From positions 722,001 to 786,000 of the forward strand of contig NZ_CP093280.1 in the NCBI RefSeq assembly GCF_026651855.1: a stretch of DNA of 64,000 nucleotides, written 5' to 3'. The position numbers and the translations under genes were made by a program. How positions within the stretch are numbered: position 1 is the first letter of the stretch; each line of letters starts with the position of its first letter. Below, piece after piece: positions 1-64,000 of this stretch. Origin of the DNA: Pseudomonas silvicola (GTDB lineage Bacteria; Pseudomonadota; Gammaproteobacteria; Pseudomonadales; Pseudomonadaceae). The notes under the pieces were generated by a model that did not search any database, was not told the DNA's origin, and saw nothing but the letters and a program-made list of their open reading frames with translations.

Positions 1-463
1 TGCCGATGGCGCGGCTGCCGTCCTGCTTGGTCAACGAGGTGCTGATACGAATGAAATCCTCGCCCTTGCGCACGAACACCGTCGCGACACCCGCAGTCAT
101 CTGGCGGAATTCATCGGCTTCTCGAAAATCGTTGTTCAGCGGCTTGCCGTTGAGCAACAGCGCAGGGGTCGCGATACCCGCCACATTCACCAACTCATCG
201 CTATTCAGGGTCAAGCCGCTGCTGAAGCGCTTTTCGAACAGCCCGCTGAGGCGCTGGGTACTGTCACGCAAGGTGCCATGGAATGTGCTCAGCTGGTCAG
301 CCAGCAAGCGCGCTTCACTGGCCAGGTGTTCCTGGCGCGTCATGAGGTTCGCGCTGTCGAGCGAGCGCAGGGCAAAGACAGTACTGCCGGTAATGACGAC
401 GGCAAGAATGGCCGCGAGGGCGATACCGAGTTGCGAGGCAATTCGGGCACGAGGTTGAGACAT
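1..463 (-). CDS. Methyl-accepting chemotaxis protein, N-terminal part (cut by window edge)
   Basis: The reverse strand from ATG at 463 reads without a stop to the left edge (about 154 codons), so the gene is truncated at its 3' end. The start is MSQPRARIASQLGIALAA, with one hydrophobic segment at about residues 10-32, followed by a probably periplasmic region. That region carries the phrases KPLNNDF and FVRKGEDFIRISTSL, which are typical of Cache-type sensor domains of chemoreceptors. The HAMP and signalling domains would lie outside the window. The ligand cannot be predicted. A Cache-domain sensor kinase or diguanylate cyclase is the alternative, since the output domain is not visible. Confidence 0.7.
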   Translation of the reverse strand, partial: MSQPRARIASQLGIALAAILAVVITGSTVFALRSLDSANLMTRQEHLASEARLLADQLSTFHGTLRDSTQRLSGLFEKRFSSGLTLNSDELVNVAGIATPALLLNGKPLNNDFREADEFRQMTAGVATVFVRKGEDFIRISTSLTKQDGSRAIG

Positions 464-652
464 GCTGGCTCCTGACCGCAGGGCTCGCCCGAGCATCTCG
501 GGGCCAGGCGGCGTGGTTTCGATTCGGTTTTCACGGACCTTTCTGAGCGAGGTCCTGCACCAGTAGATTCGGCTGCAACCGTCAATACTTGAGTGCCGGG
601 GAGGGATATACGCAAACGTTAAAATAATGGCATTTTAGCGGCTTTTTGCCAC

Positions 653-1573
653 CTATCGCAGAATGTCGACGACCGGCAGCGCCATGGCCTGTACTTCGGC
701 CTGCAGGAAATCGCTCAGGCGCTTGAGGCGATCACCACCCGGGCGTGTGCCTGGCCACACCAGGTAATAATTCAGGCCACTGAACACCGCGGTTGGCCAG
801 GGCAGGCTCAAGCGCCCCTGGGCGACATCTTCGGCAACCATCATCAGGTCACCAATGGCGACGCCATAACCGCGTGCGGCGGCAATCATTCCCAACTCCA
901 GGGTATCGAACGCCTGTCCGCCCTTGAGCGAGATCTGCTCGGCAAGGCCCATGCGCCCCAGCCAGTCTCGCCAGTCACGACGGTCAGGTGTCGGGTGCAG
1001 CAATTCGACACCGGCCAATTGCTCGACGGTCCAGGGCGCATCGTTGATCAAGGCCGGCGAGCCAACCGGGATCAGCAACTCCGGGAACAGGAATGTCGCT
1101 TCCCAGTCGGCGGGAAAGTTGCCGTTGCCCAGCAGAACCGCACAGTCGAAAGGCTCATGGTTGAAGTCCACATGATCCACCTCCATCCAGGCGCTGGTGA
1201 GCTGCACGTCGTTGCCAGCCTGCAGATGGCGAAACCGGCTGAGGCGGGCCAGCAGCCAGCGCATGGTCAGCGTCGACGGCGCCTTCATGCGCAACACGTC
1301 ATCTTCGCTGTGCAGGGTGGCGCAGGCTCGCTCCAGGGCGGCAAAGCCCTCGCGCACACCTAGCAGCAGCAGGCGCGCCGATTCGCTGGGCTGCAGGTTG
1401 CGGCCGTTGCGCTGGAAAAGCCGACAGCCGAAGTGCTCTTCCAGGGTTTTGATATGCCGGCTGACGGCGCTCTGGGTTATCGATAACTCATCTGCGGCGC
1501 GGGTGAACGAGCTATGGCGGGCAGCCGCCTCGAAGGCGCGCAAAGCATACAAAGGCGGCAGGCGACGGGGCAT
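653..1573 (-). CDS. LysR-family transcriptional regulator (GcvA-like)
   Basis: 306 residues, the usual LysR length. The N-terminal winged helix-turn-helix covers about residues 5-65, with the motif FTRAADELSITQSAVSRHIK. A LysR substrate-binding domain follows. The opening (LPPLYALRAFEAAARHSSF) is characteristic of the GcvA/AmpR-like branch. The gene is divergent from the MATE exporter at 1727, with a 153-bp intergenic region. A perfect T-N11-A palindrome at 1623-1639 is a natural operator for this protein, so control of the exporter and autoregulation are likely. The effector is unknown. Confidence 0.9.
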   Translation of the reverse strand: MPRRLPPLYALRAFEAAARHSSFTRAADELSITQSAVSRHIKTLEEHFGCRLFQRNGRNLQPSESARLLLLGVREGFAALERACATLHSEDDVLRMKAPSTLTMRWLLARLSRFRHLQAGNDVQLTSAWMEVDHVDFNHEPFDCAVLLGNGNFPADWEATFLFPELLIPVGSPALINDAPWTVEQLAGVELLHPTPDRRDWRDWLGRMGLAEQISLKGGQAFDTLELGMIAAARGYGVAIGDLMMVAEDVAQGRLSLPWPTAVFSGLNYYLVWPGTRPGGDRLKRLSDFLQAEVQAMALPVVDILR

Positions 1574-1622
1574 TCGATGATTTCCTGAACAATTGAAGCA
1601 CTCGACAGAGAGATATTATGCC

Positions 1623-1639
1623 CATGAGTAAAACTCATG
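1623..1639. promoter_or_regulatory. Candidate LysR operator (T-N11-A palindrome)
   Basis: CATGAGT-AAA-ACTCATG is a perfect inverted repeat with 7-bp arms and a 3-bp spacer. It contains the LysR-type T-N11-A arrangement. It sits 50 bp upstream of the LysR start (1573) and 88 bp upstream of the MATE start (1727), where an operator shared by divergent genes would be expected. Binding is inferred, not shown. Confidence 0.55.
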
Positions 1640-1726
1640 CGAGCCATCGTTTTTATCCTTTTGTGCAGCCGTGAACAACAGCACAGAATCCACGCTCCCC
1701 TGCCGTCTGTTGAATGAGCTACCCCC

Positions 1727-3160
1727 ATGCCTTCTGCCATCCGTATCGAACTCGGTGCCCTGCTTCGCCTGGCAGGCCCGTTGATTGCCTCACAACTGGC
1801 GCACATGCTGATGGTGCTCACCGACACCCTGATGATGGCGCGCATCAGCCCCCAGGCACTGGCCGGGGGTGGCCTGGGGGCAGCCAGCTATACCTTCGTG
1901 TCGATCTTCTGCATTGGCGTGATTGCCGCCGTCGGCACACTGGTGTCGATCCGCCTGGGCGCCGGTGACAAGCTGGGCGCCGCGCGCCTGACCCAGGCGG
2001 GGCTGTGGCTGGCGTGGATCATGGCCGCCATCGCCGGCCTGGTGCTGTGGAACCTGGGGCCTTTGTTGCTGCTGTTTGGGCAAACCGCGGAAAACGTCGA
2101 GGGCGCGCGGGAATTCCTGACGCTGCTGCCCTTCGCGCTACCGGGCTATCTCAGCTTCATGGCCCTGCGCGGGTTCACCAGTGCCTTGGGGCGCGCCACG
2201 CCGGTGATGGTCATCAGCCTGGGCGCCACGGTGGCCAACTTTGCCCTCAACTATGCGCTGATCGAGGGGCTGTTCGGGCTGCCGAAGCTGGGCCTGCTGG
2301 GTATCGGCCTGGTGACCGCCGTGGTCGCTACCTGCATGGCAACCTTGTTGGCATTGCATATCGGCCGTCATCCGGCGTACGTGCCCTTCCCCATTCGCCA
2401 AGGCCTGGCGCGCTGGTCGTGGCCCGACCTGCGCGAACTGTGGCGCCTGGGCCTGCCCATTGGCGGCACTTACGCGGTAGAAGTCGGGCTGTTCGCCTTC
2501 GCGGCGCTGTGCATGGGCACCATGGGCAGCACGCAACTGGCGGCCCACCAGATTGCCCTGCAGATCGTCTCGGTAGCCTTCATGGTGCCGGCGGGGCTGT
2601 CCTACGCGGTCACCATGCGCATCGGCCAGCACTACGGCGGCGGCAACCTGGCCGCGGTGCGCCTGGCCGGGCGCGTGGCCATCGGCTTCGGCGGCGCGGC
2701 CATGCTGGCCTTCGCCCTGTTGTTCTGGCTGGCGCCACGGCCACTGGTGGAGCTGTTTCTGGACAGTCATGACCCGGCGTTTGCCGATGTCATCCAGCTG
2801 GCCGCGGCGCTGCTGACCGTGGCGGCCTGGTTCGAACTGTTCGACGGCGTTCAGACCATCGCCATGGGTGCGATTCGCGGCCTAAAGGACGCCAAGGTGA
2901 CATTCCTCGTGGGCCTGGGTTGCTACTGGCTGATCGGTGCACCGGCGGCGTGGGTGCTGGCGTTCCCGTTGGGTTGGGGGCCACGGGGCGTGTGGTGGGG
3001 ATTGGCGCTGGGCCTGGCCTGCGCTGCCGTGAGCCTGACCCTGGCGTTCGACTGGCGCGTGCGGCGGCTGGTGGCCGCCGCGGTCAGCTCTGCACCGCGC
3101 GCTGGGACAGGCCAAACATCAGAAACTCCTGAAGCTCGGGAAGGGGCAGAGGCTTGCTGA
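1727..3160 (+). CDS. MATE-family multidrug/Na+ (or H+) antiporter
   Basis: 477 residues, almost entirely hydrophobic, with about 12 predicted membrane segments and the internal two-fold repeat of MATE exporters. Family features include the opening [27 protein letters not shown] and the second-half [19 protein letters not shown]. The protein would export cationic drugs or metabolites in exchange for Na+ or H+ at the inner membrane. It is divergent from the LysR gene and probably controlled by it. Its last 77 bases overlap the 3' end of the convergent phosphodiesterase gene; the hydrophilic tail ([14 protein letters not shown]) is encoded there and may be recent. The substrate is not predictable. 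Confidence 0.92.
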
Positions 3161-4748
3161 TCAGGTAGCCCTGCACCTGGTCGCAGCCGAAGCTGCGCAA
3201 CAACGCCAGTTGCTCGGGGGTTTCCACGCCCTCGGCGACCACTTCCAGGCCCAGGTTATGGGCCAGGTTGATCATGGCGTGCACCAGCTTGCGGTTCTCC
3301 TCCCGCGGCTCCATGCCGCCGACAAAGCTCTTGTCTACCTTGAGCAGGGCGATGGGCAGGCTGTTCAAGTGCACGAAGGATGAAAAACCGGTGCCGAAGT
3401 CATCCAGGGAAAAACGCACCCCCAGCCTTCCCAGGGCATCCATGGTCTGCTTGACCAGGTCGTTGCGGCGCATGACCGCCGTTTCCGTCAGTTCGAACTC
3501 CAGCCAGCGCGCATCGATACCGCGTTGCGAAATCAGGCGGCTGAGCGTGGCCAGCAACTGGCTGTCCTGGAACTGGCGAAACGACAGGTTCACGGCCATG
3601 TGCAGTTCCGGCAGGCCGCTTTCGCGCAGGGCCTGCATGTCCCGCAAAGCGCGGGAAATCACCCAGTAACCCAGGGGTACGATCAGGCCGCTCTGCTCGG
3701 CCAACGGCACGAACTCGCTGGGCGGAAGCAGCCCGCGCTCGGCATGGCGCCAGCGCACCAGCGCCTCCAGGCCGACAATGGCGCCGGTTTGCAGGTCCAT
3801 GCGGGGCTGGTAATGCAACTCCAGCTCGTCACGGCGCAAGGCCCTGCGCAATTCGCTTTCCAGGTCGGCCAGGCTGCGGGCGTTGCGATTGATGCGTTCA
3901 TTGAAGATATGAAAGGTACAGCCCTGGGTGCTCTTGGCCTGCTGCATGGCAATGTGCGCGTGCCACATCAGCGGGTCGGCCCCGGCCTGGGCACGGGCAT
4001 GGGCCACACCCAGGCTGCAGCCGATCAGCAGGCTTTCGCCGTCGATCCAGTAGGGTTCGGCCATGGCTTCCACGATCTGCTCGGCCACCCGCTCGGCACG
4101 CGCGGCGTCGCGGCGGGTATCGATCAGCAACGCGAATTCGTCGCTGCCCAGGCGCGCCAGCTGGTCACCAGCTTCCAATTGGCTGCGCAGGCGGGCTACC
4201 ACTTGCAGGATCAGCCGGTCACCGGCCTGGTGGCCCAGCGCGTCGTTGGCATGGCGGAAGTTGTCCAGGTCCAGATGCCCGAGGGCCAGCCCACGGCCGT
4301 CGAATTCGGCCAGGCGAGCATTGAGCAAGGTCTGAAAGCCCTGGCGGTTGGCAATACCCGTCAGCGGGTCTTGCTCGGCCAGGCGTTGCAGGGTGTTTTC
4401 CAGCACGCCGCGCTCGCGTACATGGCGCAGGCAGCGGCGCAGGGTATCGGCGTTGAGGCTGCCCTTGACCAGCCAATCGCTGACGCCCATGGGCGCCTGC
4501 TCGGGTTCGCGGTCCAGCAGCAGTACCACGGGTAGCGCGCAGCGGCCCGGCGCCGGCTGGCTTTGCGGCGTAGCCAACACCACGGCGGCACGGTCGGCGT
4601 GGAAAATTTCGTCCACAGTCTCGAACGACTCTGCCACCACCAGCACGGCGGTACTGCCCAGCGGGGCCAGGCATTGGCGCAGCAACGCCACCCAGGCCGG
4701 GTCTTGGGCCACAAGCAGCAGGCGCACAGGTTCGACGGGCGTAGACAA
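3084..4748 (-). CDS. proE: ProE-like c-di-GMP phosphodiesterase (receiver-like, degenerate GGDEF, EAL)
   Basis: 554 residues. Residues 8-100 look like a receiver fold ([12 protein letters not shown]). A GGDEF domain follows in which the signature reads GSDEF (201-205), so cyclase activity is doubtful. The C-terminal EAL domain has EAL intact at 328-330 and the catalytic-loop sequence DDFGTGFSS, so hydrolysis of c-di-GMP is expected. Position beside rep matches P. aeruginosa PA5295 (ProE), a phosphodiesterase affecting exopolysaccharide; this rests on recalled synteny. The 3' end overlaps the convergent MATE gene by 77 bp. Confidence 0.88.
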
Positions 4749-5009
4749 GCTGGCTCCTCAGGAAAATCAACAGGCAACGGCAAATGGAAGAAGAAGGCAT
4801 CGCACGGCTATCGATGCCGGGAGGGCGCGGGCAGCCCCCCAAAACCGCTATTTTCTACTATCTGCGGTAAAATTGTTACGTATCCTGGGGCAAAGTATCA
4901 AAAGCTTCAAATTTAGATAGAGGGATGCGTCACAGTGTCGGATGGTCGCGGCACAATCGCCAGACCCTGTTAAAATGCCCGGCCATTTCGCAAGCGACCC
5001 TATTTCCGC

Positions 5010-7019
5010 ATGTCCCGACTCAACCCCCGGCAGCAAGAAGCCGTGAACTACGTCGGCGGCCCACTTCTGGTGCTCGCCGGTGCCGGCTCCGGCAAGACCA
5101 GCGTGATCACCCGCAAGATCGCGCACCTGGTGCAGAATTGCGGCATCCGTGCCCAGTACATCGTCGCCATGACCTTCACCAACAAGGCCGCGCGCGAGAT
5201 GAAGGAACGGGTAGGCACCCTGCTGCGCGGCGGCGAGGGCCGCGGCCTGACGGTCTCGACCTTCCACAACCTGGGCCTGAACATCATCCGCAAGGAGCAT
5301 GTGCGCCTGGGCTACAAGCCTGGCTTCTCGATCTTTGACGAAACCGACGTCAAGGCGCTGATGACCGATATCATGCAGAAGGAATACTCGGGCGACGATG
5401 GCGTCGACGAGATCAAGAACATGATCGGTGCCTGGAAGAACGACCTGATCCTGCCGCCCGAAGCCCTGGAAAACGCCCGCAACCCCAAGGAACAGACCGC
5501 TGCCATCGTCTACACCCACTATCAGCGCACGCTCAAGGCGTTCAACGCGGTGGACTTCGACGACCTGATCCTGTTGCCGGTGAAGCTGTTTCAGGAACAC
5601 GCCGACATTCTGGAAAAATGGCAGAACAAGGTGCGCTACCTGCTGGTGGACGAATACCAGGACACCAACGCCAGCCAGTATCTGCTGGTGAAGCTGCTGA
5701 TCGGCACACGCTGCCAATTCACCGTGGTAGGCGACGACGACCAGTCCATTTACGCCTGGCGCGGCGCGCGGCCGGAAAACCTGATGCTCCTGAAGGAGGA
5801 CTACCCCTCCCTGAAAGTGGTGATGCTGGAGCAGAACTATCGCTCCACCAGCCGCATCCTGCGCTGCGCCAACGTGCTGATCTCCAACAACCCCCACGCT
5901 TTCGAGAAACAGCTGTGGAGCGAGATGGGCCATGGCGACGAAATCCGCGTGCTGCGCTGCAAGAACGAGGACGCCGAGGCCGAGCGCGTGGCCATGGAAA
6001 TCCTCACCCTGCACCTGCGCACCGACCGCCCCTACAGCGACTTCGCCATCCTGTACCGTGGCAACTACCAGGCCAAGCTGATCGAGCTCAAGCTGCAGCA
6101 CCACCAGGTGCCCTACCGCCTCAGCGGCGGAAACAGCTTCTTCGGCCGCCAGGAAGTGAAGGACCTGATGGCCTACTTCCGCCTCATCGTGAACCCGGAC
6201 GACGACAACGCCTTCCTGCGCGTGATCAACGTGCCGCGTCGCGAAATCGGCTCCACCACCCTGGAAAAGCTAGGCAACTACGCCACCGAGCGCAAGATCT
6301 CCATGTACCAGGCCACCGACGAGCTGGGGCTGACCGAGCACCTGGACGCGCGCTTCACCGACCGCCTGTCGCGCTTCAAGCGCTACATGGACAAGGTGCG
6401 CGAACAGTGCGCCGGCGAAGATCCCATCGCGGCGCTGCGCGGCATGGTCATGGACATCGACTACGAAACCTGGCTGCGCACCAACAGTTCCAGCGACAAG
6501 GCCGCCGACTACCGCATGAGCAACGTGTGGTTTTTGATCGAGGCCTTGAAGAACACCCTGGAAAAAGACGAAGAAGGCGAAATGACCATCGAGGAAGCCA
6601 TCGGTAAACTGGTGCTTCGCGATATGCTTGAACGTCAGCAGGAAGAAGAAGACGGTGCCGAAGGCGTGCAGATGATGACCTTGCACGCTTCCAAGGGCCT
6701 GGAGTTCCCCTACGTGTTCATCATGGGCATGGAAGAGGAAATTCTGCCGCACCGCTCCAGCATCGAGGCCGACACCATCGAGGAAGAGCGCCGCCTGGCT
6801 TACGTGGGTATTACTCGCGCGCGTCAGACCCTGGCGTTCACCTTCGCGGCCAAGCGCAAGCAGTACGGCGAAATCATCGATTGCGCGCCCAGCCGCTTTC
6901 TCGATGAGCTGCCGCCGGATGACCTGGCCTGGGAAGGCAATGATGACACCCCCACGGAAGTCAAAGCCGTAAGAGGCAATAATGCATTGGCCGATATTCG
7001 CGCCATGCTCAAACGATAA
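5010..7019 (+). CDS. rep: ATP-dependent DNA helicase Rep
   Basis: 669 residues, the usual size for Rep, an SF1A 3'-5' helicase that helps replication forks pass protein roadblocks. Walker A GAGSGKT lies at about residues 24-30. Other helicase motifs are FTNKAAREMKER (Ia), LLVDEYQDTN (II), GDDDQSIYAWRGA (III), LEQNYRST (IV), MTLHASKGLEFPYVF (V) and RRLAYVGITRARQ (VI). The start MSRLNPRQQEAV is the family start. It is transcribed away from the phosphodiesterase gene across about 260 bp. The small GC hairpin after the stop (7031-7050) has no T-run. Confidence 0.98.
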   Translation: MSRLNPRQQEAVNYVGGPLLVLAGAGSGKTSVITRKIAHLVQNCGIRAQYIVAMTFTNKAAREMKERVGTLLRGGEGRGLTVSTFHNLGLNIIRKEHVRLGYKPGFSIFDETDVKALMTDIMQKEYSGDDGVDEIKNMIGAWKNDLILPPEALENARNPKEQTAAIVYTHYQRTLKAFNAVDFDDLILLPVKLFQEHADILEKWQNKVRYLLVDEYQDTNASQYLLVKLLIGTRCQFTVVGDDDQSIYAWRGARPENLMLLKEDYPSLKVVMLEQNYRSTSRILRCANVLISNNPHAFEKQLWSEMGHGDEIRVLRCKNEDAEAERVAMEILTLHLRTDRPYSDFAILYRGNYQAKLIELKLQHHQVPYRLSGGNSFFGRQEVKDLMAYFRLIVNPDDDNAFLRVINVPRREIGSTTLEKLGNYATERKISMYQATDELGLTEHLDARFTDRLSRFKRYMDKVREQCAGEDPIAALRGMVMDIDYETWLRTNSSSDKAADYRMSNVWFLIEALKNTLEKDEEGEMTIEEAIGKLVLRDMLERQQEEEDGAEGVQMMTLHASKGLEFPYVFIMGMEEEILPHRSSIEADTIEEERRLAYVGITRARQTLAFTFAAKRKQYGEIIDCAPSRFLDELPPDDLAWEGNDDTPTEVKAVRGNNALADIRAMLKR

Positions 7020-7065
7020 TTCAACAACGCCTCGGCCCCTTAGCCGGGGCCAATACGTATATTGA

Positions 7066-7647
<582 letters not shown>

Positions 7648-7699
7648 CTATCGCGGCGCCCCTGACGCAGCCTTCGGCAGCTGCTACACCGACCCCTGT

Positions 7700-7750
7700 A
7701 GCAGAGGACCTGGCCGCGTCAGCGGCACACCCGCTGTACCTGACGCGGCG
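7700..7750. repeat. REP-like palindromic sequence
   Basis: The intergenic space after xpt holds GGACCTGGCCGCGTCA (7706-7721), found again exactly at 34061-34076. A partly inverted copy (CTGACGCGGC) follows at 7740-7749. Short GC-rich extragenic palindromes of this kind are common in Pseudomonas. No gene is present. Confidence 0.5.
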
Positions 7751-7758
7751 CATCAGGG

Positions 7759-9702
7759 CTACCCACGCAAGTAACTGAGCGGCTCCGGCTGCGCCGTGGC
7801 CTGCAACCCCGCCAGCAGCAACCTCTGCAACAAATCCTCACGCAACCCGTCCGGCTGCGCCAATTGCATGCGCATCAGATGCACCGGGAACGCCGAAGGC
7901 GCTGGCGCATCCAGTGCTGCCTTGCCCAGGTCCAGCAACTCGGTGAGCTTGAACTTGCTCTTGAGCCAGTTCAGTGCCCGCAGCAAATCCCGCTCCTCGG
8001 CGGTGAAATCACAGCCCAATGGATATTCCGGAAACAGCTTGGCGTGCCTGTCCGCCAGGGCCTGCAAGCGTTCGGGCGTGTTTTGGGTGAAGCGCGGGTG
8101 CAGGCGAAAGTCCTTCGGCAGCTTGCCCGCCACCTGCGCCTGTTCGATCAACGCTGTCTGAAACCGTGAATCGGTGATGGTCAACATGGCCTCGATCACC
8201 TGGGCGTCGGTACGCCCGCGTAGGTCGGCGATGCCGTATTCGGTCACCACGATGTCGCGCAGATGCCGGGGGATGGTGCAGTGGCCGTACTCCCAGAGAA
8301 TATTGGAGCTGACTTCCCCGCCGGCCTCGCGCCAGCTGCGCAGCACCAGGACCGAGCGGGCATCGTGCAGCGCATGGCCTTGCACCACGAAGTTGTACTG
8401 GCCGCCCACACCACTCAGCACACGCCCGTCCTCCAACTGGTCCGACACCGCGGCGCCCAGCAGCGTGGCAGTAAATGCCGTGTTGATGAACCGCGCATCG
8501 CGGCGCTGCAACCGCTTGAGCTCTTCCTGGCCATACAGCTCGTTGATGTAGCTGATGGCGGTCATGTTGAAGCCATGGAGGGTTTCCCGAGGCAGCTCGC
8601 GCAAACGCTGATAGAAACTGCGGGGGCCGAGGAAAAAGCCACCGTGAACGCACACGCCGCTGCCGGCTTCAACCGCCTGGCCCGCGTTCGCCTGGGTTTG
8701 CGTGGCGACATCCTTGTGCACCCGGCGGCGGATGATGCCCGCCTCCGCCAGCACCAGCAGGCCGTTGACGAACATCTCGCTGCAGCCATACAGCCCGTCG
8801 GCAAAGGGTGCCGTTCCCCCTTCACGTGCTATCAGTGCCTGCCAGGGCGCCAGGTCCAGGTCATCGAGCAACGCCCGGTAACCGGCGTTGTCCGCCTGGC
8901 GGGCCAGCAGCGCCGCGGTCAATGCATCGCCCATCGAGCCGATGCCGATCTGCAGGGTGCCGCCATCGCGCACCAAGGTGCTGGCGTGCAAGCCAATGAA
9001 ATGGTCCTGCAGGCCCACGGGCATGTTGGGTGTGGAAAACAGCGTGGTGCGGTCGGCCTCATCGATCATCAGGTCGAACAGGCTTCGATCCACCTCGGCG
9101 TCGCCGGGCATGTAAGGCAGATCGGCATGGGTCTGGGCCAGCATCACGATGGTTTCCCCGGCCGCCCGACGCTTGGCGATCATGGGCAACAGGTCCAGGG
9201 TGATGTCCGGGTTGCAGCTCAGGCTCAGTTTCGCCGGCTGATATGGGTCCTGTGCCACCAACTGGGCAACCAGGTTCAAGCCCTGGGCATTGATATCCCG
9301 GGCCGCGTGGCTGTAATTGCTGCTCACATAGGATTGCTGCGCAGTGTGGCTGTGCAACAGGTTGCCCGGCTGCATGAAAAACTGCTCGACGCGAACATTG
9401 GCGGGCAAGCTATCGGCATGCAGATCGGCGAGGAAGTCCAATTCGGGGTAATCGCCATACACCCGCTCCACAAACGGCTCCAGGAAGCGCTTCTGCAACC
9501 CATCCCCCAATTTGGGCCTGCCCAAGGCCAGTGCGGTGTAGATCGTCAGGCGGCGCTCAGGTTGCTGGCGGATACGCGCATACAGCGCGTTGACGAAGCG
9601 GTTGGGCTTGCCCAGGCCCAGTGGCAGGCCCATGTGGATATGCGCGGGCAGCCTTTTCAGCACCTCGTCCACGGCACGGTCGATCGAACAGACTAGCGTC
9701 AT
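7759..9702 (-). CDS. Acetyl-CoA hydrolase/transferase family protein
   Basis: 647 residues. The C-terminal half has the hallmark of the acetyl-CoA hydrolase/transferase family, including GGQYNFV and the block IVTEYGIADLRGRT. The N-terminal third, with RFVNALYARI, is longer than in the roughly 500-residue succinyl-CoA:acetate CoA-transferases. It probably moves CoA between short-chain acids or hydrolyses acetyl-CoA; the acids cannot be read from the sequence. ATG at 9702 was preferred to an in-frame start 36 bp upstream because GGAGGTGCTG precedes it at good spacing. In other Pseudomonas the same gene sits between xpt and cytochrome c5. Confidence 0.85.
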   Translation of the reverse strand: MTLVCSIDRAVDEVLKRLPAHIHMGLPLGLGKPNRFVNALYARIRQQPERRLTIYTALALGRPKLGDGLQKRFLEPFVERVYGDYPELDFLADLHADSLPANVRVEQFFMQPGNLLHSHTAQQSYVSSNYSHAARDINAQGLNLVAQLVAQDPYQPAKLSLSCNPDITLDLLPMIAKRRAAGETIVMLAQTHADLPYMPGDAEVDRSLFDLMIDEADRTTLFSTPNMPVGLQDHFIGLHASTLVRDGGTLQIGIGSMGDALTAALLARQADNAGYRALLDDLDLAPWQALIAREGGTAPFADGLYGCSEMFVNGLLVLAEAGIIRRRVHKDVATQTQANAGQAVEAGSGVCVHGGFFLGPRSFYQRLRELPRETLHGFNMTAISYINELYGQEELKRLQRRDARFINTAFTATLLGAAVSDQLEDGRVLSGVGGQYNFVVQGHALHDARSVLVLRSWREAGGEVSSNILWEYGHCTIPRHLRDIVVTEYGIADLRGRTDAQVIEAMLTITDSRFQTALIEQAQVAGKLPKDFRLHPRFTQNTPERLQALADRHAKLFPEYPLGCDFTAEERDLLRALNWLKSKFKLTELLDLGKAALDAPAPSAFPVHLMRMQLAQPDGLREDLLQRLLLAGLQATAQPEPLSYLRG

Positions 9703-9906
9703 CAGCACCTCCGCTTCGCTTACCTGGCCGGGAAGCACCCTTCACGACCCGCCCCCTATCGGAACAATTCCGCGTGGCTACCCAAATCGACAAACGAACC
9801 CAGATCAGGTTCGGGAAATGCGTAGATCATCAGAAAATCAGCAATTCATGCGTTTGCATGCATTGCCTAGGCTTTTTTGCCCGCTTTTCCTTTTTGGGGA
9901 AGGCGC

Positions 9907-10332
9907 TCAAAGGCCCGACATTTTCTTGATAGCGCCCTTGAGCTCATCATCCGTGCAATCGGAGCAAGTGCCCTTGGGCGGCATGGCATTGATGCCGGTG
10001 ATGGCCTTGGCCAGCAGGCCATCGACGCCGCCTTGTTCCTTGGCGCGCTTGCCCCAGTCGGCGCTGTCGCCGATTTTCGGCGAGCCGAGCAGGCCGGTGC
10101 CGTGGCAGGCGTTGCAGTGCTTGGCGATGACGTCGTCGGGGCTCTTGGCGGCGCTGCCGGCGGCAGCGGTGGTGACTTCCATGCCGGGGCAGGGCTTGCC
10201 TTGCACGCACACTTGGCCGACGGGCTCAAGGCGCTTGGCGATGTCGTCGGTGACGGTTGCCTGGGCGGTCAGGGCCCACAGGGCCAATGCAGTTGCAGAG
10301 GCAGCCAGCATCTTGTTGATTTTAGCGTTCAC
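9907..10332 (-). CDS. cycB: Cytochrome c5
   Basis: About 141 residues with a Sec signal peptide ending near ALTAQA. A single haem-binding motif CNACH lies in the C-terminal half, and the Met ligand is probably in INAMPPKG. An extra cysteine pair (CSDC) near the end is typical of c5 cytochromes. This is a periplasmic electron carrier. GTG at 10332 is chosen because GAGGGTG lies 5-8 bases upstream; an ATG 27 bp further upstream would add residues before the signal peptide. Gene order matches PA5300 of P. aeruginosa. Confidence 0.93.
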   Translation of the reverse strand: MNAKINKMLAASATALALWALTAQATVTDDIAKRLEPVGQVCVQGKPCPGMEVTTAAAGSAAKSPDDVIAKHCNACHGTGLLGSPKIGDSADWGKRAKEQGGVDGLLAKAITGINAMPPKGTCSDCTDDELKGAIKKMSGL

Positions 10333-10462
10333 GCCTACACCCTCGTGGTGGCTGATCACGCCCGCACCTGGGGGCGGGGAAACCTTATTATTAGCATGGG
10401 TATTGCCGCGGCGTCAGTGCGCCACGGCACCCTGATAACTGAGTGTAGCGGTGTATCGGTAA

Positions 10463-11011
10463 TCAGAAGTTCGCCGGGGTAGCGGCACTGATCAACCGGG
10501 CGGGCTCGTCGTAGGGGTTGCGGAAGCGATGGGGCTTGGTACTTTCGAAGTAATAGCTGTCGCCGGCTTCGAGGATGAAGGTTTCGCCACCTACCACCAG
10601 CTCCAGCTTGCCCTCCAGCAGGATGCCGGTCTCCTCGCCTTCATGGGTGAGCATTTCCTCGCCGGTGTCGGCGCCCGGCGGGTAGATCTCGTTGAGGAAG
10701 GCGATGGCCCGGCTGGGGTGCGCCTTGCCCACCAGCTTCATGGTCACGGCGCCATCGGAGATGTCGATCAACTCGTTGGCCTTGTAGACGATCTGGGTCG
10801 GGTTTTCCGGCTGCAGCTCTTCGGAGAAGAATTCCACCATGGACATGGGAATGCCCCCCAGCACTTTGCGCAGGGAGCTGATCGAAGGGCTGACGCTGTT
10901 CTTCTCGATCATCGAAATGGTGCTGTTGGTGACGCCCGCACGCTTGGCGAGTTCACGCTGGGACAGACCTTTGAGTTTGCGAATGGCTTGCAGTCGTTCA
11001 CCGACGTCCAA
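10463..11011 (-). CDS. pauR: XRE-cupin transcriptional regulator PauR (PuuR-like)
   Basis: 182 residues. The N-terminal helix-turn-helix (residues 5-60) includes KGLSQRELAKRAGVTNSTIS, and the C-terminal cupin (about 105-178) includes MLTHEGEETGILLEGK. Homologues repress putrescine/cadaverine gamma-glutamylation genes and are relieved by polyamines. Context agrees: it adjoins the dad locus as PA5301 does, and kauB lies 9 kb away. A TGAACG-N15-CGTTCA inverted repeat at 11054-11080 lies just upstream. Confidence 0.92.
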   Translation of the reverse strand: MDVGERLQAIRKLKGLSQRELAKRAGVTNSTISMIEKNSVSPSISSLRKVLGGIPMSMVEFFSEELQPENPTQIVYKANELIDISDGAVTMKLVGKAHPSRAIAFLNEIYPPGADTGEEMLTHEGEETGILLEGKLELVVGGETFILEAGDSYYFESTKPHRFRNPYDEPARLISAATPANF

Positions 11012-11053
11012 TGCGGGAGCCTCCAGGGGTATTCACGGTATAGGGTGCTTTTT

Positions 11054-11080
11054 TGAACGTTATCATGGCAACAGCGTTCA
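11054..11080. promoter_or_regulatory. Inverted repeat upstream of pauR
   Basis: TGAACG (11054-11059) and CGTTCA (11075-11080) form a 6-bp inverted repeat with a 15-bp spacer, 43 bp before the pauR start. It may be an autoregulatory operator, but no matching site was seen at kauB, so the link is weak. Confidence 0.3.
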
Positions 11081-11147
11081 GTATTTACAACAGATTGCCC
11101 CTAAGCGTGCCGCCCCCTGGCGACTTGCAGTGCTGCGAAATCGGCCC

Positions 11148-12224
11148 TCAAGCCCCGGAATAGACCAGTGGCACCCGGCGCAGGTTACAGAATATCTGGT
11201 AGGCAATGGTCTCGGCGCAGGCCGCCACGTCGCTGGCCAGAATGTTGCGGCCCCACAGCTCGACCACACTGCCCAGGCCCGCCTCGGGCACGTCGGTCAG
11301 ATCAATGCACAGCATGTCCATGGACACGCGGCCCAGCAAGCGGCTGCGCTTGCCCGCCACCAGCACCGGCGTGCCCGTGCCGGCATGGCGTGGGTAACCG
11401 TCGGCGTAGCCCATGGCGACCACGCCGATGCGCATTGGCTTGTCGGTGATGAACTTGGCGCCGTAACCCACCGGCTCGCCTGCCGGCAATTCGCGCACAC
11501 AGATGACTTTCGATTCCAGGGTCATCACTGGTATCAACCGCGCGGCCTCGGCCTGGGGTTCTTCGAAAGGCGTAGCGCCATACAACATGATGCCAGGCCT
11601 CACCCAGTCGCTCGGCACTTGGGGCAGGCCCAGCACGGCAGGCGAATTGCGCAGGCTGGTTTCTGCCGCCAAGCCTTGGCGCGCCGCCTCGAATACCGCC
11701 ACCTGGTCGCCGCTGCTGGGGCAATCCAGCTCATCTGCGCGGGCGAAGTGGCTCATCAGCACGATCTTCGCTACTTTGCCGGTCGCCAGCAGGCGCTGGT
11801 AGGCCCCTGCGTAGTCCTTGGGGTGCAAGCCGACACGGTGCATGCCGGAGTCGAGCTTGAGCCAGACCACCAGCGGTTTGCCCAGGGGCGTCTGCTCAAT
11901 AGCGTCCAACTGCCACAGGGAATGCACCACGCACCAGAAATCATGCTCCGCAGCCATTTGCAGCTCGTCGGCCTCGAAGATGCCTTCCAGCAACAGCACC
12001 GGCGCCTTGATACCCCCGGCGCGCAACTCCAATGCTTCCTCGATGCACGCCACGGCAAAGCCGTCGGCCTCGGCCTCCAGGGCCTGGGCGCAACGCACGG
12101 CGCCGTGGCCATAGGCATCGGCTTTGATCACGGCCAGGGCCTTGGCCCCGTTGGCGAGTTCACGGGCCAGGCGGTAGTTGTGACGCAGGGCGTCTAGGTC
12201 GATCAGGGCACGGGCAGGACGCAT
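11148..12224 (-). CDS. dadX: Catabolic alanine racemase DadX
   Basis: 358 residues, typical of alanine racemase, which interconverts L- and D-alanine. The PLP lysine is K34 in [11 protein letters not shown]. The second-half motifs VGYGAKF (catalytic Tyr) and [10 protein letters not shown] are present. ATG at 12224 is chosen; the longer in-frame start overlaps the terminator upstream. Lying downstream of dadA and ridA in the same direction marks it as the catabolic enzyme. A strong terminator separates it from ridA, so it probably has its own promoter or depends on readthrough. Confidence 0.95.
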
Positions 12225-12258
12225 GACGGCTGTCTTCTTCTGGGCAGACTGTGGGCGT

Positions 12259-12305
12259 AAAAAACCCGGCATGGATGGCCGCTACAGGCAGGCCGCCATG
12301 CCGGG
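12259..12305 (-). terminator. Rho-independent terminator after ridA
   Basis: On the minus strand a 10-bp perfect stem, CCCGGCATGG with CCATGCCGGG, is followed directly by six T. It lies between ridA and dadX. It should end most dadA-ridA transcripts before dadX. Confidence 0.8.
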
Positions 12306-12317
12306 CGAGGTAGCGTG

Positions 12318-12671
12318 TTACGGCAGCGCGGCAACCACGGAGAGTTCGACGAGAATCTCCGGCTCGCACAGCTTGGCTTCGACGGTGGCCCGGGCAGGCG
12401 CCACACCCTTGGGCAGCCACTTGTCCCAGACACTGTTCATGCCTTCGAAATGGGCGTCGATGTCTTTCAGGTAAATGGTCACTGACAACAGGCGCGTCTT
12501 GTCGGTACCGGCCAGGTCGAGCAGGCGCTCGATGGTGGCAAGGATCTCGCGGGTCTGCTGCTCAATGCCGGCGGTCAGGGTGTCGCCCACCTGGCCCGCC
12601 AGGTAGACGGTACCATTGTGGGTAACGACCTGGCTCATGCGCTCATTGGTGAGCTGGCGCTGGATTGACAT
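12318..12671 (-). CDS. ridA: RidA-family enamine/imine deaminase
   Basis: 117 residues from [12 protein letters not shown], family length about 115-130. RidA proteins hydrolyse reactive imines or enamines released by PLP enzymes and amino-acid oxidases. Family motifs include [11 protein letters not shown] and the C-terminal [17 protein letters not shown] with the conserved Arg. The start lies 29 bp inside the end of dadA, so the two are translationally linked. The product of DadA is an imino acid, which gives RidA an obvious role here. Confidence 0.93.
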
Positions 12672-13944
12672 GTCTTGCAGTCTCCTGGTGCTTGCCATAA
12701 CGGGAAATATCGAGGCCTTCGGCGCTGATTTGCGGCTTCTTGCGCGCCATCAGGTCGGCCAGGAAACGGCCGGAACCGCAGGCCATGGTCCAGCCGAGGG
12801 TGCCGTGGCCCGTGTTGAGGAACAGGTTTCGGAACGGGGTGGCACCCACGATAGGCGTGCCGTCGGGCGTAGTCGGGCGCAGGCCGGTCCAGAAACTGGC
12901 CTGGGCGAGGTCGCCGCCCTGAGGATAAAGATCGTTGACGATCATCTCCAGTGTTTCACGTCGACGCGGGTTCAGCGACAGGTCGAAACCAGCGATTTCG
13001 GCCATGCCGCCCACGCGGATGCGGTTATCGAAACGGGTGATGGCAACCTTGAAGCTCTCATCCAGAATGGTGGAGGTCGGTGCCATGGCCGGGTTGGTGA
13101 TGGGCACGGTCAGCGAGTAGCCCTTGAGCGGGTAGACCGGAGCCTTGATGCCCAGCGGCTTGAGCAGTTGCGGCGAATAGCTGCCCAGCGCCAGCACGTA
13201 GCGGTCGGCGGTTTCCAGCTTGCCGTCGATGACCACGCCGTTGACTCGGTCGCCGGCGAAGTCCAGGCGTTCGATGTTCTGGCCGAAACGGAACTCCACG
13301 CCCAGGTCGATGGCCATCTGCGCCAGCTTGGTGGTGAACATCTGGCAATCGCCCGTCTGGTCATTGGGCAAGCGCAGGGCGCCGGCGAGGATGTTGGTGA
13401 CGCTGGCCAGCGCCGGCTCCACACGGGCAATGCCTTCGCGGTCGAGCAATTCGTAGGGCACGCCGGACTGTTCCAGCACGGCGATGTCCTTGGCGGCGTT
13501 GTCCAGTTGCGCCTGGGTGCGGAACAGCTGGGTGGTGCCCAACGTGCGACCTTCGTAGGCGATACCGGTCTCGGCGCGCAGCTCGTCGAGACAGTCGCGG
13601 CTGTACTCGGAGAGGCGCACCATGCGTTCCTTGTTCACCGCGTAGCGGCTGGCGGTGCAATTGCGTAGCATCTGCGCCATCCACAGGTACTGGTCGATGT
13701 CGCCCGTGGCCTTGATGGCCAGGGGGGCATGGCGCTCCAGCAACCACTTGATGGCCTTGAGCGGCACGCCCGGCGCGGCCCAGGGCGAAGCGTAGCCGGG
13801 CGAGACCTGGCCGGCGTTGGCGAAACTGGTTTCCATGGCAACGGCGTTCTGGCGGTCGACGACCGTCACTTCAAAGCCCTGCCGCGCCAGATAATAGGCA
13901 CTGGCGGTACCTATCACACCGCTACCAAGTACCAGAACTCGCAT
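12643..13944 (-). CDS. dadA: D-amino-acid dehydrogenase small subunit DadA
   Basis: 433 residues. This FAD flavoprotein oxidises D-alanine and other D-amino acids to 2-oxo acids and passes electrons to the respiratory chain. The N-terminal Rossmann motif [19 protein letters not shown] is at residues 4-22, and the C-terminal FAD block [14 protein letters not shown] is present. ATG at 13944 gives the family start [12 protein letters not shown]. The gene is divergent from dadR across 155 bp that contain a 22-bp palindrome, as expected for Lrp-type control by alanine. Confidence 0.97.
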
Positions 13945-14050
13945 GCTCAATCCCTCAACGCGGATAACCGCTGACATTTGTTGTTTATTGCGAAGATGCG
14001 CGCAGTTTAAAAAACATCAGCCAGTGCTATTCACTATATAAAGGCCTATA

Positions 14051-14072
14051 TTTGGCGAGAATTCTCGGCAAA
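14051..14072. promoter_or_regulatory. Near-perfect palindrome, candidate DadR/Lrp operator
   Basis: A 22-bp palindrome with core CGAGAATTCTCG and flanks TTTG/CAAA shows 20 of 22 bases symmetric. It lies 28 bp before the dadR start and 107 bp before dadA. An Lrp-type dimer site would suit both autoregulation and activation of dadA. Confidence 0.5.
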
Positions 14073-14099
14073 AAACGCTTTTACGGAGGGGCATCACCT

Positions 14100-14588
14100 A
14101 TGCGGACCCAGCATCAGAGCAAACGTGAACTCGACAAGATCGACCGTGCCATTCTGCGCATCCTGCAGGCTGACGGGCGAATTTCGTTCACCGAGCTGGG
14201 GGAAAAAGTAGGCCTGTCGACCACGCCCTGCACCGAGCGCGTGCGCCGCCTGGAGCGCGAGGGGATCATCATGGGCTACAACGCCCGGCTCAACCCTCAG
14301 CACCTTAAGGGCAGCCTGCTGGTGTTCGTGGAAATCAGCCTTGACTACAAATCCGGCGATACCTTCGAGGAATTCCGCCGCGCCGTGCTCAAGCTGCCCC
14401 ATGTGCTGGAGTGCCACCTGGTATCGGGTGACTTCGACTATCTGGTGAAAGCGCGCATTTCGGAGATGGCTTCATACCGCAAGCTGCTGGGCGACATCCT
14501 GCTCAAGCTGCCCCATGTGCGCGAGTCCAAGAGCTACATCGTGATGGAAGAAGTGAAAGAAAGCCTCAACCTGCCGATTCCGGACTGA
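14100..14588 (+). CDS. dadR: Lrp/AsnC-family regulator DadR
   Basis: 162 residues. The N-terminal helix-turn-helix (about 12-60) includes ISFTELGEKVGLSTTPCTERV, and a C-terminal RAM ligand-binding domain contains HVLECHLVSGDFDYLVKARI. ATG at 14100 follows GGAGGGG at suitable spacing. Divergence from dadA matches the dadRAX locus of P. aeruginosa, where DadR activates dadAX in response to L-alanine. The name Lrp is also used for this gene. Confidence 0.93.
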   Translation: MRTQHQSKRELDKIDRAILRILQADGRISFTELGEKVGLSTTPCTERVRRLEREGIIMGYNARLNPQHLKGSLLVFVEISLDYKSGDTFEEFRRAVLKLPHVLECHLVSGDFDYLVKARISEMASYRKLLGDILLKLPHVRESKSYIVMEEVKESLNLPIPD

Positions 14589-14611
14589 GCCCCACTGCCC
14601 AAACCCGTCTG

Positions 14612-14815
14612 TGAGCACGGGCGTGAGCCCGGGAAGAGAACGCCGCGGTGTGCCTGCAAGACCCGGTCGCCTGCTTCCCGAGCTTCGCCCGGTCCCACAC
14701 GAAAATCACACCACCGCGCGGGTCACCCCTGTGGGGCCGGGCGTGAGCCCGGGAAGAGAACGCCGCGGTGTGCCTGCAAGACCTAGCTGCCTGCTGGTCC
14801 CACATGAAAACCCCA
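14612..14815. repeat. Two REP/REPIN-type units in tandem
   Basis: The gap between dadR and the YkgJ gene holds two copies of a 45-bp sequence, identical at 14619-14663 and 14739-14783, offset by 120 bp. The first unit ends with the conserved arm CTTCCCGAGCTTCGCCCGGT (14674-14693). In the second unit this arm has been lost. Related elements occur at 39474, 42211 and 55691. No gene is seen here. Confidence 0.8.
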
Positions 14816-14833
14816 CCACCGCGCGTGCGACGT

Positions 14834-15187
14834 TCAGACCAGCACTTGCCGCGTGGTGGCGATGAACTGGTGCACCGCTTTCTCGGCCATCGGGTGAATC
14901 AATTCGGCCGGCCGCCGCCCATTGGGGCACGGCAGGCTTTCGGTAGTCCCGAACAACCGGCAGATCAGCGGCCGCTCGTCATACACCGTGCAGCCATTGG
15001 GCCCCAGGTGCACACAGTTCAGCTCAGCCAATGCCGCCTCCTGCTCGGCGGCGGTCTTGCGCGGTAGCCGGGCCATTTCTTCGGAGGAGGTGGTCACCGG
15101 CCCACAGCAATCGTGGCAACCCGGCACGCATTCGAACGAGGGAATCTGCTCACGCAGGAAAAGGATCTTGTGGCGGTTGCAGCTCAT
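14834..15187 (-). CDS. YkgJ-family cysteine-cluster protein
   Basis: 117 residues from MSCNRHKILFLREQ. Eight or so cysteines are arranged as in CxxCxxCC-type zinc/iron chelate proteins: CVPGCHDCCGP near residue 20, then NCVHLGPNGCTVYDERPLICRLFG. The function of the family is uncertain; metal binding is likely. An in-frame ATG 30 bp upstream would add MAVRFDRYRP. It lies between repeats and the DUF1127 gene with no evident operon partner. Confidence 0.8.
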   Translation of the reverse strand: MSCNRHKILFLREQIPSFECVPGCHDCCGPVTTSSEEMARLPRKTAAEQEAALAELNCVHLGPNGCTVYDERPLICRLFGTTESLPCPNGRRPAELIHPMAEKAVHQFIATTRQVLV

Positions 15188-15259
15188 GGGGCGGTACCTG
15201 TCGAAGCGAACCGCCATTTTGCCTGCCCGGCGCTGCCAGCCGATACCCCCGCCGGTCCT

Positions 15260-15496
15260 TCATTCCCGCCAGAATGGCTTCGCGCCCTCTTCCCGGGCCT
15301 CTCTCGGCGAAAGGCCAATGTCGCGCAACTGGTCGGCGTCCAGGTCCAGCAACGCCCGGCGAGTGGTCAGGCGGTGCCACATCAACCCCCAGAAACCCAG
15401 GCCATCCGGGGCCGTGCGCACACGCCGCCCCTGGGCGTCGAATGCCTGGAGTTCCTGGCTGCGCAGCAGCAGACGCACATCGCTCAAGCCGTTCAT
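15260..15496 (-). CDS. DUF1127 small protein
   Basis: 78 residues. The C-terminal half carries the DUF1127 (YjiS-like) arginine-rich motif: WHRLTTRRALLDLDADQLRDIGLSPREA. Longer DUF1127 proteins of this type sit close to MocR regulators in many Pseudomonas. DUF1127 peptides in other bacteria affect phosphate and carbon metabolism or RNA turnover; the role here is unknown. It is divergent from the MocR gene at 15669, which may regulate it. Confidence 0.8.
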   Translation of the reverse strand: MNGLSDVRLLLRSQELQAFDAQGRRVRTAPDGLGFWGLMWHRLTTRRALLDLDADQLRDIGLSPREAREEGAKPFWRE

Positions 15497-15584
15497 GACC
15501 TTGCTCCTTGGAGGGCCGTTGAGTAGGGCTTCATGATCGGCGCAATACAGGCAGCATTACAGATTCAAAAATACGTTATATTTT

Positions 15585-15641
15585 CCATACAGAAATCGGC
15601 ATATCGGCTCTGAATGCTATATTTCTGCCTCATCTGTATGG
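15585..15641. promoter_or_regulatory. Inverted repeat between DUF1127 and MocR genes
   Basis: CCATACAG (15585-15592) and CTGTATGG (15634-15641) are an exact 8-bp inverted repeat 41 bp apart. ATTTCTG/CAGAAAT elements lie inside it. This AT-rich stretch is the only promoter-like DNA between the two divergent genes, and a MocR-type dimer could bridge such half-sites. Confidence 0.4.
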
Positions 15642-15668
15642 TTCACGCCCACTTGCCCGGAGTACGTC

Positions 15669-17102
15669 ATGACCCTCTATGTCAATCTGGCCGAATTGCT
15701 GGGCTCACGCATCGAACAGGGTTTCTACCGCCCCGGCGATCGCCTGCCTTCCGTGCGCGCCCTGAGCGCCGAGCATGGGGTCAGCCTGAGCACGGTGCAG
15801 CAGGCCTACCGCGTACTGGAAGACAATGGCCTGGCCGCGCCGCGCCCCAAGTCCGGTTATTTCGTACCCAGCGCCCGCCAGTTGCCGGCGCTGCCGGCCG
15901 TTGGCCGCCCTGCCCAGCGCCCCGTGGAGATATCCCAGTGGGATCAGGTGGTAGAGCTGGTGCGCAGCTCACCTCGCAAGGGCGTGGTGCAACTGGGCCG
16001 CGGCATGCCCGATGTCACCAGCCCCACCCTCAAGCCACTGCTGCGCAGCCTGGCGCAACTCTCCCGACGCCTGGACATGCCTGGGCTGTATTACGACACG
16101 GTGTATGGCACCGAAGCCCTGCGCGAACAGGTCGCCCGCCTGCTGCTCGACTCTGGCTGCCGATTGCAGGCCAGCGACCTGGTGATCACCACCGGCTGCC
16201 ACGAAGCCCTGTCAGCCAGCATTCGCGCCGTGTGCGAACCGGGAGATATCGTGGCCGTGGATTCCCCCAGCTTCTTCGGCGCCATGCAGACCCTCAAGGG
16301 CCTGGGCATGAAAGCCCTCGAAATCCCCACCGACCCTATCACCGGCATCAGCCTCGAAGCCCTGGAGCTGGCGCTGGAACAGTGGCCAATCAAAGTCATT
16401 CAATTGACCCCCAACTGCAACAACCCGTTGGGCTACGTGATGCCGGAAGCCCGCAAACGCGCCCTGCTGACCCTGGCCCAGCGCTACGACGTGGCCATTA
16501 TCGAAGACGACGTGTATGGCGACCTGGCGTTCAGCTACCCGCGCCCGCGCACCATCAAGTCATTCGACGAAGACGGCCGGGTCCTGTTGTGCAGTTCGTT
16601 TTCCAAGAGCCTGGCGCCGGGCCTTCGCATCGGCTGGGTAGCCCCGGGCCGCTACCTGGAGCGCGTGCTGCACATGAAGTACATCGGCACCGGCTGTACC
16701 GCCACCCAGCCGCAACTGGCCATCGCCGACTTCATCAAGGACGGCCATTTTGAACCACACCTGCGGCGCATGCGCAGCCAGTACCAGCGCTCGCGCGACC
16801 TGATGATCGACTGGGTGAGCCGCTATTTTCCCGAGGGCACCCGCGCCAGTCGGCCACAAGGTGGCTTCATGCTGTGGGTGGAATTGCCGGAAAGTTTCGA
16901 CACGTTGCGCCTGAACCGAGCTTTACTGGAGCAGGACGTACAGATTGCCGTGGGCAGCATCTTTTCCGCTTCCGGCAAGTACCGCAACTGCCTGCGTATG
17001 AACTTCGCCGCCCGCGCCAGCAGCGAGATCGAAGCGGCGGTACGCAAGGTCGGAGAGACGGCCAAGCGCTTGATCGCGGAAATGGATGTCGAGACCGTAT
17101 GA
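15669..17102 (+). CDS. MocR-type regulator (GntR helix-turn-helix fused to aminotransferase fold)
   Basis: 477 residues. The N-terminal GntR wHTH (about 1-75) contains GDRLPSVRALSAEHGVSLSTVQQAYR, followed by a class-I/II aminotransferase-like domain. PLP landmarks include the Asp region VAIIEDDVYGDLAF and the Schiff-base lysine in CSSFSKSLAPGLRIGW. MocR proteins act as PLP-dependent transcription factors. The target may be the divergent DUF1127 gene. The phospholipase-like gene 57 bp downstream may be in the same transcript. Confidence 0.92.
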   Translation: MTLYVNLAELLGSRIEQGFYRPGDRLPSVRALSAEHGVSLSTVQQAYRVLEDNGLAAPRPKSGYFVPSARQLPALPAVGRPAQRPVEISQWDQVVELVRSSPRKGVVQLGRGMPDVTSPTLKPLLRSLAQLSRRLDMPGLYYDTVYGTEALREQVARLLLDSGCRLQASDLVITTGCHEALSASIRAVCEPGDIVAVDSPSFFGAMQTLKGLGMKALEIPTDPITGISLEALELALEQWPIKVIQLTPNCNNPLGYVMPEARKRALLTLAQRYDVAIIEDDVYGDLAFSYPRPRTIKSFDEDGRVLLCSSFSKSLAPGLRIGWVAPGRYLERVLHMKYIGTGCTATQPQLAIADFIKDGHFEPHLRRMRSQYQRSRDLMIDWVSRYFPEGTRASRPQGGFMLWVELPESFDTLRLNRALLEQDVQIAVGSIFSASGKYRNCLRMNFAARASSEIEAAVRKVGETAKRLIAEMDVETV

Positions 17103-17158
17103 CCTTTACCGGCTCGCTGGAGTCATAGCCACGCCTGCCTTGCGTTAAGGACCCCACG

Positions 17159-18709
17159 TTGCGAACCCACTGGCTACCCACGCTGCTGATGCTTGCCCTG
17201 CTGACCGGTTGTGCCACCGGCGTGGGCCAACGCCAACCCAGCCAGGCGCTGCCGGCCGAGCAGTCGGCATTTGGCCGCTCGGTACAAGCGCAGGTCGCCA
17301 GCCATGGCGGCCTGTCGGGCTTTCGCCTGCTACCCAACGGCCCCGAGGCGTTCCGGGCGCGGGCAGAACTGATCCGCAACGCCCAGAAGAGCCTGGACTT
17401 GCAGTACTACATCGTCCACGACGGTATCAGCACCCGGGCACTGGTGGACGAACTGCTCAAAGCCGCAGACCGCGGCGTACGCATCCGCATCCTGCTGGAC
17501 GACACCACCAGCGATGGCCTGGACGACGTCATCGCGACCCTGGCCGAGCACCCCAACATCCAGATCCGCCTGTTCAACCCGCTGCACCTGGGCCGTGCCA
17601 CAGGCGTCACCCGTGCGATGGGACGGCTGTTCAACCTGTCACAGCAGCACCGGCGCATGCACAACAAGCTGTGGATCGCCGATGACAGCATGGCCATCGT
17701 TGGTGGCCGCAACCTGGGCGACGAATACTTCGACGCCGAACCCAACCTCAACTTCACCGACATCGACCTGCTGAACGTGGGGCCGGCCGCCAAGCGCCTG
17801 GGCCAGAGCTTCGACCAGTACTGGAACAGCGCCCTGAGCCGTCCGATCGGCGAGTTCCTGGTGTTCCAGCCCACGCCCAAGGACCTGGCCAAGACCCGCA
17901 AGCGCCTGGAAGCCTGGTTGGCCACCGCCCACCTGCAACGCCCGGCGCTGTACCAGCGGTTGATGGCGTACCGCAGCGACCCGCGCATGGCCACCTGGCG
18001 CAACGAGCTGATCTGGGCCGATAGCCAGGTGCTGTGGGATGCACCCAGCAAGGTGCTGGCCCGCGATGAGCCGGACCCGCACCTGCTGCTGACGACGCAG
18101 CTGGCCCCCCAATTGGCGGACGTTCATCAAGAGCTGATGCTGGTTTCAGCCTACTTCGTGCCACGCGAACCCGGCCTCCTGTACCTGACGGGCCGTGCCG
18201 ACGCCGGGGTGGCGGTCAGCCTGCTGACCAACTCACTGGAAGCCACTGATGTACCTGCCGTGCACGGCGGTTATGCGCCTTACCGCAAGGCGTTGCTGCA
18301 ACATGGGGTGAAACTGTACGAACTGCGCCGCCAACCCGGGGAGATGCCCCGACGCAAAGGGCTGGGGCTGCATGGCAGTTCTGATTCCAGCCTGCACAGC
18401 AAGGCGATGATCTTCGACCGCCAGCGGGTGTTCATCGGCTCATTCAACTTCGATGCTCGCTCGGTGCTGTGGAATACCGAAGTCGGGGTATTGGTGAAGA
18501 GCCCCGAGCTGGCCGAACGCACACGCGAACTGGCTTTGCAGGGTATGTCGCCAGCGCTCAGCTACCAGGCGAAGTTGCAAGGCGGCAACGTGGTGTGGGT
18601 GACCGAGGACAACCATCAGTTGCATACCCTGACCACCGAGCCCGGCGACCTGTGGCGGCGCTTCAACGCCTGGATGAGCAAGGCCATCGGCCTGGAAAAG
18701 ATGCTGTAG
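17159..18709 (+). CDS. Phospholipase D-like / cardiolipin-synthase-type lipoprotein
   Basis: 516 residues from a TTG start preceded by AAGGA. A lipoprotein signal peptide ends LLTGC with Cys18. Two HKD active-site motifs are complete: HNKLWIADD followed by GGRN, and HSKAMIFDRQRVFIGSFNF. This arrangement is typical of ClsC/YmdC-like phosphatidyltransferases and related PLD proteins at the cell envelope. It could transfer or hydrolyse phospholipid head groups; the substrate is not determinable. It follows the MocR gene on the same strand. Confidence 0.88.
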   Translation: MRTHWLPTLLMLALLTGCATGVGQRQPSQALPAEQSAFGRSVQAQVASHGGLSGFRLLPNGPEAFRARAELIRNAQKSLDLQYYIVHDGISTRALVDELLKAADRGVRIRILLDDTTSDGLDDVIATLAEHPNIQIRLFNPLHLGRATGVTRAMGRLFNLSQQHRRMHNKLWIADDSMAIVGGRNLGDEYFDAEPNLNFTDIDLLNVGPAAKRLGQSFDQYWNSALSRPIGEFLVFQPTPKDLAKTRKRLEAWLATAHLQRPALYQRLMAYRSDPRMATWRNELIWADSQVLWDAPSKVLARDEPDPHLLLTTQLAPQLADVHQELMLVSAYFVPREPGLLYLTGRADAGVAVSLLTNSLEATDVPAVHGGYAPYRKALLQHGVKLYELRRQPGEMPRRKGLGLHGSSDSSLHSKAMIFDRQRVFIGSFNFDARSVLWNTEVGVLVKSPELAERTRELALQGMSPALSYQAKLQGGNVVWVTEDNHQLHTLTTEPGDLWRRFNAWMSKAIGLEKML

Positions 18710-18721
18710 CGGCGCGCAGCA

Positions 18722-19858
18722 TCAGGCAGGCAACTCCAGCGCCTGCGGCCTGCGCGCCAGCAGCACCAGCCCGAATGCCCCCAACGCCATCAGCAACGGC
18801 AGTGCGTGCCCGCTCACCCATTGGCTACCCGCACCGGCGAGCACGGGCCCGATCAGGCAGCCAATGCCCCACAACTGCGCCACATGGGCGTTGGCGCGCA
18901 CCAGCGCATCATCGCGGTAGCGCTCGCCGATCAGCACCAGCGACAAGGTGAACAGGCCGCCTGCACTGGCGCCGAAGATCACCCACAACGGCCAGATGGC
19001 CTGGGTGTCGATCAGCAACGGTATCGCCAGGCTCGACAGCATCAGCGCCAGCGCACAGCCAAAGAACAGCGTGCGCCGCGACATGCGGTCGGCCAGGGCA
19101 CCGATGGGCAACTGCAACAAGGCATCGCCCACCACTACCGTGCTGACCATGTACAGCGCCACTTCGGCACTGAAACCTTGCTGCAGGCAATACACCGGCA
19201 ACAGCGTCAGGATCATCGCCTCGAATGCGGCGAACAGCGCGATGGCCCAGGCGATCACGGGCAGCCGACGACAGAAGCGGGCCAGGTCAACGAAAGTCAC
19301 CCGGCACGATTCAGTACTGGGCGCCCCGGTTCGCCCCAGCAGAAGCAGCGGGGATACCACCAGCAGCGCCGCGCCCGCCCAGAAGCCGTAATCGCGGTCG
19401 GTGCCCAGCGCGCCCAGCAGCAGTGGCCCGCATAGCTGGCTCAGCGCGTAACTGCTGCCATACAGGGCCACCAGGCGCCCACGCCATTGCTCGACCACCA
19501 GCTGGTTGATCCAGCTCTCGCCAAGAATGAAAACAATGGTCAGCACCATGCCGATCCACAGGCGCAGCAACAACCACACCGCATAGCTGGGCAGTAACGC
19601 CAGCAAGGCAATGGACAGTGCGCCGCCCCACAGGCACAGGCGCATCAACCCCGGCGTACCGAACCGTGCCGCCAGACGGCTGGCCAGGCCCGCGCCCGCC
19701 AGCACGCCGATCGCTGGCATCGAGGCCATGACCCCAATGGCGAAGCTGCCATAGCCCCACCCCTCAAGCCGCAGCGACACCAGCGGCATGCTCACGCCTA
19801 ACGCCAGGCCAACGCTCAATACAGCGCTCAGCACGGCGAAATAGGTACCCCAACGCAT
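18722..19858 (-). CDS. MFS transporter (YcaD-like)
   Basis: 378 residues from MRWGTYFAVLSAVL, with about 12 hydrophobic segments. The motif between TM2 and TM3 (GLASRLAARFGTPGLMRLCLWGG) and the second-half copy (GALADRMSRRTLFFG) mark the major facilitator superfamily. The YcaD/UMF-like subgroup is suggested by the SWINQLVVEQWRGRLVALYGSSYALSQLCGP stretch. ATG at 19858 was chosen over an upstream start that would run into the kauB terminator. It converges on the PLD gene with a 12-bp gap. The substrate is unknown. Confidence 0.88.
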   Translation of the reverse strand: MRWGTYFAVLSAVLSVGLALGVSMPLVSLRLEGWGYGSFAIGVMASMPAIGVLAGAGLASRLAARFGTPGLMRLCLWGGALSIALLALLPSYAVWLLLRLWIGMVLTIVFILGESWINQLVVEQWRGRLVALYGSSYALSQLCGPLLLGALGTDRDYGFWAGAALLVVSPLLLLGRTGAPSTESCRVTFVDLARFCRRLPVIAWAIALFAAFEAMILTLLPVYCLQQGFSAEVALYMVSTVVVGDALLQLPIGALADRMSRRTLFFGCALALMLSSLAIPLLIDTQAIWPLWVIFGASAGGLFTLSLVLIGERYRDDALVRANAHVAQLWGIGCLIGPVLAGAGSQWVSGHALPLLMALGAFGLVLLARRPQALELPA

Positions 19859-19885
19859 GTCCACGCTCCTGTGGATAACCGCACA

Positions 19886-19920
19886 GACAAAACAGCCGGG
19901 CCCCTTGCGGAGACCCGGCT
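19886..19920 (-). terminator. Rho-independent terminator after kauB
   Basis: On the minus strand AGCCGGG pairs with CCCGGCT and is followed by GTTTTGT. It lies 76 bp past the kauB stop and upstream of the MFS gene, so it separates the two transcription units. Confidence 0.7.
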
Positions 19921-19995
19921 GTACACGACCGACCACCGCCCTGTGTGAGCGCTGGCAAGCCAGCGGTCACACCGTGCAGTGGTCCGCGCAGCGAA

Positions 19996-21489
<1,494 letters not shown>

Positions 21490-21615
21490 ACGTATCCCCT
21501 CCTCTTGTTGATTTGCAGCCTGCGCGCAGGATAATCGCGCACGCTTTCGAATTAGGGCCGGTCAAAAAATCGACTCACGGCAACGACCACCCTAAACCAC
21601 TCGGCCCCGAATTTT

Positions 21616-21671
21616 CAATATATTTGACAAGATACCGGCAAAAGCCGTGTCATGTTTATTTTATTTGACAA
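21616..21671. promoter_or_regulatory. Candidate PauR operator region (repeated TATTTGACAA)
   Basis: TATTTGACAA occurs at 21621-21630 and again at 21662-21671. The first copy extends to CAATATATTTGACA (21616-21629), which resembles the E. coli PuuR recognition sequence as I recall it. The region lies between kauB and the divergent cupin gene, the second copy 19 bp before the cupin start. Confidence 0.45.
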
Positions 21672-21689
21672 AAAAAGGCAGGACATTTC

Positions 21690-22052
21690 ATGAGCATTGA
21701 AACCATCGTCGACTTCGCCCAGGCGACCACGCCAGCCGACCACTACCGTCCCGCGGCCGAAAAGGTTCTCAAGGGCGACCCCGCACAAAAGGTGTATCAC
21801 CACTACGCCAGCCCCTGCGAACAATTCGGCGCGGGCGTATGGGAAGGTGACGTGGGCCAGTGGACCGTCAACTATACCGAGCATGAGTACTGCGAGATCG
21901 TGCAGGGCGTGTCGGTGCTGCGCGATCTGGAAGGGAACGCCAAGACCCTGCGCGCCGGTGATCGGTTTGTGATCCCAGCGGGTTTCCGGGGCACGTGGGA
22001 AGTACTGGAAGCCTGCCGGAAGGTTTACGTGGTGTTTGAGCCAAAGGCCTGA
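21690..22052 (+). CDS. Cupin_3 (DUF861-type) domain protein
   Basis: 120 residues. A single cupin barrel covers roughly residues 40-118, with EYCEIVQGVSVLRDLEGNAKTLRAGDRFVIPAGFRGTWEV, the Cupin_3/EutQ-like pattern. Such proteins often sit beside polyamine or ureidoglycine catabolic genes. No catalytic role can be assigned. It is divergent from kauB and shares the putative operator region. Its 3' end points at the exbD gene across a strong terminator. Confidence 0.85.
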   Translation: MSIETIVDFAQATTPADHYRPAAEKVLKGDPAQKVYHHYASPCEQFGAGVWEGDVGQWTVNYTEHEYCEIVQGVSVLRDLEGNAKTLRAGDRFVIPAGFRGTWEVLEACRKVYVVFEPKA

Positions 22053-22091
22053 AGCCGAGCACACCCAGGTCAGGAACGGTTGTCGGAGAAC

Positions 22092-22126
22092 AAAAAAAAG
22101 GCCACCCCCTGCCTGAGGAGTGGCCT
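22092..22126 (-). terminator. Rho-independent terminator after exbD
   Basis: On the minus strand CAGGCCAC pairs with GTGGCCT and is followed by an eight-base T-run. It lies 21-55 bp past the exbD stop and closes the tonB-exbB-exbD unit. Confidence 0.85.
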
Positions 22127-22146
22127 GAAAAAAACCGCGCTGTTCG

Positions 22147-22548
22147 CTACCGCGCAGTAATCACAGACAATTTGGTGATGCCTGCCTTCTCGATCGAGGC
22201 CATGGCCTTGGCAACCTTGCCGTAGTCCACGCCATCATCGGCCTGCAGTTGCACACGCACTTCCGGGTCCTTGGTCTTGGCCGCTTCCAGATTGGTCTGC
22301 AGCAGGTCCGGCTGGATTTCATCCTTGTTGATGAACAGCTTGCCGCCACCGTCGATGCTGACCACCAGCGGGTCTTTCTGCTCCACGGGGGCCACGGCCT
22401 CGGTCTTGGGCAGGTTGATCGGGATCGAGTTGGTGAGCAGCGGCGCGGTGACGATGAACACCACCAGCAGCACCAGCATCACGTCCACCAACGGGGTAAC
22501 GTTGATCTCGCTCAGTACTTCATCACTGTCCTGGGTAGAGAAGGCCAT
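22147..22548 (-). CDS. exbD: ExbD biopolymer transport protein
   Basis: 133 residues. A short cytoplasmic N-terminus carries EINVTPLVDVMLVLLVVFIV, the single ExbD membrane helix with the proton-relevant Asp. A periplasmic domain follows. With ExbB it forms the proton-driven motor that energises TonB. Its start is 1 bp after the exbB stop. The order tonB-exbB-exbD matches the tonB2-exbB1-exbD1 arrangement of P. aeruginosa rather than the exbB-exbD-tonB order. Confidence 0.96.
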   Translation of the reverse strand: MAFSTQDSDEVLSEINVTPLVDVMLVLLVVFIVTAPLLTNSIPINLPKTEAVAPVEQKDPLVVSIDGGGKLFINKDEIQPDLLQTNLEAAKTKDPEVRVQLQADDGVDYGKVAKAMASIEKAGITKLSVITAR

Positions 22549-22549
22549 A

Positions 22550-23275
22550 TCAGGACGCCTCCTTCACTTTCTGGCCGCCAGCGCCCTGGGCAGTCTTGGT
22601 CAGGGCCGGGTGCAGCAGCACGCGGAAGGAGCTCTTCTGGGCCAGGCTATAGAAGTCGTGGGCGAAGTCGTCGAGATCGGCGACGGTCAGCTTCAGGCGG
22701 CGCAGGAAGTAGTTGTAGACCAGCACCGCCGGCACGGCGACGGCGATACCCACGCCAGTGGCGACCAGGGCAGAACCGATAGGCCCGGCCACGGTTTCAA
22801 GGCTGGCCGAACCCGCGGCGCTGATGCCTTTGAGGGCAGACATGATGCCCCACACCGTACCGAACAGACCAATGAACGGCGAGGTGGAACCGATACTGGC
22901 CAGCACGGCCAGGCCGGTTTCCAGGGAGCGACGCTCGCGCACGATCTGCTGGCGCAGGGCACGCTCCAGGCGGTCCTGGTGGTTGATGGCCTGGCTCAGG
23001 TCCGCGGCATGGCCGGGTTCGCCTACCTGGATGGCGGCATAGCCTGCCTGGGCGACGCGGGCTGCGGCGCCAGGCTGGGTCACGGTCAGTTCGGCCGCCG
23101 AGTCAAGGCTCGATGCCGCCCAGAATTGCTTGTGGAACTTACGGTCCTGATTCTTCAGGCGGCCGAACTGGGTGCCCTTGAGCAGGAACAGGCCCCAGGT
23201 AGCGACGGAGAAGACGATCAGCAGCCAGATCACCGCGCCTTCGATGGATTCAAATGGGGAAGCCAAGTTACTCAT
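22550..23275 (-). CDS. exbB: ExbB / MotA-TolQ-ExbB proton channel protein
   Basis: 241 residues with three membrane segments: about 15-35 (AVIWLLIVFSVATWGLFLL), and two in the second half within the family block PLIGLFGTVWGIMSA-like (here SPFIGLFGTVWGIMSALKGI) and PIGSALVATGVGIAVAVPAVLVYNYF. It forms the pentameric channel of the TonB motor. The gene is 30 bp after tonB and 1 bp before exbD. Confidence 0.96.
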   Translation of the reverse strand: MSNLASPFESIEGAVIWLLIVFSVATWGLFLLKGTQFGRLKNQDRKFHKQFWAASSLDSAAELTVTQPGAAARVAQAGYAAIQVGEPGHAADLSQAINHQDRLERALRQQIVRERRSLETGLAVLASIGSTSPFIGLFGTVWGIMSALKGISAAGSASLETVAGPIGSALVATGVGIAVAVPAVLVYNYFLRRLKLTVADLDDFAHDFYSLAQKSSFRVLLHPALTKTAQGAGGQKVKEAS

Positions 23276-23305
23276 GATGTGTATTCCTTCTTTAACTAGC
23301 GCGGA

Positions 23306-24118
23306 TTAGCGGATCTTGAAGTCGATGGGAACGCTTACCCAGCCGTCCTGGGCGACATCGCCCTGTTTGGCCGGTACGAAACTCCAGCGCTTGACGGCTG
23401 CCAGGGCGGCGTCATCGAGCTGTTCACGACCACTGCTCTTCTGAATCTGGATTTCACCCGGTTTGCCACTGGCCAGCACGTGCACACGCAGCAACACGGT
23501 GCCTTCCCAGTTGCGACGCATGGCCAGGGCCGGGTATTCCGGCGCCGGGTTATGCAGGTAACCGGCGTTGGCCGAAGCCGGGGTCACCGGGGCCGGCGCC
23601 GGCGGCGCGGGTGGGGCCGGTGGTGTTGGTGCGGCCACGGGTTGCGGTGGCGCTGGTTGCTCGACCGGTTTCGGCACGGGCTTGGGCACCGGCTTGGCCA
23701 CCTGCTTGGGCTTGGGTTTGGGCTTGGGCGGCGGCTTGGTTGCCAGCTCGTCCTCCACCGGCGGCGGTGGCTCTACCACGGGCTGCGCCACGGGCGGTGG
23801 CGGAGGTGGCGGCGGCGCGACTACCGGCGGTGATGGTTGGGAAAACTCGATGGTCATTGGCGGGATCTCGGGCGGCTTGACCGGCAATGCAGCCAGCGGT
23901 TTCTGGCTCAGCCAGTAAATCACCGCGCCATGCAGCACCAGCGCAAACACGCCCAGCAGAATCCCTTCACGCCGGCTCAGTACACCCTTGGGGGTCGTGT
24001 GCAGACGCGACTGAACCAGCGGCGCACGGTGCGCGCGGCCCAGGTCGACCAACTCGCCACCGGGCGCCTGGCGCACAAACGCCTGGGGTGCACTGGCTGC
24101 GGTCTGGACATTACCCAT
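23306..24118 (-). CDS. tonB: TonB energy transducer (TonB2-like)
   Basis: 270 residues. A cytoplasmic extension of about 50 residues precedes the membrane anchor (about 52-70, GILLGVFALVLHGAVIYWL). A long periplasmic Pro/Lys-rich spacer (about 80-175) follows, then the C-terminal TonB domain with HNPAPEYPALAMRRNWEGTV. It couples the inner-membrane proton gradient to outer-membrane receptors. Location next to a TonB-dependent receptor and sulfatase genes suggests it powers sulfate-ester uptake. No Fur box was recognised upstream. Confidence 0.95.
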   Translation of the reverse strand: MGNVQTAASAPQAFVRQAPGGELVDLGRAHRAPLVQSRLHTTPKGVLSRREGILLGVFALVLHGAVIYWLSQKPLAALPVKPPEIPPMTIEFSQPSPPVVAPPPPPPPPVAQPVVEPPPPVEDELATKPPPKPKPKPKQVAKPVPKPVPKPVEQPAPPQPVAAPTPPAPPAPPAPAPVTPASANAGYLHNPAPEYPALAMRRNWEGTVLLRVHVLASGKPGEIQIQKSSGREQLDDAALAAVKRWSFVPAKQGDVAQDGWVSVPIDFKIR

Positions 24119-24249
24119 TGTTGTACTCCTGCGGTTTTCAGCGAAAAGGCGAGGAACGCCTCGCGGAACGAATGATCGACGCGCGAGGCTTAGCTCTTAA
24201 AGTAATCTTTAAAGTTATACATAGGCCTGAATGGAATATGTAAAACCCC

Positions 24250-24305
24250 TCACGGCCGCCAGGCCGCGCCCCGCAAGGCTTGTAGCAGAGCGGCTGGCGG
24301 CCCAT
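24250..24305 (-). terminator. Long GC hairpin after the arylsulfotransferase gene
   Basis: GGCCGCCAG (24254-24262) pairs with CTGGCGGCC (24294-24302) across a 31-base loop. On the minus strand GTGAGGGGTTTTA follows. It could end the transcript from 24346, or be a REP-like element. The rest of the 227-bp gap holds no gene. Confidence 0.35.
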
Positions 24306-24345
24306 GCCTTGACTGCATTTGAAATATTCCGAAAAGGCATGGATT

Positions 24346-25680
24346 TCAGCGGCTGGCGCTGGCGTTTTTCAGCGCTGAATCGGGCGCGACCACTGCGGTT
24401 TCGCCGCGGGGCGTACCTTCAGGCACCCAGTCGTAGCTCACTGGCAAGGCGCGGTACACCCAATTGCTGACCGCATCGCTGCCTGGCGCCTTGCCCTGAT
24501 AGGGGCTCACGTACTCCCAGACGATCTCGCCCTTGTCAGTGACCTGGAAGAAGCGGCCGTTCATGCCTTCGTCGATCAGCGTGTTGCCGTTGGGTAAACG
24601 CCGAGCGCTGCTGATGAACGAGCTATAGAAGGCCCAGGAAGGCTGTCTGGAGCTGGCGGCGGTGTATTGCCACACCACTTGCTGCTTGATCGGGTCGACC
24701 TCCAGCACTCGCGAACCAGGGGTCAGCCCCAGCGGCGCCGAGGGGTAGCCAGCCGTGCCCTGGTTGTCGAACACCAGCAGGTTGCCCGCGCCCGGCAAGC
24801 CGGCCGGGATGATGTGCACATCATGCTGGCCAACGAACTGGTCCAGTGGGCGCGGCACCTGCTGGGCCGTCTTGGGGTTGATGGTCGGCAGGTTCGGCCC
24901 CAGGTGCCACACCACTTTGCCGCTGGTCTTGTCGATGATGGCGATGAAGTTGGAGTTGCGAGAATCCAGCAGCAGGTTGTCCGGCGCAAAGCGCTTGTCG
25001 CCGGCATCGAACCATTTGTTCGGCCCCACCACACTCAGGTTATTGATGTGCAGGTAGTCGGGGTTGTCGGTAGCGTGCACCAGCTTCAACTGGGCCGGGG
25101 TGAAGCCGAACTCGGTCAGGTGGTCACTGGCCAGCCATTGCCATTTCACCTGGCCCTGGGGGTCGACCTCGTAGACCACGTCATCGATCAGTTCCGGCAC
25201 CTTGAAGCCGGCCACCTTGTGCACCTTGTTGGCCAGCACCAGGGTGTTGCCGTTGCTCAGGCGACGCTGGTCGTGGTGTTGCTGGGCGGCACCACCAGGG
25301 GCCTTGTCGCCCCACTGCCATACCACCTTGCCGCTCCAGTCCAGTTCACCGACGCTCTGGTTGGCCAGGCCATTGCCCGCCGCACCCAGCGGCCCGGGCG
25401 CCTTCTCGGAAAGTTGCAGCAGTACATGGCCGCGCTCGCCACCCACCAGTTTCGGGTCGATGATGGCCGAGGGAAAACCGTTGTACGGCCAGTTCTTGAC
25501 CTCATTGCCGTCCATGTCGATGAGGTGCGTCTGCTTGTCGGCGCCTGCGAAGATCACGTATTGGTTGTAAGCCTTGGCCGGGTCGTACCGGGTCACGCCG
25601 GTGGGGTACACGCTGGGCGCGGCGTGAGCGGCGCAGGCCAGCACGGCGCTGGCGAGCAGGGTTGCCTTGAACGCTTTCAT
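24346..25680 (-). CDS. Secreted arylsulfotransferase (ASST)-family protein
   Basis: 444 residues. A Sec signal peptide (residues 1-20, ending CAAHAA) is followed by a beta-propeller-like repeat protein. Family phrases include THLIDMDGNEVKNWPY, WQWGDKA, HHDQRRLSNGNTLVLANK, HLHINNL-like DYLHINNLSVVGPN and SARRLPNGNTLIDEGMNGRFF. PAPS-independent ASSTs move sulfate from one phenol to another in the periplasm through a histidine. It lies 20 bp after the TonB receptor gene on the same strand. A role in handling aryl sulfates, rather than a pure phenol-detoxifying role, is inferred from context. Confidence 0.82.
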   Translation of the reverse strand: MKAFKATLLASAVLACAAHAAPSVYPTGVTRYDPAKAYNQYVIFAGADKQTHLIDMDGNEVKNWPYNGFPSAIIDPKLVGGERGHVLLQLSEKAPGPLGAAGNGLANQSVGELDWSGKVVWQWGDKAPGGAAQQHHDQRRLSNGNTLVLANKVHKVAGFKVPELIDDVVYEVDPQGQVKWQWLASDHLTEFGFTPAQLKLVHATDNPDYLHINNLSVVGPNKWFDAGDKRFAPDNLLLDSRNSNFIAIIDKTSGKVVWHLGPNLPTINPKTAQQVPRPLDQFVGQHDVHIIPAGLPGAGNLLVFDNQGTAGYPSAPLGLTPGSRVLEVDPIKQQVVWQYTAASSRQPSWAFYSSFISSARRLPNGNTLIDEGMNGRFFQVTDKGEIVWEYVSPYQGKAPGSDAVSNWVYRALPVSYDWVPEGTPRGETAVVAPDSALKNASASR

Positions 25681-25700
25681 GATTACGCTCCTTGTTGTTG

Positions 25701-28064
25701 TCAGAAGTCATAGCGGGCGGTCACGCCCAGGGTGCGCGGGTCGCCGAGCACGCCGCTGTAGCCGCCGTTGCTCTCGTTCCACAGGGTGGTGTAATAGGTC
25801 TTGTCGAAGGCGTTCTTCAGCCACAGCGAAACGTCCCATTGGCCCTGGCCGAGGTTGCCGCGAAAGCCGGTGCTGAGGTTGACCAGGCTATAACCCGGGA
25901 TTTGCGCGGAGGCGGAATCTTCCAAGGTGCCCACAGCGTGGGAGCGGTACGAGTAGCTGCCGGTGACGTACTCTTCCAGGCCGTTATCCCAGTTCCACTT
26001 GTATTCACCGTTGGTGTTGAACACATATTTGGAGGCACCGACCACCTGATGGCCGGACAGGCTGCAGGAGGCCGGCGCACCGGCCTGTTCACTGACTTCA
26101 GGCGCGCACGGGGCATCCTTGTACGACATGTACCGAACGTCGTTGTAGGTACCGTTGAAGTTAAGAGTCAGGCCCTTGACCGGGATAACCGTGCCGTCGA
26201 GTTCCAGGCCGCGGGAGCGCACGGTGCCGGCGTTGGTCAGGTAGGACACGCGGTTACTCGAGTCGTAGGCGTTGGCCTGGTAACCGTTGACCGTGGTCCA
26301 GAACAGGTTGGCGTTGAGCAGCAGACGGCGATCCCACAGAGTGCTCTTGACCCCCAGTTCGGCATCATTGGCGCGTTCGGAACCGATCAGCAGGGAGTCG
26401 GCACCCGCCGTGGGGGCGCTGCCGACCGCCAGGTTGACGCCGCCGGATTTCTCGCCGTGGGACAGGGTGGCGTAGCCCATCACGTCGTCGGTAAAGTGAT
26501 AGCTGAGGTTGACCATGCCCGAGGGGCTGGCGCTGTAAAGGCTCAAGTCTCCGGAGTTGTAAGCGCCAGCACGGGCATTGCGCTGCGTGGCCGCGGCGCC
26601 GGTCACGGCGGCACCGCCCACGGGAGCATCGCGCTCTACCGTGGCGCTCTTCTCTTCATAGGTGCCACGGATGCCGGCGGTCAGGTCCAGCTTGGGCGTG
26701 AGGTGCCAAGTGCCCTGAGCGAACAGCGCGAAGCTGTCGGTGTCGATGTGGCCGCGGCCAATGCTCGTCACGTTGGCCAGCGCGCCGGTGGCCGTACCGT
26801 TCCAGATATCAGCCTGCGGGCCGTAATACGAGAACGACTTGTTGTCGGTCTTGGAACCGAAATAGTAGGCACCCAGCACATAGTCGAACGGGCCGCCAGT
26901 GGGCGATGCCAGGCGGAATTCCTGAGACCACTGCTTGTCCTCCACCGACACGCCAGCGTTGTAGGACGCCGGCACGTTCAGACCGTCGTCGTTGCGCGGG
27001 GTGAAGTTCCAGAAGCGGTAGGAACTGATGGACGTCAGGGTGAAATCACTCGGCAACTTCCAGTTGGCTTCCACCGAGCCGCCACCCTGGTGCACGGTCA
27101 CGTGCTGGCTGTTGTCCAGGTTGACCTTGCGCGAACCAGGGTTGACCAGGGTAGCCCCGGCCGCTGCGGCCCGGGTCTCGTAGAGGTTGACGCCATTGAC
27201 CGTCGGCCCGGTGCTGAACAGCGTGCGGGTACCCGAGCTGGAGTCTTCCTCGTTGTAGTCGACGATGGCGCGCAGGCTGAAGTCTTCGTTGGGCTTGAAC
27301 AGCAATTGCCCACGCAGGCCGTCGCGCTCGCCACCGCCCAGCTTGTGGCCGTTTTCCTCGTTGGTGATGGTGCCGCCGCTGTCGCTGCGGTACACCGAGA
27401 GGCGCCCGGCCAGTTCGTCGGTGATGGGGCCGGAAATAGTGCCCTTGGTCTGCACATAGCCGTGCTGGCCCACCGAGCTTTCGATGGTGCGCTCAGGGGT
27501 GAAGCTAGGCGCGCGAGTGGTGATATTGATCACCCCCGCCGTGGTGTTCTTGCCGAACAGCGTGCCTTGCGGGCCGCGCAATACCGCCAGCTGGTCGATG
27601 TCCATCAAGTCGAACACGGCCATGCCGGGGCGGCCCAGGTACACGTTGTCGATGTACAGGCCGACGCTGCCTTCCAGGCCATCGCTGGCCGGGTTGTTGC
27701 CCAGCCCGCGGATCGACACGCTGGACTGGCGCGCGTGCATGAACGCTACGTTGACGCTGGGCACCAGTTGCTGAAGGTCCTGGATGCGGTACACGTGCTG
27801 GCTTTCCAGGGTGCTGCCGTCGAGGGTGCTGATGGGGGTGGGCACATCCTGCGCGCTTTCTTCACGGCGTCGCGCGGTCACGGTCACGGTCTTGAGGTGG
27901 GCACCGTCGTCCTGAGCGACGGGGGCCGTCCCACTGGTCGGGGTCACGTCGTCAGCCGCATGGGCCAGGGAAAAGCTGGCGCTGCCGGCCAACAGCAAGG
28001 CCAGCGGCAGGCGCTTGAGGCGCCTCGCGGAAGTAGGGACAGCAGAAGGTGACTGACGACTCAT
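25701..28064 (-). CDS. sftP: TonB-dependent outer-membrane receptor (SftP-like)
   Basis: 787 residues. A signal peptide ends about residue 36 (LAHAA), then comes a TonB-box-like KTVTVTARR. The plug domain (about 70-190) contains SVSIRGLGNN and LRGPQGTLFGKNTTAGVINI, and the barrel ends in an aromatic residue (VTARYDF). It should import a large or scarce ligand across the outer membrane. The setting matches SftP of P. putida S-313, tied to sulfate esters. The gene is divergent from an SftR-like regulator and followed by the arylsulfotransferase gene. Confidence 0.9.
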   Translation of the reverse strand: MSRQSPSAVPTSARRLKRLPLALLLAGSASFSLAHAADDVTPTSGTAPVAQDDGAHLKTVTVTARRREESAQDVPTPISTLDGSTLESQHVYRIQDLQQLVPSVNVAFMHARQSSVSIRGLGNNPASDGLEGSVGLYIDNVYLGRPGMAVFDLMDIDQLAVLRGPQGTLFGKNTTAGVINITTRAPSFTPERTIESSVGQHGYVQTKGTISGPITDELAGRLSVYRSDSGGTITNEENGHKLGGGERDGLRGQLLFKPNEDFSLRAIVDYNEEDSSSGTRTLFSTGPTVNGVNLYETRAAAAGATLVNPGSRKVNLDNSQHVTVHQGGGSVEANWKLPSDFTLTSISSYRFWNFTPRNDDGLNVPASYNAGVSVEDKQWSQEFRLASPTGGPFDYVLGAYYFGSKTDNKSFSYYGPQADIWNGTATGALANVTSIGRGHIDTDSFALFAQGTWHLTPKLDLTAGIRGTYEEKSATVERDAPVGGAAVTGAAATQRNARAGAYNSGDLSLYSASPSGMVNLSYHFTDDVMGYATLSHGEKSGGVNLAVGSAPTAGADSLLIGSERANDAELGVKSTLWDRRLLLNANLFWTTVNGYQANAYDSSNRVSYLTNAGTVRSRGLELDGTVIPVKGLTLNFNGTYNDVRYMSYKDAPCAPEVSEQAGAPASCSLSGHQVVGASKYVFNTNGEYKWNWDNGLEEYVTGSYSYRSHAVGTLEDSASAQIPGYSLVNLSTGFRGNLGQGQWDVSLWLKNAFDKTYYTTLWNESNGGYSGVLGDPRTLGVTARYDF

Positions 28065-28210
28065 GAACGGCTCCTGGGTGAGGGAACTGGCGGACGGCCT
28101 TCGCTGGGCTCGTCACTACGCATATTCCCTTCAGTTATTTTCATATGTTTTTCTAGAGATTTACTGCATAAGTGATTGCCTTTATAAGGAGTGCACCGGA
28201 TGCATAGCAA

Positions 28211-28227
28211 ATGCATTTGCCCGATAC
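28211..28227. promoter_or_regulatory. LysR-type box between sftP and sftR
   Basis: ATGCATTTGCCCGATAC has the form ATGC-N7-CGAT, a variant of the ATGC-N7-GCAT boxes at 29233 and 35246. It lies 31 bp before the regulator start codon and 147 bp before the receptor start. A further ATGT-N7-GCAT overlaps the start codon (28233-28247). Confidence 0.45.
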
Positions 28228-28241
28228 TTTCAATGTGAAAA

Positions 28242-29192
28242 ATGCATATAGACCTGCGCCAACTTCGCCACCTGATCGCTCTCGCCGAACACCGCAGCTT
28301 CGTCGCCGCCGCCGTGGCGGTGAACCTTTCGCAGTCGGCCTTCAGCCGCAGCATCCAGGCACTGGAACACAGCGTCGGCTGCCAGTTGGTGGACCGCGGG
28401 CGCAAGGACCTGCCGCCTACCAAACAAGGCCAGGTAGTGCTCGAACACGCGCGCCGACTGGTCAGCGGTGCGCGACAACTGAGCAACGAAATAAGCCAAT
28501 TCAACGGCCTGGAAGCCGGCGAACTGCGCTTTGGCTGCGGCCCCGCTCCCGCCTCGGGGCTGGTACCCGCCGCCGTGGGCAGCTTCATCGGTCGTTATCC
28601 GAAAGCGCGTGTGCAGTTTCATATCGATGACTGGCACAGCCTGAGCAAGCGCCTGCTGAGCGAAGAGTTCGAGTTCTTCGTTGCCGATACCCGCCAGTTC
28701 GAAGCCGACCCCGAGTACCGCACGCACCGGCTGCGCCCGCGCCGCTGGCATTTCTGTTGCCGGGTCGGGCACCCGCTGGCGCAGCAGGAATGGGTCAGCG
28801 CCGAGCAGTTGCTCAGCTACCCGATGGCCGCTACCGTACGCCCCCCGAACCTGCGCAAAGTGCTGGCCGACCTCAGCGGCCGGCCGGATTTCAGCCCCAA
28901 CGTGGAGTGCGAAAGCAGTTTTGCCTTGCTGAACGTGGTGCTGCGCTCGGACGCCATTGGCATCAGCGGCACCTACCGCGACGGTGGCCATGGCGCCCGG
29001 GGAGAACTGGTGCGCCTGCGCGTCGAAGGGCTTGATGAACAGCGCGAAGAGCTCTACACCCGCTACGGCATCGTCAGCCGCGCGGGCTATCGGCTGTCGC
29101 CGCTGGCCGAGGCCATGATCGAAGAGATCAAGCGGGTGGATGAAGAGGATGAGCCCGCGGCGGGCTACGACATTCACAACCTGGCGGTGTAA
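28242..29192 (+). CDS. sftR: LysR-family regulator of sulfate-ester use (SftR-like)
   Basis: 316 residues. The wHTH (residues 3-62) has RSFVAAAVAVNLSQSAFSRSIQALE, followed by a LysR effector domain. It is a clear paralogue of the regulator at 33077: both share openings MH(I/M)DLRQLR and the block DAGELRFGCGPAPA or its variant. In P. putida S-313 SftR represses the receptor gene sftP and sulfatase genes while sulfate is plentiful. The repeated ATGC-N7-GCAT boxes nearby are candidate targets. Confidence 0.87.
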   Translation: MHIDLRQLRHLIALAEHRSFVAAAVAVNLSQSAFSRSIQALEHSVGCQLVDRGRKDLPPTKQGQVVLEHARRLVSGARQLSNEISQFNGLEAGELRFGCGPAPASGLVPAAVGSFIGRYPKARVQFHIDDWHSLSKRLLSEEFEFFVADTRQFEADPEYRTHRLRPRRWHFCCRVGHPLAQQEWVSAEQLLSYPMAATVRPPNLRKVLADLSGRPDFSPNVECESSFALLNVVLRSDAIGISGTYRDGGHGARGELVRLRVEGLDEQREELYTRYGIVSRAGYRLSPLAEAMIEEIKRVDEEDEPAAGYDIHNLAV

Positions 29193-29232
29193 CCCACCGC
29201 GGTTGCAACCTCGACAGCGGCTGCGAGCATGT

Positions 29233-29280
29233 ATGCATTCGGCGCATACAAAGTATTCAAGGAATGCGCTTGCCGAATAC
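29233..29280 (+). promoter_or_regulatory. Paired LysR boxes upstream of the binding-protein/sulfatase operon
   Basis: Box 1 at 29233-29247 is ATGC-ATTCGGC-GCAT, a perfect T-N11-A palindrome. Box 2 begins exactly 31 bp (three turns) later at 29264 with ATGC-GCTTGCC-GAAT and keeps T-N11-A. This resembles the recognition-site plus activation-site layout of LysR regulators. The gene start is 59 bp beyond. Confidence 0.6.
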
Positions 29281-29338
29281 CCCTGCCTGAACGCGAAATA
29301 GTCTGCATTTCCAGTGACTTGCGCAAACAGGAAGGCCC

Positions 29339-30388
29339 ATGAGAAAACGCTTCAGACCCTTGCTTGGCCTAGTGCTGGCCGCCCTGCTCGGCCAGGCCCA
29401 CGCAGCGGACCCGGTGACCATTCGCATTGGCTCGCCCGACCAGGGCGCCGGCACCACGCCGTTCATTGCCGGGCCGGTAGGTATCGCGCATATCCAGCAG
29501 CAGTTGGAAAAGGAATTCGCCGCCGACGGCGTGAAGGTCGAGTGGCACTTCTTCAAAGGCGCCGGCCCGGCCGTCAACGAAGCGCTGGCCAATCAGCAAC
29601 TGGACTTCGCCTGGCTCGGCGACCTGGCCGCGATCATCGGCCGCTCCAGCGGCCTGCCTACCCGCCTGCTGCTAGGCGCACGGGGCAACAACATGTACTT
29701 GGCCACGAGCGCGAATTCGAACGTCCACAGCCTGGCCGACCTCAAGGGCAAGCGCGTGGCGGTCTACCGAGGCACCGCTGACCAGCTGTCGTTCGGCCGT
29801 GCACTGCAAAGCCAGGGCCTGAAGGAACATGACCTGCAGATCATCAGCCTGGACTGGAGCGCGGCGCGCGCCGCCCTGGCCAGCGGGCAGATCGACGCCA
29901 CCTGGTCAGGCATGGGCATCCTCGCCCTGGGCCCGAAAGGCATCCAGTTCCCAATGAGCACCAAGCAACTGCCACCGCTGGCGACCACTCAGGCCGGGCT
30001 GGTCGCCACCCAGGCCTTCATCGACCAGCACCCCGACCTGACCCAGCGCCTGGTCACCGTGCTGGTGAAGAACGCCGCGTGGTTGACCGACACCCAGAAC
30101 CAGCCGGCCTACAACCAGCAGATGGCTGAGCAAAGCGCCATCCCCGCCGCGCTGTTCGAACAGGAGGCCAAGGGCGATAACCTGGCCTTCCGCGAATCGC
30201 CTCGCATCGACCCATTCCTGCGCGCCAGCCTGCAGGACAGTGTCGACCAGGCCAAGGCCCTGGGCCTGGTGCGCCGCCCCTTCAATGCCGCCGACTGGGT
30301 AGAGCCCCGCTTCGTCGACGCCGCTATCGAACAGCTCAAGCTCGGCACCCTGTGGCCCGCCTTCGACGCCAATGGCAAAGCCCTCTGA
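29339..30388 (+). CDS. Periplasmic sulfonate/sulfate-ester-binding protein (AtsR-like, paralogue 1)
   Basis: 349 residues with a signal peptide ending near residue 21 (QAHA). It belongs to the SsuA/TauA/AtsR fold: FFKGAGPAVNEALANQQLDFAWLGDLAAIIGRS, DLKGKRVAVYRGTADQLSFGRAL. It is paralogous to the protein at 34122, sharing most of those blocks. No permease or ATPase gene accompanies it, so it may feed AtsB-AtsC encoded at 35-38 kb. The sulfatase gene begins 15 bp downstream, suggesting the pair handles one ester class. Confidence 0.88.
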   Translation: MRKRFRPLLGLVLAALLGQAHAADPVTIRIGSPDQGAGTTPFIAGPVGIAHIQQQLEKEFAADGVKVEWHFFKGAGPAVNEALANQQLDFAWLGDLAAIIGRSSGLPTRLLLGARGNNMYLATSANSNVHSLADLKGKRVAVYRGTADQLSFGRALQSQGLKEHDLQIISLDWSAARAALASGQIDATWSGMGILALGPKGIQFPMSTKQLPPLATTQAGLVATQAFIDQHPDLTQRLVTVLVKNAAWLTDTQNQPAYNQQMAEQSAIPAALFEQEAKGDNLAFRESPRIDPFLRASLQDSVDQAKALGLVRRPFNAADWVEPRFVDAAIEQLKLGTLWPAFDANGKAL

Positions 30389-30403
30389 CCCCCAGGTATT
30401 CCC

Positions 30404-32008
30404 ATGACCGCCATCAAGAACGTGCTGTACATCATGTGCGACCAGCTGCGCCGCGACTACCTGTCGTGCTACGGCCACCCGCACCTGCATACCCCCAACA
30501 TCGACCGCCTGGCCGCTGCCGGCGTGCGTTTCAGCCGCGCCTACACACAGGGCACCATCTGTGGACCGTCGCGCATGTCGGCGTACACCGGCCGTTACGT
30601 CAGCAGCCACCAGGTGGCCTGGAACGCCGTTCCCCTGCCGCTGGACGAACTGACCATCGGCGACTACCTGCGCCCGGCTGGCATCCGCACCGCACTTGTG
30701 GGAAAAACCCACGCCACGCCCAATACCGATGCCCAGCAGCGCCTGGCCATGGCGCCGGACAGCAGCGAAGCCGAGCAGTTGAATGAAGTGGGCTTCGAGG
30801 CTTATTTCCGCCACGACGGCCTGTTCCCCGACGACCCGATCTTCGACAGCAAACGCGAAGGCTCGCCCTACACCCACCACTTGCGTGGCCTGGGCTTCGA
30901 AGGGCGCAACCCGTGGCACGACTGGGCCAACGCCGCCGAAGGCGCCAACGGCGAAATCCTCAGCGGCTGGAAAATGCGCAATTCCCACCTGCCGGCACGC
31001 ATTCCCGAAGAGCATTCGGAAACGGTCTATACCACCGACCGCGCCATCGACTTCATCGGCGAGCAGGGCGACCAACCCTGGTGCCTGCACCTCTCGTACA
31101 TCAAACCGCACTGGCCCTACATAGCGCCAGCGCCCTACCACGCCCTGTACAGCAAAGACCAGGTGCTGCCAGCCGTGCGCCCCGCCCCGGGAGCTGAAAA
31201 CGATCACCCGGTGTACAACGCCTTCCGCCAGCACGAGGAGAGCCTGAATTTCTCCCGCGAAGAAGTGCGCCTGAACGTGATCCCTACCTACATGGGCCTG
31301 ATCAAGCAGGTAGATGACCAATTGGGGCGCCTGTTCGACTTCATGCAAAGCAACGGCCGCTGGGACGACACCCTGATCGTGTTCACCAGTGACCATGGTG
31401 ACTACCTGGGCGACCACTTCCTGGGCGAAAAGGAGTTCTTGCTGGAACCGGCGGTAGGGGTGCCATTGATCGTGCGTGACCCCCGCCCGCAGGCCGACGT
31501 GACCCGTGGCACGGTGGACGAACACCTGGCCGAGACCATCGATGCCCTGCCCACCTTCCTCGACGCGCTGGGCTTGCCAGCCGCCGACCACCGCCTGGAA
31601 GGGCGTTCGCTGATCCCGCTGTTGCATGGCCAGCAACCAGCCTGGCGTGATTTCGCCGTGGCCGAGTATGACTATGCGTTCCAGGCACCCGCCCGCGAGC
31701 GCCTGGGCCAGGCGATCGACCGCTGCCGCATGTACATGGTGCGCAGCGAACGCTACAAGTACCTGGCTTACGACGGTTACCGGCCGCAGCTATTCGACCT
31801 GCAGGAAGACCCTCAGGAGCTGCGCGACCTGGGCACCGACCCGGCGTTCGCCGCGGTCCGCGAGCAACACCAGGGCTACCTGTTCGATTGGCTGCGCGGC
31901 CTGAAACGCCGCACCACCATCAGCAACCAGGAGATCGACATCCGCGGCCGGCGCTTCCGCTATGGCGAGCCGGAAACCGAAAAACTGGTGCCGATCGGCG
32001 TCTGGTGA
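30404..32008 (+). CDS. Formylglycine-type sulfatase / phosphonate monoester hydrolase-like
   Basis: 534 residues, no signal peptide, so cytoplasmic. The active-site motif CGPSR has Cys53 for conversion to formylglycine. The metal-site sequence near the start is MCDQLRRD, with Gln in place of the second Asp; this is shared with the phosphonate monoester hydrolase and choline-sulfatase branch. The TSDHGDYLGDH block supplies the other metal ligands. It should release sulfate (or a phosphonate) from an alkyl or aryl ester delivered by the binding protein encoded just upstream. The gene converges on atsK with a 19-bp gap. Confidence 0.88.
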   Translation: MTAIKNVLYIMCDQLRRDYLSCYGHPHLHTPNIDRLAAAGVRFSRAYTQGTICGPSRMSAYTGRYVSSHQVAWNAVPLPLDELTIGDYLRPAGIRTALVGKTHATPNTDAQQRLAMAPDSSEAEQLNEVGFEAYFRHDGLFPDDPIFDSKREGSPYTHHLRGLGFEGRNPWHDWANAAEGANGEILSGWKMRNSHLPARIPEEHSETVYTTDRAIDFIGEQGDQPWCLHLSYIKPHWPYIAPAPYHALYSKDQVLPAVRPAPGAENDHPVYNAFRQHEESLNFSREEVRLNVIPTYMGLIKQVDDQLGRLFDFMQSNGRWDDTLIVFTSDHGDYLGDHFLGEKEFLLEPAVGVPLIVRDPRPQADVTRGTVDEHLAETIDALPTFLDALGLPAADHRLEGRSLIPLLHGQQPAWRDFAVAEYDYAFQAPARERLGQAIDRCRMYMVRSERYKYLAYDGYRPQLFDLQEDPQELRDLGTDPAFAAVREQHQGYLFDWLRGLKRRTTISNQEIDIRGRRFRYGEPETEKLVPIGVW

Positions 32009-32027
32009 CAGACGCCGTACAGGCGCT

Positions 32028-32933
32028 CTACAGGCCGCGGGTGGTCACGCTGCGTTGCCCGGCGACACCCACCGGCACTTCGCCCTGCAAGGTCACCCGG
32101 CGCACGATGCGCTCCTGGGTGCCATAGTCGTCCACCGCATAGTGCTGGGTAGCGCGATTGTCCCAGATGGCCACATCACCCGCGGCCCAGCGCCAGCGCA
32201 CGGTGTTTTCCAGGCGTACCACGTGGCTTTGCAGCACCGCGAACAGGTGCGCCGAATCGCTGGCCGAGTAGCCCTTGATACGCTTGACGAAATGGCCGAG
32301 CAGCAGGGTTTTTTCGCCGCTGACGGGGTGTACGCGCACCACCGGGTGCTCCGTCTCGAACACGGTCGAGGTAAAGACCTTGCGGTAGTTTTCCAGTTTT
32401 TCGGCTGACACGTCCGGCTTGGCCGCGGCGTAGTCGTATTCATTGCTGTGCACCGCCCAGAGCTTGTCCGCCAACTCCTGCAGGGGGGCTGGCAGCTCGT
32501 TGTAGGCGGCCGCGGTGTTGGCCCATACGGTGTCGCCACCTGAAGCAGGGGCGATGACAGAGCGCAGGATGGAAGCCTTCGGATAAGCGTCCACGAAGGT
32601 CACGTCGGTGTGCCACGAGTTGGCCCGCTGGCCATCGGCGCCGCTGAGCTGCATCAGGTAACGGGTGCCGTCACGTACCGGCACGGTGGGATGGGCGATC
32701 GGCTCGCCGAGCAAGTGGGCGAAGGCTTCCTGGCTCTGGTCATCCAGGTGAGTCTGGCCACGGAAAAAGATCACCTTGTACTGCACCAGCGCGGCCTGAA
32801 TGGCGGCCACAGTGGCCGCGTCCAGGTCGGCGCCCAGGGTGATACCGCGGATTTCGGCACCGATACGGCCGGCCACCGGGTGGATATCCAGCGCCACGGC
32901 GGTGGCGTTTGCAGCGAGAGTGGCATTGCTCAT
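32028..32933 (-). CDS. atsK: Alkylsulfatase: Fe(II)/2-oxoglutarate dioxygenase AtsK
   Basis: 301 residues, the same length as P. putida S-313 AtsK. The iron ligands H108, D110 ([10 protein letters not shown]) and H264 (ATQHYAV) and the 2-oxoglutarate arginines R275 and R279 all fall at the positions known for AtsK. The enzyme oxidatively cleaves medium-chain alkyl sulfates to aldehyde and sulfate in the cytoplasm. Close relatives include TauD (taurine), but the position match favours AtsK. It is divergent from the LysR paralogue at 33077. Confidence 0.94.
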
Positions 32934-33067
32934 GGTCAGCTCCTCATCTTTCTATGCATAGAAGAATTGGTTCTAGATAAATCACCAACGCTTCGTTGAC
33001 GGAATAAGAGCTTCCATTTAAAACCTTCACCCACCCGCTGTACCAATACCTTCGCCCTATTTTTCAG

Positions 33068-33082
33068 ATGCCGGGAATGCAT
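33068..33082. promoter_or_regulatory. ATGC-N7-GCAT box overlapping the LysR-2 start
   Basis: ATGC-CGGGAAT-GCAT matches the perfect boxes at 29233 and 35246. It covers the candidate start codons at 33068 and 33077 of the LysR gene and is 135 bp from the atsK start. Autorepression by steric block is a plausible outcome; chance from the conserved MH start is an alternative. Confidence 0.4.
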
Positions 33083-34003
33083 ATGGACCTGCGCCAACTG
33101 CGGTACTTCATCGCGCTCAACGAACACCGCAGTTTCGTCCGTGCCGCCGACGCCATGGGCATCACCCAGCCAGCCTTCAGCCGCAGCATTCAAGGCCTGG
33201 AGCAGGAGTTCGGCTGCGTGCTGGTGGACCGCGCCAACAAGGACCTGCGGCCCACGCCCGAAGGCATGGTGGTATTGCAGCATGCCTTGAGCCTGGTGCA
33301 GGGCGCGGCGCTGCTGGCCAGCGAAGTCACGCAGATGACCAAGCTCGATGCCGGTGAATTGCGCTTTGGCTGCGGCCCGGCGCCGGCGGTGCGGTTGGTG
33401 CCCGAGGCAGTGTCGAGCTTCGTGCGCGCACACCCCAAGGTGCGTACTTACTTCGAGGTGAACAACTGGGAGAAACTCAGCCGTGCACTGAGCCGCGAGG
33501 AGATCGAGTTCTTCATCGCCGACATCCGCCACTTCGAGGCCGACCCCAATTTTCAGACGCAGGAACTGACCCCCAAGCGTGGGGTATTCTTTTGCCGGCC
33601 GGGGCACCCCTTGCTGGGCAAGGAAAGCCTGTCGACCAACGACCTGTTCGACTACCCATTGGCCGCGGCACTGATCCCGCCCGGCGTGCGCAAGCTACTC
33701 GCCAACCTCAGCGGCAAGACCGATTTCAGCCCGCATATCCAGACTGAGCACGTGCCAGCGCTGGTCAAGATCGTGCTGGACTCCGATGCCATCGGCCTGA
33801 CGACCGAAGAGAGCTTCGAAGAGAACGCCAGGAACCTGCAACTGGGCCGGCTGCACTGGCGCAACCTGCCCCAGAACCTGGAAAGCCTCAGTGCCCGCTG
33901 CGGCATCGTCAGCCGCATGGGGTACCGGCTGTCACCGGCGGCGCGGGCGATGATCGACACCATCGTCGAGATCGATGCCCAGCCCGCCGCCAAGGCGGGC
34001 TGA
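33077..34003 (+). CDS. LysR-family regulator (SftR paralogue 2)
   Basis: 308 residues when started at the ATG aligned with the paralogue at 28242 (MHMDLRQLRYF); ATGs at 33068 and 33083 are also possible. The wHTH has HRSFVRAADAMGITQPAFSRSIQGLE. The effector domain shares GELRFGCGPAP, EEIEFFIADIRHFEADP and the C-terminal RCGIVSRMGYRLSP with the first copy. Its position between atsK and the second binding-protein gene suggests it controls the atsK and atsRBC-atsA side of the island. Confidence 0.87.
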   Translation: MHMDLRQLRYFIALNEHRSFVRAADAMGITQPAFSRSIQGLEQEFGCVLVDRANKDLRPTPEGMVVLQHALSLVQGAALLASEVTQMTKLDAGELRFGCGPAPAVRLVPEAVSSFVRAHPKVRTYFEVNNWEKLSRALSREEIEFFIADIRHFEADPNFQTQELTPKRGVFFCRPGHPLLGKESLSTNDLFDYPLAAALIPPGVRKLLANLSGKTDFSPHIQTEHVPALVKIVLDSDAIGLTTEESFEENARNLQLGRLHWRNLPQNLESLSARCGIVSRMGYRLSPAARAMIDTIVEIDAQPAAKAG

Positions 34004-34121
34004 CGCTACAGCCCCCCGGTGTGCCACGTCCGACGCGCCCGTTGAAACCCGTGTAACAGCGGACCTGGCCGCGTCACGAACGCCGCGCAGCACCGGCCCC
34101 CCCGCATGCGGCAGTCCCGGG
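34004..34121. repeat. REP-like sequence between convergent genes
   Basis: This intergenic spacer is GC-rich and contains GGACCTGGCCGCGTCA (34061-34076), identical to 7706-7721, with GCGGCCTGT-like flanks. No coding sequence or clear terminator is seen. Confidence 0.45.
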
Positions 34122-35114
34122 TTAGCGGGCTACCCAGTCAGCCACCTTGAACGGTTTGCGAATCAGGCGCTCCTGGGCCGCCAGGTCCACGGAGGATTGC
34201 AACTTGCCAAGGAACTGCGGATCCAGCGTCGCCGGGAACACTTCGCTGAGCTTGTCGGCCTGCAGGTCCTGGGCCACCAGCGCTGGCGGGTAGCTGGCCT
34301 GCTTGGAAACCAACTGTACGTAAGCGTCCTTGTTGCCGTCCTGGGTCAACCATTGCACCGCACTGTCCTGGGCCTTGATCAGCCGCGCGACGATATCGGG
34401 GTGGGCGTCGACAAACGCGCCATTGCCCACCAGCACACTCTGGATGCTACCCGCGCCGCCCAGGTCGCGGGTATTGAGCGGGATATCCGCCAACCCGCGC
34501 TGTTGCAGCACGATTGTATTGAGCAGACCCCAGGTGGCATCGATCTGCTTGGCCGCCAGGGCCGACTGGGCCGCGCTGTAGTCCAGGTTGACGATCTTGA
34601 AATCCTTCTCGCTCAAGCCTTGGCTGGCCAGCGCGGCATCGAACGAGAGCTGGCTGGCGGTGCCACGGAACAGCCCTACGCGCTTGCCCTTGAGGTCTTG
34701 CAGGGTCTTGATGCCCGACCCCGGTTGCACGGCCAGGTATTGCTTGATGCCCCGGGCAGTCGCACTGAGCAGGCGGGTATCCAGGCCATTGGACTTGCCG
34801 ATGATGGCCGCCAGGTCACCCAAATAGGCGAAGTCTACCTGGCCGTTGGCGAAAGCCTCGTTGATGACCGGGCCCGCCCCTTTGAAAAATTGCCACTGGA
34901 TATGGATGCCATCGGCGGCGAAGGCTTTTTCGAACGCCTGTTGCTGGCGCAGCACATCAACCACCCCGCCACCGCTGTGTTCAGTACCTGCGCTGAGGTC
35001 AGGCACGGCGATGCGAATTTCCTTGACCGCGTCGGCATGGGCAGCCAGTGGCAGGCAGGCCAGCAGCGCTGGCAACGCAACAAGACGGGCTAGGCGAGTT
35101 AGGTTTTTTTTCAT
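34122..35114 (-). CDS. atsR: Periplasmic sulfate-ester-binding protein AtsR (paralogue 2)
   Basis: 330 residues with a Lys/Arg-led signal peptide (MKKNLTRLARL...LAAHA, cleavage about residue 28). Binding-protein blocks FFKGAGPVINEAFANGQVDFAYLGDLAAIIGKS and DLKGKRVGLFRGTASQLSF are shared with the protein at 29339. It is divergent from atsB across 295 bp, in place of the co-directional atsR seen in other pseudomonads. It should deliver alkyl or aryl sulfates to AtsB-AtsC. Confidence 0.88.
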   Translation of the reverse strand: MKKNLTRLARLVALPALLACLPLAAHADAVKEIRIAVPDLSAGTEHSGGGVVDVLRQQQAFEKAFAADGIHIQWQFFKGAGPVINEAFANGQVDFAYLGDLAAIIGKSNGLDTRLLSATARGIKQYLAVQPGSGIKTLQDLKGKRVGLFRGTASQLSFDAALASQGLSEKDFKIVNLDYSAAQSALAAKQIDATWGLLNTIVLQQRGLADIPLNTRDLGGAGSIQSVLVGNGAFVDAHPDIVARLIKAQDSAVQWLTQDGNKDAYVQLVSKQASYPPALVAQDLQADKLSEVFPATLDPQFLGKLQSSVDLAAQERLIRKPFKVADWVAR

Positions 35115-35245
35115 GGCGGGCGCTCTTGGCTGATCACGGATGGCGCACAGTCAGGCACATACCTCAGTATTTAATTAAATACTATAAATTCACATTTTAG
35201 TCACTAAAAAGAATAAGCAGGCAAAACAGGCCTTGCGCTCAGATC

Positions 35246-35291
35246 ATGCATGGCGCGCATCGAAAATATTCTTCAAATGCATTGGATGCCG
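35246..35291 (+). promoter_or_regulatory. Paired LysR boxes upstream of atsB
   Basis: Box 1 at 35246-35260 is ATGC-ATGGCGC-GCAT, a perfect T-N11-A palindrome. Box 2 starts exactly 31 bp later (35277) with ATGCATT but its right half has diverged. The 31-bp spacing is the same as at 29233/29264. The atsB start is about 120 bp further on. The remaining AT-rich spacer (35160-35400) carries promoter-like sequence but no gene. Confidence 0.55.
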
Positions 35292-35409
35292 AGCGCGCAG
35301 AGGCCTTAAATGGCACCTCTTATCTCTTTATTGAATCACTTCTATTTTTGCTAGATCCAATAAGAATATACAAATAGCCTTAAGCAGTAGCCGACAACGG
35401 AGGTCTGAC

Positions 35410-37004
35410 ATGGCCCGTGATTCCCTCCTCAGCCTGCCCCTGGCCAAGCCCGCGGCCGCCAAGCGGCGGGCCGGGCCCTCGCCCTGGCAACGGCTGCAAG
35501 CCTTCTACCTGCCCGCGGCGCTCTTCGCGCTGTGGTGGTTGGCCAGCCGCAACCACTGGATGAGCGAACAGATCCTGCCAGCGCCGTCGCTGGTCTGGCA
35601 GAGCACCCTGGAACTGGCCACCGGTGACTTGCCGAGCAACCTGTGGATCAGCCTGCAGCGGCTGTTCTGGGGCCTGCTCGCCGGTATCGGCAGCGGTGCG
35701 GTACTGGGCGCCTGGCTGGGCTTCAGCCGGCGTGCCGAACGCCTGGTGCTACCCACTTTCACGGCCCTGGCGCAGGTCCCCACCCTGGCCTGGATTCCTC
35801 TGTTCATGGTGTTCTTCGGCATCGGCGAACTGCTTAAGCTGGTGGTGCTGATCAAGGCCATCGTGGTGCCCGTCACCCTGCACACCCTGGTAGGTGTAAG
35901 AGACGCCCAACCCAAGCTGCGCGAGGCCGCCGCCGTGCTGCGGCTGCCGCCACACCTGCTGGTGCGCCGCCTGGTACTGCCAGCGGCCTTGCCGTCGTTC
36001 ATGGCCGGCGTACGCCTGGCACTGGGGGCGGGCTGGTCTTCGCTGCTGGCGGTGGAACTGCTGGCGTCCAGCGAAGGCATCGGTTACCTGATGGTGTGGG
36101 CGCGGCAGTTGTTCATGCTCGATATCGTCTTCGTGTGCGTAGTGGTCATCGGCGTCATCGGCGTGACCATGGACAAGGGCATCGCCCTGGCCGACAGCAA
36201 GCTTGTGCACTGGCCCCATGCCGCCACCGCCGCCCTGCCCCGCAACCGTCGCGCCCGAGGCCTGGACCGCCTGACACCCTGGCTGTTGCCCCTGGCGCTG
36301 CTGGTGCTGTGGCAGCTCGCCAGCCAGCTGCAGTGGGTGGATGCCAATATCCTCGCTTCGCCCCTGGCCGTGCTGCGCACCACCTGGGCCGGGTTGCTGG
36401 ACGGCTCGTTGCTGACCGCCATGGGCTTGAGCCTGGGCCGCACCGTCGGCGGCCTGCTGCTGGGCGGTGGGCTGGGGTTTGGCCTGGGCCTGTTGCTGGG
36501 CCTGTGGAAGCCGGCTGACCGGGTGCTGGGCCCGAGCCTCGCGGCGCTGCGCCAGATCGCCATCTTCGCCTGGGTGCCACTGATCACCGCGTGGTTTGGC
36601 CTGGGGGAACCGGCCAAATGGGTATTCGTTGCGCTGGCGGCGTTTTTCCCGCTCTTCATCGCCACCCACCGCAGCGTCGCCAACCTGTCGCCGCAATTGG
36701 CCGAGGCAGCCCGGGTGCTGCGCCTGAACCTGTGGCAACGCCTGCGCCGCCTGGTCTTGCCGGGCGCCGCCCCAGGTATTTTCGCCGGTTTGCGCCTGAG
36801 CCTGATCTACGCCTGGCTGGGTACCATCGGCGCGGAGTATTTCATGCCCTCCAACGGCGGCATCGCCAGCCTGATGATCGGCGCGCAGCAGTTGATGCGC
36901 ATGGACCTGATCATGAGCGGCATGCTCCTGGTCGGCCTCACCGGCGCTTTGCTCAACGCCCTCGGACAACGCATCGAAGCGCGCGCCACGCGCTGGAGAC
37001 ACGC

Positions 37005-37008
<4 letters not shown>
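35410..37008 (+). CDS. atsB: Sulfate-ester ABC permease AtsB, two permease domains fused
   Basis: 532 residues, twice the usual size of SsuC/TauC permeases. The first half (about 30-260) and second half (about 285-525) each form a complete binding-protein-dependent permease domain with its own coupling loop: KLREAAAVLRLPPHLLVRRLVLPAALPSF and QLAEAARVLRLNLWQRLRRLVLPGAAPGI. Hence one polypeptide replaces a homodimer. This fused form is a feature of the AtsB transporter. A stop/start overlap (ATGA) joins it to atsC. Confidence 0.92.
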
Positions 37009-39457
<2,449 letters not shown>

Positions 39458-39473
39458 GAGCCTCGCCCGCCCC

Positions 39474-39516
39474 CTGTGGGACCGGGCGAAGCTCGGGAAA
39501 TGAGCACCACGGTGTA
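39474..39516. repeat. REP element (single arm)
   Basis: GTGGGACCGGGCGAAGCTCG and following GGAA lie in the 60-bp space between the convergent atsA and desaturase genes. It matches the arm of the inverted pair at 55691-55771. It may also serve as a transcription end point. Confidence 0.75.
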
Positions 39517-40587
39517 TCAGGCCGCAGAACTGGCGCCCACGGGAGCCTCTGCGGGCTGCCGGGTAAAGCGGTTCGCCCGGCCAAAGGTACCGAAATCATT
39601 GAAGCGTACGCCCATCTCAGCCATCACCCGGTGCGCAACCGGCGCGGTCATCTGGCGAATGTAGAAGGGCTCCTTCACCACAAAATGGTGAATGCCATGG
39701 GTGCTGCCGAAGTTGAAGCAGAACGCCTGCAATGGCCACAGCCACCAGGCATTGAGCACCTGGGTCTGTTGCATCACATTGCCCAGCTCTACATCACCGT
39801 AGTAATGCATGTTCGAGCTGACGAAATGCAGGCAGAAAGTGCGCAACACGTTCGGCCCGACGATCACCACCACCGCGATGTCCACCCAGTGCATGACCGC
39901 CAGGGTGCTGGCCGACCATTCGATGGGCGTGCCCAGCAGCCAAGCCACCCCGTTGGCGGCGTGAAAGCCCAGAAACACATACCAGGCACTCCAGTTCATC
40001 AGCGCCAGCGGCGCGTAGACCCGTAGGGTACGCTTGAGGATGCTCCACTTGTGCGCCCAGGTCTTGGCCCGCAGCATGCGGATCAGTGACGACATCACGT
40101 TATCGCCCACCATCATCAGCCGGACCAGCCCCCATGGCTCGCCGTTGGTGATGGCACGCTCTTCCATGTCGGTCTCTGTGCCCGACACTTTGTGGTGGTT
40201 GAGGTGCAGATGGCGGCGGATCCAAGGGTTGATGGTGCTGGGCCGCGCTAGCCAGACCAGCGCCAGCATTAGGTTATGCGCCACCCGCTGCTTGCGAAAA
40301 TACATGCTGTGAATCAGGTCATGCTCCAGTTCATGGGTCAGCGAAGCGAAGAAGGCGTTGAGCAACAGGCACGCCCACCACGCCATGTAACCGCTGAGAT
40401 AGAGCGCCGCGCTGCCCACCATGGCGGCCAGCGCGAAGGCCAGGATGCTGGCGCCGATGGCATCCTGATGCTTGAGTATCGGGTACTGGCGACGCAATTC
40501 ATCGCCCTTGGCCATCACCACCTGGCGAATATGCGCACTGCGTTGTTGTGCATTCAGTCTGTCGGGGCTTGCACAAGTGCGGTCCAT
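39517..40587 (-). CDS. Membrane fatty-acid desaturase-family protein
   Basis: 356 residues. Three His boxes of the membrane di-iron desaturase/hydroxylase family are present: HELEHD, HLHLNHH and HGIHH. Four hydrophobic segments flank them. The reaction (desaturation or hydroxylation of an acyl chain, or oxidation of another lipid) cannot be told from sequence. It is divergent from an AraC-family regulator with 100 bp between the starts, and that regulator probably controls it. It differs clearly from DesA at 48557. Confidence 0.88.
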   Translation of the reverse strand: MDRTCASPDRLNAQQRSAHIRQVVMAKGDELRRQYPILKHQDAIGASILAFALAAMVGSAALYLSGYMAWWACLLLNAFFASLTHELEHDLIHSMYFRKQRVAHNLMLALVWLARPSTINPWIRRHLHLNHHKVSGTETDMEERAITNGEPWGLVRLMMVGDNVMSSLIRMLRAKTWAHKWSILKRTLRVYAPLALMNWSAWYVFLGFHAANGVAWLLGTPIEWSASTLAVMHWVDIAVVVIVGPNVLRTFCLHFVSSNMHYYGDVELGNVMQQTQVLNAWWLWPLQAFCFNFGSTHGIHHFVVKEPFYIRQMTAPVAHRVMAEMGVRFNDFGTFGRANRFTRQPAEAPVGASSAA

Positions 40588-40687
40588 GCTTCCATCCTCT
40601 TGTTATTGATGAGCACACTGTGCAGCAGCTACAGCAAAAGGACGCTAGCCGTGGACGCCAACCTGTTGACCTCAGGCGCCATTGACC

Positions 40688-41692
40688 ATGCCTGAACCGA
40701 CCTCGCTTGCCAGCTGGACCCGCGCCTTGCGCAAGCAACTGGACGCCCTGGGACTCGACAGCGCCGCGCTGTGCGAGAAGGCCGGGCTCGACCTGCATAC
40801 CATGGACGACCCCAAGGCCCGCTACCCATTGTCGGCCACCACCCAGCTATGGCGCCTGGCGGTGGAAGCCAGCGGCGACCCGGCCATCGGCCTGCGTGTG
40901 TCGCGCTATGTCAGCCCCACCACCTTCCACGCCCTGGGCTATGCGCTGGTCGCCAGCGAAAACCTGCGTGAAGTGTTCGAACGCATCGTGCGCTACCACC
41001 AAGTGGTCAGCGACGCGGTGGTGCCGCACCTGAGCCGCGAGGATGGCCGGTATGTGTTCTGCCTTGAAGTGCCGCACGACAGCCCGCCACCGGCGCCTGA
41101 AGCCATGGACGCCTTCGCGGCCATCTACGTGCGCACCTGCCGCAACCGCCTGGGCCGCGATTATGCGCCCCTGGGCGTATGGCTGACGCGGCCCGCCCCC
41201 GTGGACCCGACGCCCTGGCACACCGTGTTTCGCGCCCCCATCCATTTCGCCGCCGCGCAGAACCGCCTGGAATTCGCCTGCTGCGACTTTGAATGCCACC
41301 TGGATGACGCCAACCCCGAGCTGGCCGAACACAACGAAGCGGTGCTCAACCGGACCCTGGAGCTGCTGCACCCACTGACCTGGGAGCGCCGGGTACGCAA
41401 TGCCATAGAACTGCACCTGCCCAAGGGCGTGCCCTCGGCCGACCAGATCGCCGAATCCATGCACTTGAGCCTGCGCAGCCTGCAGCGCCATCTGGCCGAC
41501 GAAGGCTGCCGCTATGACGCCTTGCTGGACCAAAGCCGACAGAACCTGGCGCTGGCGTACCTGCGCGAAGCCGAGCTGGCCCTGAGCGAGATCGGTTACC
41601 GCCTGGGCTTCGCCGACGCCAGCAGTTTCAACCGCGCCTTCAAGCGCTGGACCGGGCTATCGCCGGGCCAGTTCCGCGATCGCATGGTCTAG
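40688..41692 (+). CDS. AraC-family transcriptional regulator
   Basis: 334 residues from ATG 40688 (a TTG six bases upstream is possible). The N-terminal half is an arabinose-binding-like domain of the OruR/ArgR-type (Arabinose_bd) group. The C-terminal DNA-binding domain has two HTHs, with SADQIAESMHLSLRSLQRHLADEG and LSEIGYRLGFADASSFNRAFKRWTG. It is divergent from the desaturase gene and 25 bp before the Mpo1-like gene, so a fatty acid may be the signal. Confidence 0.92.
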   Translation: MPEPTSLASWTRALRKQLDALGLDSAALCEKAGLDLHTMDDPKARYPLSATTQLWRLAVEASGDPAIGLRVSRYVSPTTFHALGYALVASENLREVFERIVRYHQVVSDAVVPHLSREDGRYVFCLEVPHDSPPPAPEAMDAFAAIYVRTCRNRLGRDYAPLGVWLTRPAPVDPTPWHTVFRAPIHFAAAQNRLEFACCDFECHLDDANPELAEHNEAVLNRTLELLHPLTWERRVRNAIELHLPKGVPSADQIAESMHLSLRSLQRHLADEGCRYDALLDQSRQNLALAYLREAELALSEIGYRLGFADASSFNRAFKRWTGLSPGQFRDRMV

Positions 41693-41717
41693 CCCTTTCA
41701 CCAATGAGGACACAACA

Positions 41718-42215
41718 ATGAAAAACCTCGTCGACCACCTTAGCCAATACGCGGCCTACCACCGTGACCCACGCAACATCGCCAGCCATTTCATCGGCAT
41801 CCCGCTGATCGTGGTGGCGGTCACCGTGCTGCTGTCGCGGCCGGGGGTAGATTTTCTGGGGCTGTGGATAAGCCCGGCGCTGTTCGTGGCGCTGGCGTCG
41901 GCGTGGTTTTACCTGCGGCTGGACCGAGCGCTGGGCGCGGTCATGAGCGTGCTGCTGGCGCTGTGCCTATGGCTTGGGGCGGTGCTGGCGGCGCAGGCCA
42001 CAGCCATGTGGCTGGGCGCGGGAGTGGGGTTGTTCGTGGTGGGCTGGGCTATCCAGTTTGTCGGCCACTACTGGGAGGGGCGCAAGCCGGCATTCGTGGA
42101 TGATGTGATGGGGCTGATCGTGGGGCCGTTGTTCGTGGTGGCAGAGCTGGCGTTCCTGCTGGGAATGCGCCGGGGGCTGAACCGCGACATCGAAGCTCGC
42201 TTGCAACCCCTGTAG
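41718..42215 (+). CDS. Mpo1-like / DUF962 membrane protein
   Basis: 165 residues with about four membrane helices. Family motifs HRDPRNIASHFIGIPLI near residues 15-31 and QFVGHYWEGRKPAFVDD near 113-129 contain the conserved histidines. Yeast Mpo1 is a 2-hydroxy fatty acid dioxygenase, so a role in fatty-acid oxidation or membrane lipid turnover is possible. It follows the AraC gene closely in the same direction. Confidence 0.88.
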   Translation: MKNLVDHLSQYAAYHRDPRNIASHFIGIPLIVVAVTVLLSRPGVDFLGLWISPALFVALASAWFYLRLDRALGAVMSVLLALCLWLGAVLAAQATAMWLGAGVGLFVVGWAIQFVGHYWEGRKPAFVDDVMGLIVGPLFVVAELAFLLGMRRGLNRDIEARLQPL

Positions 42216-42299
42216 GACCGGGCGAAGCTCGGGAAAAGACCCACGCGGTATCACAGAGGCACCGCGTTACTCTTTTCCCTAGCTTCGTCCGGCTACAAG
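42211..42299. repeat. REPIN-like inverted pair between convergent genes
   Basis: The left arm TAGGACCGGGCGAAGCTCGG (42215 region) is matched by a diverged right arm, TTTTCCCTAGCTTCGTCCGG with GCTACA (42273-42298). The inner part CGCGGTATC...ACCGCG is also partly symmetric. It occupies the whole gap between the DUF962 gene and cysA and could act as a bidirectional stop. Confidence 0.7.
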
Positions 42300-42306
42300 G
42301 GTGCGG

Positions 42307-43296
42307 TCAAAGGTTCGGGGCCTTTTGCCAGACCTTGGGTTTGAAGAACAGGGTTTCACCCTTGGCCAAGCCCGACAGGCTGTCGTGGTCCTTGACCACC
42401 TCGGCTTCGATCAGGTCGCTCTGCCCTTCCACTTTCAAGGTGACCCGCGTGGTGGCGCCCAACGGGCGGATGTCGCGGACCTCAGCAGGGTGATGGCCTT
42501 CCACTTCCGAGCGCGACAGCGACACTTCGTGCGGGCGGAACAGCACGTGGTTGTCTTCGCCCAGGTGCAGGCGGTTGGAGTCGCCCAGGAAGTGGTAGAC
42601 GAAATCACTGGCGGGGTTCTCATACACTTCACCCGGTGAACCGATCTGCTCGATCACGCCCTTGTTCATCACCACGATGCGGTCGGCCACCTCCATGGCT
42701 TCTTCCTGGTCGTGGGTCACGAAAACCGAGGTCAGGTTGATGTCCTCGTGCAGGCGGGCCAGCCAACGGCGCAGCTCCTTGCGCACCTTGGCATCCAGGG
42801 CACCGAACGGTTCATCCAGCAGCAGCACCTTGGGCTCAACCGCCAGGGCCCGCGCCAGGGCGATCCGCTGGCGCTGGCCGCCGGACAGTTGCTCGGGGTA
42901 GCGGTCGGCCAGCCAGTCCAGTTGCACCATGTTCAGCAGCTCATGGACCTTCTCGGCGATGCGGCTTTCGTTCGGGCGCTCGGCCTTGGGCTTCATGCGC
43001 AGGCCGAACGCCACGTTGTCGAACACCGTCATGTGGCGGAACAGGGCGTAGTGCTGGAACACGAAACCGACGTTGCGATCACGCACGTCAGTGCCCGAGA
43101 CGTCTTCACCATGGAACACGATGCTACCCTGGTCCGGGGTTTCCAGGCCGGCGATGATGCGCAACAGGGTGGTCTTGCCGCACCCGGAGGGGCCCAGCAG
43201 GGCTACCAACTCGCCACTCTGGATGTCCAGATTGATGGAGTTCAGGGCCTGGAAGGCATTGAAGCGCTTGCTGACATTACGAACTTCGATCGACAT
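42307..43296 (-). CDS. cysA: Sulfate/thiosulfate ABC transporter ATPase CysA
   Basis: 329 residues. Walker [10 protein letters not shown] is at 35-43, and the signature [15 protein letters not shown] and Walker [21 protein letters not shown] follow. A C-terminal regulatory region (TOBE-like) covers about 245-325. It drives sulfate uptake with CysT and CysW. Last gene of the oscA-sbp-cysTWA run; it starts 3 bp after the cysW stop. Confidence 0.97.
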
Positions 43297-43299
43297 GAA

Positions 43300-44172
43300 T
43301 TATTCCTCCGCAGCGCTATGGCGCAGGCGGTTAATACGGTTCTCGCTCCACTGCTTGAGCAGCAGGATGAAGAGCGCCATGACCAGCAACAGGCTCGCTA
43401 CCGCGAAGGCCGCGACGTGGTTGTACTCGTTGTAGAGGATTTCGACGTGCAGCGGCAGGGTGTTGGTGACACCACGAATGTGCCCGGACACCACCGACAC
43501 GGCGCCGAACTCGCCCATGGCACGCGCGGTACACAGCACCACGCCGTAGATCAGGCCCCATTTGATGTTGGGCACGGTGACGTGCCAGAACATCTGCCAG
43601 CCGTTGGCGCCCAGCAGGCGGGCGGCCTCCTCTTCCTGGGTGCCTTGTTCCTGCATCAGCGGAATCAGTTCCCGGGCCACGAACGGCACCGTGACGAAGA
43701 TGGTCGCCAGCACGATACCCGGCAAGGCAAAGACGATCTGGATGTCATGGTCGGCCAGCCATGGGCCGAACAGGCCCTGGGCACCGAACATCAGCACGTA
43801 GACCAGGCCGGCGATGACCGGCGACACCGAGAACGGCAGGTCGATCAGGGTCACCAGCACGCTTTTGCCGCGGAACGAGTATTTGCTCACGCACCACGCG
43901 GCGCTGACGCCGAACAACACGTTGAGCGGCACCGAAATCACCACGGCGATCACCGTGAGTTTCAGGGCCGACAGGGCATCGGGCTCCAGGATCGCGGTGA
44001 AGAACGCCCCCAGGCCATTGCTCAGGCCCTGGGACACGACGATGAACAGCGGCAGCAGCAGGAACAGAAAGAAGATCAGCCAGCCCAGGCCGATCAGCAC
44101 CCGGCGCGACAGGGCGCTGCCCCGGCGGGCGGCGTTGGCGCTGGACGCGGTGAGCGTTGTGGATGCAGACAT
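43300..44172 (-). CDS. cysW: Sulfate ABC transporter permease CysW
   Basis: 290 residues from [11 protein letters not shown]; six membrane helices. The EAA-type coupling loop reads [34 protein letters not shown], and [18 protein letters not shown] is a CysW/CysT family block. It forms the channel with CysT. Fourteen bases separate its ATG (44172) from the cysT stop. Confidence 0.97.
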
Positions 44173-44186
44173 GTTCAGCGCCTCCT

Positions 44187-45005
44187 TCAAGGGGTTTCGA
44201 TGCGCCGCTGCAGCAAGTTGATCAGCAGCAACAGAATGAAGGAAACCACCAGCATCATCACGCCGATGGCGGTGGCGCCGGTGTAGTCGTACTGGTCGAG
44301 CTTGACCATGATCAGCAGCGGCAGGATCTCGGTCTTCATCGGCATGTTACCGGCGATGAAAATCACCGAGCCGTACTCACCCACGCCACGGGCGAACGCC
44401 AGGGCGAAGCCGGTCAGCCAGGCGGGCAGCAAGGCAGGCGCCAGGATGTAGCGAAACACCTGCAGCGGCTTGGCCCCCAGGCACGCGGCAGCTTCTTCCA
44501 CTTCGCGCGGAATGTCGGCCAGTACCGGCTGCACCGTGCGCACCACGAACGGCAGGGTGACGAACGTCAGCGCCAGGGTGATGCCCAGCGGGGTATAGGC
44601 GATCTTGAAGCCCAGGCTCTCGGCGAACTGCCCGACCAGGCCGTTGGGGGTGTACAGCGCGGTCAGGGCAATGCCGGCCACCGCCGTGGGCAGCGCGAAC
44701 GGCAGGTCGATCATGGCATCGATGATCTTGCGCCCTGGGAAGGTATAGCGCACCAGCACCCAGGCCAGCAGGGTACCGATGATGCCGTTGATGATAGCCG
44801 CGCACAGGGCGGTACCAAAGCTGAGCCTGAGCGCGGCCAGGGTACGCGGGGAACTGATGATGGCCCAGAACTGTTCGAACGTCAGCTGGGCGGCGTGGAC
44901 AAACATGACGGCCAGCGGGATGAGCACAATCAGGCTGAGGTACACGACGGTGTAGCCCAGCGTCAGCCCGAAGCCGGGTATGACGGGGGAGATACGACGC
45001 GACAT
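44187..45005 (-). CDS. cysT: Sulfate ABC transporter permease CysT
   Basis: 272 residues from [13 protein letters not shown]. Six membrane helices with the coupling loop [30 protein letters not shown] and the family block [21 protein letters not shown] 45005 is the family start; an in-frame start 36 bp upstream reaches into the repeat-rich spacer. The operon layout is sbp-cysT-cysW-cysA. Confidence 0.97.
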
Positions 45006-45019
45006 ATGAGTCCTTGGTT

Positions 45020-45104
45020 TGGAAGCACCTACAAGCTGCAAGCGGCAAGCTTCAAGCCAGAAGCCGACCTCTTGCAGCTAACCACTTGCAGCTTGCAGCT
45101 GCTT
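45020..45104. repeat. AGCTTGCAGC-type repeats between sbp and cysT
   Basis: The 99-bp spacer consists of reiterated GCTGCAAGC/GCTTGCAGC words (for example 45032-45040 and 45092-45100), able to form a long hairpin on the minus strand. There is no T-run. Such a structure could reduce expression of cysTWA relative to sbp, as periplasmic binding proteins are often made in excess. Confidence 0.55.
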
Positions 45105-46118
45105 TTACTGTGCCTGGTAGATTTGGTCGAACACGCCGCCATCGTTGAAGAATTTGGGCTGTGCGGTTTTCCAGCCGCCGAAGTCCTTGTCGATGGTCGC
45201 CAGGCTCTTCACTTCCTGGAACTGCTTGGCGTATTGCGCCGCTACGTCCTTGTCCCGTGGCCGGTAGAAGTTCTTGGCGGCGATTTCCTGGCCTTCCTTG
45301 CTGTACAGGTGCTTGAGGTAGGCCTCGGCGATTTCCGCGTTGCCCTTCTTCTCGGCGTTTTTCTCGACCACGGCCACCGGCGGTTCAGCCAGAATAGACA
45401 CCGATGGCACGACGATATCGAACTTGTCCTTGCCGCCATCTTCCTTCAGTGCCAGGTAGGCTTCGTTTTCCCAGGCCAGCAGCACGTCACCCTGGCCGTT
45501 GTTGACGAAGGTAATGGTCGAGCCGCGGGCACCGGTGTCCAGTACCGGCACGTGCTTGAACAAGGTCTGGATGTACTGCTTGGCCTTGGCCTCGTCACCA
45601 CCGTTGGCTTTCAGGCCGTAGGCCCAGGCGGCCAGGAAGTTCCAGCGCGCGCCGCCCGAGGTTTTCGGGTTCGGGGTAATGACCGACACGCCGTCCTTGA
45701 TCAGGTCGTTCCAGTCGTGGATGCCCTTGGGGTTGCCCTTGCGCACCAGGAACACGATGGTCGAGGTGTAGGGGGTGCTGGCGTCCGGCAGCTTGGTCTG
45801 CCAGTTTTCCGGCAAGGTCTTGCCCAGCTTGGCGATTTCATCGATGTCGCCGGCCAGGGCCAGGGTCACCACGTCGGCACGCAGGCCGTCGATGACTGCA
45901 CGGCCTTGCTTGCCCGAGCCGCCATGGGACTGCTTGATGTCGACCTTGTCGTCGGGGTGGGACTTCTTCCAGAAGTTCACGAACTCGGCGTTGTAATCCT
46001 GATACAGCTCGCGCGTCGGGTCGTAGGAAACGTTAAGCAGCTCGTAGTCCTTGGCGACCGCAGAGCCTGCGAACAGCGCGCTGGCGAGCGCCGCCAGAGC
46101 GTAATGACGGATAGACAT
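45105..46118 (-). CDS. sbp: Periplasmic sulfate-binding protein
   Basis: 337 residues. The signal peptide (1-22, ending GSAVA) precedes [21 protein letters not shown], the family opening. [16 protein letters not shown] and [12 protein letters not shown] contribute to sulfate coordination. It presents sulfate to CysTW. The gene lies 63 bp downstream of oscA in the same orientation. Confidence 0.97.
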
Positions 46119-46181
46119 GGTGAAGCTCCTGGATGACTTTGTAGTTTTTCTGTTGGCTTTTCTTATGGCTGGCGCGTTGGC

Positions 46182-46364
46182 TCAGCTGGGCTTGTTGCCC
46201 GGGTTCTGCAGGCGAAACTTTTCCTTGCGCTCGATCTGCACCACTTGGGCGTTGTGCACGGTGATTTCCACCGCGCCAAAGCGCAGGTCACGTAGCGCGC
46301 TCTGGATTTCGCGCAGAATGGTTGCTTCGTCCTGCCCGTCGACGCTACGCAGAGATGCGCTCAT
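46182..46364 (-). CDS. oscA: OscA / YezD-family small protein
   Basis: 60 residues from MSASLRSVDGQDEATILREI. It fits the YezD (DUF2292) family: ILREIQSALRDLRFGAVEITVHNAQVVQIERKEKFRL. OscA is needed for organosulfur use and chromate tolerance in pseudomonads and is expressed under sulfur starvation. The second ATG (46364) is preferred over 46370 because AAGGAGC is then seven bases upstream. It is the first gene of the sulfate-uptake run. Confidence 0.92.
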   Translation of the reverse strand: MSASLRSVDGQDEATILREIQSALRDLRFGAVEITVHNAQVVQIERKEKFRLQNPGNKPS

Positions 46365-46417
46365 GATCATGCTCCTTGGATGTGAGAGGTGTCTTGAGCG
46401 CCATAGTAGATAGGCCG

Positions 46418-46458
46418 GGTTATACTTAAAAATACTATTTAAGAATGCCCATATAACC
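46418..46458. promoter_or_regulatory. AT-rich inverted repeats upstream of oscA (CysB-site candidate)
   Basis: CTTAAA (46425-46430) and TTTAAG (46438-46443) lie inside GGTTATA (46418-46424) and TATAACC (46452-46458). These AT-rich nested repeats stand out in a GC-rich genome, 54-94 bp before the oscA start. CysB control of oscA-sbp-cysTWA is expected from known biology; the exact site is a guess. Confidence 0.5.
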
Positions 46459-46506
46459 AGAAGAATACTCAGCCCAGGCTCACACCGTTTTTCCAGGAGC
46501 CCGTTA

Positions 46507-48408
46507 CTACCGGGGCTGTGGCCAGGTCAGCTCGGCAGCAGGCATGGGGCGACCGAACCAGTAGCCCTGGCCCAATTCACACTGGTGGCTCATCAGGAAC
46601 TGCGCCTGTTCAGGCTGTTCGATGCCCTCGGCATGAACCTGCATGCCCATGCTGCGGGCCAGGGCGATAATGACCCGAACGATGGCAGCATCGTCTTCAT
46701 CCAGAGGCAGGCCAGCCACGAAGCCCTGGTCGATCTTGAGCTTTTGCACCGGTAACCGCTTCAAGCGCAGCAACGAGGAGTAACCGGTACCGAAATCATC
46801 GATGGACAGGCGCAGGCCCAGTTCACGCAAGCGGTGCATCTGCTCCAACGCTGATTCGGGATCCTCCATCACCGCACTCTCGGTCACTTCCAGTTCCAGG
46901 CGCGCCGGGTTCAGGCCGGTGTCGGCAAGAATCCGCGCCACTTGCTGGTACAGGTCCTGGTGGCCGAACAGGCGGCTGGAGACGTTCACCGCGATGAAAT
47001 CCAGCTGATGGCCCTCGGCCTGCCACGCACACATCTGCTGGCAAGCGCGGGTCATCACCCAGGCATCGATTTCGGCGATCAGGCCACTGCGTTCGGCCAC
47101 CGGGATGAAATCGCCGGGCGGCACCAGTCCGCGTTCGGGATGCATCCAGCGCACCAGTGCTTCCACCCCGACCAACTGACGGCTGGCCAGGTCGTGTACC
47201 GGCTGGTAATAAACCCGCAGTTCTTCCTGGGCCAGGGCCCTGCGCAACTCGGCGGTCATTTCCACTCGTTGCTGGGCGTGGGCGGTGAGCTCTTCGGTGT
47301 ACAGAGCATAACCACCGCGGCCGTTGCCCTTGGCCTTGAACAGCGCGGAGTCGGCATTGCGCAGCAGCTGTTCAGCACCGATGGCATCGCTTGGGAATAC
47401 GCTGATGCCGATGCTGGCGCTGATGAACAGGGTGTGGCCGTCTACCAGGAAGGGTTGCTTGAGGGTGTCGATGATCGCCTGGGCCAGCGTCGCCGCGTCC
47501 GCCACCTGGGGCGTGTCCTCCAGCAGCACGGCGAATTCGTCGCCCCCCATGCGCGCCAGGGTCATGCCGTTTTTCATCAGGCTTTGCAGGCGGGTCACCA
47601 CCGCTTTGATCAGCTGGTCGCCCACCGCATGGCCGAGGCTGTCATTGATGCTCTGGAAATGATCCAGGTCCAGCAGCAACAGGGCACAGCCGCGCTTGTT
47701 GGCCTGCGCCGCAGCCAGGGCCTGCTCGGCGCGGTCGTGGAAGAGCAGGCGGTTGGGCAGCTCGGTGAGCGGGTCGTGCTGGATCAGGTGCGCTCGCTCA
47801 CGCTCGGAACGCTTGAGTGCGCTGATGTCCGAAAAGACTGCCACATAGTGGCTGACGTGGCCGGCGTCGTTGTGAATGGCGCGGATCGTCTGCCACTGCG
47901 GGTAGATCTCGCCGCTTTTGCGCCGGTTCCAGATCTCGCCGCTCCAGCGCCCTTCGTGGTCGAGGGTATGGAAGATCTGCCGGTAGAACGCCACGTCATG
48001 GCGCCCCGACTTGAACTTGCTGGGGTTGTGGCCCAGGACTTCGTCCTCGTGGTAACCGGTGATGTCCATGAATGCACGGTTGACGTGCACGATGTTGCCC
48101 AGGCGGTTGGTCACCAGCACGCCTTCCAGGGTGCTATCGAACACGGCCGCCGCCATGCGCAGGCGCTCGCGTTCTATGCGCCCCTGGTCGCCCAGGCCGA
48201 AACAGCGCAGCAGCCGGGCCCGGGCCAGGAAGATGAGTACCGCGGTCGCCAGCACCCACGCATAACCGTTGATCAGCTGCCAACGCAGGGCCTGAGCCGA
48301 ATCATCGAAAAGGCTGCTCAATATTTGACCAACCGGCACCAGCCAGACCAGCGAAGCCAACAGGTAAAGCAAGGCGGCCCGCAAGGCGCCGCGAGAGGAA
48401 CCAGGCAT
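46507..48408 (-). CDS. PAS-GGDEF-EAL c-di-GMP turnover protein
   Basis: About 633 residues from ATG 48408; a GTG 18 bp upstream is the alternative, and neither has a clear Shine-Dalgarno. Two membrane helices lie in the first 65 residues, followed by a PAS domain (VFDSTLEGVLVTNRLGNIV). The GGDEF domain has an intact ARMGGDEFAVLL but no RxxD I-site five residues before it. The EAL domain has VGVEALVRW and DDFGTGYSS intact. It may both make and degrade c-di-GMP. It lies next to sbp/oscA as in P. aeruginosa (PA0285). Confidence 0.9.
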   Translation of the reverse strand: MPGSSRGALRAALLYLLASLVWLVPVGQILSSLFDDSAQALRWQLINGYAWVLATAVLIFLARARLLRCFGLGDQGRIERERLRMAAAVFDSTLEGVLVTNRLGNIVHVNRAFMDITGYHEDEVLGHNPSKFKSGRHDVAFYRQIFHTLDHEGRWSGEIWNRRKSGEIYPQWQTIRAIHNDAGHVSHYVAVFSDISALKRSERERAHLIQHDPLTELPNRLLFHDRAEQALAAAQANKRGCALLLLDLDHFQSINDSLGHAVGDQLIKAVVTRLQSLMKNGMTLARMGGDEFAVLLEDTPQVADAATLAQAIIDTLKQPFLVDGHTLFISASIGISVFPSDAIGAEQLLRNADSALFKAKGNGRGGYALYTEELTAHAQQRVEMTAELRRALAQEELRVYYQPVHDLASRQLVGVEALVRWMHPERGLVPPGDFIPVAERSGLIAEIDAWVMTRACQQMCAWQAEGHQLDFIAVNVSSRLFGHQDLYQQVARILADTGLNPARLELEVTESAVMEDPESALEQMHRLRELGLRLSIDDFGTGYSSLLRLKRLPVQKLKIDQGFVAGLPLDEDDAAIVRVIIALARSMGMQVHAEGIEQPEQAQFLMSHQCELGQGYWFGRPMPAAELTWPQPR

Positions 48409-48556
48409 ATGTTCGAACAAGCCCACTCGAAAAGGTGAGGATTATAAAGCAGAAACATTCAGCGACTCCTATCTAAAACCCGCACTGGTTTTATCGGCCA
48501 GCATGCCGATAATGCTCTCTGCTGTTACTTTTTATTTAACGAGGGCCCTGCAGCCT

Positions 48557-49741
48557 ATGTGGTACAACGGTTTTCTTGACCTGTCAGCCTGGCAACTGGT
48601 GGCGGTCACCCTGTTGATGACCCACGTGACGATCGTCAGCGTCACCATCTACCTCCACCGCTATTCCTCCCACCGCTCGCTGGAACTGAACGCCGGGCTC
48701 AAGCACTTCTTCCGCTTCTGGCTGTGGCTGACCACGGCGCAGAACACCCGTGAGTGGACCGCCATCCACCGCAAGCACCACGCCAAATGCGAGACCGCCG
48801 ACGACCCCCACAGCCCGGTGGTCAAGGGCCTGGGCACCGTTCTGAGCCGCGGTGCCGAGCTGTACCGCGCCGAAGCGCAGAACGCGGAAACGTTGCGCAT
48901 CTATGGCAAGAACTGCCCCGAAGACTGGATCGAGCGCAACCTGTACTCGCGCCACCGCCTGGCCGGCGTATTCCTGATGCTGGCCATCGACCTGGCCTGC
49001 TTCGGCGCCATCGGCCTGACCGTGTGGGCCATCCAGATGATGTGGATCCCCTTCTGGGCCGCGGGCGTGGTCAATGGCCTGGGCCATGCCGTGGGCTACC
49101 GCAACTTCGAATGCCGTGACGCGGCGACCAACCTGGTGCCCTGGGGCATCATCATTGGCGGCGAAGAACTGCACAACAACCACCACACCTACCCCAACTC
49201 GGCCAAGCTGTCGGTGCGCAAGTGGGAATTCGACATGGGCTGGATGTGGATTCGCATCCTCGCGTTCATGCGCCTGGCCAAGGTACAGCGGGTAGCCCCC
49301 ATTGCTCACCGTGTAGAGGGCAAGGGCCACCTGGACATGGACACCGCCATGGCCATCCTCAACAACCGCTTCCAGATCATGGCTCAGTACCGCAAGCTGG
49401 TGATCGCGCCTCTGGTTACCCAGGAGCTGGCGCGGGTCGATGCCTCCGTGCGCCACCAGTTCCGCCGCGCCAAGCGTTTGCTGTCGCGTGAGACCAGCCT
49501 GCTGGACGACCGCCATCATGTGCGCATCCAGACCATGCTCGAACACAGCCAGGCCCTGAAGGTGATCTACGAGAAGCGCCTGGCGCTGCAGCAGATCTGG
49601 GCGCGTACCAGCTCCAACGGCCACGACATGCTGGCGGCCATGAAGGACTGGATTCACGAGGCCGAAGCCAGCGGTATCCAGTCACTGCGCGACTTCGCCG
49701 CCCAACTCAAGACCTACTCGCTGCGCCCCGCCCTGGCCTGA
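48557..49741 (+). CDS. desA: Acyl-lipid/acyl-CoA delta-9 fatty-acid desaturase DesA
   Basis: 394 residues from MWYNGFLDLSAWQLVAV. Membrane helices and three His boxes (HRYSSH, HRKHH, HNNHH) are of the stearoyl-CoA/delta-9 desaturase type. The enzyme inserts a double bond in membrane acyl chains at the inner membrane. The start is chosen from the family form; an upstream in-frame ATG at 48503 would add 18 residues not seen in relatives. It is divergent from the PAS-GGDEF-EAL gene, as for PA0285/PA0286. Confidence 0.94.
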   Translation: MWYNGFLDLSAWQLVAVTLLMTHVTIVSVTIYLHRYSSHRSLELNAGLKHFFRFWLWLTTAQNTREWTAIHRKHHAKCETADDPHSPVVKGLGTVLSRGAELYRAEAQNAETLRIYGKNCPEDWIERNLYSRHRLAGVFLMLAIDLACFGAIGLTVWAIQMMWIPFWAAGVVNGLGHAVGYRNFECRDAATNLVPWGIIIGGEELHNNHHTYPNSAKLSVRKWEFDMGWMWIRILAFMRLAKVQRVAPIAHRVEGKGHLDMDTAMAILNNRFQIMAQYRKLVIAPLVTQELARVDASVRHQFRRAKRLLSRETSLLDDRHHVRIQTMLEHSQALKVIYEKRLALQQIWARTSSNGHDMLAAMKDWIHEAEASGIQSLRDFAAQLKTYSLRPALA

Positions 49742-49749
49742 CGCCGTCC

Positions 49750-49780
49750 ATCGGCGCGCCCTTGCGAAGGGCGTGCCGAC
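49750..49780. terminator. Hairpin after desA
   Basis: A 13-bp stem with one mismatch, from CGGCGCGCCCTT (49752-49763) to AAGGGCGTGCCG (49767-49778), loop GCG. No T-run follows, so this may be a REP-like structure rather than a classical terminator. Confidence 0.4.
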
Positions 49781-49888
49781 TGGAACTTCATTACAAAATA
49801 TTAATCTCACGAATGGATCGCCAACGCGGGCGGGCCTGACGCACCCAGCTGCTCATGCCCGGCCTAACGTGACATTCGAGAATTCGTG

Positions 49889-50881
49889 ATGATGGTCAAC
49901 AAGCAACCGCAATCGCCACCTTTTGCCCAGATGCCAGCCGCCGCCGAAACGCTGCTGGCGCTGATGCATGCCCAGGGTGAAGTGGCGCGGTTGAGTGAAC
50001 GTGAACAGCTGTTCAGTTCGTTGCTGGTCAGCGTCAACGCGGTGTTGTGGGCTTTTGACTGGGAAGCCCAGCGCATGATCTACGTAAGCCCCGCCTACGA
50101 GCGCATTTTCGGGCGCTCGGCCGGGCTGTTGCTGGCCGACTACAACGAGTGGCGCGATAGCATTTACCCCGATGACCTGGACTACGCCGAGCGCAGCCTT
50201 GCCGAGGTGCTGGAAAAAGGAGCGGTGGAAGACCGCGAATATCGCATCATCAGGGCCGACGGCCAGATCCGCTGGCTCAGCGACAAGTGCTTTGTCAGCC
50301 AGCAAAGCAGCCCGGACCAGCGGGTGATCGTGGTCGGCATCGCCGAGGACATCACTGAAAAGAAGCACCTGGAAGGCGAACTGCAACGCCTTGCGACCAT
50401 CGACGTACTGACCCAGAGCAGCAACCGTCGCCACTTTTTCGAATGCGCCCATCGGGAGTTCGAGCAGGCACGCCTCGCGGGCCTGGATATCTCATTCCTG
50501 TTGCTGGACATCGATGACTTCAAAGTGATCAATGACACCTATGGCCACCAGGAAGGTGACGTGGTGCTGCAGCGCATTGCCGAGACCGGCCGCGCGGTGT
50601 TGCGCCGGGGTGACCTGTTCGGCCGTATCGGCGGTGAAGAATTCGCCGCGGTCTTCCCGGGGTGCTCCCCCGAGGTGGCGCAACAGATCGCCGAGCGCCT
50701 GCAGCGCGAGATTCAGCGCTTGAGCTTCAACCATGACGGGCAGGTGTATGGCGTGACCGTCAGCCAGGGCCTGACGGGGCGCACCGACGAGGACGGGATC
50801 CTCGACAGCCTGTTCGCCCGTGCCGACGCGGCCATGTATCAGGCCAAGCGCCAGGGCAAGAACCAGATCGTGCTTGGCTGA
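49889..50881 (+). CDS. PAS-containing diguanylate cyclase with I-site
   Basis: 330 residues. An N-terminal coil precedes one PAS domain with PAC (about 40-160, AFDWEAQRMIYVSPAYERIFG...REYRIIRADGQIRWL). The GGDEF domain (about 165-328) has the active GGEEF signature. An RRGD inhibitory site lies exactly five residues before it, so cyclase activity with product inhibition is expected. There is no membrane segment. Start codons GTG 49886, ATG 49889 and 49892 are equally placed. It converges on a receiver-HDOD gene 24 bp away. Confidence 0.9.
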   Translation: MMVNKQPQSPPFAQMPAAAETLLALMHAQGEVARLSEREQLFSSLLVSVNAVLWAFDWEAQRMIYVSPAYERIFGRSAGLLLADYNEWRDSIYPDDLDYAERSLAEVLEKGAVEDREYRIIRADGQIRWLSDKCFVSQQSSPDQRVIVVGIAEDITEKKHLEGELQRLATIDVLTQSSNRRHFFECAHREFEQARLAGLDISFLLLDIDDFKVINDTYGHQEGDVVLQRIAETGRAVLRRGDLFGRIGGEEFAAVFPGCSPEVAQQIAERLQREIQRLSFNHDGQVYGVTVSQGLTGRTDEDGILDSLFARADAAMYQAKRQGKNQIVLG

Positions 50882-50905
50882 TATCCGAAAACCAAAACCA
50901 TCGAC

Positions 50906-52114
50906 TCAACTGCGCCGCAGGCGCGTGAGGTCCGCCAAATCCATCTTCAATAGCCGTGCCGTCTTGCCATTGGCAATCGGCTCCAGACTCGCCCCCGCCG
51001 GCAACCGCGCCAACTGCCCGGCCAGGTTCATGGCCAGCGTATCTCGGCTATAGACACCGCCCCCAAGCTGGTAAATGGCCGCGATCAACTCGCGCAGCTC
51101 CAGCGGCAAGCGCCAGCGAGTACGCAGGGCCGACCCAAACGCCGCGCCGAACTCCTTCAAGGCCTTGTCCACCTGCCCCGGCACCAGCACACCGCCAGCC
51201 AGCCGCCATTCCTGCAAGGCACGCAGCAACGCCAGGTCGCCCAGGCAATGCAGCAGGCCTGCGCAGTAACAGCGCTCCTGGTCCACGTCCAGGTTGCGCG
51301 CCAGGGTGCGGGCGTATTCGGCCGCATGCAGGGAGTCGCTCCAGAACCGTTCGGCGTACTGGGCCAACTCCGGGTCCGACAACCGCGCGCTGCGCTTGAG
51401 CGCCAGCCCCAGGATCAGGTTCATGCTCTGGGTAGCACCCAGCTTCTGCAAGGCCTGCAGCAGCGTCTGCGCCGGGGCATCACGATGGTGGGCGGCGCTG
51501 TTGGCGGCCGCGATCAGTACCGCGGTGATCTGCGGGTCGGTTCGAATCTCTTCTTCCAACTGGCGCAAGTTCAGGCCTTGAGCGTTCAAGGCGCGCTTGA
51601 CCGCCACCTGCACGTCGGCCATCAGCGGGCCGCCATCGGAATACTGGCGGCGCTCCTCGAGGAAAGCCTCAAGCTGCACACCGGCGGTCAACGCTGGAAC
51701 TTCGCAGAACACTTGCTGCCCCACTGCCAGCAACAGGCCGTGCAGGCGCTCCTTGAGCGATTCCAGGTTCAATGGCTTGGTCAGGTAGGCCGTGGGGCTC
51801 AGCGGCACGGCTTCGCGCACGCTGGCCGCGTCACTGCGCTCGCTGATCAGAATGAAGGGGGTGGCCCTGCGCTGGCTCTTGTGCCGCACAGTGCGCAGCA
51901 GGTCCAGGCCGTCGACGCCGGGCAATTCGCGGGCGGCAATCACCAGGTCAGGCTGGCGCTGCAGCAATTGCAAAGCGTCCTGGCCATCGGTACAGACGTC
52001 GAGGTGCGCGTCACAGCGCACACTCAATAACATTTGCGTCAGCAGGTCCCGGGTCCAGGGGTCTGCTTCGGCAATCAATACCCGGGGTACTGCCGGGCTA
52101 TCCTGCGCACTCAT
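50906..52114 (-). CDS. Receiver-HDOD protein with degenerate receiver
   Basis: 402 residues. The receiver (about 10-130) begins RVLIAEADPWTRDLL, but its phosphoacceptor position reads IAARELPGVDG, with Ala where Asp is expected, so phosphorylation is unlikely. K114-like TKPLN is retained. An HDOD domain (about 160-370) follows. The active HD residues are largely absent, as typical of HDOD. Such proteins usually act as regulatory adapters for c-di-GMP or two-component systems. The neighbour is the PAS-GGEEF cyclase. Confidence 0.85.
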   Translation of the reverse strand: MSAQDSPAVPRVLIAEADPWTRDLLTQMLLSVRCDAHLDVCTDGQDALQLLQRQPDLVIAARELPGVDGLDLLRTVRHKSQRRATPFILISERSDAASVREAVPLSPTAYLTKPLNLESLKERLHGLLLAVGQQVFCEVPALTAGVQLEAFLEERRQYSDGGPLMADVQVAVKRALNAQGLNLRQLEEEIRTDPQITAVLIAAANSAAHHRDAPAQTLLQALQKLGATQSMNLILGLALKRSARLSDPELAQYAERFWSDSLHAAEYARTLARNLDVDQERCYCAGLLHCLGDLALLRALQEWRLAGGVLVPGQVDKALKEFGAAFGSALRTRWRLPLELRELIAAIYQLGGGVYSRDTLAMNLAGQLARLPAGASLEPIANGKTARLLKMDLADLTRLRRS

Positions 52115-52224
52115 GGCTGTTACTCCGAAGGCATTGCCTACAGGTTATCCAGACATTATGCGCGGCGCTTGGGTTCAGGCAAAAAAATATGCCCTGCGTC
52201 ACATTCCGCCATTGCCGCGCTGCA

Positions 52225-52252
52225 CAAAAAAACCCGCCGAGGCGGGTTTTTT
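52225..52252 (-). terminator. Rho-independent terminator after gabT
   Basis: AACCCGCC-GA-GGCGGGTT flanked by seven A on one side and T-run on the other. It is symmetric, so it can stop both strands. It lies 18 bp past the gabT stop. Confidence 0.85.
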
Positions 52253-52269
52253 CGTTCAACCAAAGAAGC

Positions 52270-53550
52270 TTACGCCAGTTCGGCGAAGCACTCTTCGATG
52301 ATGGCCAGGCCCTTGTCCAGCTGCTCGTCCGGCGAGGTCAGCGGAACCAGGATGCGCAGCACGTTGCCGTAGGTACCGCACGACAGCAGGATCAGGCCCT
52401 TGTCGCGCGCCTTGGCAACCACCGAAGCCACGGCAGCGGCGTTCGGCTTGTGGTTGTCGGCGCCTTCGAACACTTCAACCGCGATCATGGCGCCCAGGGC
52501 ACGCACGTCACCGATGATCGGGTGCTTGGCCTGGATCTCGCGCAGGCCAGCCACCAGGCGCTCGCCCACGGCCTTGCTGCGGTCCAGCAGGTGCTCTTCC
52601 TCGAACACTTCCATCACGGCCAGGGCCGCGGCGCAGGCGATCGGGCTACCGGCGTAGGTGCCGCCCAGGCCGCCTGGAGCGATGGCGTCCATGTACTCGG
52701 CCTTGCCGCATACGCCGGCCAACGGGAAACCGCCGGCGATGGATTTGGCGAAGGTGGTCAGGTCCGGCGCGACGCCCATCTGCTCCATGGCGAAGAAGGT
52801 ACCGGTACGGCCGGCACCCGTCTGCACTTCGTCAGCGATCAGCAGGATGCCGTGCTGGTCGCACAGGGCGCGCAGGCGCTTCATGAATTCTTTTGGCGCG
52901 ACGTAGAAACCGCCTTCACCCTGAACTGGCTCGATGATGATGGCAGCGATGTCACGTGGCTCGGCATCGTTCTTGAACACGCGCTCGATGCTGGCGATGG
53001 AATCGTCGATGCTCACGCCGTGCAGTTCGTTCGGGTACAGGGCGCGGAACACGCCACCTGGCATCAGGCCCATGCCGGCCGAGTACGGAACGACCTTGCC
53101 GGTCAGGCCCAGGGTCATCATGGTACGGCCGTGGTAGGCACCGGTGAAGGCGATGACGCCAGCGCGGCCAGTGGCGGCACGGGCGATCTTCACGGCGTTT
53201 TCAACGGCTTCGGAACCGGTGGTGACCAGCAGGGTTTTCTTGTCGAAGTCGCCTGGTACGCGTGCGTTGATTTTCTCGCACACTTCAACGTACGGCTCGT
53301 AGGCCAGCACCTGGAAGCAGGTGTGAGTCAGCTTGTGCAATTGAGCTTCGACGGCGGCGATGACCTTCGGGTGCACGTGGCCAGTGTTCAGTACCGCGAT
53401 ACCGCCGGCGAAGTCGATGAACTCGCGGCCTTCAACGTCGGTAACGGTAGCGTTCTTCGCCGAGTCGGCGAAGATCGGGTGAATTTGACCAACGCCACGT
53501 GGGACGGCTGCCTGGCGGCGTTGCATCAAGGATTCGTTAGTCTTGCTCAT
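52270..53550 (-). CDS. gabT: 4-aminobutyrate aminotransferase
   Basis: 426 residues, class-III PLP aminotransferase. FTGAYHGRTMMTLGLTGK contacts the phosphate, LIADEVQTGAGRTG carries the ring Asp, and TFAKSIAGGFPLAGV carries the Schiff-base Lys. It converts GABA (or 5-aminovalerate) plus 2-oxoglutarate to succinate semialdehyde plus glutamate. It follows gabD by 180 bp with a hairpin in between. Confidence 0.97.
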   Translation of the reverse strand: MSKTNESLMQRRQAAVPRGVGQIHPIFADSAKNATVTDVEGREFIDFAGGIAVLNTGHVHPKVIAAVEAQLHKLTHTCFQVLAYEPYVEVCEKINARVPGDFDKKTLLVTTGSEAVENAVKIARAATGRAGVIAFTGAYHGRTMMTLGLTGKVVPYSAGMGLMPGGVFRALYPNELHGVSIDDSIASIERVFKNDAEPRDIAAIIIEPVQGEGGFYVAPKEFMKRLRALCDQHGILLIADEVQTGAGRTGTFFAMEQMGVAPDLTTFAKSIAGGFPLAGVCGKAEYMDAIAPGGLGGTYAGSPIACAAALAVMEVFEEEHLLDRSKAVGERLVAGLREIQAKHPIIGDVRALGAMIAVEVFEGADNHKPNAAAVASVVAKARDKGLILLSCGTYGNVLRILVPLTSPDEQLDKGLAIIEECFAELA

Positions 53551-53672
53551 GTTTTCCTCATTCGCCGCTCATCGGGCGGCGTGGTTCAAGGACAAAGCAG
53601 CAGGGGTCAACGGTGGCAGCATACGATGATCGACTGCCACGGCCTCCCGGCTACCGAAAGGGTTTTGGTGCT

Positions 53673-53711
53673 ACAAAAGACCGCCGCAACGTCGCTCTCG
53701 CGCTGCGGCGG
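53673..53711 (-). terminator. Hairpin between gabD and gabT
   Basis: On the minus strand CCGCCGCA pairs with TGCGGCGG and TCTTTTGT follows. It probably lowers gabT relative to gabD, or gives gabT its own transcription start. Confidence 0.6.
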
Positions 53712-53730
53712 TTGCAATACCGCGGCCTGG

Positions 53731-55173
53731 TCAGATGGACAGGCAGAGGTATTTGATTTCCAGGTAGTCTTCGATGCCGTACTTGGAGCCTTCACGGCCC
53801 AGGCCCGACGCCTTGATGCCACCGAACGGCGCCACTTCGTTGGAGATCAGGCCGGTGTTGATACCCACCATGCCGTACTCCAGCGCTTCAGCCACGCGGA
53901 ACACGCGGCTCAGGTCGCGGGCGTAGAAGTACGACGCCAGGCCGAACTCGGTGTCGTTGGACATGGCGATCACTTCGGCTTCATCGGTGAAGCGGAACAG
54001 CGGTGCCAGTGGACCGAAGGTTTCTTCCTTGGCCACGGCAGCGTTCTTCGGCACGTTGACCAGCACGGTCGGCTCGAAGAAGTTGCCTTCCATCGCGTTG
54101 CCGCCGGTCAGCACGGTAGCGCCTTTGCTCAGGGCATCGGCGATGTGTTCCTTGACCTTGGCCACGGCCTTTTCGTCGATCAGCGGGCCGGTGGTGGTGC
54201 CTTCTTCCAGACCGTTGCCGATCTTCAACTTGTTCACCGCGGCTTTCAGTTTCTCGGCGAACGCGTCGTAGACGCCGTCCTGCACGTAGATGCGGTTGGC
54301 GCAGACGCAGGTCTGGCCGTTGTTGCGGTACTTGGAGATGATCGCGCCTTCGACAGCCTTGTCCAGGTCAGCGTCGTCGAACACGATGAAGGGGGCGTTG
54401 CCACCCAGCTCCAGGGACACTTTCTTGATGTCCTTGGCGCATTCGGACATCAGCTGACGGCCGATCTCGGTGGAACCCGTGAAGGACAGTTTGCGCACGA
54501 TCGGGTTGCCGGTCAGCTCGCTGCCGATGTCGCCGGCGCTACCGGTAACCACGCTGAAAACGCCTTGCGGAATGCCGGCGCGCTCGGCCAGTTCGGCCAG
54601 GGCCAGGGCGGAGTACGGGGTCTGCGAAGCAGGCTTGAGCACCATGGTGCAGCCAGCGGCCAGAGCCGGGCCGGCTTTACGGGTGATCATCGCCGCCGGG
54701 AAGTTCCACGGGGTAATGGCCGCGGTCACGCCGATTGGCTGCTTGATCACGATCAGGCGCTTGTCCGGCTGGTGGCCCGGGATGGTGTCGCCGTACACGC
54801 GCTTGGCTTCTTCAGCGAACCACTCGATGAAGGAAGCAGCGTAGGCGATTTCGCCCTTGGCTTCGGCCAATGGCTTGCCCTGCTCCAGGGTCATCAGGCG
54901 GGCCAGGTCGTCCTGGTTCTCGATCATCAGCTCGAACCAGCGGCGCAGCTTGCCCGAACGCTCTTTGGCGGTCAGGGCGCGCCAGGCTGGCAGGGCCTTG
55001 TCGGCGGCTTCGATGGCACGGCGGGTTTCAGCGGCGCCCATCTTTGGCACGGTACCCAGGGTTTCACCCGTGGCCGGGTTGGTGACCTTGATGGTCTGGC
55101 CGTTGTCCGCGTCAGCCCATACACCGTTGAGGTAGGCTTTCTGGCGGAACAACTGAGCGTCTTTAAGCTGCAT
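53731..55173 (-). CDS. gabD: Succinate-semialdehyde dehydrogenase GabD
   Basis: 480 residues, ALDH superfamily. The general base lies in LELGGNAPF and the nucleophile in NNGQTCVCANR, with the VTNPATGETLGTV opening block. NADP-dependent oxidation of succinate semialdehyde feeds the TCA cycle. The start MQLKDAQLFRQKAY is the family start. A perfect 7-bp inverted repeat at 55329-55346 upstream may be an operator. Confidence 0.97.
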   Translation of the reverse strand: MQLKDAQLFRQKAYLNGVWADADNGQTIKVTNPATGETLGTVPKMGAAETRRAIEAADKALPAWRALTAKERSGKLRRWFELMIENQDDLARLMTLEQGKPLAEAKGEIAYAASFIEWFAEEAKRVYGDTIPGHQPDKRLIVIKQPIGVTAAITPWNFPAAMITRKAGPALAAGCTMVLKPASQTPYSALALAELAERAGIPQGVFSVVTGSAGDIGSELTGNPIVRKLSFTGSTEIGRQLMSECAKDIKKVSLELGGNAPFIVFDDADLDKAVEGAIISKYRNNGQTCVCANRIYVQDGVYDAFAEKLKAAVNKLKIGNGLEEGTTTGPLIDEKAVAKVKEHIADALSKGATVLTGGNAMEGNFFEPTVLVNVPKNAAVAKEETFGPLAPLFRFTDEAEVIAMSNDTEFGLASYFYARDLSRVFRVAEALEYGMVGINTGLISNEVAPFGGIKASGLGREGSKYGIEDYLEIKYLCLSI

Positions 55174-55328
55174 GTCGGCTTCCTTAACAGCACCGTGCGC
55201 GCACGGGGCGATTGTTGATTATTGGAAAGGCGTTCCCTGTGGAACTGCCGTCAGGAAATCATACGCCGGGCAAAACACCAAATGCGCACAGGATATTACC
55301 CGTGCGAGCGCAGCACCGGACTGGGGAG

Positions 55329-55346
55329 CGTTTGAAATCTCAAACG
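55329..55346. promoter_or_regulatory. Perfect inverted repeat upstream of gabD
   Basis: CGTTTGA-AATC-TCAAACG, 156-173 bp before the gabD start. The 350 bp between gabD and the tRNA gene hold no coding sequence; this is the clearest protein-binding-like element there. Confidence 0.4.
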
Positions 55347-55482
55347 AATCCTAGGAGCAATGGGGGTAAAGGACAATAGGCTGTTCGGAAAAAAGAACAA
55401 AATTACTCCCAGCGGCAGGGTTTTCTGACTGGCGTAGCGGTTGGACCGCAAACTGTGCGGAATCGTCCACACATCACCGCAA

Positions 55483-55511
55483 TAGACGACCACCGCCTAG
55501 ATGGGTATGAT
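55483..55511 (+). promoter_or_regulatory. Sigma-70 promoter of tRNA-Arg
   Basis: -35 TAGACG (55483-55488), 17-bp spacing, -10 TATGAT (55506-55511). The tRNA begins 13 bp after the -10 box. Confidence 0.65.
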
Positions 55512-55523
55512 GGCGCCCGCGTT

Positions 55524-55600
55524 GCACTTGTAGCTCAGCTGGATAGAGTACTGCCCTCCGAAGGCAGGGGTCGTGGGTTCGAATCCCGCCAAGTGCGCCA
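55524..55600 (+). tRNA. tRNA-Arg (anticodon CCG)
   Basis: A 77-nt cloverleaf. The acceptor GCACTTG pairs with CAAGTGC, followed by G and an encoded CCA. The anticodon stem CTGCC/GGCAG holds loop CTCCGAA, anticodon CCG, reading CGG codons. The T-arm has GTGGG TTCGAAT CCCGC. A promoter lies just upstream and a terminator just downstream, so it is a single-gene unit. Confidence 0.97.
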
Positions 55601-55610
55601 TATAAAAGAA

Positions 55611-55641
55611 AAGCCCCGGGGTTAGCGCCCCGGGGCTTTTT
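55611..55641 (+). terminator. Rho-independent terminator after tRNA-Arg
   Basis: GCCCCGGGG (55613-55621), loop TTAGCG, CCCCGGGGC (55628-55636), then five T. The stem is self-palindromic and A-flanked, so it could stop both strands. Confidence 0.9.
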
Positions 55642-55690
55642 GCGTTGTATTCGCTGCGGCCATCTGGGCATCGGCGTTGTGGTCGGGCCA

Positions 55691-55771
55691 TTTGTGGGAC
55701 CGGGCGAAGCTCGGGAAGCGAACAACTCGGTTCCCCGGCCGGCCCCTTCCCGAGCTTCGCCCGGTCCCACA
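55691..55771. repeat. REPIN: perfect 27-bp inverted REP pair
   Basis: The left arm 55691-55717 (containing GGGACCGGGCGAAGCTCGGG) and the right arm 55745-55771 are exact inverted repeats separated by 27 bp. This is the most intact copy of the family seen in the window (others at 14612, 39474, 42211). It lies between the tRNA terminator and the end of the small membrane protein gene. Confidence 0.88.
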
Positions 55772-55785
55772 ATGACGTGTGGTAT

Positions 55786-56139
55786 CTACTGCCGGGGCAA
55801 GGATTTGAATCCCGAACACCACACGGCAAGGCTGGTGGTGCCTGTTGCAAGCACAGCGAAAAGCGGTGCGCGCAAGGGGTAGTCCGGTAGCAGGTAAGCC
55901 AGGATCAGCGCCCCCGCCAACACGGCCAACGCGTACTTCACTCGCCTGGACGGCAGCACAGCGACCACCAGGTTGATCGCCACCAGCACATAGAAAATCA
56001 GCTGCGATGCCATGCCTATGTCGATGCCCCGTGTGATCACGCCACCCCAGTGCCGATACAGGCTGAAGCTGTATGTCCACAGCAGCACGTAGGCCAGGAT
56101 CGCACCGCTATGGCAGGCCAGGTTTAGCACCAGCGGCAT
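55786..56139 (-). CDS. Small hydrophobic membrane protein, unknown
   Basis: 117 residues from [18 protein letters not shown], with about four membrane segments (for example [16 protein letters not shown] and [15 protein letters not shown]). The ATG lies one base after the stop of the 797-residue gene, so it is translationally tied to that gene. I do not recognise a family. The C-terminal end extends to a REPIN, and an in-frame earlier stop is absent, so the last dozen residues may be recent. Confidence 0.65.
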
Positions 56140-56140
56140 A

Positions 56141-58534
56141 TCAGACCTTCCTGCGCCGAACTCGCCAGGCAACCAACCCTGCACCACCGAGCACCAGCAC
56201 GGCGATCACGGCGTAGCGATACTGCCGCAACCACGACCGCGCGTCCCGCCAGGCGTGCACGTACGGGAAACGCGCCGCGGCATCGAAGTCCGGCTCCACG
56301 CACTGGCGGCCGAAGTCCTCGGCAAAGGCCACGGCTGCGCCTTCTTTGACGTAGCGCAGGTACACCTTCTCCGCCCGTTCCTGATCGTTCTGCACGAAGT
56401 GCGTGGCCTGGCACAGTACCGCGGCAAACGCCTGGGAGCGCGCAGGCACGTTGTCCGCCGCTTTCAGGGCATGTTCCACGGCTACATAGCGGTAGTGGAA
56501 GCGTTGTGCCTGTGGTTGCGGCTCGGTGGCGGCATAGCGCTGACGCTCACCGTCGCTGACCAGCGGGCCCGGCAGATCGGAGACGGCGCGCTGCTCAGCG
56601 GTATCGCGTGGCAGCGGCTTGCCGTCAGCGCCGTTGCGAGGATAGCTGTAGCGGCCGGCGCCATAGGTGTATGCGCCGCCGAACTCAGCGAAGTCCGGGG
56701 CCTGTTCGTAGCCCATGATCTCCATGCCGTGCTGCCGCGCCAGCGTGGCGGCTGCATACCAGGCGCGGGCGCGGGTGGTGTCACGCCAGGCGTGCTGGGC
56801 GTCTTCCAAGGCATCGCCATAGGCCTTGGCCCAACGGCGGGCGGTGGTGGTGGCGAGGTAGGATTTTTCCGCGTTCTGATCGTAGGCGGTGTCTACATTG
56901 CGCGGATCGCTGTCCTCGGGGAAGTAAGGCAGCGCCTGCTGTACACGACCCTCTCGCACCAACCGCCGGGCCAGCAGCGAACGCAAGCGGTCGCCTTGGG
57001 TGAAATGCGGATAAGCGTTCTGCGTGCTCCAGGTGGAAAACTCCTGCTGGCTGAAGTCCTTGAACCCGGCCGGCGTGACCGGTGCAGCGGAGGCGGACAC
57101 ATGCTGGTCGACGTAAGCCTTGAGTTCATCGACGGTCAGCACGCGCTCGGCCACGTAGGCCATGTCACCGTAGTAATCACCGCCACTGTATTGGCTGCCC
57201 CCGGCTGCAATCTGCGCCGCCATGTAGAACTGATCCAGCGCCTGCACGTAATCGCCACGCGACAGCGTCAGCACGCCCTGCTCGCCCTTGATCTGCGCGC
57301 CCACCACCGGCTCGACGCTGTTATCCAGCGTGGGGAACGACTGGGACGCCTGCGCGTAGGCCTGCGCGGCGGCGGGTGTATTGCCCTGGCGCAGGGCCAG
57401 CTTGGCCCGCACCCAACCGGCCAGGGCGCTGGACTGTTTGTCGACCAGGGCCTGGGCCATGCTGTAATCACCCACGCGGTAGGCCAGTGCGGCCAGGCGG
57501 TCGGCGCCTTGCACTTGCTGTAGATCTTTTTTGCGGATCGCCTCGACCAGGGTCTTCAGCACCGCATTGCTGGTGTAGTCGGCGGGGGTGTCGGCGTTTT
57601 CACCCAGCACATCACCTGCTCGCCCGATGGCATACGCCACCAGCAGCCGTTGGCTCAGCGGGTCATCGATCACCGACGCCGCGGTGTCGCCATCGCTGAG
57701 CAACCACTCGGCGAGGATTCGCAACGACTGCAGGCCGATATCGGAGCCTCGCGCTGCCTGCTCGGCATACAGTGCGATGGCCCGCTGCAGGTTGGCAGGG
57801 GTGATGCCGTTGGGGCATTCAGTGCCATTGGTGAAGTCGGTGTAGTCGCAGCGTTGCTGGGCGTTTACCAGGTACAGGCGGGCTTCTTCGCCGTAGCTGC
57901 TGACGGCCAGGCCCCAAGGGTCGGAAGCCCCGGCCAGTGCCAGGGTGCGGGCCTGCTTGAAGGCCTGCGCTGCGGCACTTTGCTCGCCACGCTCGGCATG
58001 CAACCGGCCCAATGCGTACGCCGCCCACACCGAACGTACTGCGCCCTGTTCGGCAGGCAGGTCCAGCACCGCCTGGAAACGCTGGGCTGCCAGGGCCTGC
58101 CATTCATCCACGCACCCTTGCGCCTCTGCCGCGCAGCGTTTCGCGGCCTTCAGATCCACCGCGCCGGTGGTGTACAGCCGCAAGGCAGGCGGCAGCGTGC
58201 TGCCCAAGGCATATGCCGCAGCGTCGTTGTCGGCCTGGCGCATCGCTTGCAGGGCAGTCCATTGGGCCGCGGGCAGCGAAGCCTGATCAGGCTTGTCGGG
58301 GGTCACGGGTTCGCCATAAGGGTTGTTGTCGCGCTCATTGGCCTTAAGCGCGTCCGCAGGTGTAATCCAATGCGTTGCTTCGAAGGCGAACGAATTGCCC
58401 GGCGGCGATGCCAACGCCTGCGCACGATCATCCAGCACCTGCAGCGGAAAGAACGGCCCGCAGGCCATCACCGCCACGGTGCCGGTCGACAGGGCGACGG
58501 CGATGACCGTCGCCAGTTTTTTACGATTCCACAT
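56141..58534 (-). CDS. Large exported repeat protein, unknown function
   Basis: 797 residues from MWNRKKLATVIAVAL, with GGAAAGGA upstream. A signal peptide contains VMAC (Cys25) followed by GPFFPLQVLDD. The middle is alanine-rich helical with tetratricopeptide-like spacing (YALGRLHAERGEQSAAAQAFKQAR, YSMAQALVDKQSSALAGWVRAKLALRQG). A C-terminal membrane helix (YAVIAVLVLGGAGLVAWRVRRR) anchors it, placing most of the protein in the periplasm. Its ATG overlaps the end of the DUF3142 gene by 14 bp. Function is unknown; a scaffold for envelope proteins is possible. Confidence 0.8.
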   Translation of the reverse strand: MWNRKKLATVIAVALSTGTVAVMACGPFFPLQVLDDRAQALASPPGNSFAFEATHWITPADALKANERDNNPYGEPVTPDKPDQASLPAAQWTALQAMRQADNDAAAYALGSTLPPALRLYTTGAVDLKAAKRCAAEAQGCVDEWQALAAQRFQAVLDLPAEQGAVRSVWAAYALGRLHAERGEQSAAAQAFKQARTLALAGASDPWGLAVSSYGEEARLYLVNAQQRCDYTDFTNGTECPNGITPANLQRAIALYAEQAARGSDIGLQSLRILAEWLLSDGDTAASVIDDPLSQRLLVAYAIGRAGDVLGENADTPADYTSNAVLKTLVEAIRKKDLQQVQGADRLAALAYRVGDYSMAQALVDKQSSALAGWVRAKLALRQGNTPAAAQAYAQASQSFPTLDNSVEPVVGAQIKGEQGVLTLSRGDYVQALDQFYMAAQIAAGGSQYSGGDYYGDMAYVAERVLTVDELKAYVDQHVSASAAPVTPAGFKDFSQQEFSTWSTQNAYPHFTQGDRLRSLLARRLVREGRVQQALPYFPEDSDPRNVDTAYDQNAEKSYLATTTARRWAKAYGDALEDAQHAWRDTTRARAWYAAATLARQHGMEIMGYEQAPDFAEFGGAYTYGAGRYSYPRNGADGKPLPRDTAEQRAVSDLPGPLVSDGERQRYAATEPQPQAQRFHYRYVAVEHALKAADNVPARSQAFAAVLCQATHFVQNDQERAEKVYLRYVKEGAAVAFAEDFGRQCVEPDFDAAARFPYVHAWRDARSWLRQYRYAVIAVLVLGGAGLVAWRVRRRKV

Positions 58535-59723
58535 GCAGCGATTCCTTTCCTTGTTCACAACGAAGCCAACCGATGGGGCGCTGCCTGCCGGGCCGAAGCA
58601 GCCCGGGTTCGCGCGCCTGGAACAACAAGCCATCGGCCGTGCGCTCCATGAAATAACCATTGATACCGTCCGCCGCCGCGCAGCGCCCGGACACCTTTAC
58701 TGTGGTGGGAGGCAAGCCATCACCCACGCCGGTATTGGTCAGTACCAGGTCGAACAGTTGCACGTCCCCGGTGCCGCGCAATTGCGCGGAGATGACCGGA
58801 TCGATGGGTGAATTCGTCAATACCGCGCGCCACGTCGACGGGCTCCAGGCGCGGGTGTCCTGCTCGGTGGGCAGGCGAAACCAGACAATGCCCGCCAACC
58901 CTTTGGGCGGATCGGCTGACAGCTGGCGGGTGAAATCCTGAAGGTTTTGCGGGTCGGCCATCAGCTCGTGGGCCTCCATGCCGGTGACCAGCATCGAGCG
59001 CTCGCTTTCGATGCTGACCACGCGACCGTCACGGTCCCAGGCCACGCGGCTGCCGTAGGCAGGCAGCGCGACGCGCCAGGGTTTGTGCATATGGGCGGCG
59101 AAGGCGTCGAGCCAGGTACGGGCGGCCTTGGGGTCGAACAGCCCTACCCGGGGGTTCTGTACGGCGTGAACTTGCAGCACAGCTTCGTCGACCTGGCCCA
59201 GGAGGCTGTCTAGCGCAGCGCTGTTGAGCCAGGTGGGCAATGCGGTGATCGAAAGCCGTTCGTTGCCCTGGAGGGTGGTGCGCAGGGTGGCCAGCCAATG
59301 GGCATACGCGGGTAACCTGGCGGTGGCGCAGTCATGGTCGATTTCGATGCCGGCCAGGAGGATGCCGCTGGCTCGCCAGGTTTGCATGACCGAAGCTACC
59401 TGTTGCGACAGGACCTTTTCATCGAAGTGCGCGAGCTGGCCGTCAATACGGATGACAGCAATTACCGGTCTGCCGGAGCCCATGAGCGCAGCCCAGTCAG
59501 GCGCCGTGATCTGCCATTGGCCGTTGGCATCGGCCTGGGCGGCCAGGACGCGCCAGTGGGTGATGATGTCGGCGTTGGACTGCACGGCGGACACCAGTGT
59601 TGGGGTCCACTGGCGTTGCCAGATATAGGCATCGTTGGGCAATGCCACCGGCGGGCGTGAGCAGCCCTGGGCGATGGTCAACAGCAGGGCGGCCAAAGCC
59701 AAGCGGTAGCGGGATCTGGGCAT
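58521..59723 (-). CDS. DUF3142-family putative lipoprotein
   Basis: 400 residues from MPRSRYRLALAALLLT. A signal sequence ends IAQGC (Cys21), an imperfect lipobox. The body has the DUF3142 pattern: YIWQRQWTPTLVSAV, VQTWRASGILLAGIEIDHDCATARLPAYAHWLATLR and ALPTWL, WRVALPAYGSRVAW. The alternating strand-helix pattern with acidic IEIDHD suggests a TIM-barrel glycosidase-like fold; this is inference. ATG 59723 is preferred because the longer form places 22 polar residues before the signal peptide. First gene of a three-gene unit. Confidence 0.8.
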   Translation of the reverse strand: MPRSRYRLALAALLLTIAQGCSRPPVALPNDAYIWQRQWTPTLVSAVQSNADIITHWRVLAAQADANGQWQITAPDWAALMGSGRPVIAVIRIDGQLAHFDEKVLSQQVASVMQTWRASGILLAGIEIDHDCATARLPAYAHWLATLRTTLQGNERLSITALPTWLNSAALDSLLGQVDEAVLQVHAVQNPRVGLFDPKAARTWLDAFAAHMHKPWRVALPAYGSRVAWDRDGRVVSIESERSMLVTGMEAHELMADPQNLQDFTRQLSADPPKGLAGIVWFRLPTEQDTRAWSPSTWRAVLTNSPIDPVISAQLRGTGDVQLFDLVLTNTGVGDGLPPTTVKVSGRCAAADGINGYFMERTADGLLFQAREPGLLRPGRQRPIGWLRCEQGKESLHVES

Positions 59724-59785
59724 GATGGGGAGCAGCGAATTCCGTGTCGCGGGGTGGGGGTGGAGTTTACCGAAGGATGTTGGAC

Positions 59786-60331
59786 TCAAGGCTTTGAGAA
59801 CCCTACCTCAAGGCCATCTTGCTTGCACAACTCAACAAACTGAGATGACACGACCAAGCGTTCACAAAACTCTCGGTCTCTTGCCATATAAAAATCCGTA
59901 ACCTTAGCATCCTGATAAACCGCTTCATCCAGCAGCCTTTCACCTTCGGCCAACAATCTAAAGGTCGAGCGTTGTTCATCTATCAGGGGTTGGTATTTTA
60001 AAATCTTACCCAGGAAAAATGAATACTCTTTACCTTTGCAGACCACTACACACTCATAAAACTCCACCTCACCAGGAGCCACTTCAAGAAGCCTATCTCT
60101 TGCTTTCTGTGAAAAAATTGGTATACCGATATCTGATTCCAAATAGTCCACTGTTTGAAGTCGACGGGGTATGACATCTGCTTGGGCCTCACCTCGAGGA
60201 ACCGTAAAATTCAGAAACTTTCCATCGATTTCATTCCATATAAAAAACTTCGACAACCGACCTCTACTATCTGGCAGCGAGATCAACCCCCCCACATTCG
60301 ACACTAAACTTTCAATTCCGAACAGTTTCAC
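59786..60331 (-). CDS. Putative immunity protein for the Rhs toxin
   Basis: About 181 residues from GTG 60331. AGGAGG, which overlaps the TAG stop of the Rhs gene, lies four bases before it; ATG 60352 inside the Rhs gene is an alternative. The protein is soluble, without signal peptide, with IGIPIFSQKARDRLLEVAPGEVEFYECVVVCKGKEYSFFLG. This recalls the Imm11/Imm43 (DUF1629-like) immunity families, though I cannot confirm it. The DNA is visibly richer in A+T than its neighbours, as is usual for toxin-immunity tips. It should bind and block the AHH-like nuclease encoded just upstream. Confidence 0.7.
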   Translation of the reverse strand: MKLFGIESLVSNVGGLISLPDSRGRLSKFFIWNEIDGKFLNFTVPRGEAQADVIPRRLQTVDYLESDIGIPIFSQKARDRLLEVAPGEVEFYECVVVCKGKEYSFFLGKILKYQPLIDEQRSTFRLLAEGERLLDEAVYQDAKVTDFYMARDREFCERLVVSSQFVELCKQDGLEVGFSKP

Positions 60332-60339
60332 CCGTCCTC

Positions 60340-63300
60340 CTAAGATGCACATGTATACTTGCCAGTTTTGAAACCTGCGCGCTTTTCCCGCTGCAGCGCC
60401 TGAAGCTCTTGCTGCACACGACGCCCATCCCAATTATGTTTGCCTGCTTGGTGCTCTAATGCATTAAGCTCCTGAAGGACTGTTCTATTATATTCAGCAT
60501 GCTCCGTGGTCCAGCCGCGATGCAAACCCAATTTAGGATTGGGGTCAATCCCCGCCGCCACTGGTAACCGCATCATATTAGACGCTCCATTTATACTCAT
60601 CCCCGACCGCTGGAAGAACGGATGATCTTTCAACGAATAAGGGATCAGATGTTGCCTTTGATAACCACGCGTCGTACCCATCCACGACGGGAATCGATCC
60701 CCGGCCAGCCCCAGTGGGTCTATCCAAGTAAGGGGGTTCGACGCGTACTGGTAAAAATTATTACCGCCCCGCAGCCCAATCGGATCCGGCGAAACAAACC
60801 TTCCCACATCCGGATCATAAAACCGAAACGTGTTGTAGTGCAGCCCCGTCTCCCGGTCCAGGTACTGCCCCTGAAACCGCAGGTTCTGCTCTTCAATGTA
60901 GTACGGCTCGCGCACCTCCTCGACCGTATTGCCCCACACCTGATACTTGGCCTGCCACACGGTATGGCCGTCTGCCTCGGTCAACTGCTCGGGCAGCCCG
61001 TTGAGGTCGTTGTGGTAATAACGAATTCTCGCCTCAGGCCCCGTGCCGTCCACGCGCGCCAGCGGGTCGTAGCTGCCTTCGCCGGAGTAGAGATAGAGGC
61101 TGGTGTGGCCATGCCGATGCTCTTGCAACAGCCGCAGCCCATCCCAATCAAACCGCGTCTCGCCCAGCGGAAAGCCCTTGGCGTCATGCTCGCTTTTGCC
61201 AATCCGCCGCCCCAGCGGGTCGTACGTCATGCGCAGCACTGTCTCGCGGTGCCCATCCTGGGTCCGAATCTCTTTGATGCGATGCTCAGCGTCATAGCTG
61301 AACCGCTGCACCACATGGCTGCCCTTGCGCTTCTCGATCAGCCGGCCAAAGCCATCGTAGCGGTAGCGTTTGTCCTGATAGGTCAGCAGTTTGTTGTGCA
61401 CCACCAGTCCTGCGCCTGCGCCCGGGCCGTCGAGCAGGTTGGCGGCCGCGTCGTAGGCGAAGGTTTCGGTGCGGGCGCCGGATTGGGCGGCCATGATTCG
61501 GCCGGTGGCGTCGTAGTGCAGCAGGTCCTGGCGGCGCTCATCGTTTTGCTGGTCGAAGCGGCCGATCAGGTTGTCGCTGGGGTCATATTCGTATCGCTTC
61601 TGTACCGGTGCCGGCAGCACGGCCGGCAAGCTGCTTACCCGGCGTTTGCGGCTGCGCAGGCGGCCGCTGCGGTCGTAGTCGCTGCGGGTATTGAGTTGGC
61701 CTTGGGTGCGCAGTACTTCGCGGTGCAGCCGGTCGCGCTCGAAGTCGCTGATCACGCGGCCGTCGAGGTTGAGTTGGTGCAGGTGGCCGCTGCCGTAGTA
61801 CAGGCGGTTGAGCCAGCGACCGTCCGGTAGCTGGGTCTGGATCAGGTTGCCGAGTTCGTCGTAGTGATGCTGCAAGGTACCGGCGGCGCTGGTGTCTTCC
61901 AGCAACTGGCCTAGGGCGTCATAGGCGAAGCCCAAGGTTTGTTCGCTGCCGTCCCAACCTGTGAAGCCAATCTCGGTGAGTTGGCCGACAGGGTCGTAGG
62001 TGTAGGCGGTGCGGCCATCGTCGGTGAGTTTGGCGCGCAGTTGGCCGATGGCGTCACGCTGCAGCCAATGAAATACAGGCGCAGCCTCTTGAACCAAGGT
62101 CAGGCCCGTGCCGTGCGAAGCCGGCCGATACTGCACGGCAACGACGCTGTTCATCGCATCGTAACCGTAACGGCGGGCGCTGCCGTCCAGGTCCTGCTGT
62201 TCGATCAAGCGGTCACCAGCGTCCCAGGTGAAGCGGTAGCTCTCGCCGTTTTCATTGGTCAGCGCCTGCAGGCGGCCATAAGCGTCGTAGCTGAATTGCA
62301 CCCGGCGATTGAGGGGATCAAGGCGCTGGCGTACCTGACCTCGGCTGTCTCGCTGGTAACGGGTGGTGTGGCCTGCAGGGTCGGTGTAGGCGAGCAACTG
62401 GCCGCTGGCATCACGCAGGAATTGTTCGCTGCGCCCGTCAGGCAATTCGCTGCGGATGAGGCGACCCAAGGCATCGTGGTGGTACAGGGAGCTTTCGCCC
62501 AAGGCGTCGGTGACGGATTCCAGATGCCCACGCCTATCGTAGGAAAACTCCGTGGGGTAGCCCGAGCAGTCCACGTGCTGGACGATCTGCCCGGCATCGT
62601 TCCAGCGTAGCTTCTTGGACTTGCCGGTTGCATCGATGATTTCCACCACCTGCCCATGACCATCATGGCGGTAGCAGGTGGCATGGCCCAAGGGGTCGAT
62701 TTCTTCGATCAGGTTGCCGCGTGGGTCGTAACGGTAGCGCCAGCTGTTGCCCGCAGCGTCCGTTTCGGCCAGCGGCAACGACCAGATGTCCAGCCACGCG
62801 GTGCTCTGGGTTTGGCCCAGGGCATCGGTGGAAGCGGCAAGGTTGCCGGATTCGTCATAGGCGAAGGTCCACTGCCCGCCCTTGGGGTCGACGGCGCCCA
62901 GCAGTTGGCGTTCGTCGTTCCAGTCGAAGTGCCATGCCTGCCCGAGGTTGTCCGTGGAACGAATGATCTGGAACTGCGGGCTCCACTGCCGTGTGCTGCG
63001 GCGGCCCAGCCCATCGGTGATGACGGTCAGGCCCAGGTCCAGGTCGTAGTCGAACTGGTAGTGCTCACCGTCATCGGTCCAGCTGCGCGTCACACGCCAG
63101 TCGCCGTCGGCGAAATACGCCCATTCGTAGAAGCTGCGCAAGCCGGTGGGCAGCTGGTGCTCGACCATGCGCCGGCCGCCATCGTAGGTGAAGTGGCGTA
63201 CCTGACGGTTCTCGGCATCGATGACTGCGGCCAGGTCGCCAGCGTGATCGTAACGGTACGATGCCAAACGCTCGCGGCTGTGGTCTGGCCAGACGCGATC

Positions 63301-64000
63301 CACGGCCGCCACGCGGCGCGGCCACTGCGCGTCGTAGAGCAGCTCGGCCTGCACCACTTCACGATCATCGTGGATACGCGCCAATCGGCCAAGGTCGTCG
63401 TAGGTCAGGTACAGGCGGTTGTCGTTACGGTCGCCCAGTTGCGAAAGTCGCAGCAAGGAAGGGCTGACGGGCTCGAACAAACGATACAGGCCATCCACGC
63501 TTTCGATCAGCAATTGGCCGTTTATATGCCGGCGTACGCTCAGGCCCTCGCCCGCGCTGAACACCGCGCTGCCAAGGGAGATCGAGCCCATCTCGATGCG
63601 CCGGCCCTGCTCATCGGTGTAGACCAACTGATCGCCACCCTCGGGGTGCGCCAGCACTTCGACTTGCACCTCGAACTCGACGCTCCAGCCTGCGCCAAAC
63701 AGGCCGTCCTGGCGCAAGTCGGCACTGCTGTAGAACCGTCGCCATGCCAACGGCATGATGCCGGGCAAGACGAAATCGGTATCGTCATCGCCGGTGAGCA
63801 CTTTGGCGCCCGTGGCCGCATGCACCGGATGGGGCGAGCCGATGATGGCGTTGGCCGCCGCGCCGATGGCCTGATCGACGACAAACCCGCGCACCATCCC
63901 CAGGGCCATGCACGGCAGGCGGCTGAAGAACTTGCCCTTGCCGCCGCGCAATGCAAGCAACACGCTGATCGCCAGGCCGACGCCGGGCGTTTTGCCGCTG
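60340..64000 (-). CDS. Rhs-repeat polymorphic toxin with AHH/HNH-like nuclease tip (5' end outside window)
   Basis: The frame is open to the right edge (SGKTPGVGLAISVLLAL before residue MLLAL), so only the C-terminal 1220 or so residues are seen. Many YD repeats of the form YDxxGRLxxxxxxxG fill the core. The core ends with DPIGLRGGNNFYQYASNPLTWIDPLGLAG. The last 120 residues are a variable tip with RQHLIPYSLKDHPFF, INGASNMMRLPV and HRGWTTEHAEYNRTVLQEL. This matches the AHH branch of HNH/Endo VII nucleases, with QH in place of the usual HH. The N-terminal export part is missing from view; delivery by type VI secretion is likely but not shown. Confidence 0.9.
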   Translation of the reverse strand, partial: SGKTPGVGLAISVLLALRGGKGKFFSRLPCMALGMVRGFVVDQAIGAAANAIIGSPHPVHAATGAKVLTGDDDTDFVLPGIMPLAWRRFYSSADLRQDGLFGAGWSVEFEVQVEVLAHPEGGDQLVYTDEQGRRIEMGSISLGSAVFSAGEGLSVRRHINGQLLIESVDGLYRLFEPVSPSLLRLSQLGDRNDNRLYLTYDDLGRLARIHDDREVVQAELLYDAQWPRRVAAVDRVWPDHSRERLASYRYDHAGDLAAVIDAENRQVRHFTYDGGRRMVEHQLPTGLRSFYEWAYFADGDWRVTRSWTDDGEHYQFDYDLDLGLTVITDGLGRRSTRQWSPQFQIIRSTDNLGQAWHFDWNDERQLLGAVDPKGGQWTFAYDESGNLAASTDALGQTQSTAWLDIWSLPLAETDAAGNSWRYRYDPRGNLIEEIDPLGHATCYRHDGHGQVVEIIDATGKSKKLRWNDAGQIVQHVDCSGYPTEFSYDRRGHLESVTDALGESSLYHHDALGRLIRSELPDGRSEQFLRDASGQLLAYTDPAGHTTRYQRDSRGQVRQRLDPLNRRVQFSYDAYGRLQALTNENGESYRFTWDAGDRLIEQQDLDGSARRYGYDAMNSVVAVQYRPASHGTGLTLVQEAAPVFHWLQRDAIGQLRAKLTDDGRTAYTYDPVGQLTEIGFTGWDGSEQTLGFAYDALGQLLEDTSAAGTLQHHYDELGNLIQTQLPDGRWLNRLYYGSGHLHQLNLDGRVISDFERDRLHREVLRTQGQLNTRSDYDRSGRLRSRKRRVSSLPAVLPAPVQKRYEYDPSDNLIGRFDQQNDERRQDLLHYDATGRIMAAQSGARTETFAYDAAANLLDGPGAGAGLVVHNKLLTYQDKRYRYDGFGRLIEKRKGSHVVQRFSYDAEHRIKEIRTQDGHRETVLRMTYDPLGRRIGKSEHDAKGFPLGETRFDWDGLRLLQEHRHGHTSLYLYSGEGSYDPLARVDGTGPEARIRYYHNDLNGLPEQLTEADGHTVWQAKYQVWGNTVEEVREPYYIEEQNLRFQGQYLDRETGLHYNTFRFYDPDVGRFVSPDPIGLRGGNNFYQYASNPLTWIDPLGLAGDRFPSWMGTTRGYQRQHLIPYSLKDHPFFQRSGMSINGASNMMRLPVAAGIDPNPKLGLHRGWTTEHAEYNRTVLQELNALEHQAGKHNWDGRRVQQELQALQREKRAGFKTGKYTCAS

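Follow-up and report, generated by a model that had tools for sequence, protein, structure and literature searches.

Sulfate esters are a major source of sulfur in soil, and SftR is said, by the title of Kahnert 2002, to matter for survival there. No paper describing an SftR operator was found among the papers and excerpts returned by our literature search. We take the LysR protein PA0191 of Pseudomonas aeruginosa to be encoded near the ats genes of that species. PA0191 is listed in an HT-SELEX atlas, as far as the available text of that work goes (PMC8041468). Excerpts of two papers describe LysR-family regulators as using a recognition site (RBS) of the form T-N11-A near −65 and an activation site (ABS) near −35 (PMC5603801, PMC12016517), and one of these, from 2017, states in the part available that a conserved motif for the ABS had yet to be identified (PMC5603801). 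The operators discussed here resemble this architecture, as those excerpts present it, in having a T-N11-A palindrome, placed near −65 by the candidate promoters, a second site beside the putative −35 element and a divergent regulator gene, but they differ in that their second site is kept from promoter to promoter and from species to species and that two of the operators overlap or abut the regulator start codon.

In Pseudomonas sp. UW4, the gene order is given as atsACBR-sftR-atsK-sftP in the available part of PMC3596284. As given there, this order matches loci of relatives that carry only LysR2, one of the two LysR regulators treated below (e.g., L132-L135 and L137), which puts LysR2 in the place of SftR and makes LysR1 an extra paralogue. 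LysR2 would thus hold the SftR position of UW4, a match made by gene order. Unlike the ats/sft genes of Pseudomonas putida S-313 and of UW4, the window (the whole stretch of 64,000 nucleotides analyzed here) has, between sftP and atsK, additional genes for LysR1, a substrate-binding protein (SBP1) and a second sulfatase.

The SdsB-SdsA system is a LysR regulator paired with a metallo-hydrolase alkyl sulfatase. Its naming is found in part in PMC8230428, of which excerpts were available. In loci L123 and L128, a related LysR protein similarly faces an Alkyl_sulf protein and has an exact bare operator (defined below) at its start; however, LysR proteins of this type share only about 45-51% identity with LysR1 or LysR2, and the sulfatase belongs to a different class. 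LysR1 and LysR2 face sftP and atsK, not an SdsA-type alkyl sulfatase, so theirs is not the SdsB arrangement. A precedent for two paralogous LysR proteins on one promoter is provided by PnpR and PnpM of Pseudomonas sp. WBC-3, both of which footprint the same promoter according to excerpts of PMC5603801, although these proteins serve aromatic catabolism and their box is GTT-N11-AAC.

Genes and putative operators of the cluster

The cluster contains a sftP-like TonB-dependent receptor gene (25701..28064, minus strand; Pfam TonB_dep_Rec_b-barrel and Plug), followed on the plus strand by LysR1, a LysR-family regulator and SftR paralogue (28242..29192; HTH_1 and LysR_substrate), SBP1, an SsuA-like substrate-binding protein (29339..30388; NMT1, with TIGR01728 below its cut-off), and a PehA/choline-sulfatase-like sulfatase (30404..32008; Pfam Sulfatase). 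An atsK-like TauD-family dioxygenase gene (32028..32933, minus; Pfam TauD) is followed by LysR2 (33083..34003, plus; HTH_1 and LysR_substrate). LysR2 lies between atsK and an atsR-like substrate-binding protein gene (34122..35114, minus; from the domain search), which is the SftR position; LysR1 does not occupy it. Further plus-strand genes encode an atsB-like double ABC permease (35410..37008; Pfam BPD_transp_1 in two stretches), an atsC-like ATPase read from the ORF list only (ending at 37829, between atsB and atsA) and an atsA-like arylsulfatase (37847..39457; Pfam Sulfatase). Both LysR genes diverge from a target, with an operator in between (sftP/LysR1 and atsK/LysR2).

Two operators lie on the plus strand, and both are oriented as the preliminary description had proposed: that at 29233..29267 precedes SBP1 and the sulfatase, and that at 35246..35280 precedes atsBCA. 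The palindromes described there as perfect, ATGC-ATTCGGC-GCAT at 29233 and ATGC-ATGGCGC-GCAT at 35246, are indeed free of mismatches at these coordinates. The diverged second copy that it placed 31 bp downstream is present as well: ATGC recurs at +31 (29264 and 35277), the likeness to the palindrome being mostly in the left half-site, with one mismatch to ATGC-N7-GCAT at 29264 and two, counted by eye, at 35277. Alignment of both sites showed that they share a core, AA-N3-ATTC, between the boxes. Adding this core to the bare pattern (ATGC-N7-GCAT, then ATGC at 31 bp) gives the full pattern, ATGC-N7-GCAT-N2-AA-N3-ATTC-N4-AATGC, which has 19 fixed letters and is matched with 0/19 mismatches at each site. 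In the SBP1-sulfatase operator, the RBS spans 29233-29247, the core (AA..ATTC) 29250-29258 and the ATGC partner, a putative ABS half-site, 29264-29267; the corresponding parts of the atsBCA operator are 35246-35260, 35263-35271 and 35277-35280.

Two further operators are found on the minus strand. The one facing sftP (28213..28247; RBS 28247-28233, ATGC partner 28216-28213) has 3/19 mismatches to the full pattern and extends over the start codon of LysR1, and the one facing atsK (33048..33082; RBS 33082-33068, partner AGGT at 33051-33048) has 5/19 and abuts the LysR2 start codon. The additional forms previously noted at 28211 and 33068 are real but are not separate sites, being parts of these minus-strand operators: position 28211 falls within the partner/−35 portion of the sftP-facing operator (28247-28213), and the atsK-facing one (33082-33048) has its palindrome at 33068-33082.

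A fifth site, of the AAGGC form and with two mismatches to the full pattern, was found on the plus strand at 24304..24340, in the intergenic stretch that separates tonB (start 24118, minus) from an arylsulfotransferase-like gene. It is directed away from tonB, and no promoter downstream of it in its direction scored better than 6 of 12. Neither this site nor the core AA-N3-ATTC was part of the preliminary description.

Occurrence and conservation of the pattern

The palindrome ATGC-N7-GCAT alone was rejected as a signal: with at most one mismatch, it occurs 26 times in the 64-kb window versus 43.5 expected, and its exact form is present in 6 copies in the window and 122 in the genome. The bare pair at 31 bp was observed twice in the window (0.01 expected), and the exact pair occurs in the whole 8.65 Mb genome at 29233 and 35246 only. 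When one mismatch is allowed, the same genome yields 36 forward and 25 reverse matches, and exact pairs were found at scattered positions in 12 of 19 genomes of relatives (own included), approximately one per related genome. Since one-mismatch matches are so numerous and each relative has about one exact match, the bare pair counts for little by itself, and it was likewise rejected as a regulon marker, with about one chance match per related genome. The genome-wide rarity that had been expected of the motif thus holds in this genome, with its two exact pairs, but fails for the bare pattern across the genus, where the fuller pattern holds.

With up to three mismatches, the full pattern has six matches in the own genome, while the reversed-pattern control has 0. 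These are 29233 and 35246 (0 mismatches), 24304 (2), 28247 on the minus strand (3) and, with 3 mismatches each, two sites elsewhere in the genome; the top three matches therefore lie inside the cluster, and the fourth (28247) ties with the two outside it. At two mismatches or fewer, 73 of 149 Pseudomonas genomes contained the full pattern, with 0 for the reversed control among the rows listed. It was present in all genomes with a LysR1 orthologue (41/41, at about 75% identity or more), in 28/44 with other LysR homologues only and in 4/64 with none, i.e., no homologue at E<=1e-60. The spaced pair by itself does not discriminate; what does is the core lying between its boxes.

We compared 80 loci collected by LysR2 similarity, and the four gaps were obtained from 71, 71, 71 and 76 of them. 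No LysR2 homologue (E<=1e-70) was detected in the other 368 of the 369 genomes sampled from the class, so the comparison is confined to the genus; the loci are also related and were drawn by LysR2 similarity, and the counts are therefore not of independent events. The bare pattern was exact in 71/71 atsR/atsB gaps, and ahead of SBP1 or the sulfatase it was exact in 60/71 and had one mismatch in 11/71. It was present with one mismatch in 70/71 sftP/LysR1 gaps and not found in 1/71, and among 75 unique atsK/LysR2 gaps, 72 had one mismatch and 3 had two, on either strand. Before the sulfatase, the half-site columns hardly change from locus to locus, whereas the N7 and the upstream flank do, which indicates that relatedness alone is insufficient as an explanation. 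At sftP and atsK, the flanking sequence is conserved as well, in part because it contains LysR codons, and conservation there is accordingly less telling.

Operators are also concentrated at the starts of the LysR genes themselves. Among unique 64-base stretches around LysR starts, with at most two mismatches and ATGC or AGGC as partner, an operator was found at 41/43 LysR1, 7/7 LysR1-like and 51/58 LysR2 genes and at 5/5 genes of the SdsB-type clade, versus 5/585 random 64-mers from the same loci. It was missing at 7/58 LysR2 genes, at the single LysR2-like gene (0/1) and in a third-paralogue clade (0/3: L111 of the own genome, 59% identical, and two relatives). The five genes of the SdsB-type clade are distant (45-51% identical to LysR1 or LysR2), and all carry the exact bare operator; they face an alkyl sulfatase in L123 and L128 (Pfam) and L122 (ORF reading), or an AraC-type regulator in L127 (Pfam) and L121 (ORF reading).

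That the boxes are chance matches or functionless relics of promoter duplication is scarcely credible. The bare pair does arise about once per related genome, and at one mismatch the window shows no excess of the palindrome by itself, but near-invariant half-sites beside a variable N7 and flank, together with bare operators at the start codons of five out of five LysR genes so distant in sequence, argue against this. Because the core is shared and the sites are conserved across species, they exceed what chance would give. Binding by another sulfur regulator, such as CysB, is very unlikely too: sulfur starvation genes are described as widely CysB-controlled in the available part of PMC3596284, but the full pattern tracks the LysR1 and LysR2 genes (41/41 versus 4/64) and is located at the start codons of these very genes.

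Promoter geometry and proposed mechanism

Promoters were scanned with −35 offsets from +30 to +43 and spacers of 15-19, a range that permits a palindrome centre from about −56 to −73. In this limited scan, the best −35/−10 pair placed the palindrome centre at −65 or −66 at all four operators, with scores of 7, 7, 9 and 8 out of 12. In a wider scan, the −65 pair was best at sftP and atsK, tied at the sulfatase and beaten by one point at atsB, where a rival pair at +85 scored 8. The putative sulfatase promoter (29270..29299, plus) consists of −35 TTGCCG (29270-29275), N18 and −10 CGAAAT (29294-29299), and the putative atsB promoter (35282..35311, plus) of −35 TTGGAT (35282-35287), N18 and −10 TTAAAT (35306-35311), each scoring 7 of 12. 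On the minus strand, the candidates are −35 TTGCTA (28210-28205) and −10 TATAAA (28186-28181) for sftP, and −35 TTGGTA (33046-33041) and −10 TTTAAA or TTAAAT (about 33022-33016) for atsK. The −10 letters at atsB (TaAA columns), sftP and atsK are conserved among relatives, and the ATGC (or AGGC/AGGT) partner sits beside the putative −35 in all four operators. An RBS near −65 with a half-site beside −35 is therefore the likely layout, the promoter position being a prediction.

We consider it probable, on this evidence, that the four sites serve as operators of LysR type, in the RBS/ABS layout, for a small and clustered sulfate-ester regulon, with LysR1 acting at sftP and 29233 and LysR2 at atsK and 35246. 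The proposal in the preliminary description that a LysR recognition site and activation site mark a sulfate-ester regulon is thus supported by the domains, the conservation and the candidate promoter geometry. As far as sequence can tell, the switch is of the already known LysR kind, here well preserved, in front of four sulfate-ester gene sets of a soil Pseudomonas. In each operator, a palindromic RBS, predicted to be centred near −65, is followed by a core rich in A and T and then by an ATGC or AGGC half-site that would abut −35. By analogy with the family, a LysR tetramer would be seated on the recognition site, and with inducer the second dimer would move onto the core and half-site beside −35 and recruit polymerase, so that a sulfate-ester signal, the presumed ligand, would activate the structural operons. 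Because the start codons of the LysR genes lie within or next to two of the operators, a regulator bound there to activate sftP or atsK may at the same time hold down its own gene.

That overlap could also be read as a sign that the operators are mainly repressor sites, acting by roadblock or occlusion, from which sulfate esters release the LysR protein; SftR reportedly bound DNA without inducer (Kahnert 2002). We regard this as quite unlikely, since the palindromes lie upstream of the putative structural-gene promoters and not over them, which is the usual activator geometry.

Probable assignment of the operators to LysR1 and LysR2

In the LysR tree, LysR1 (97/97, support 0.91) and LysR2 (107/107, support 0.92) form separate clades, and their recognition helices are near-identical (LSQSAFSRSIQALE in LysR1 and ITQPAFSRSIQGLE in LysR2). 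In six genomes (L149-L160 in part), the genes are split between contigs, one carrying LysR1 with sftP and the sulfatase and the other LysR2 with atsK and atsRBCA, each module with its own operators. At +31, the operators belonging to LysR1 itself read ATGC, and those belonging to LysR2 mostly AGGC or AGGT.

The letters of the atsB operator vary with the presence of LysR1. Position +32 is T in 78/78 loci with LysR1 versus T in 6 and G in 5 of the 11 loci without it (Fisher 1.1e-5, ignoring relatedness), and +4 is A in 76/78 versus 4/11 (Fisher 1.6e-6, likewise ignoring relatedness). The 78 loci comprise 72 with LysR1 nearby (including the window copy, L112) and 6 with LysR1 on another contig; four loci with no call on LysR1 status were set aside in this test, of which L115 and L170 come from one genome. 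In LysR2-tree tip order, the 11 loci without LysR1 fall into three groups, each with at least one G, and a stricter filter drops two of them, leaving 9 counted (5 ATGC and 4 AGGC). A clean one-letter paralogue code was not adopted, as 6/11 of these LysR1-less atsB operators still have T at +32.

We suggest that LysR1 most likely reads its own operator, facing sftP, and probably that at 29233 before the sulfatase, and that LysR2/SftR most likely reads its own, facing atsK. LysR2 probably also reads the atsBCA operator at 35246, because genomes with LysR2 only retain it. Where a genome has both, LysR1 is perhaps a second reader of 35246, since the letters of the atsB operator differ in genomes without LysR1. 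The alternative, that LysR2/SftR is the sole reader of all four operators, with LysR1 active elsewhere or redundant, draws on the nearly alike recognition helices and on the atsB operator kept in the 11 loci from LysR1-less genomes. It is nevertheless unlikely, given that the LysR1 start codon has its own operator (41/43), that six genomes group LysR1 with the sulfatase and sftP operators apart from LysR2, and that the letters at atsB change with the presence or absence of LysR1.

A broader reading, which we offer tentatively, is that one operator grammar might serve the whole sulfate-ester LysR subfamily (LysR1, SftR/LysR2 and the SdsB-type clade), always at the regulator start codon. Single letters may then sort the paralogues, with the T of AATGC and A at +4 for LysR1 and the G of AAGGC/AAGGT for LysR2; acting in trans, LysR1 would also constrain the operator of atsBCA, which would become a junction for both. 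The interest of the finding lies in these letters that may sort the paralogues and in the breadth of the operator family. Activation sites are usually difficult to define, but this one is conserved, and a full operator-promoter definition makes the regulon callable from sequence and testable with four short fragments. The gains, losses and separations of the paralogues provide a natural series on how sister LysR proteins with near-identical recognition helices divide their targets.

A fifth operator-like site and the gene beside it

Besides the four main operators, a fifth operator-like site of the AAGGC form is located at 24304-24340. In most loci in which both could be placed, tonB, of the tonB-exbBD genes, lies approximately 190-225 bp downstream of the counterpart of this site. 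The site itself is oriented away from tonB, and a promoter scan on the side toward which it points found none. The arylsulfotransferase-like gene at 24346-25680 (minus strand; PF05935) is flanked by tonB and by sftP, which encodes a TonB-dependent receptor.

A third LysR paralogue and the source genome

The source genome (G000) encodes a third LysR paralogue (L111; positions 3921001-3941000 of contig C1, gene at local 9940-10926, minus strand) that shares 59% identity with LysR1; its neighbourhood also encodes proteins resembling AtsR (52%) and the sftP receptor (43%). No operator was found at this LysR gene. The genome comprises 8.65 Mb in three contigs, exceeding the other listed genomes of the genus in size, with an estimated contamination of 8%; one contig may come from another organism. 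The window sits on C1, the 7.6-Mb contig.

Start regions of LysR genes

In L122, L123, and L128, where distant LysR genes and facing alkyl sulfatase genes occupy about 9650-12760 (local coordinates; the facing gene in L122 was assigned by reading), the bare operator, i.e., palindrome plus partner, occurs as an exact match at the LysR start codons. Upstream of LysR2 (33017-33050 in the window, both strands), relatives retain a TTGACG block that could be LysR2's own promoter, facing the atsK promoter head-on.
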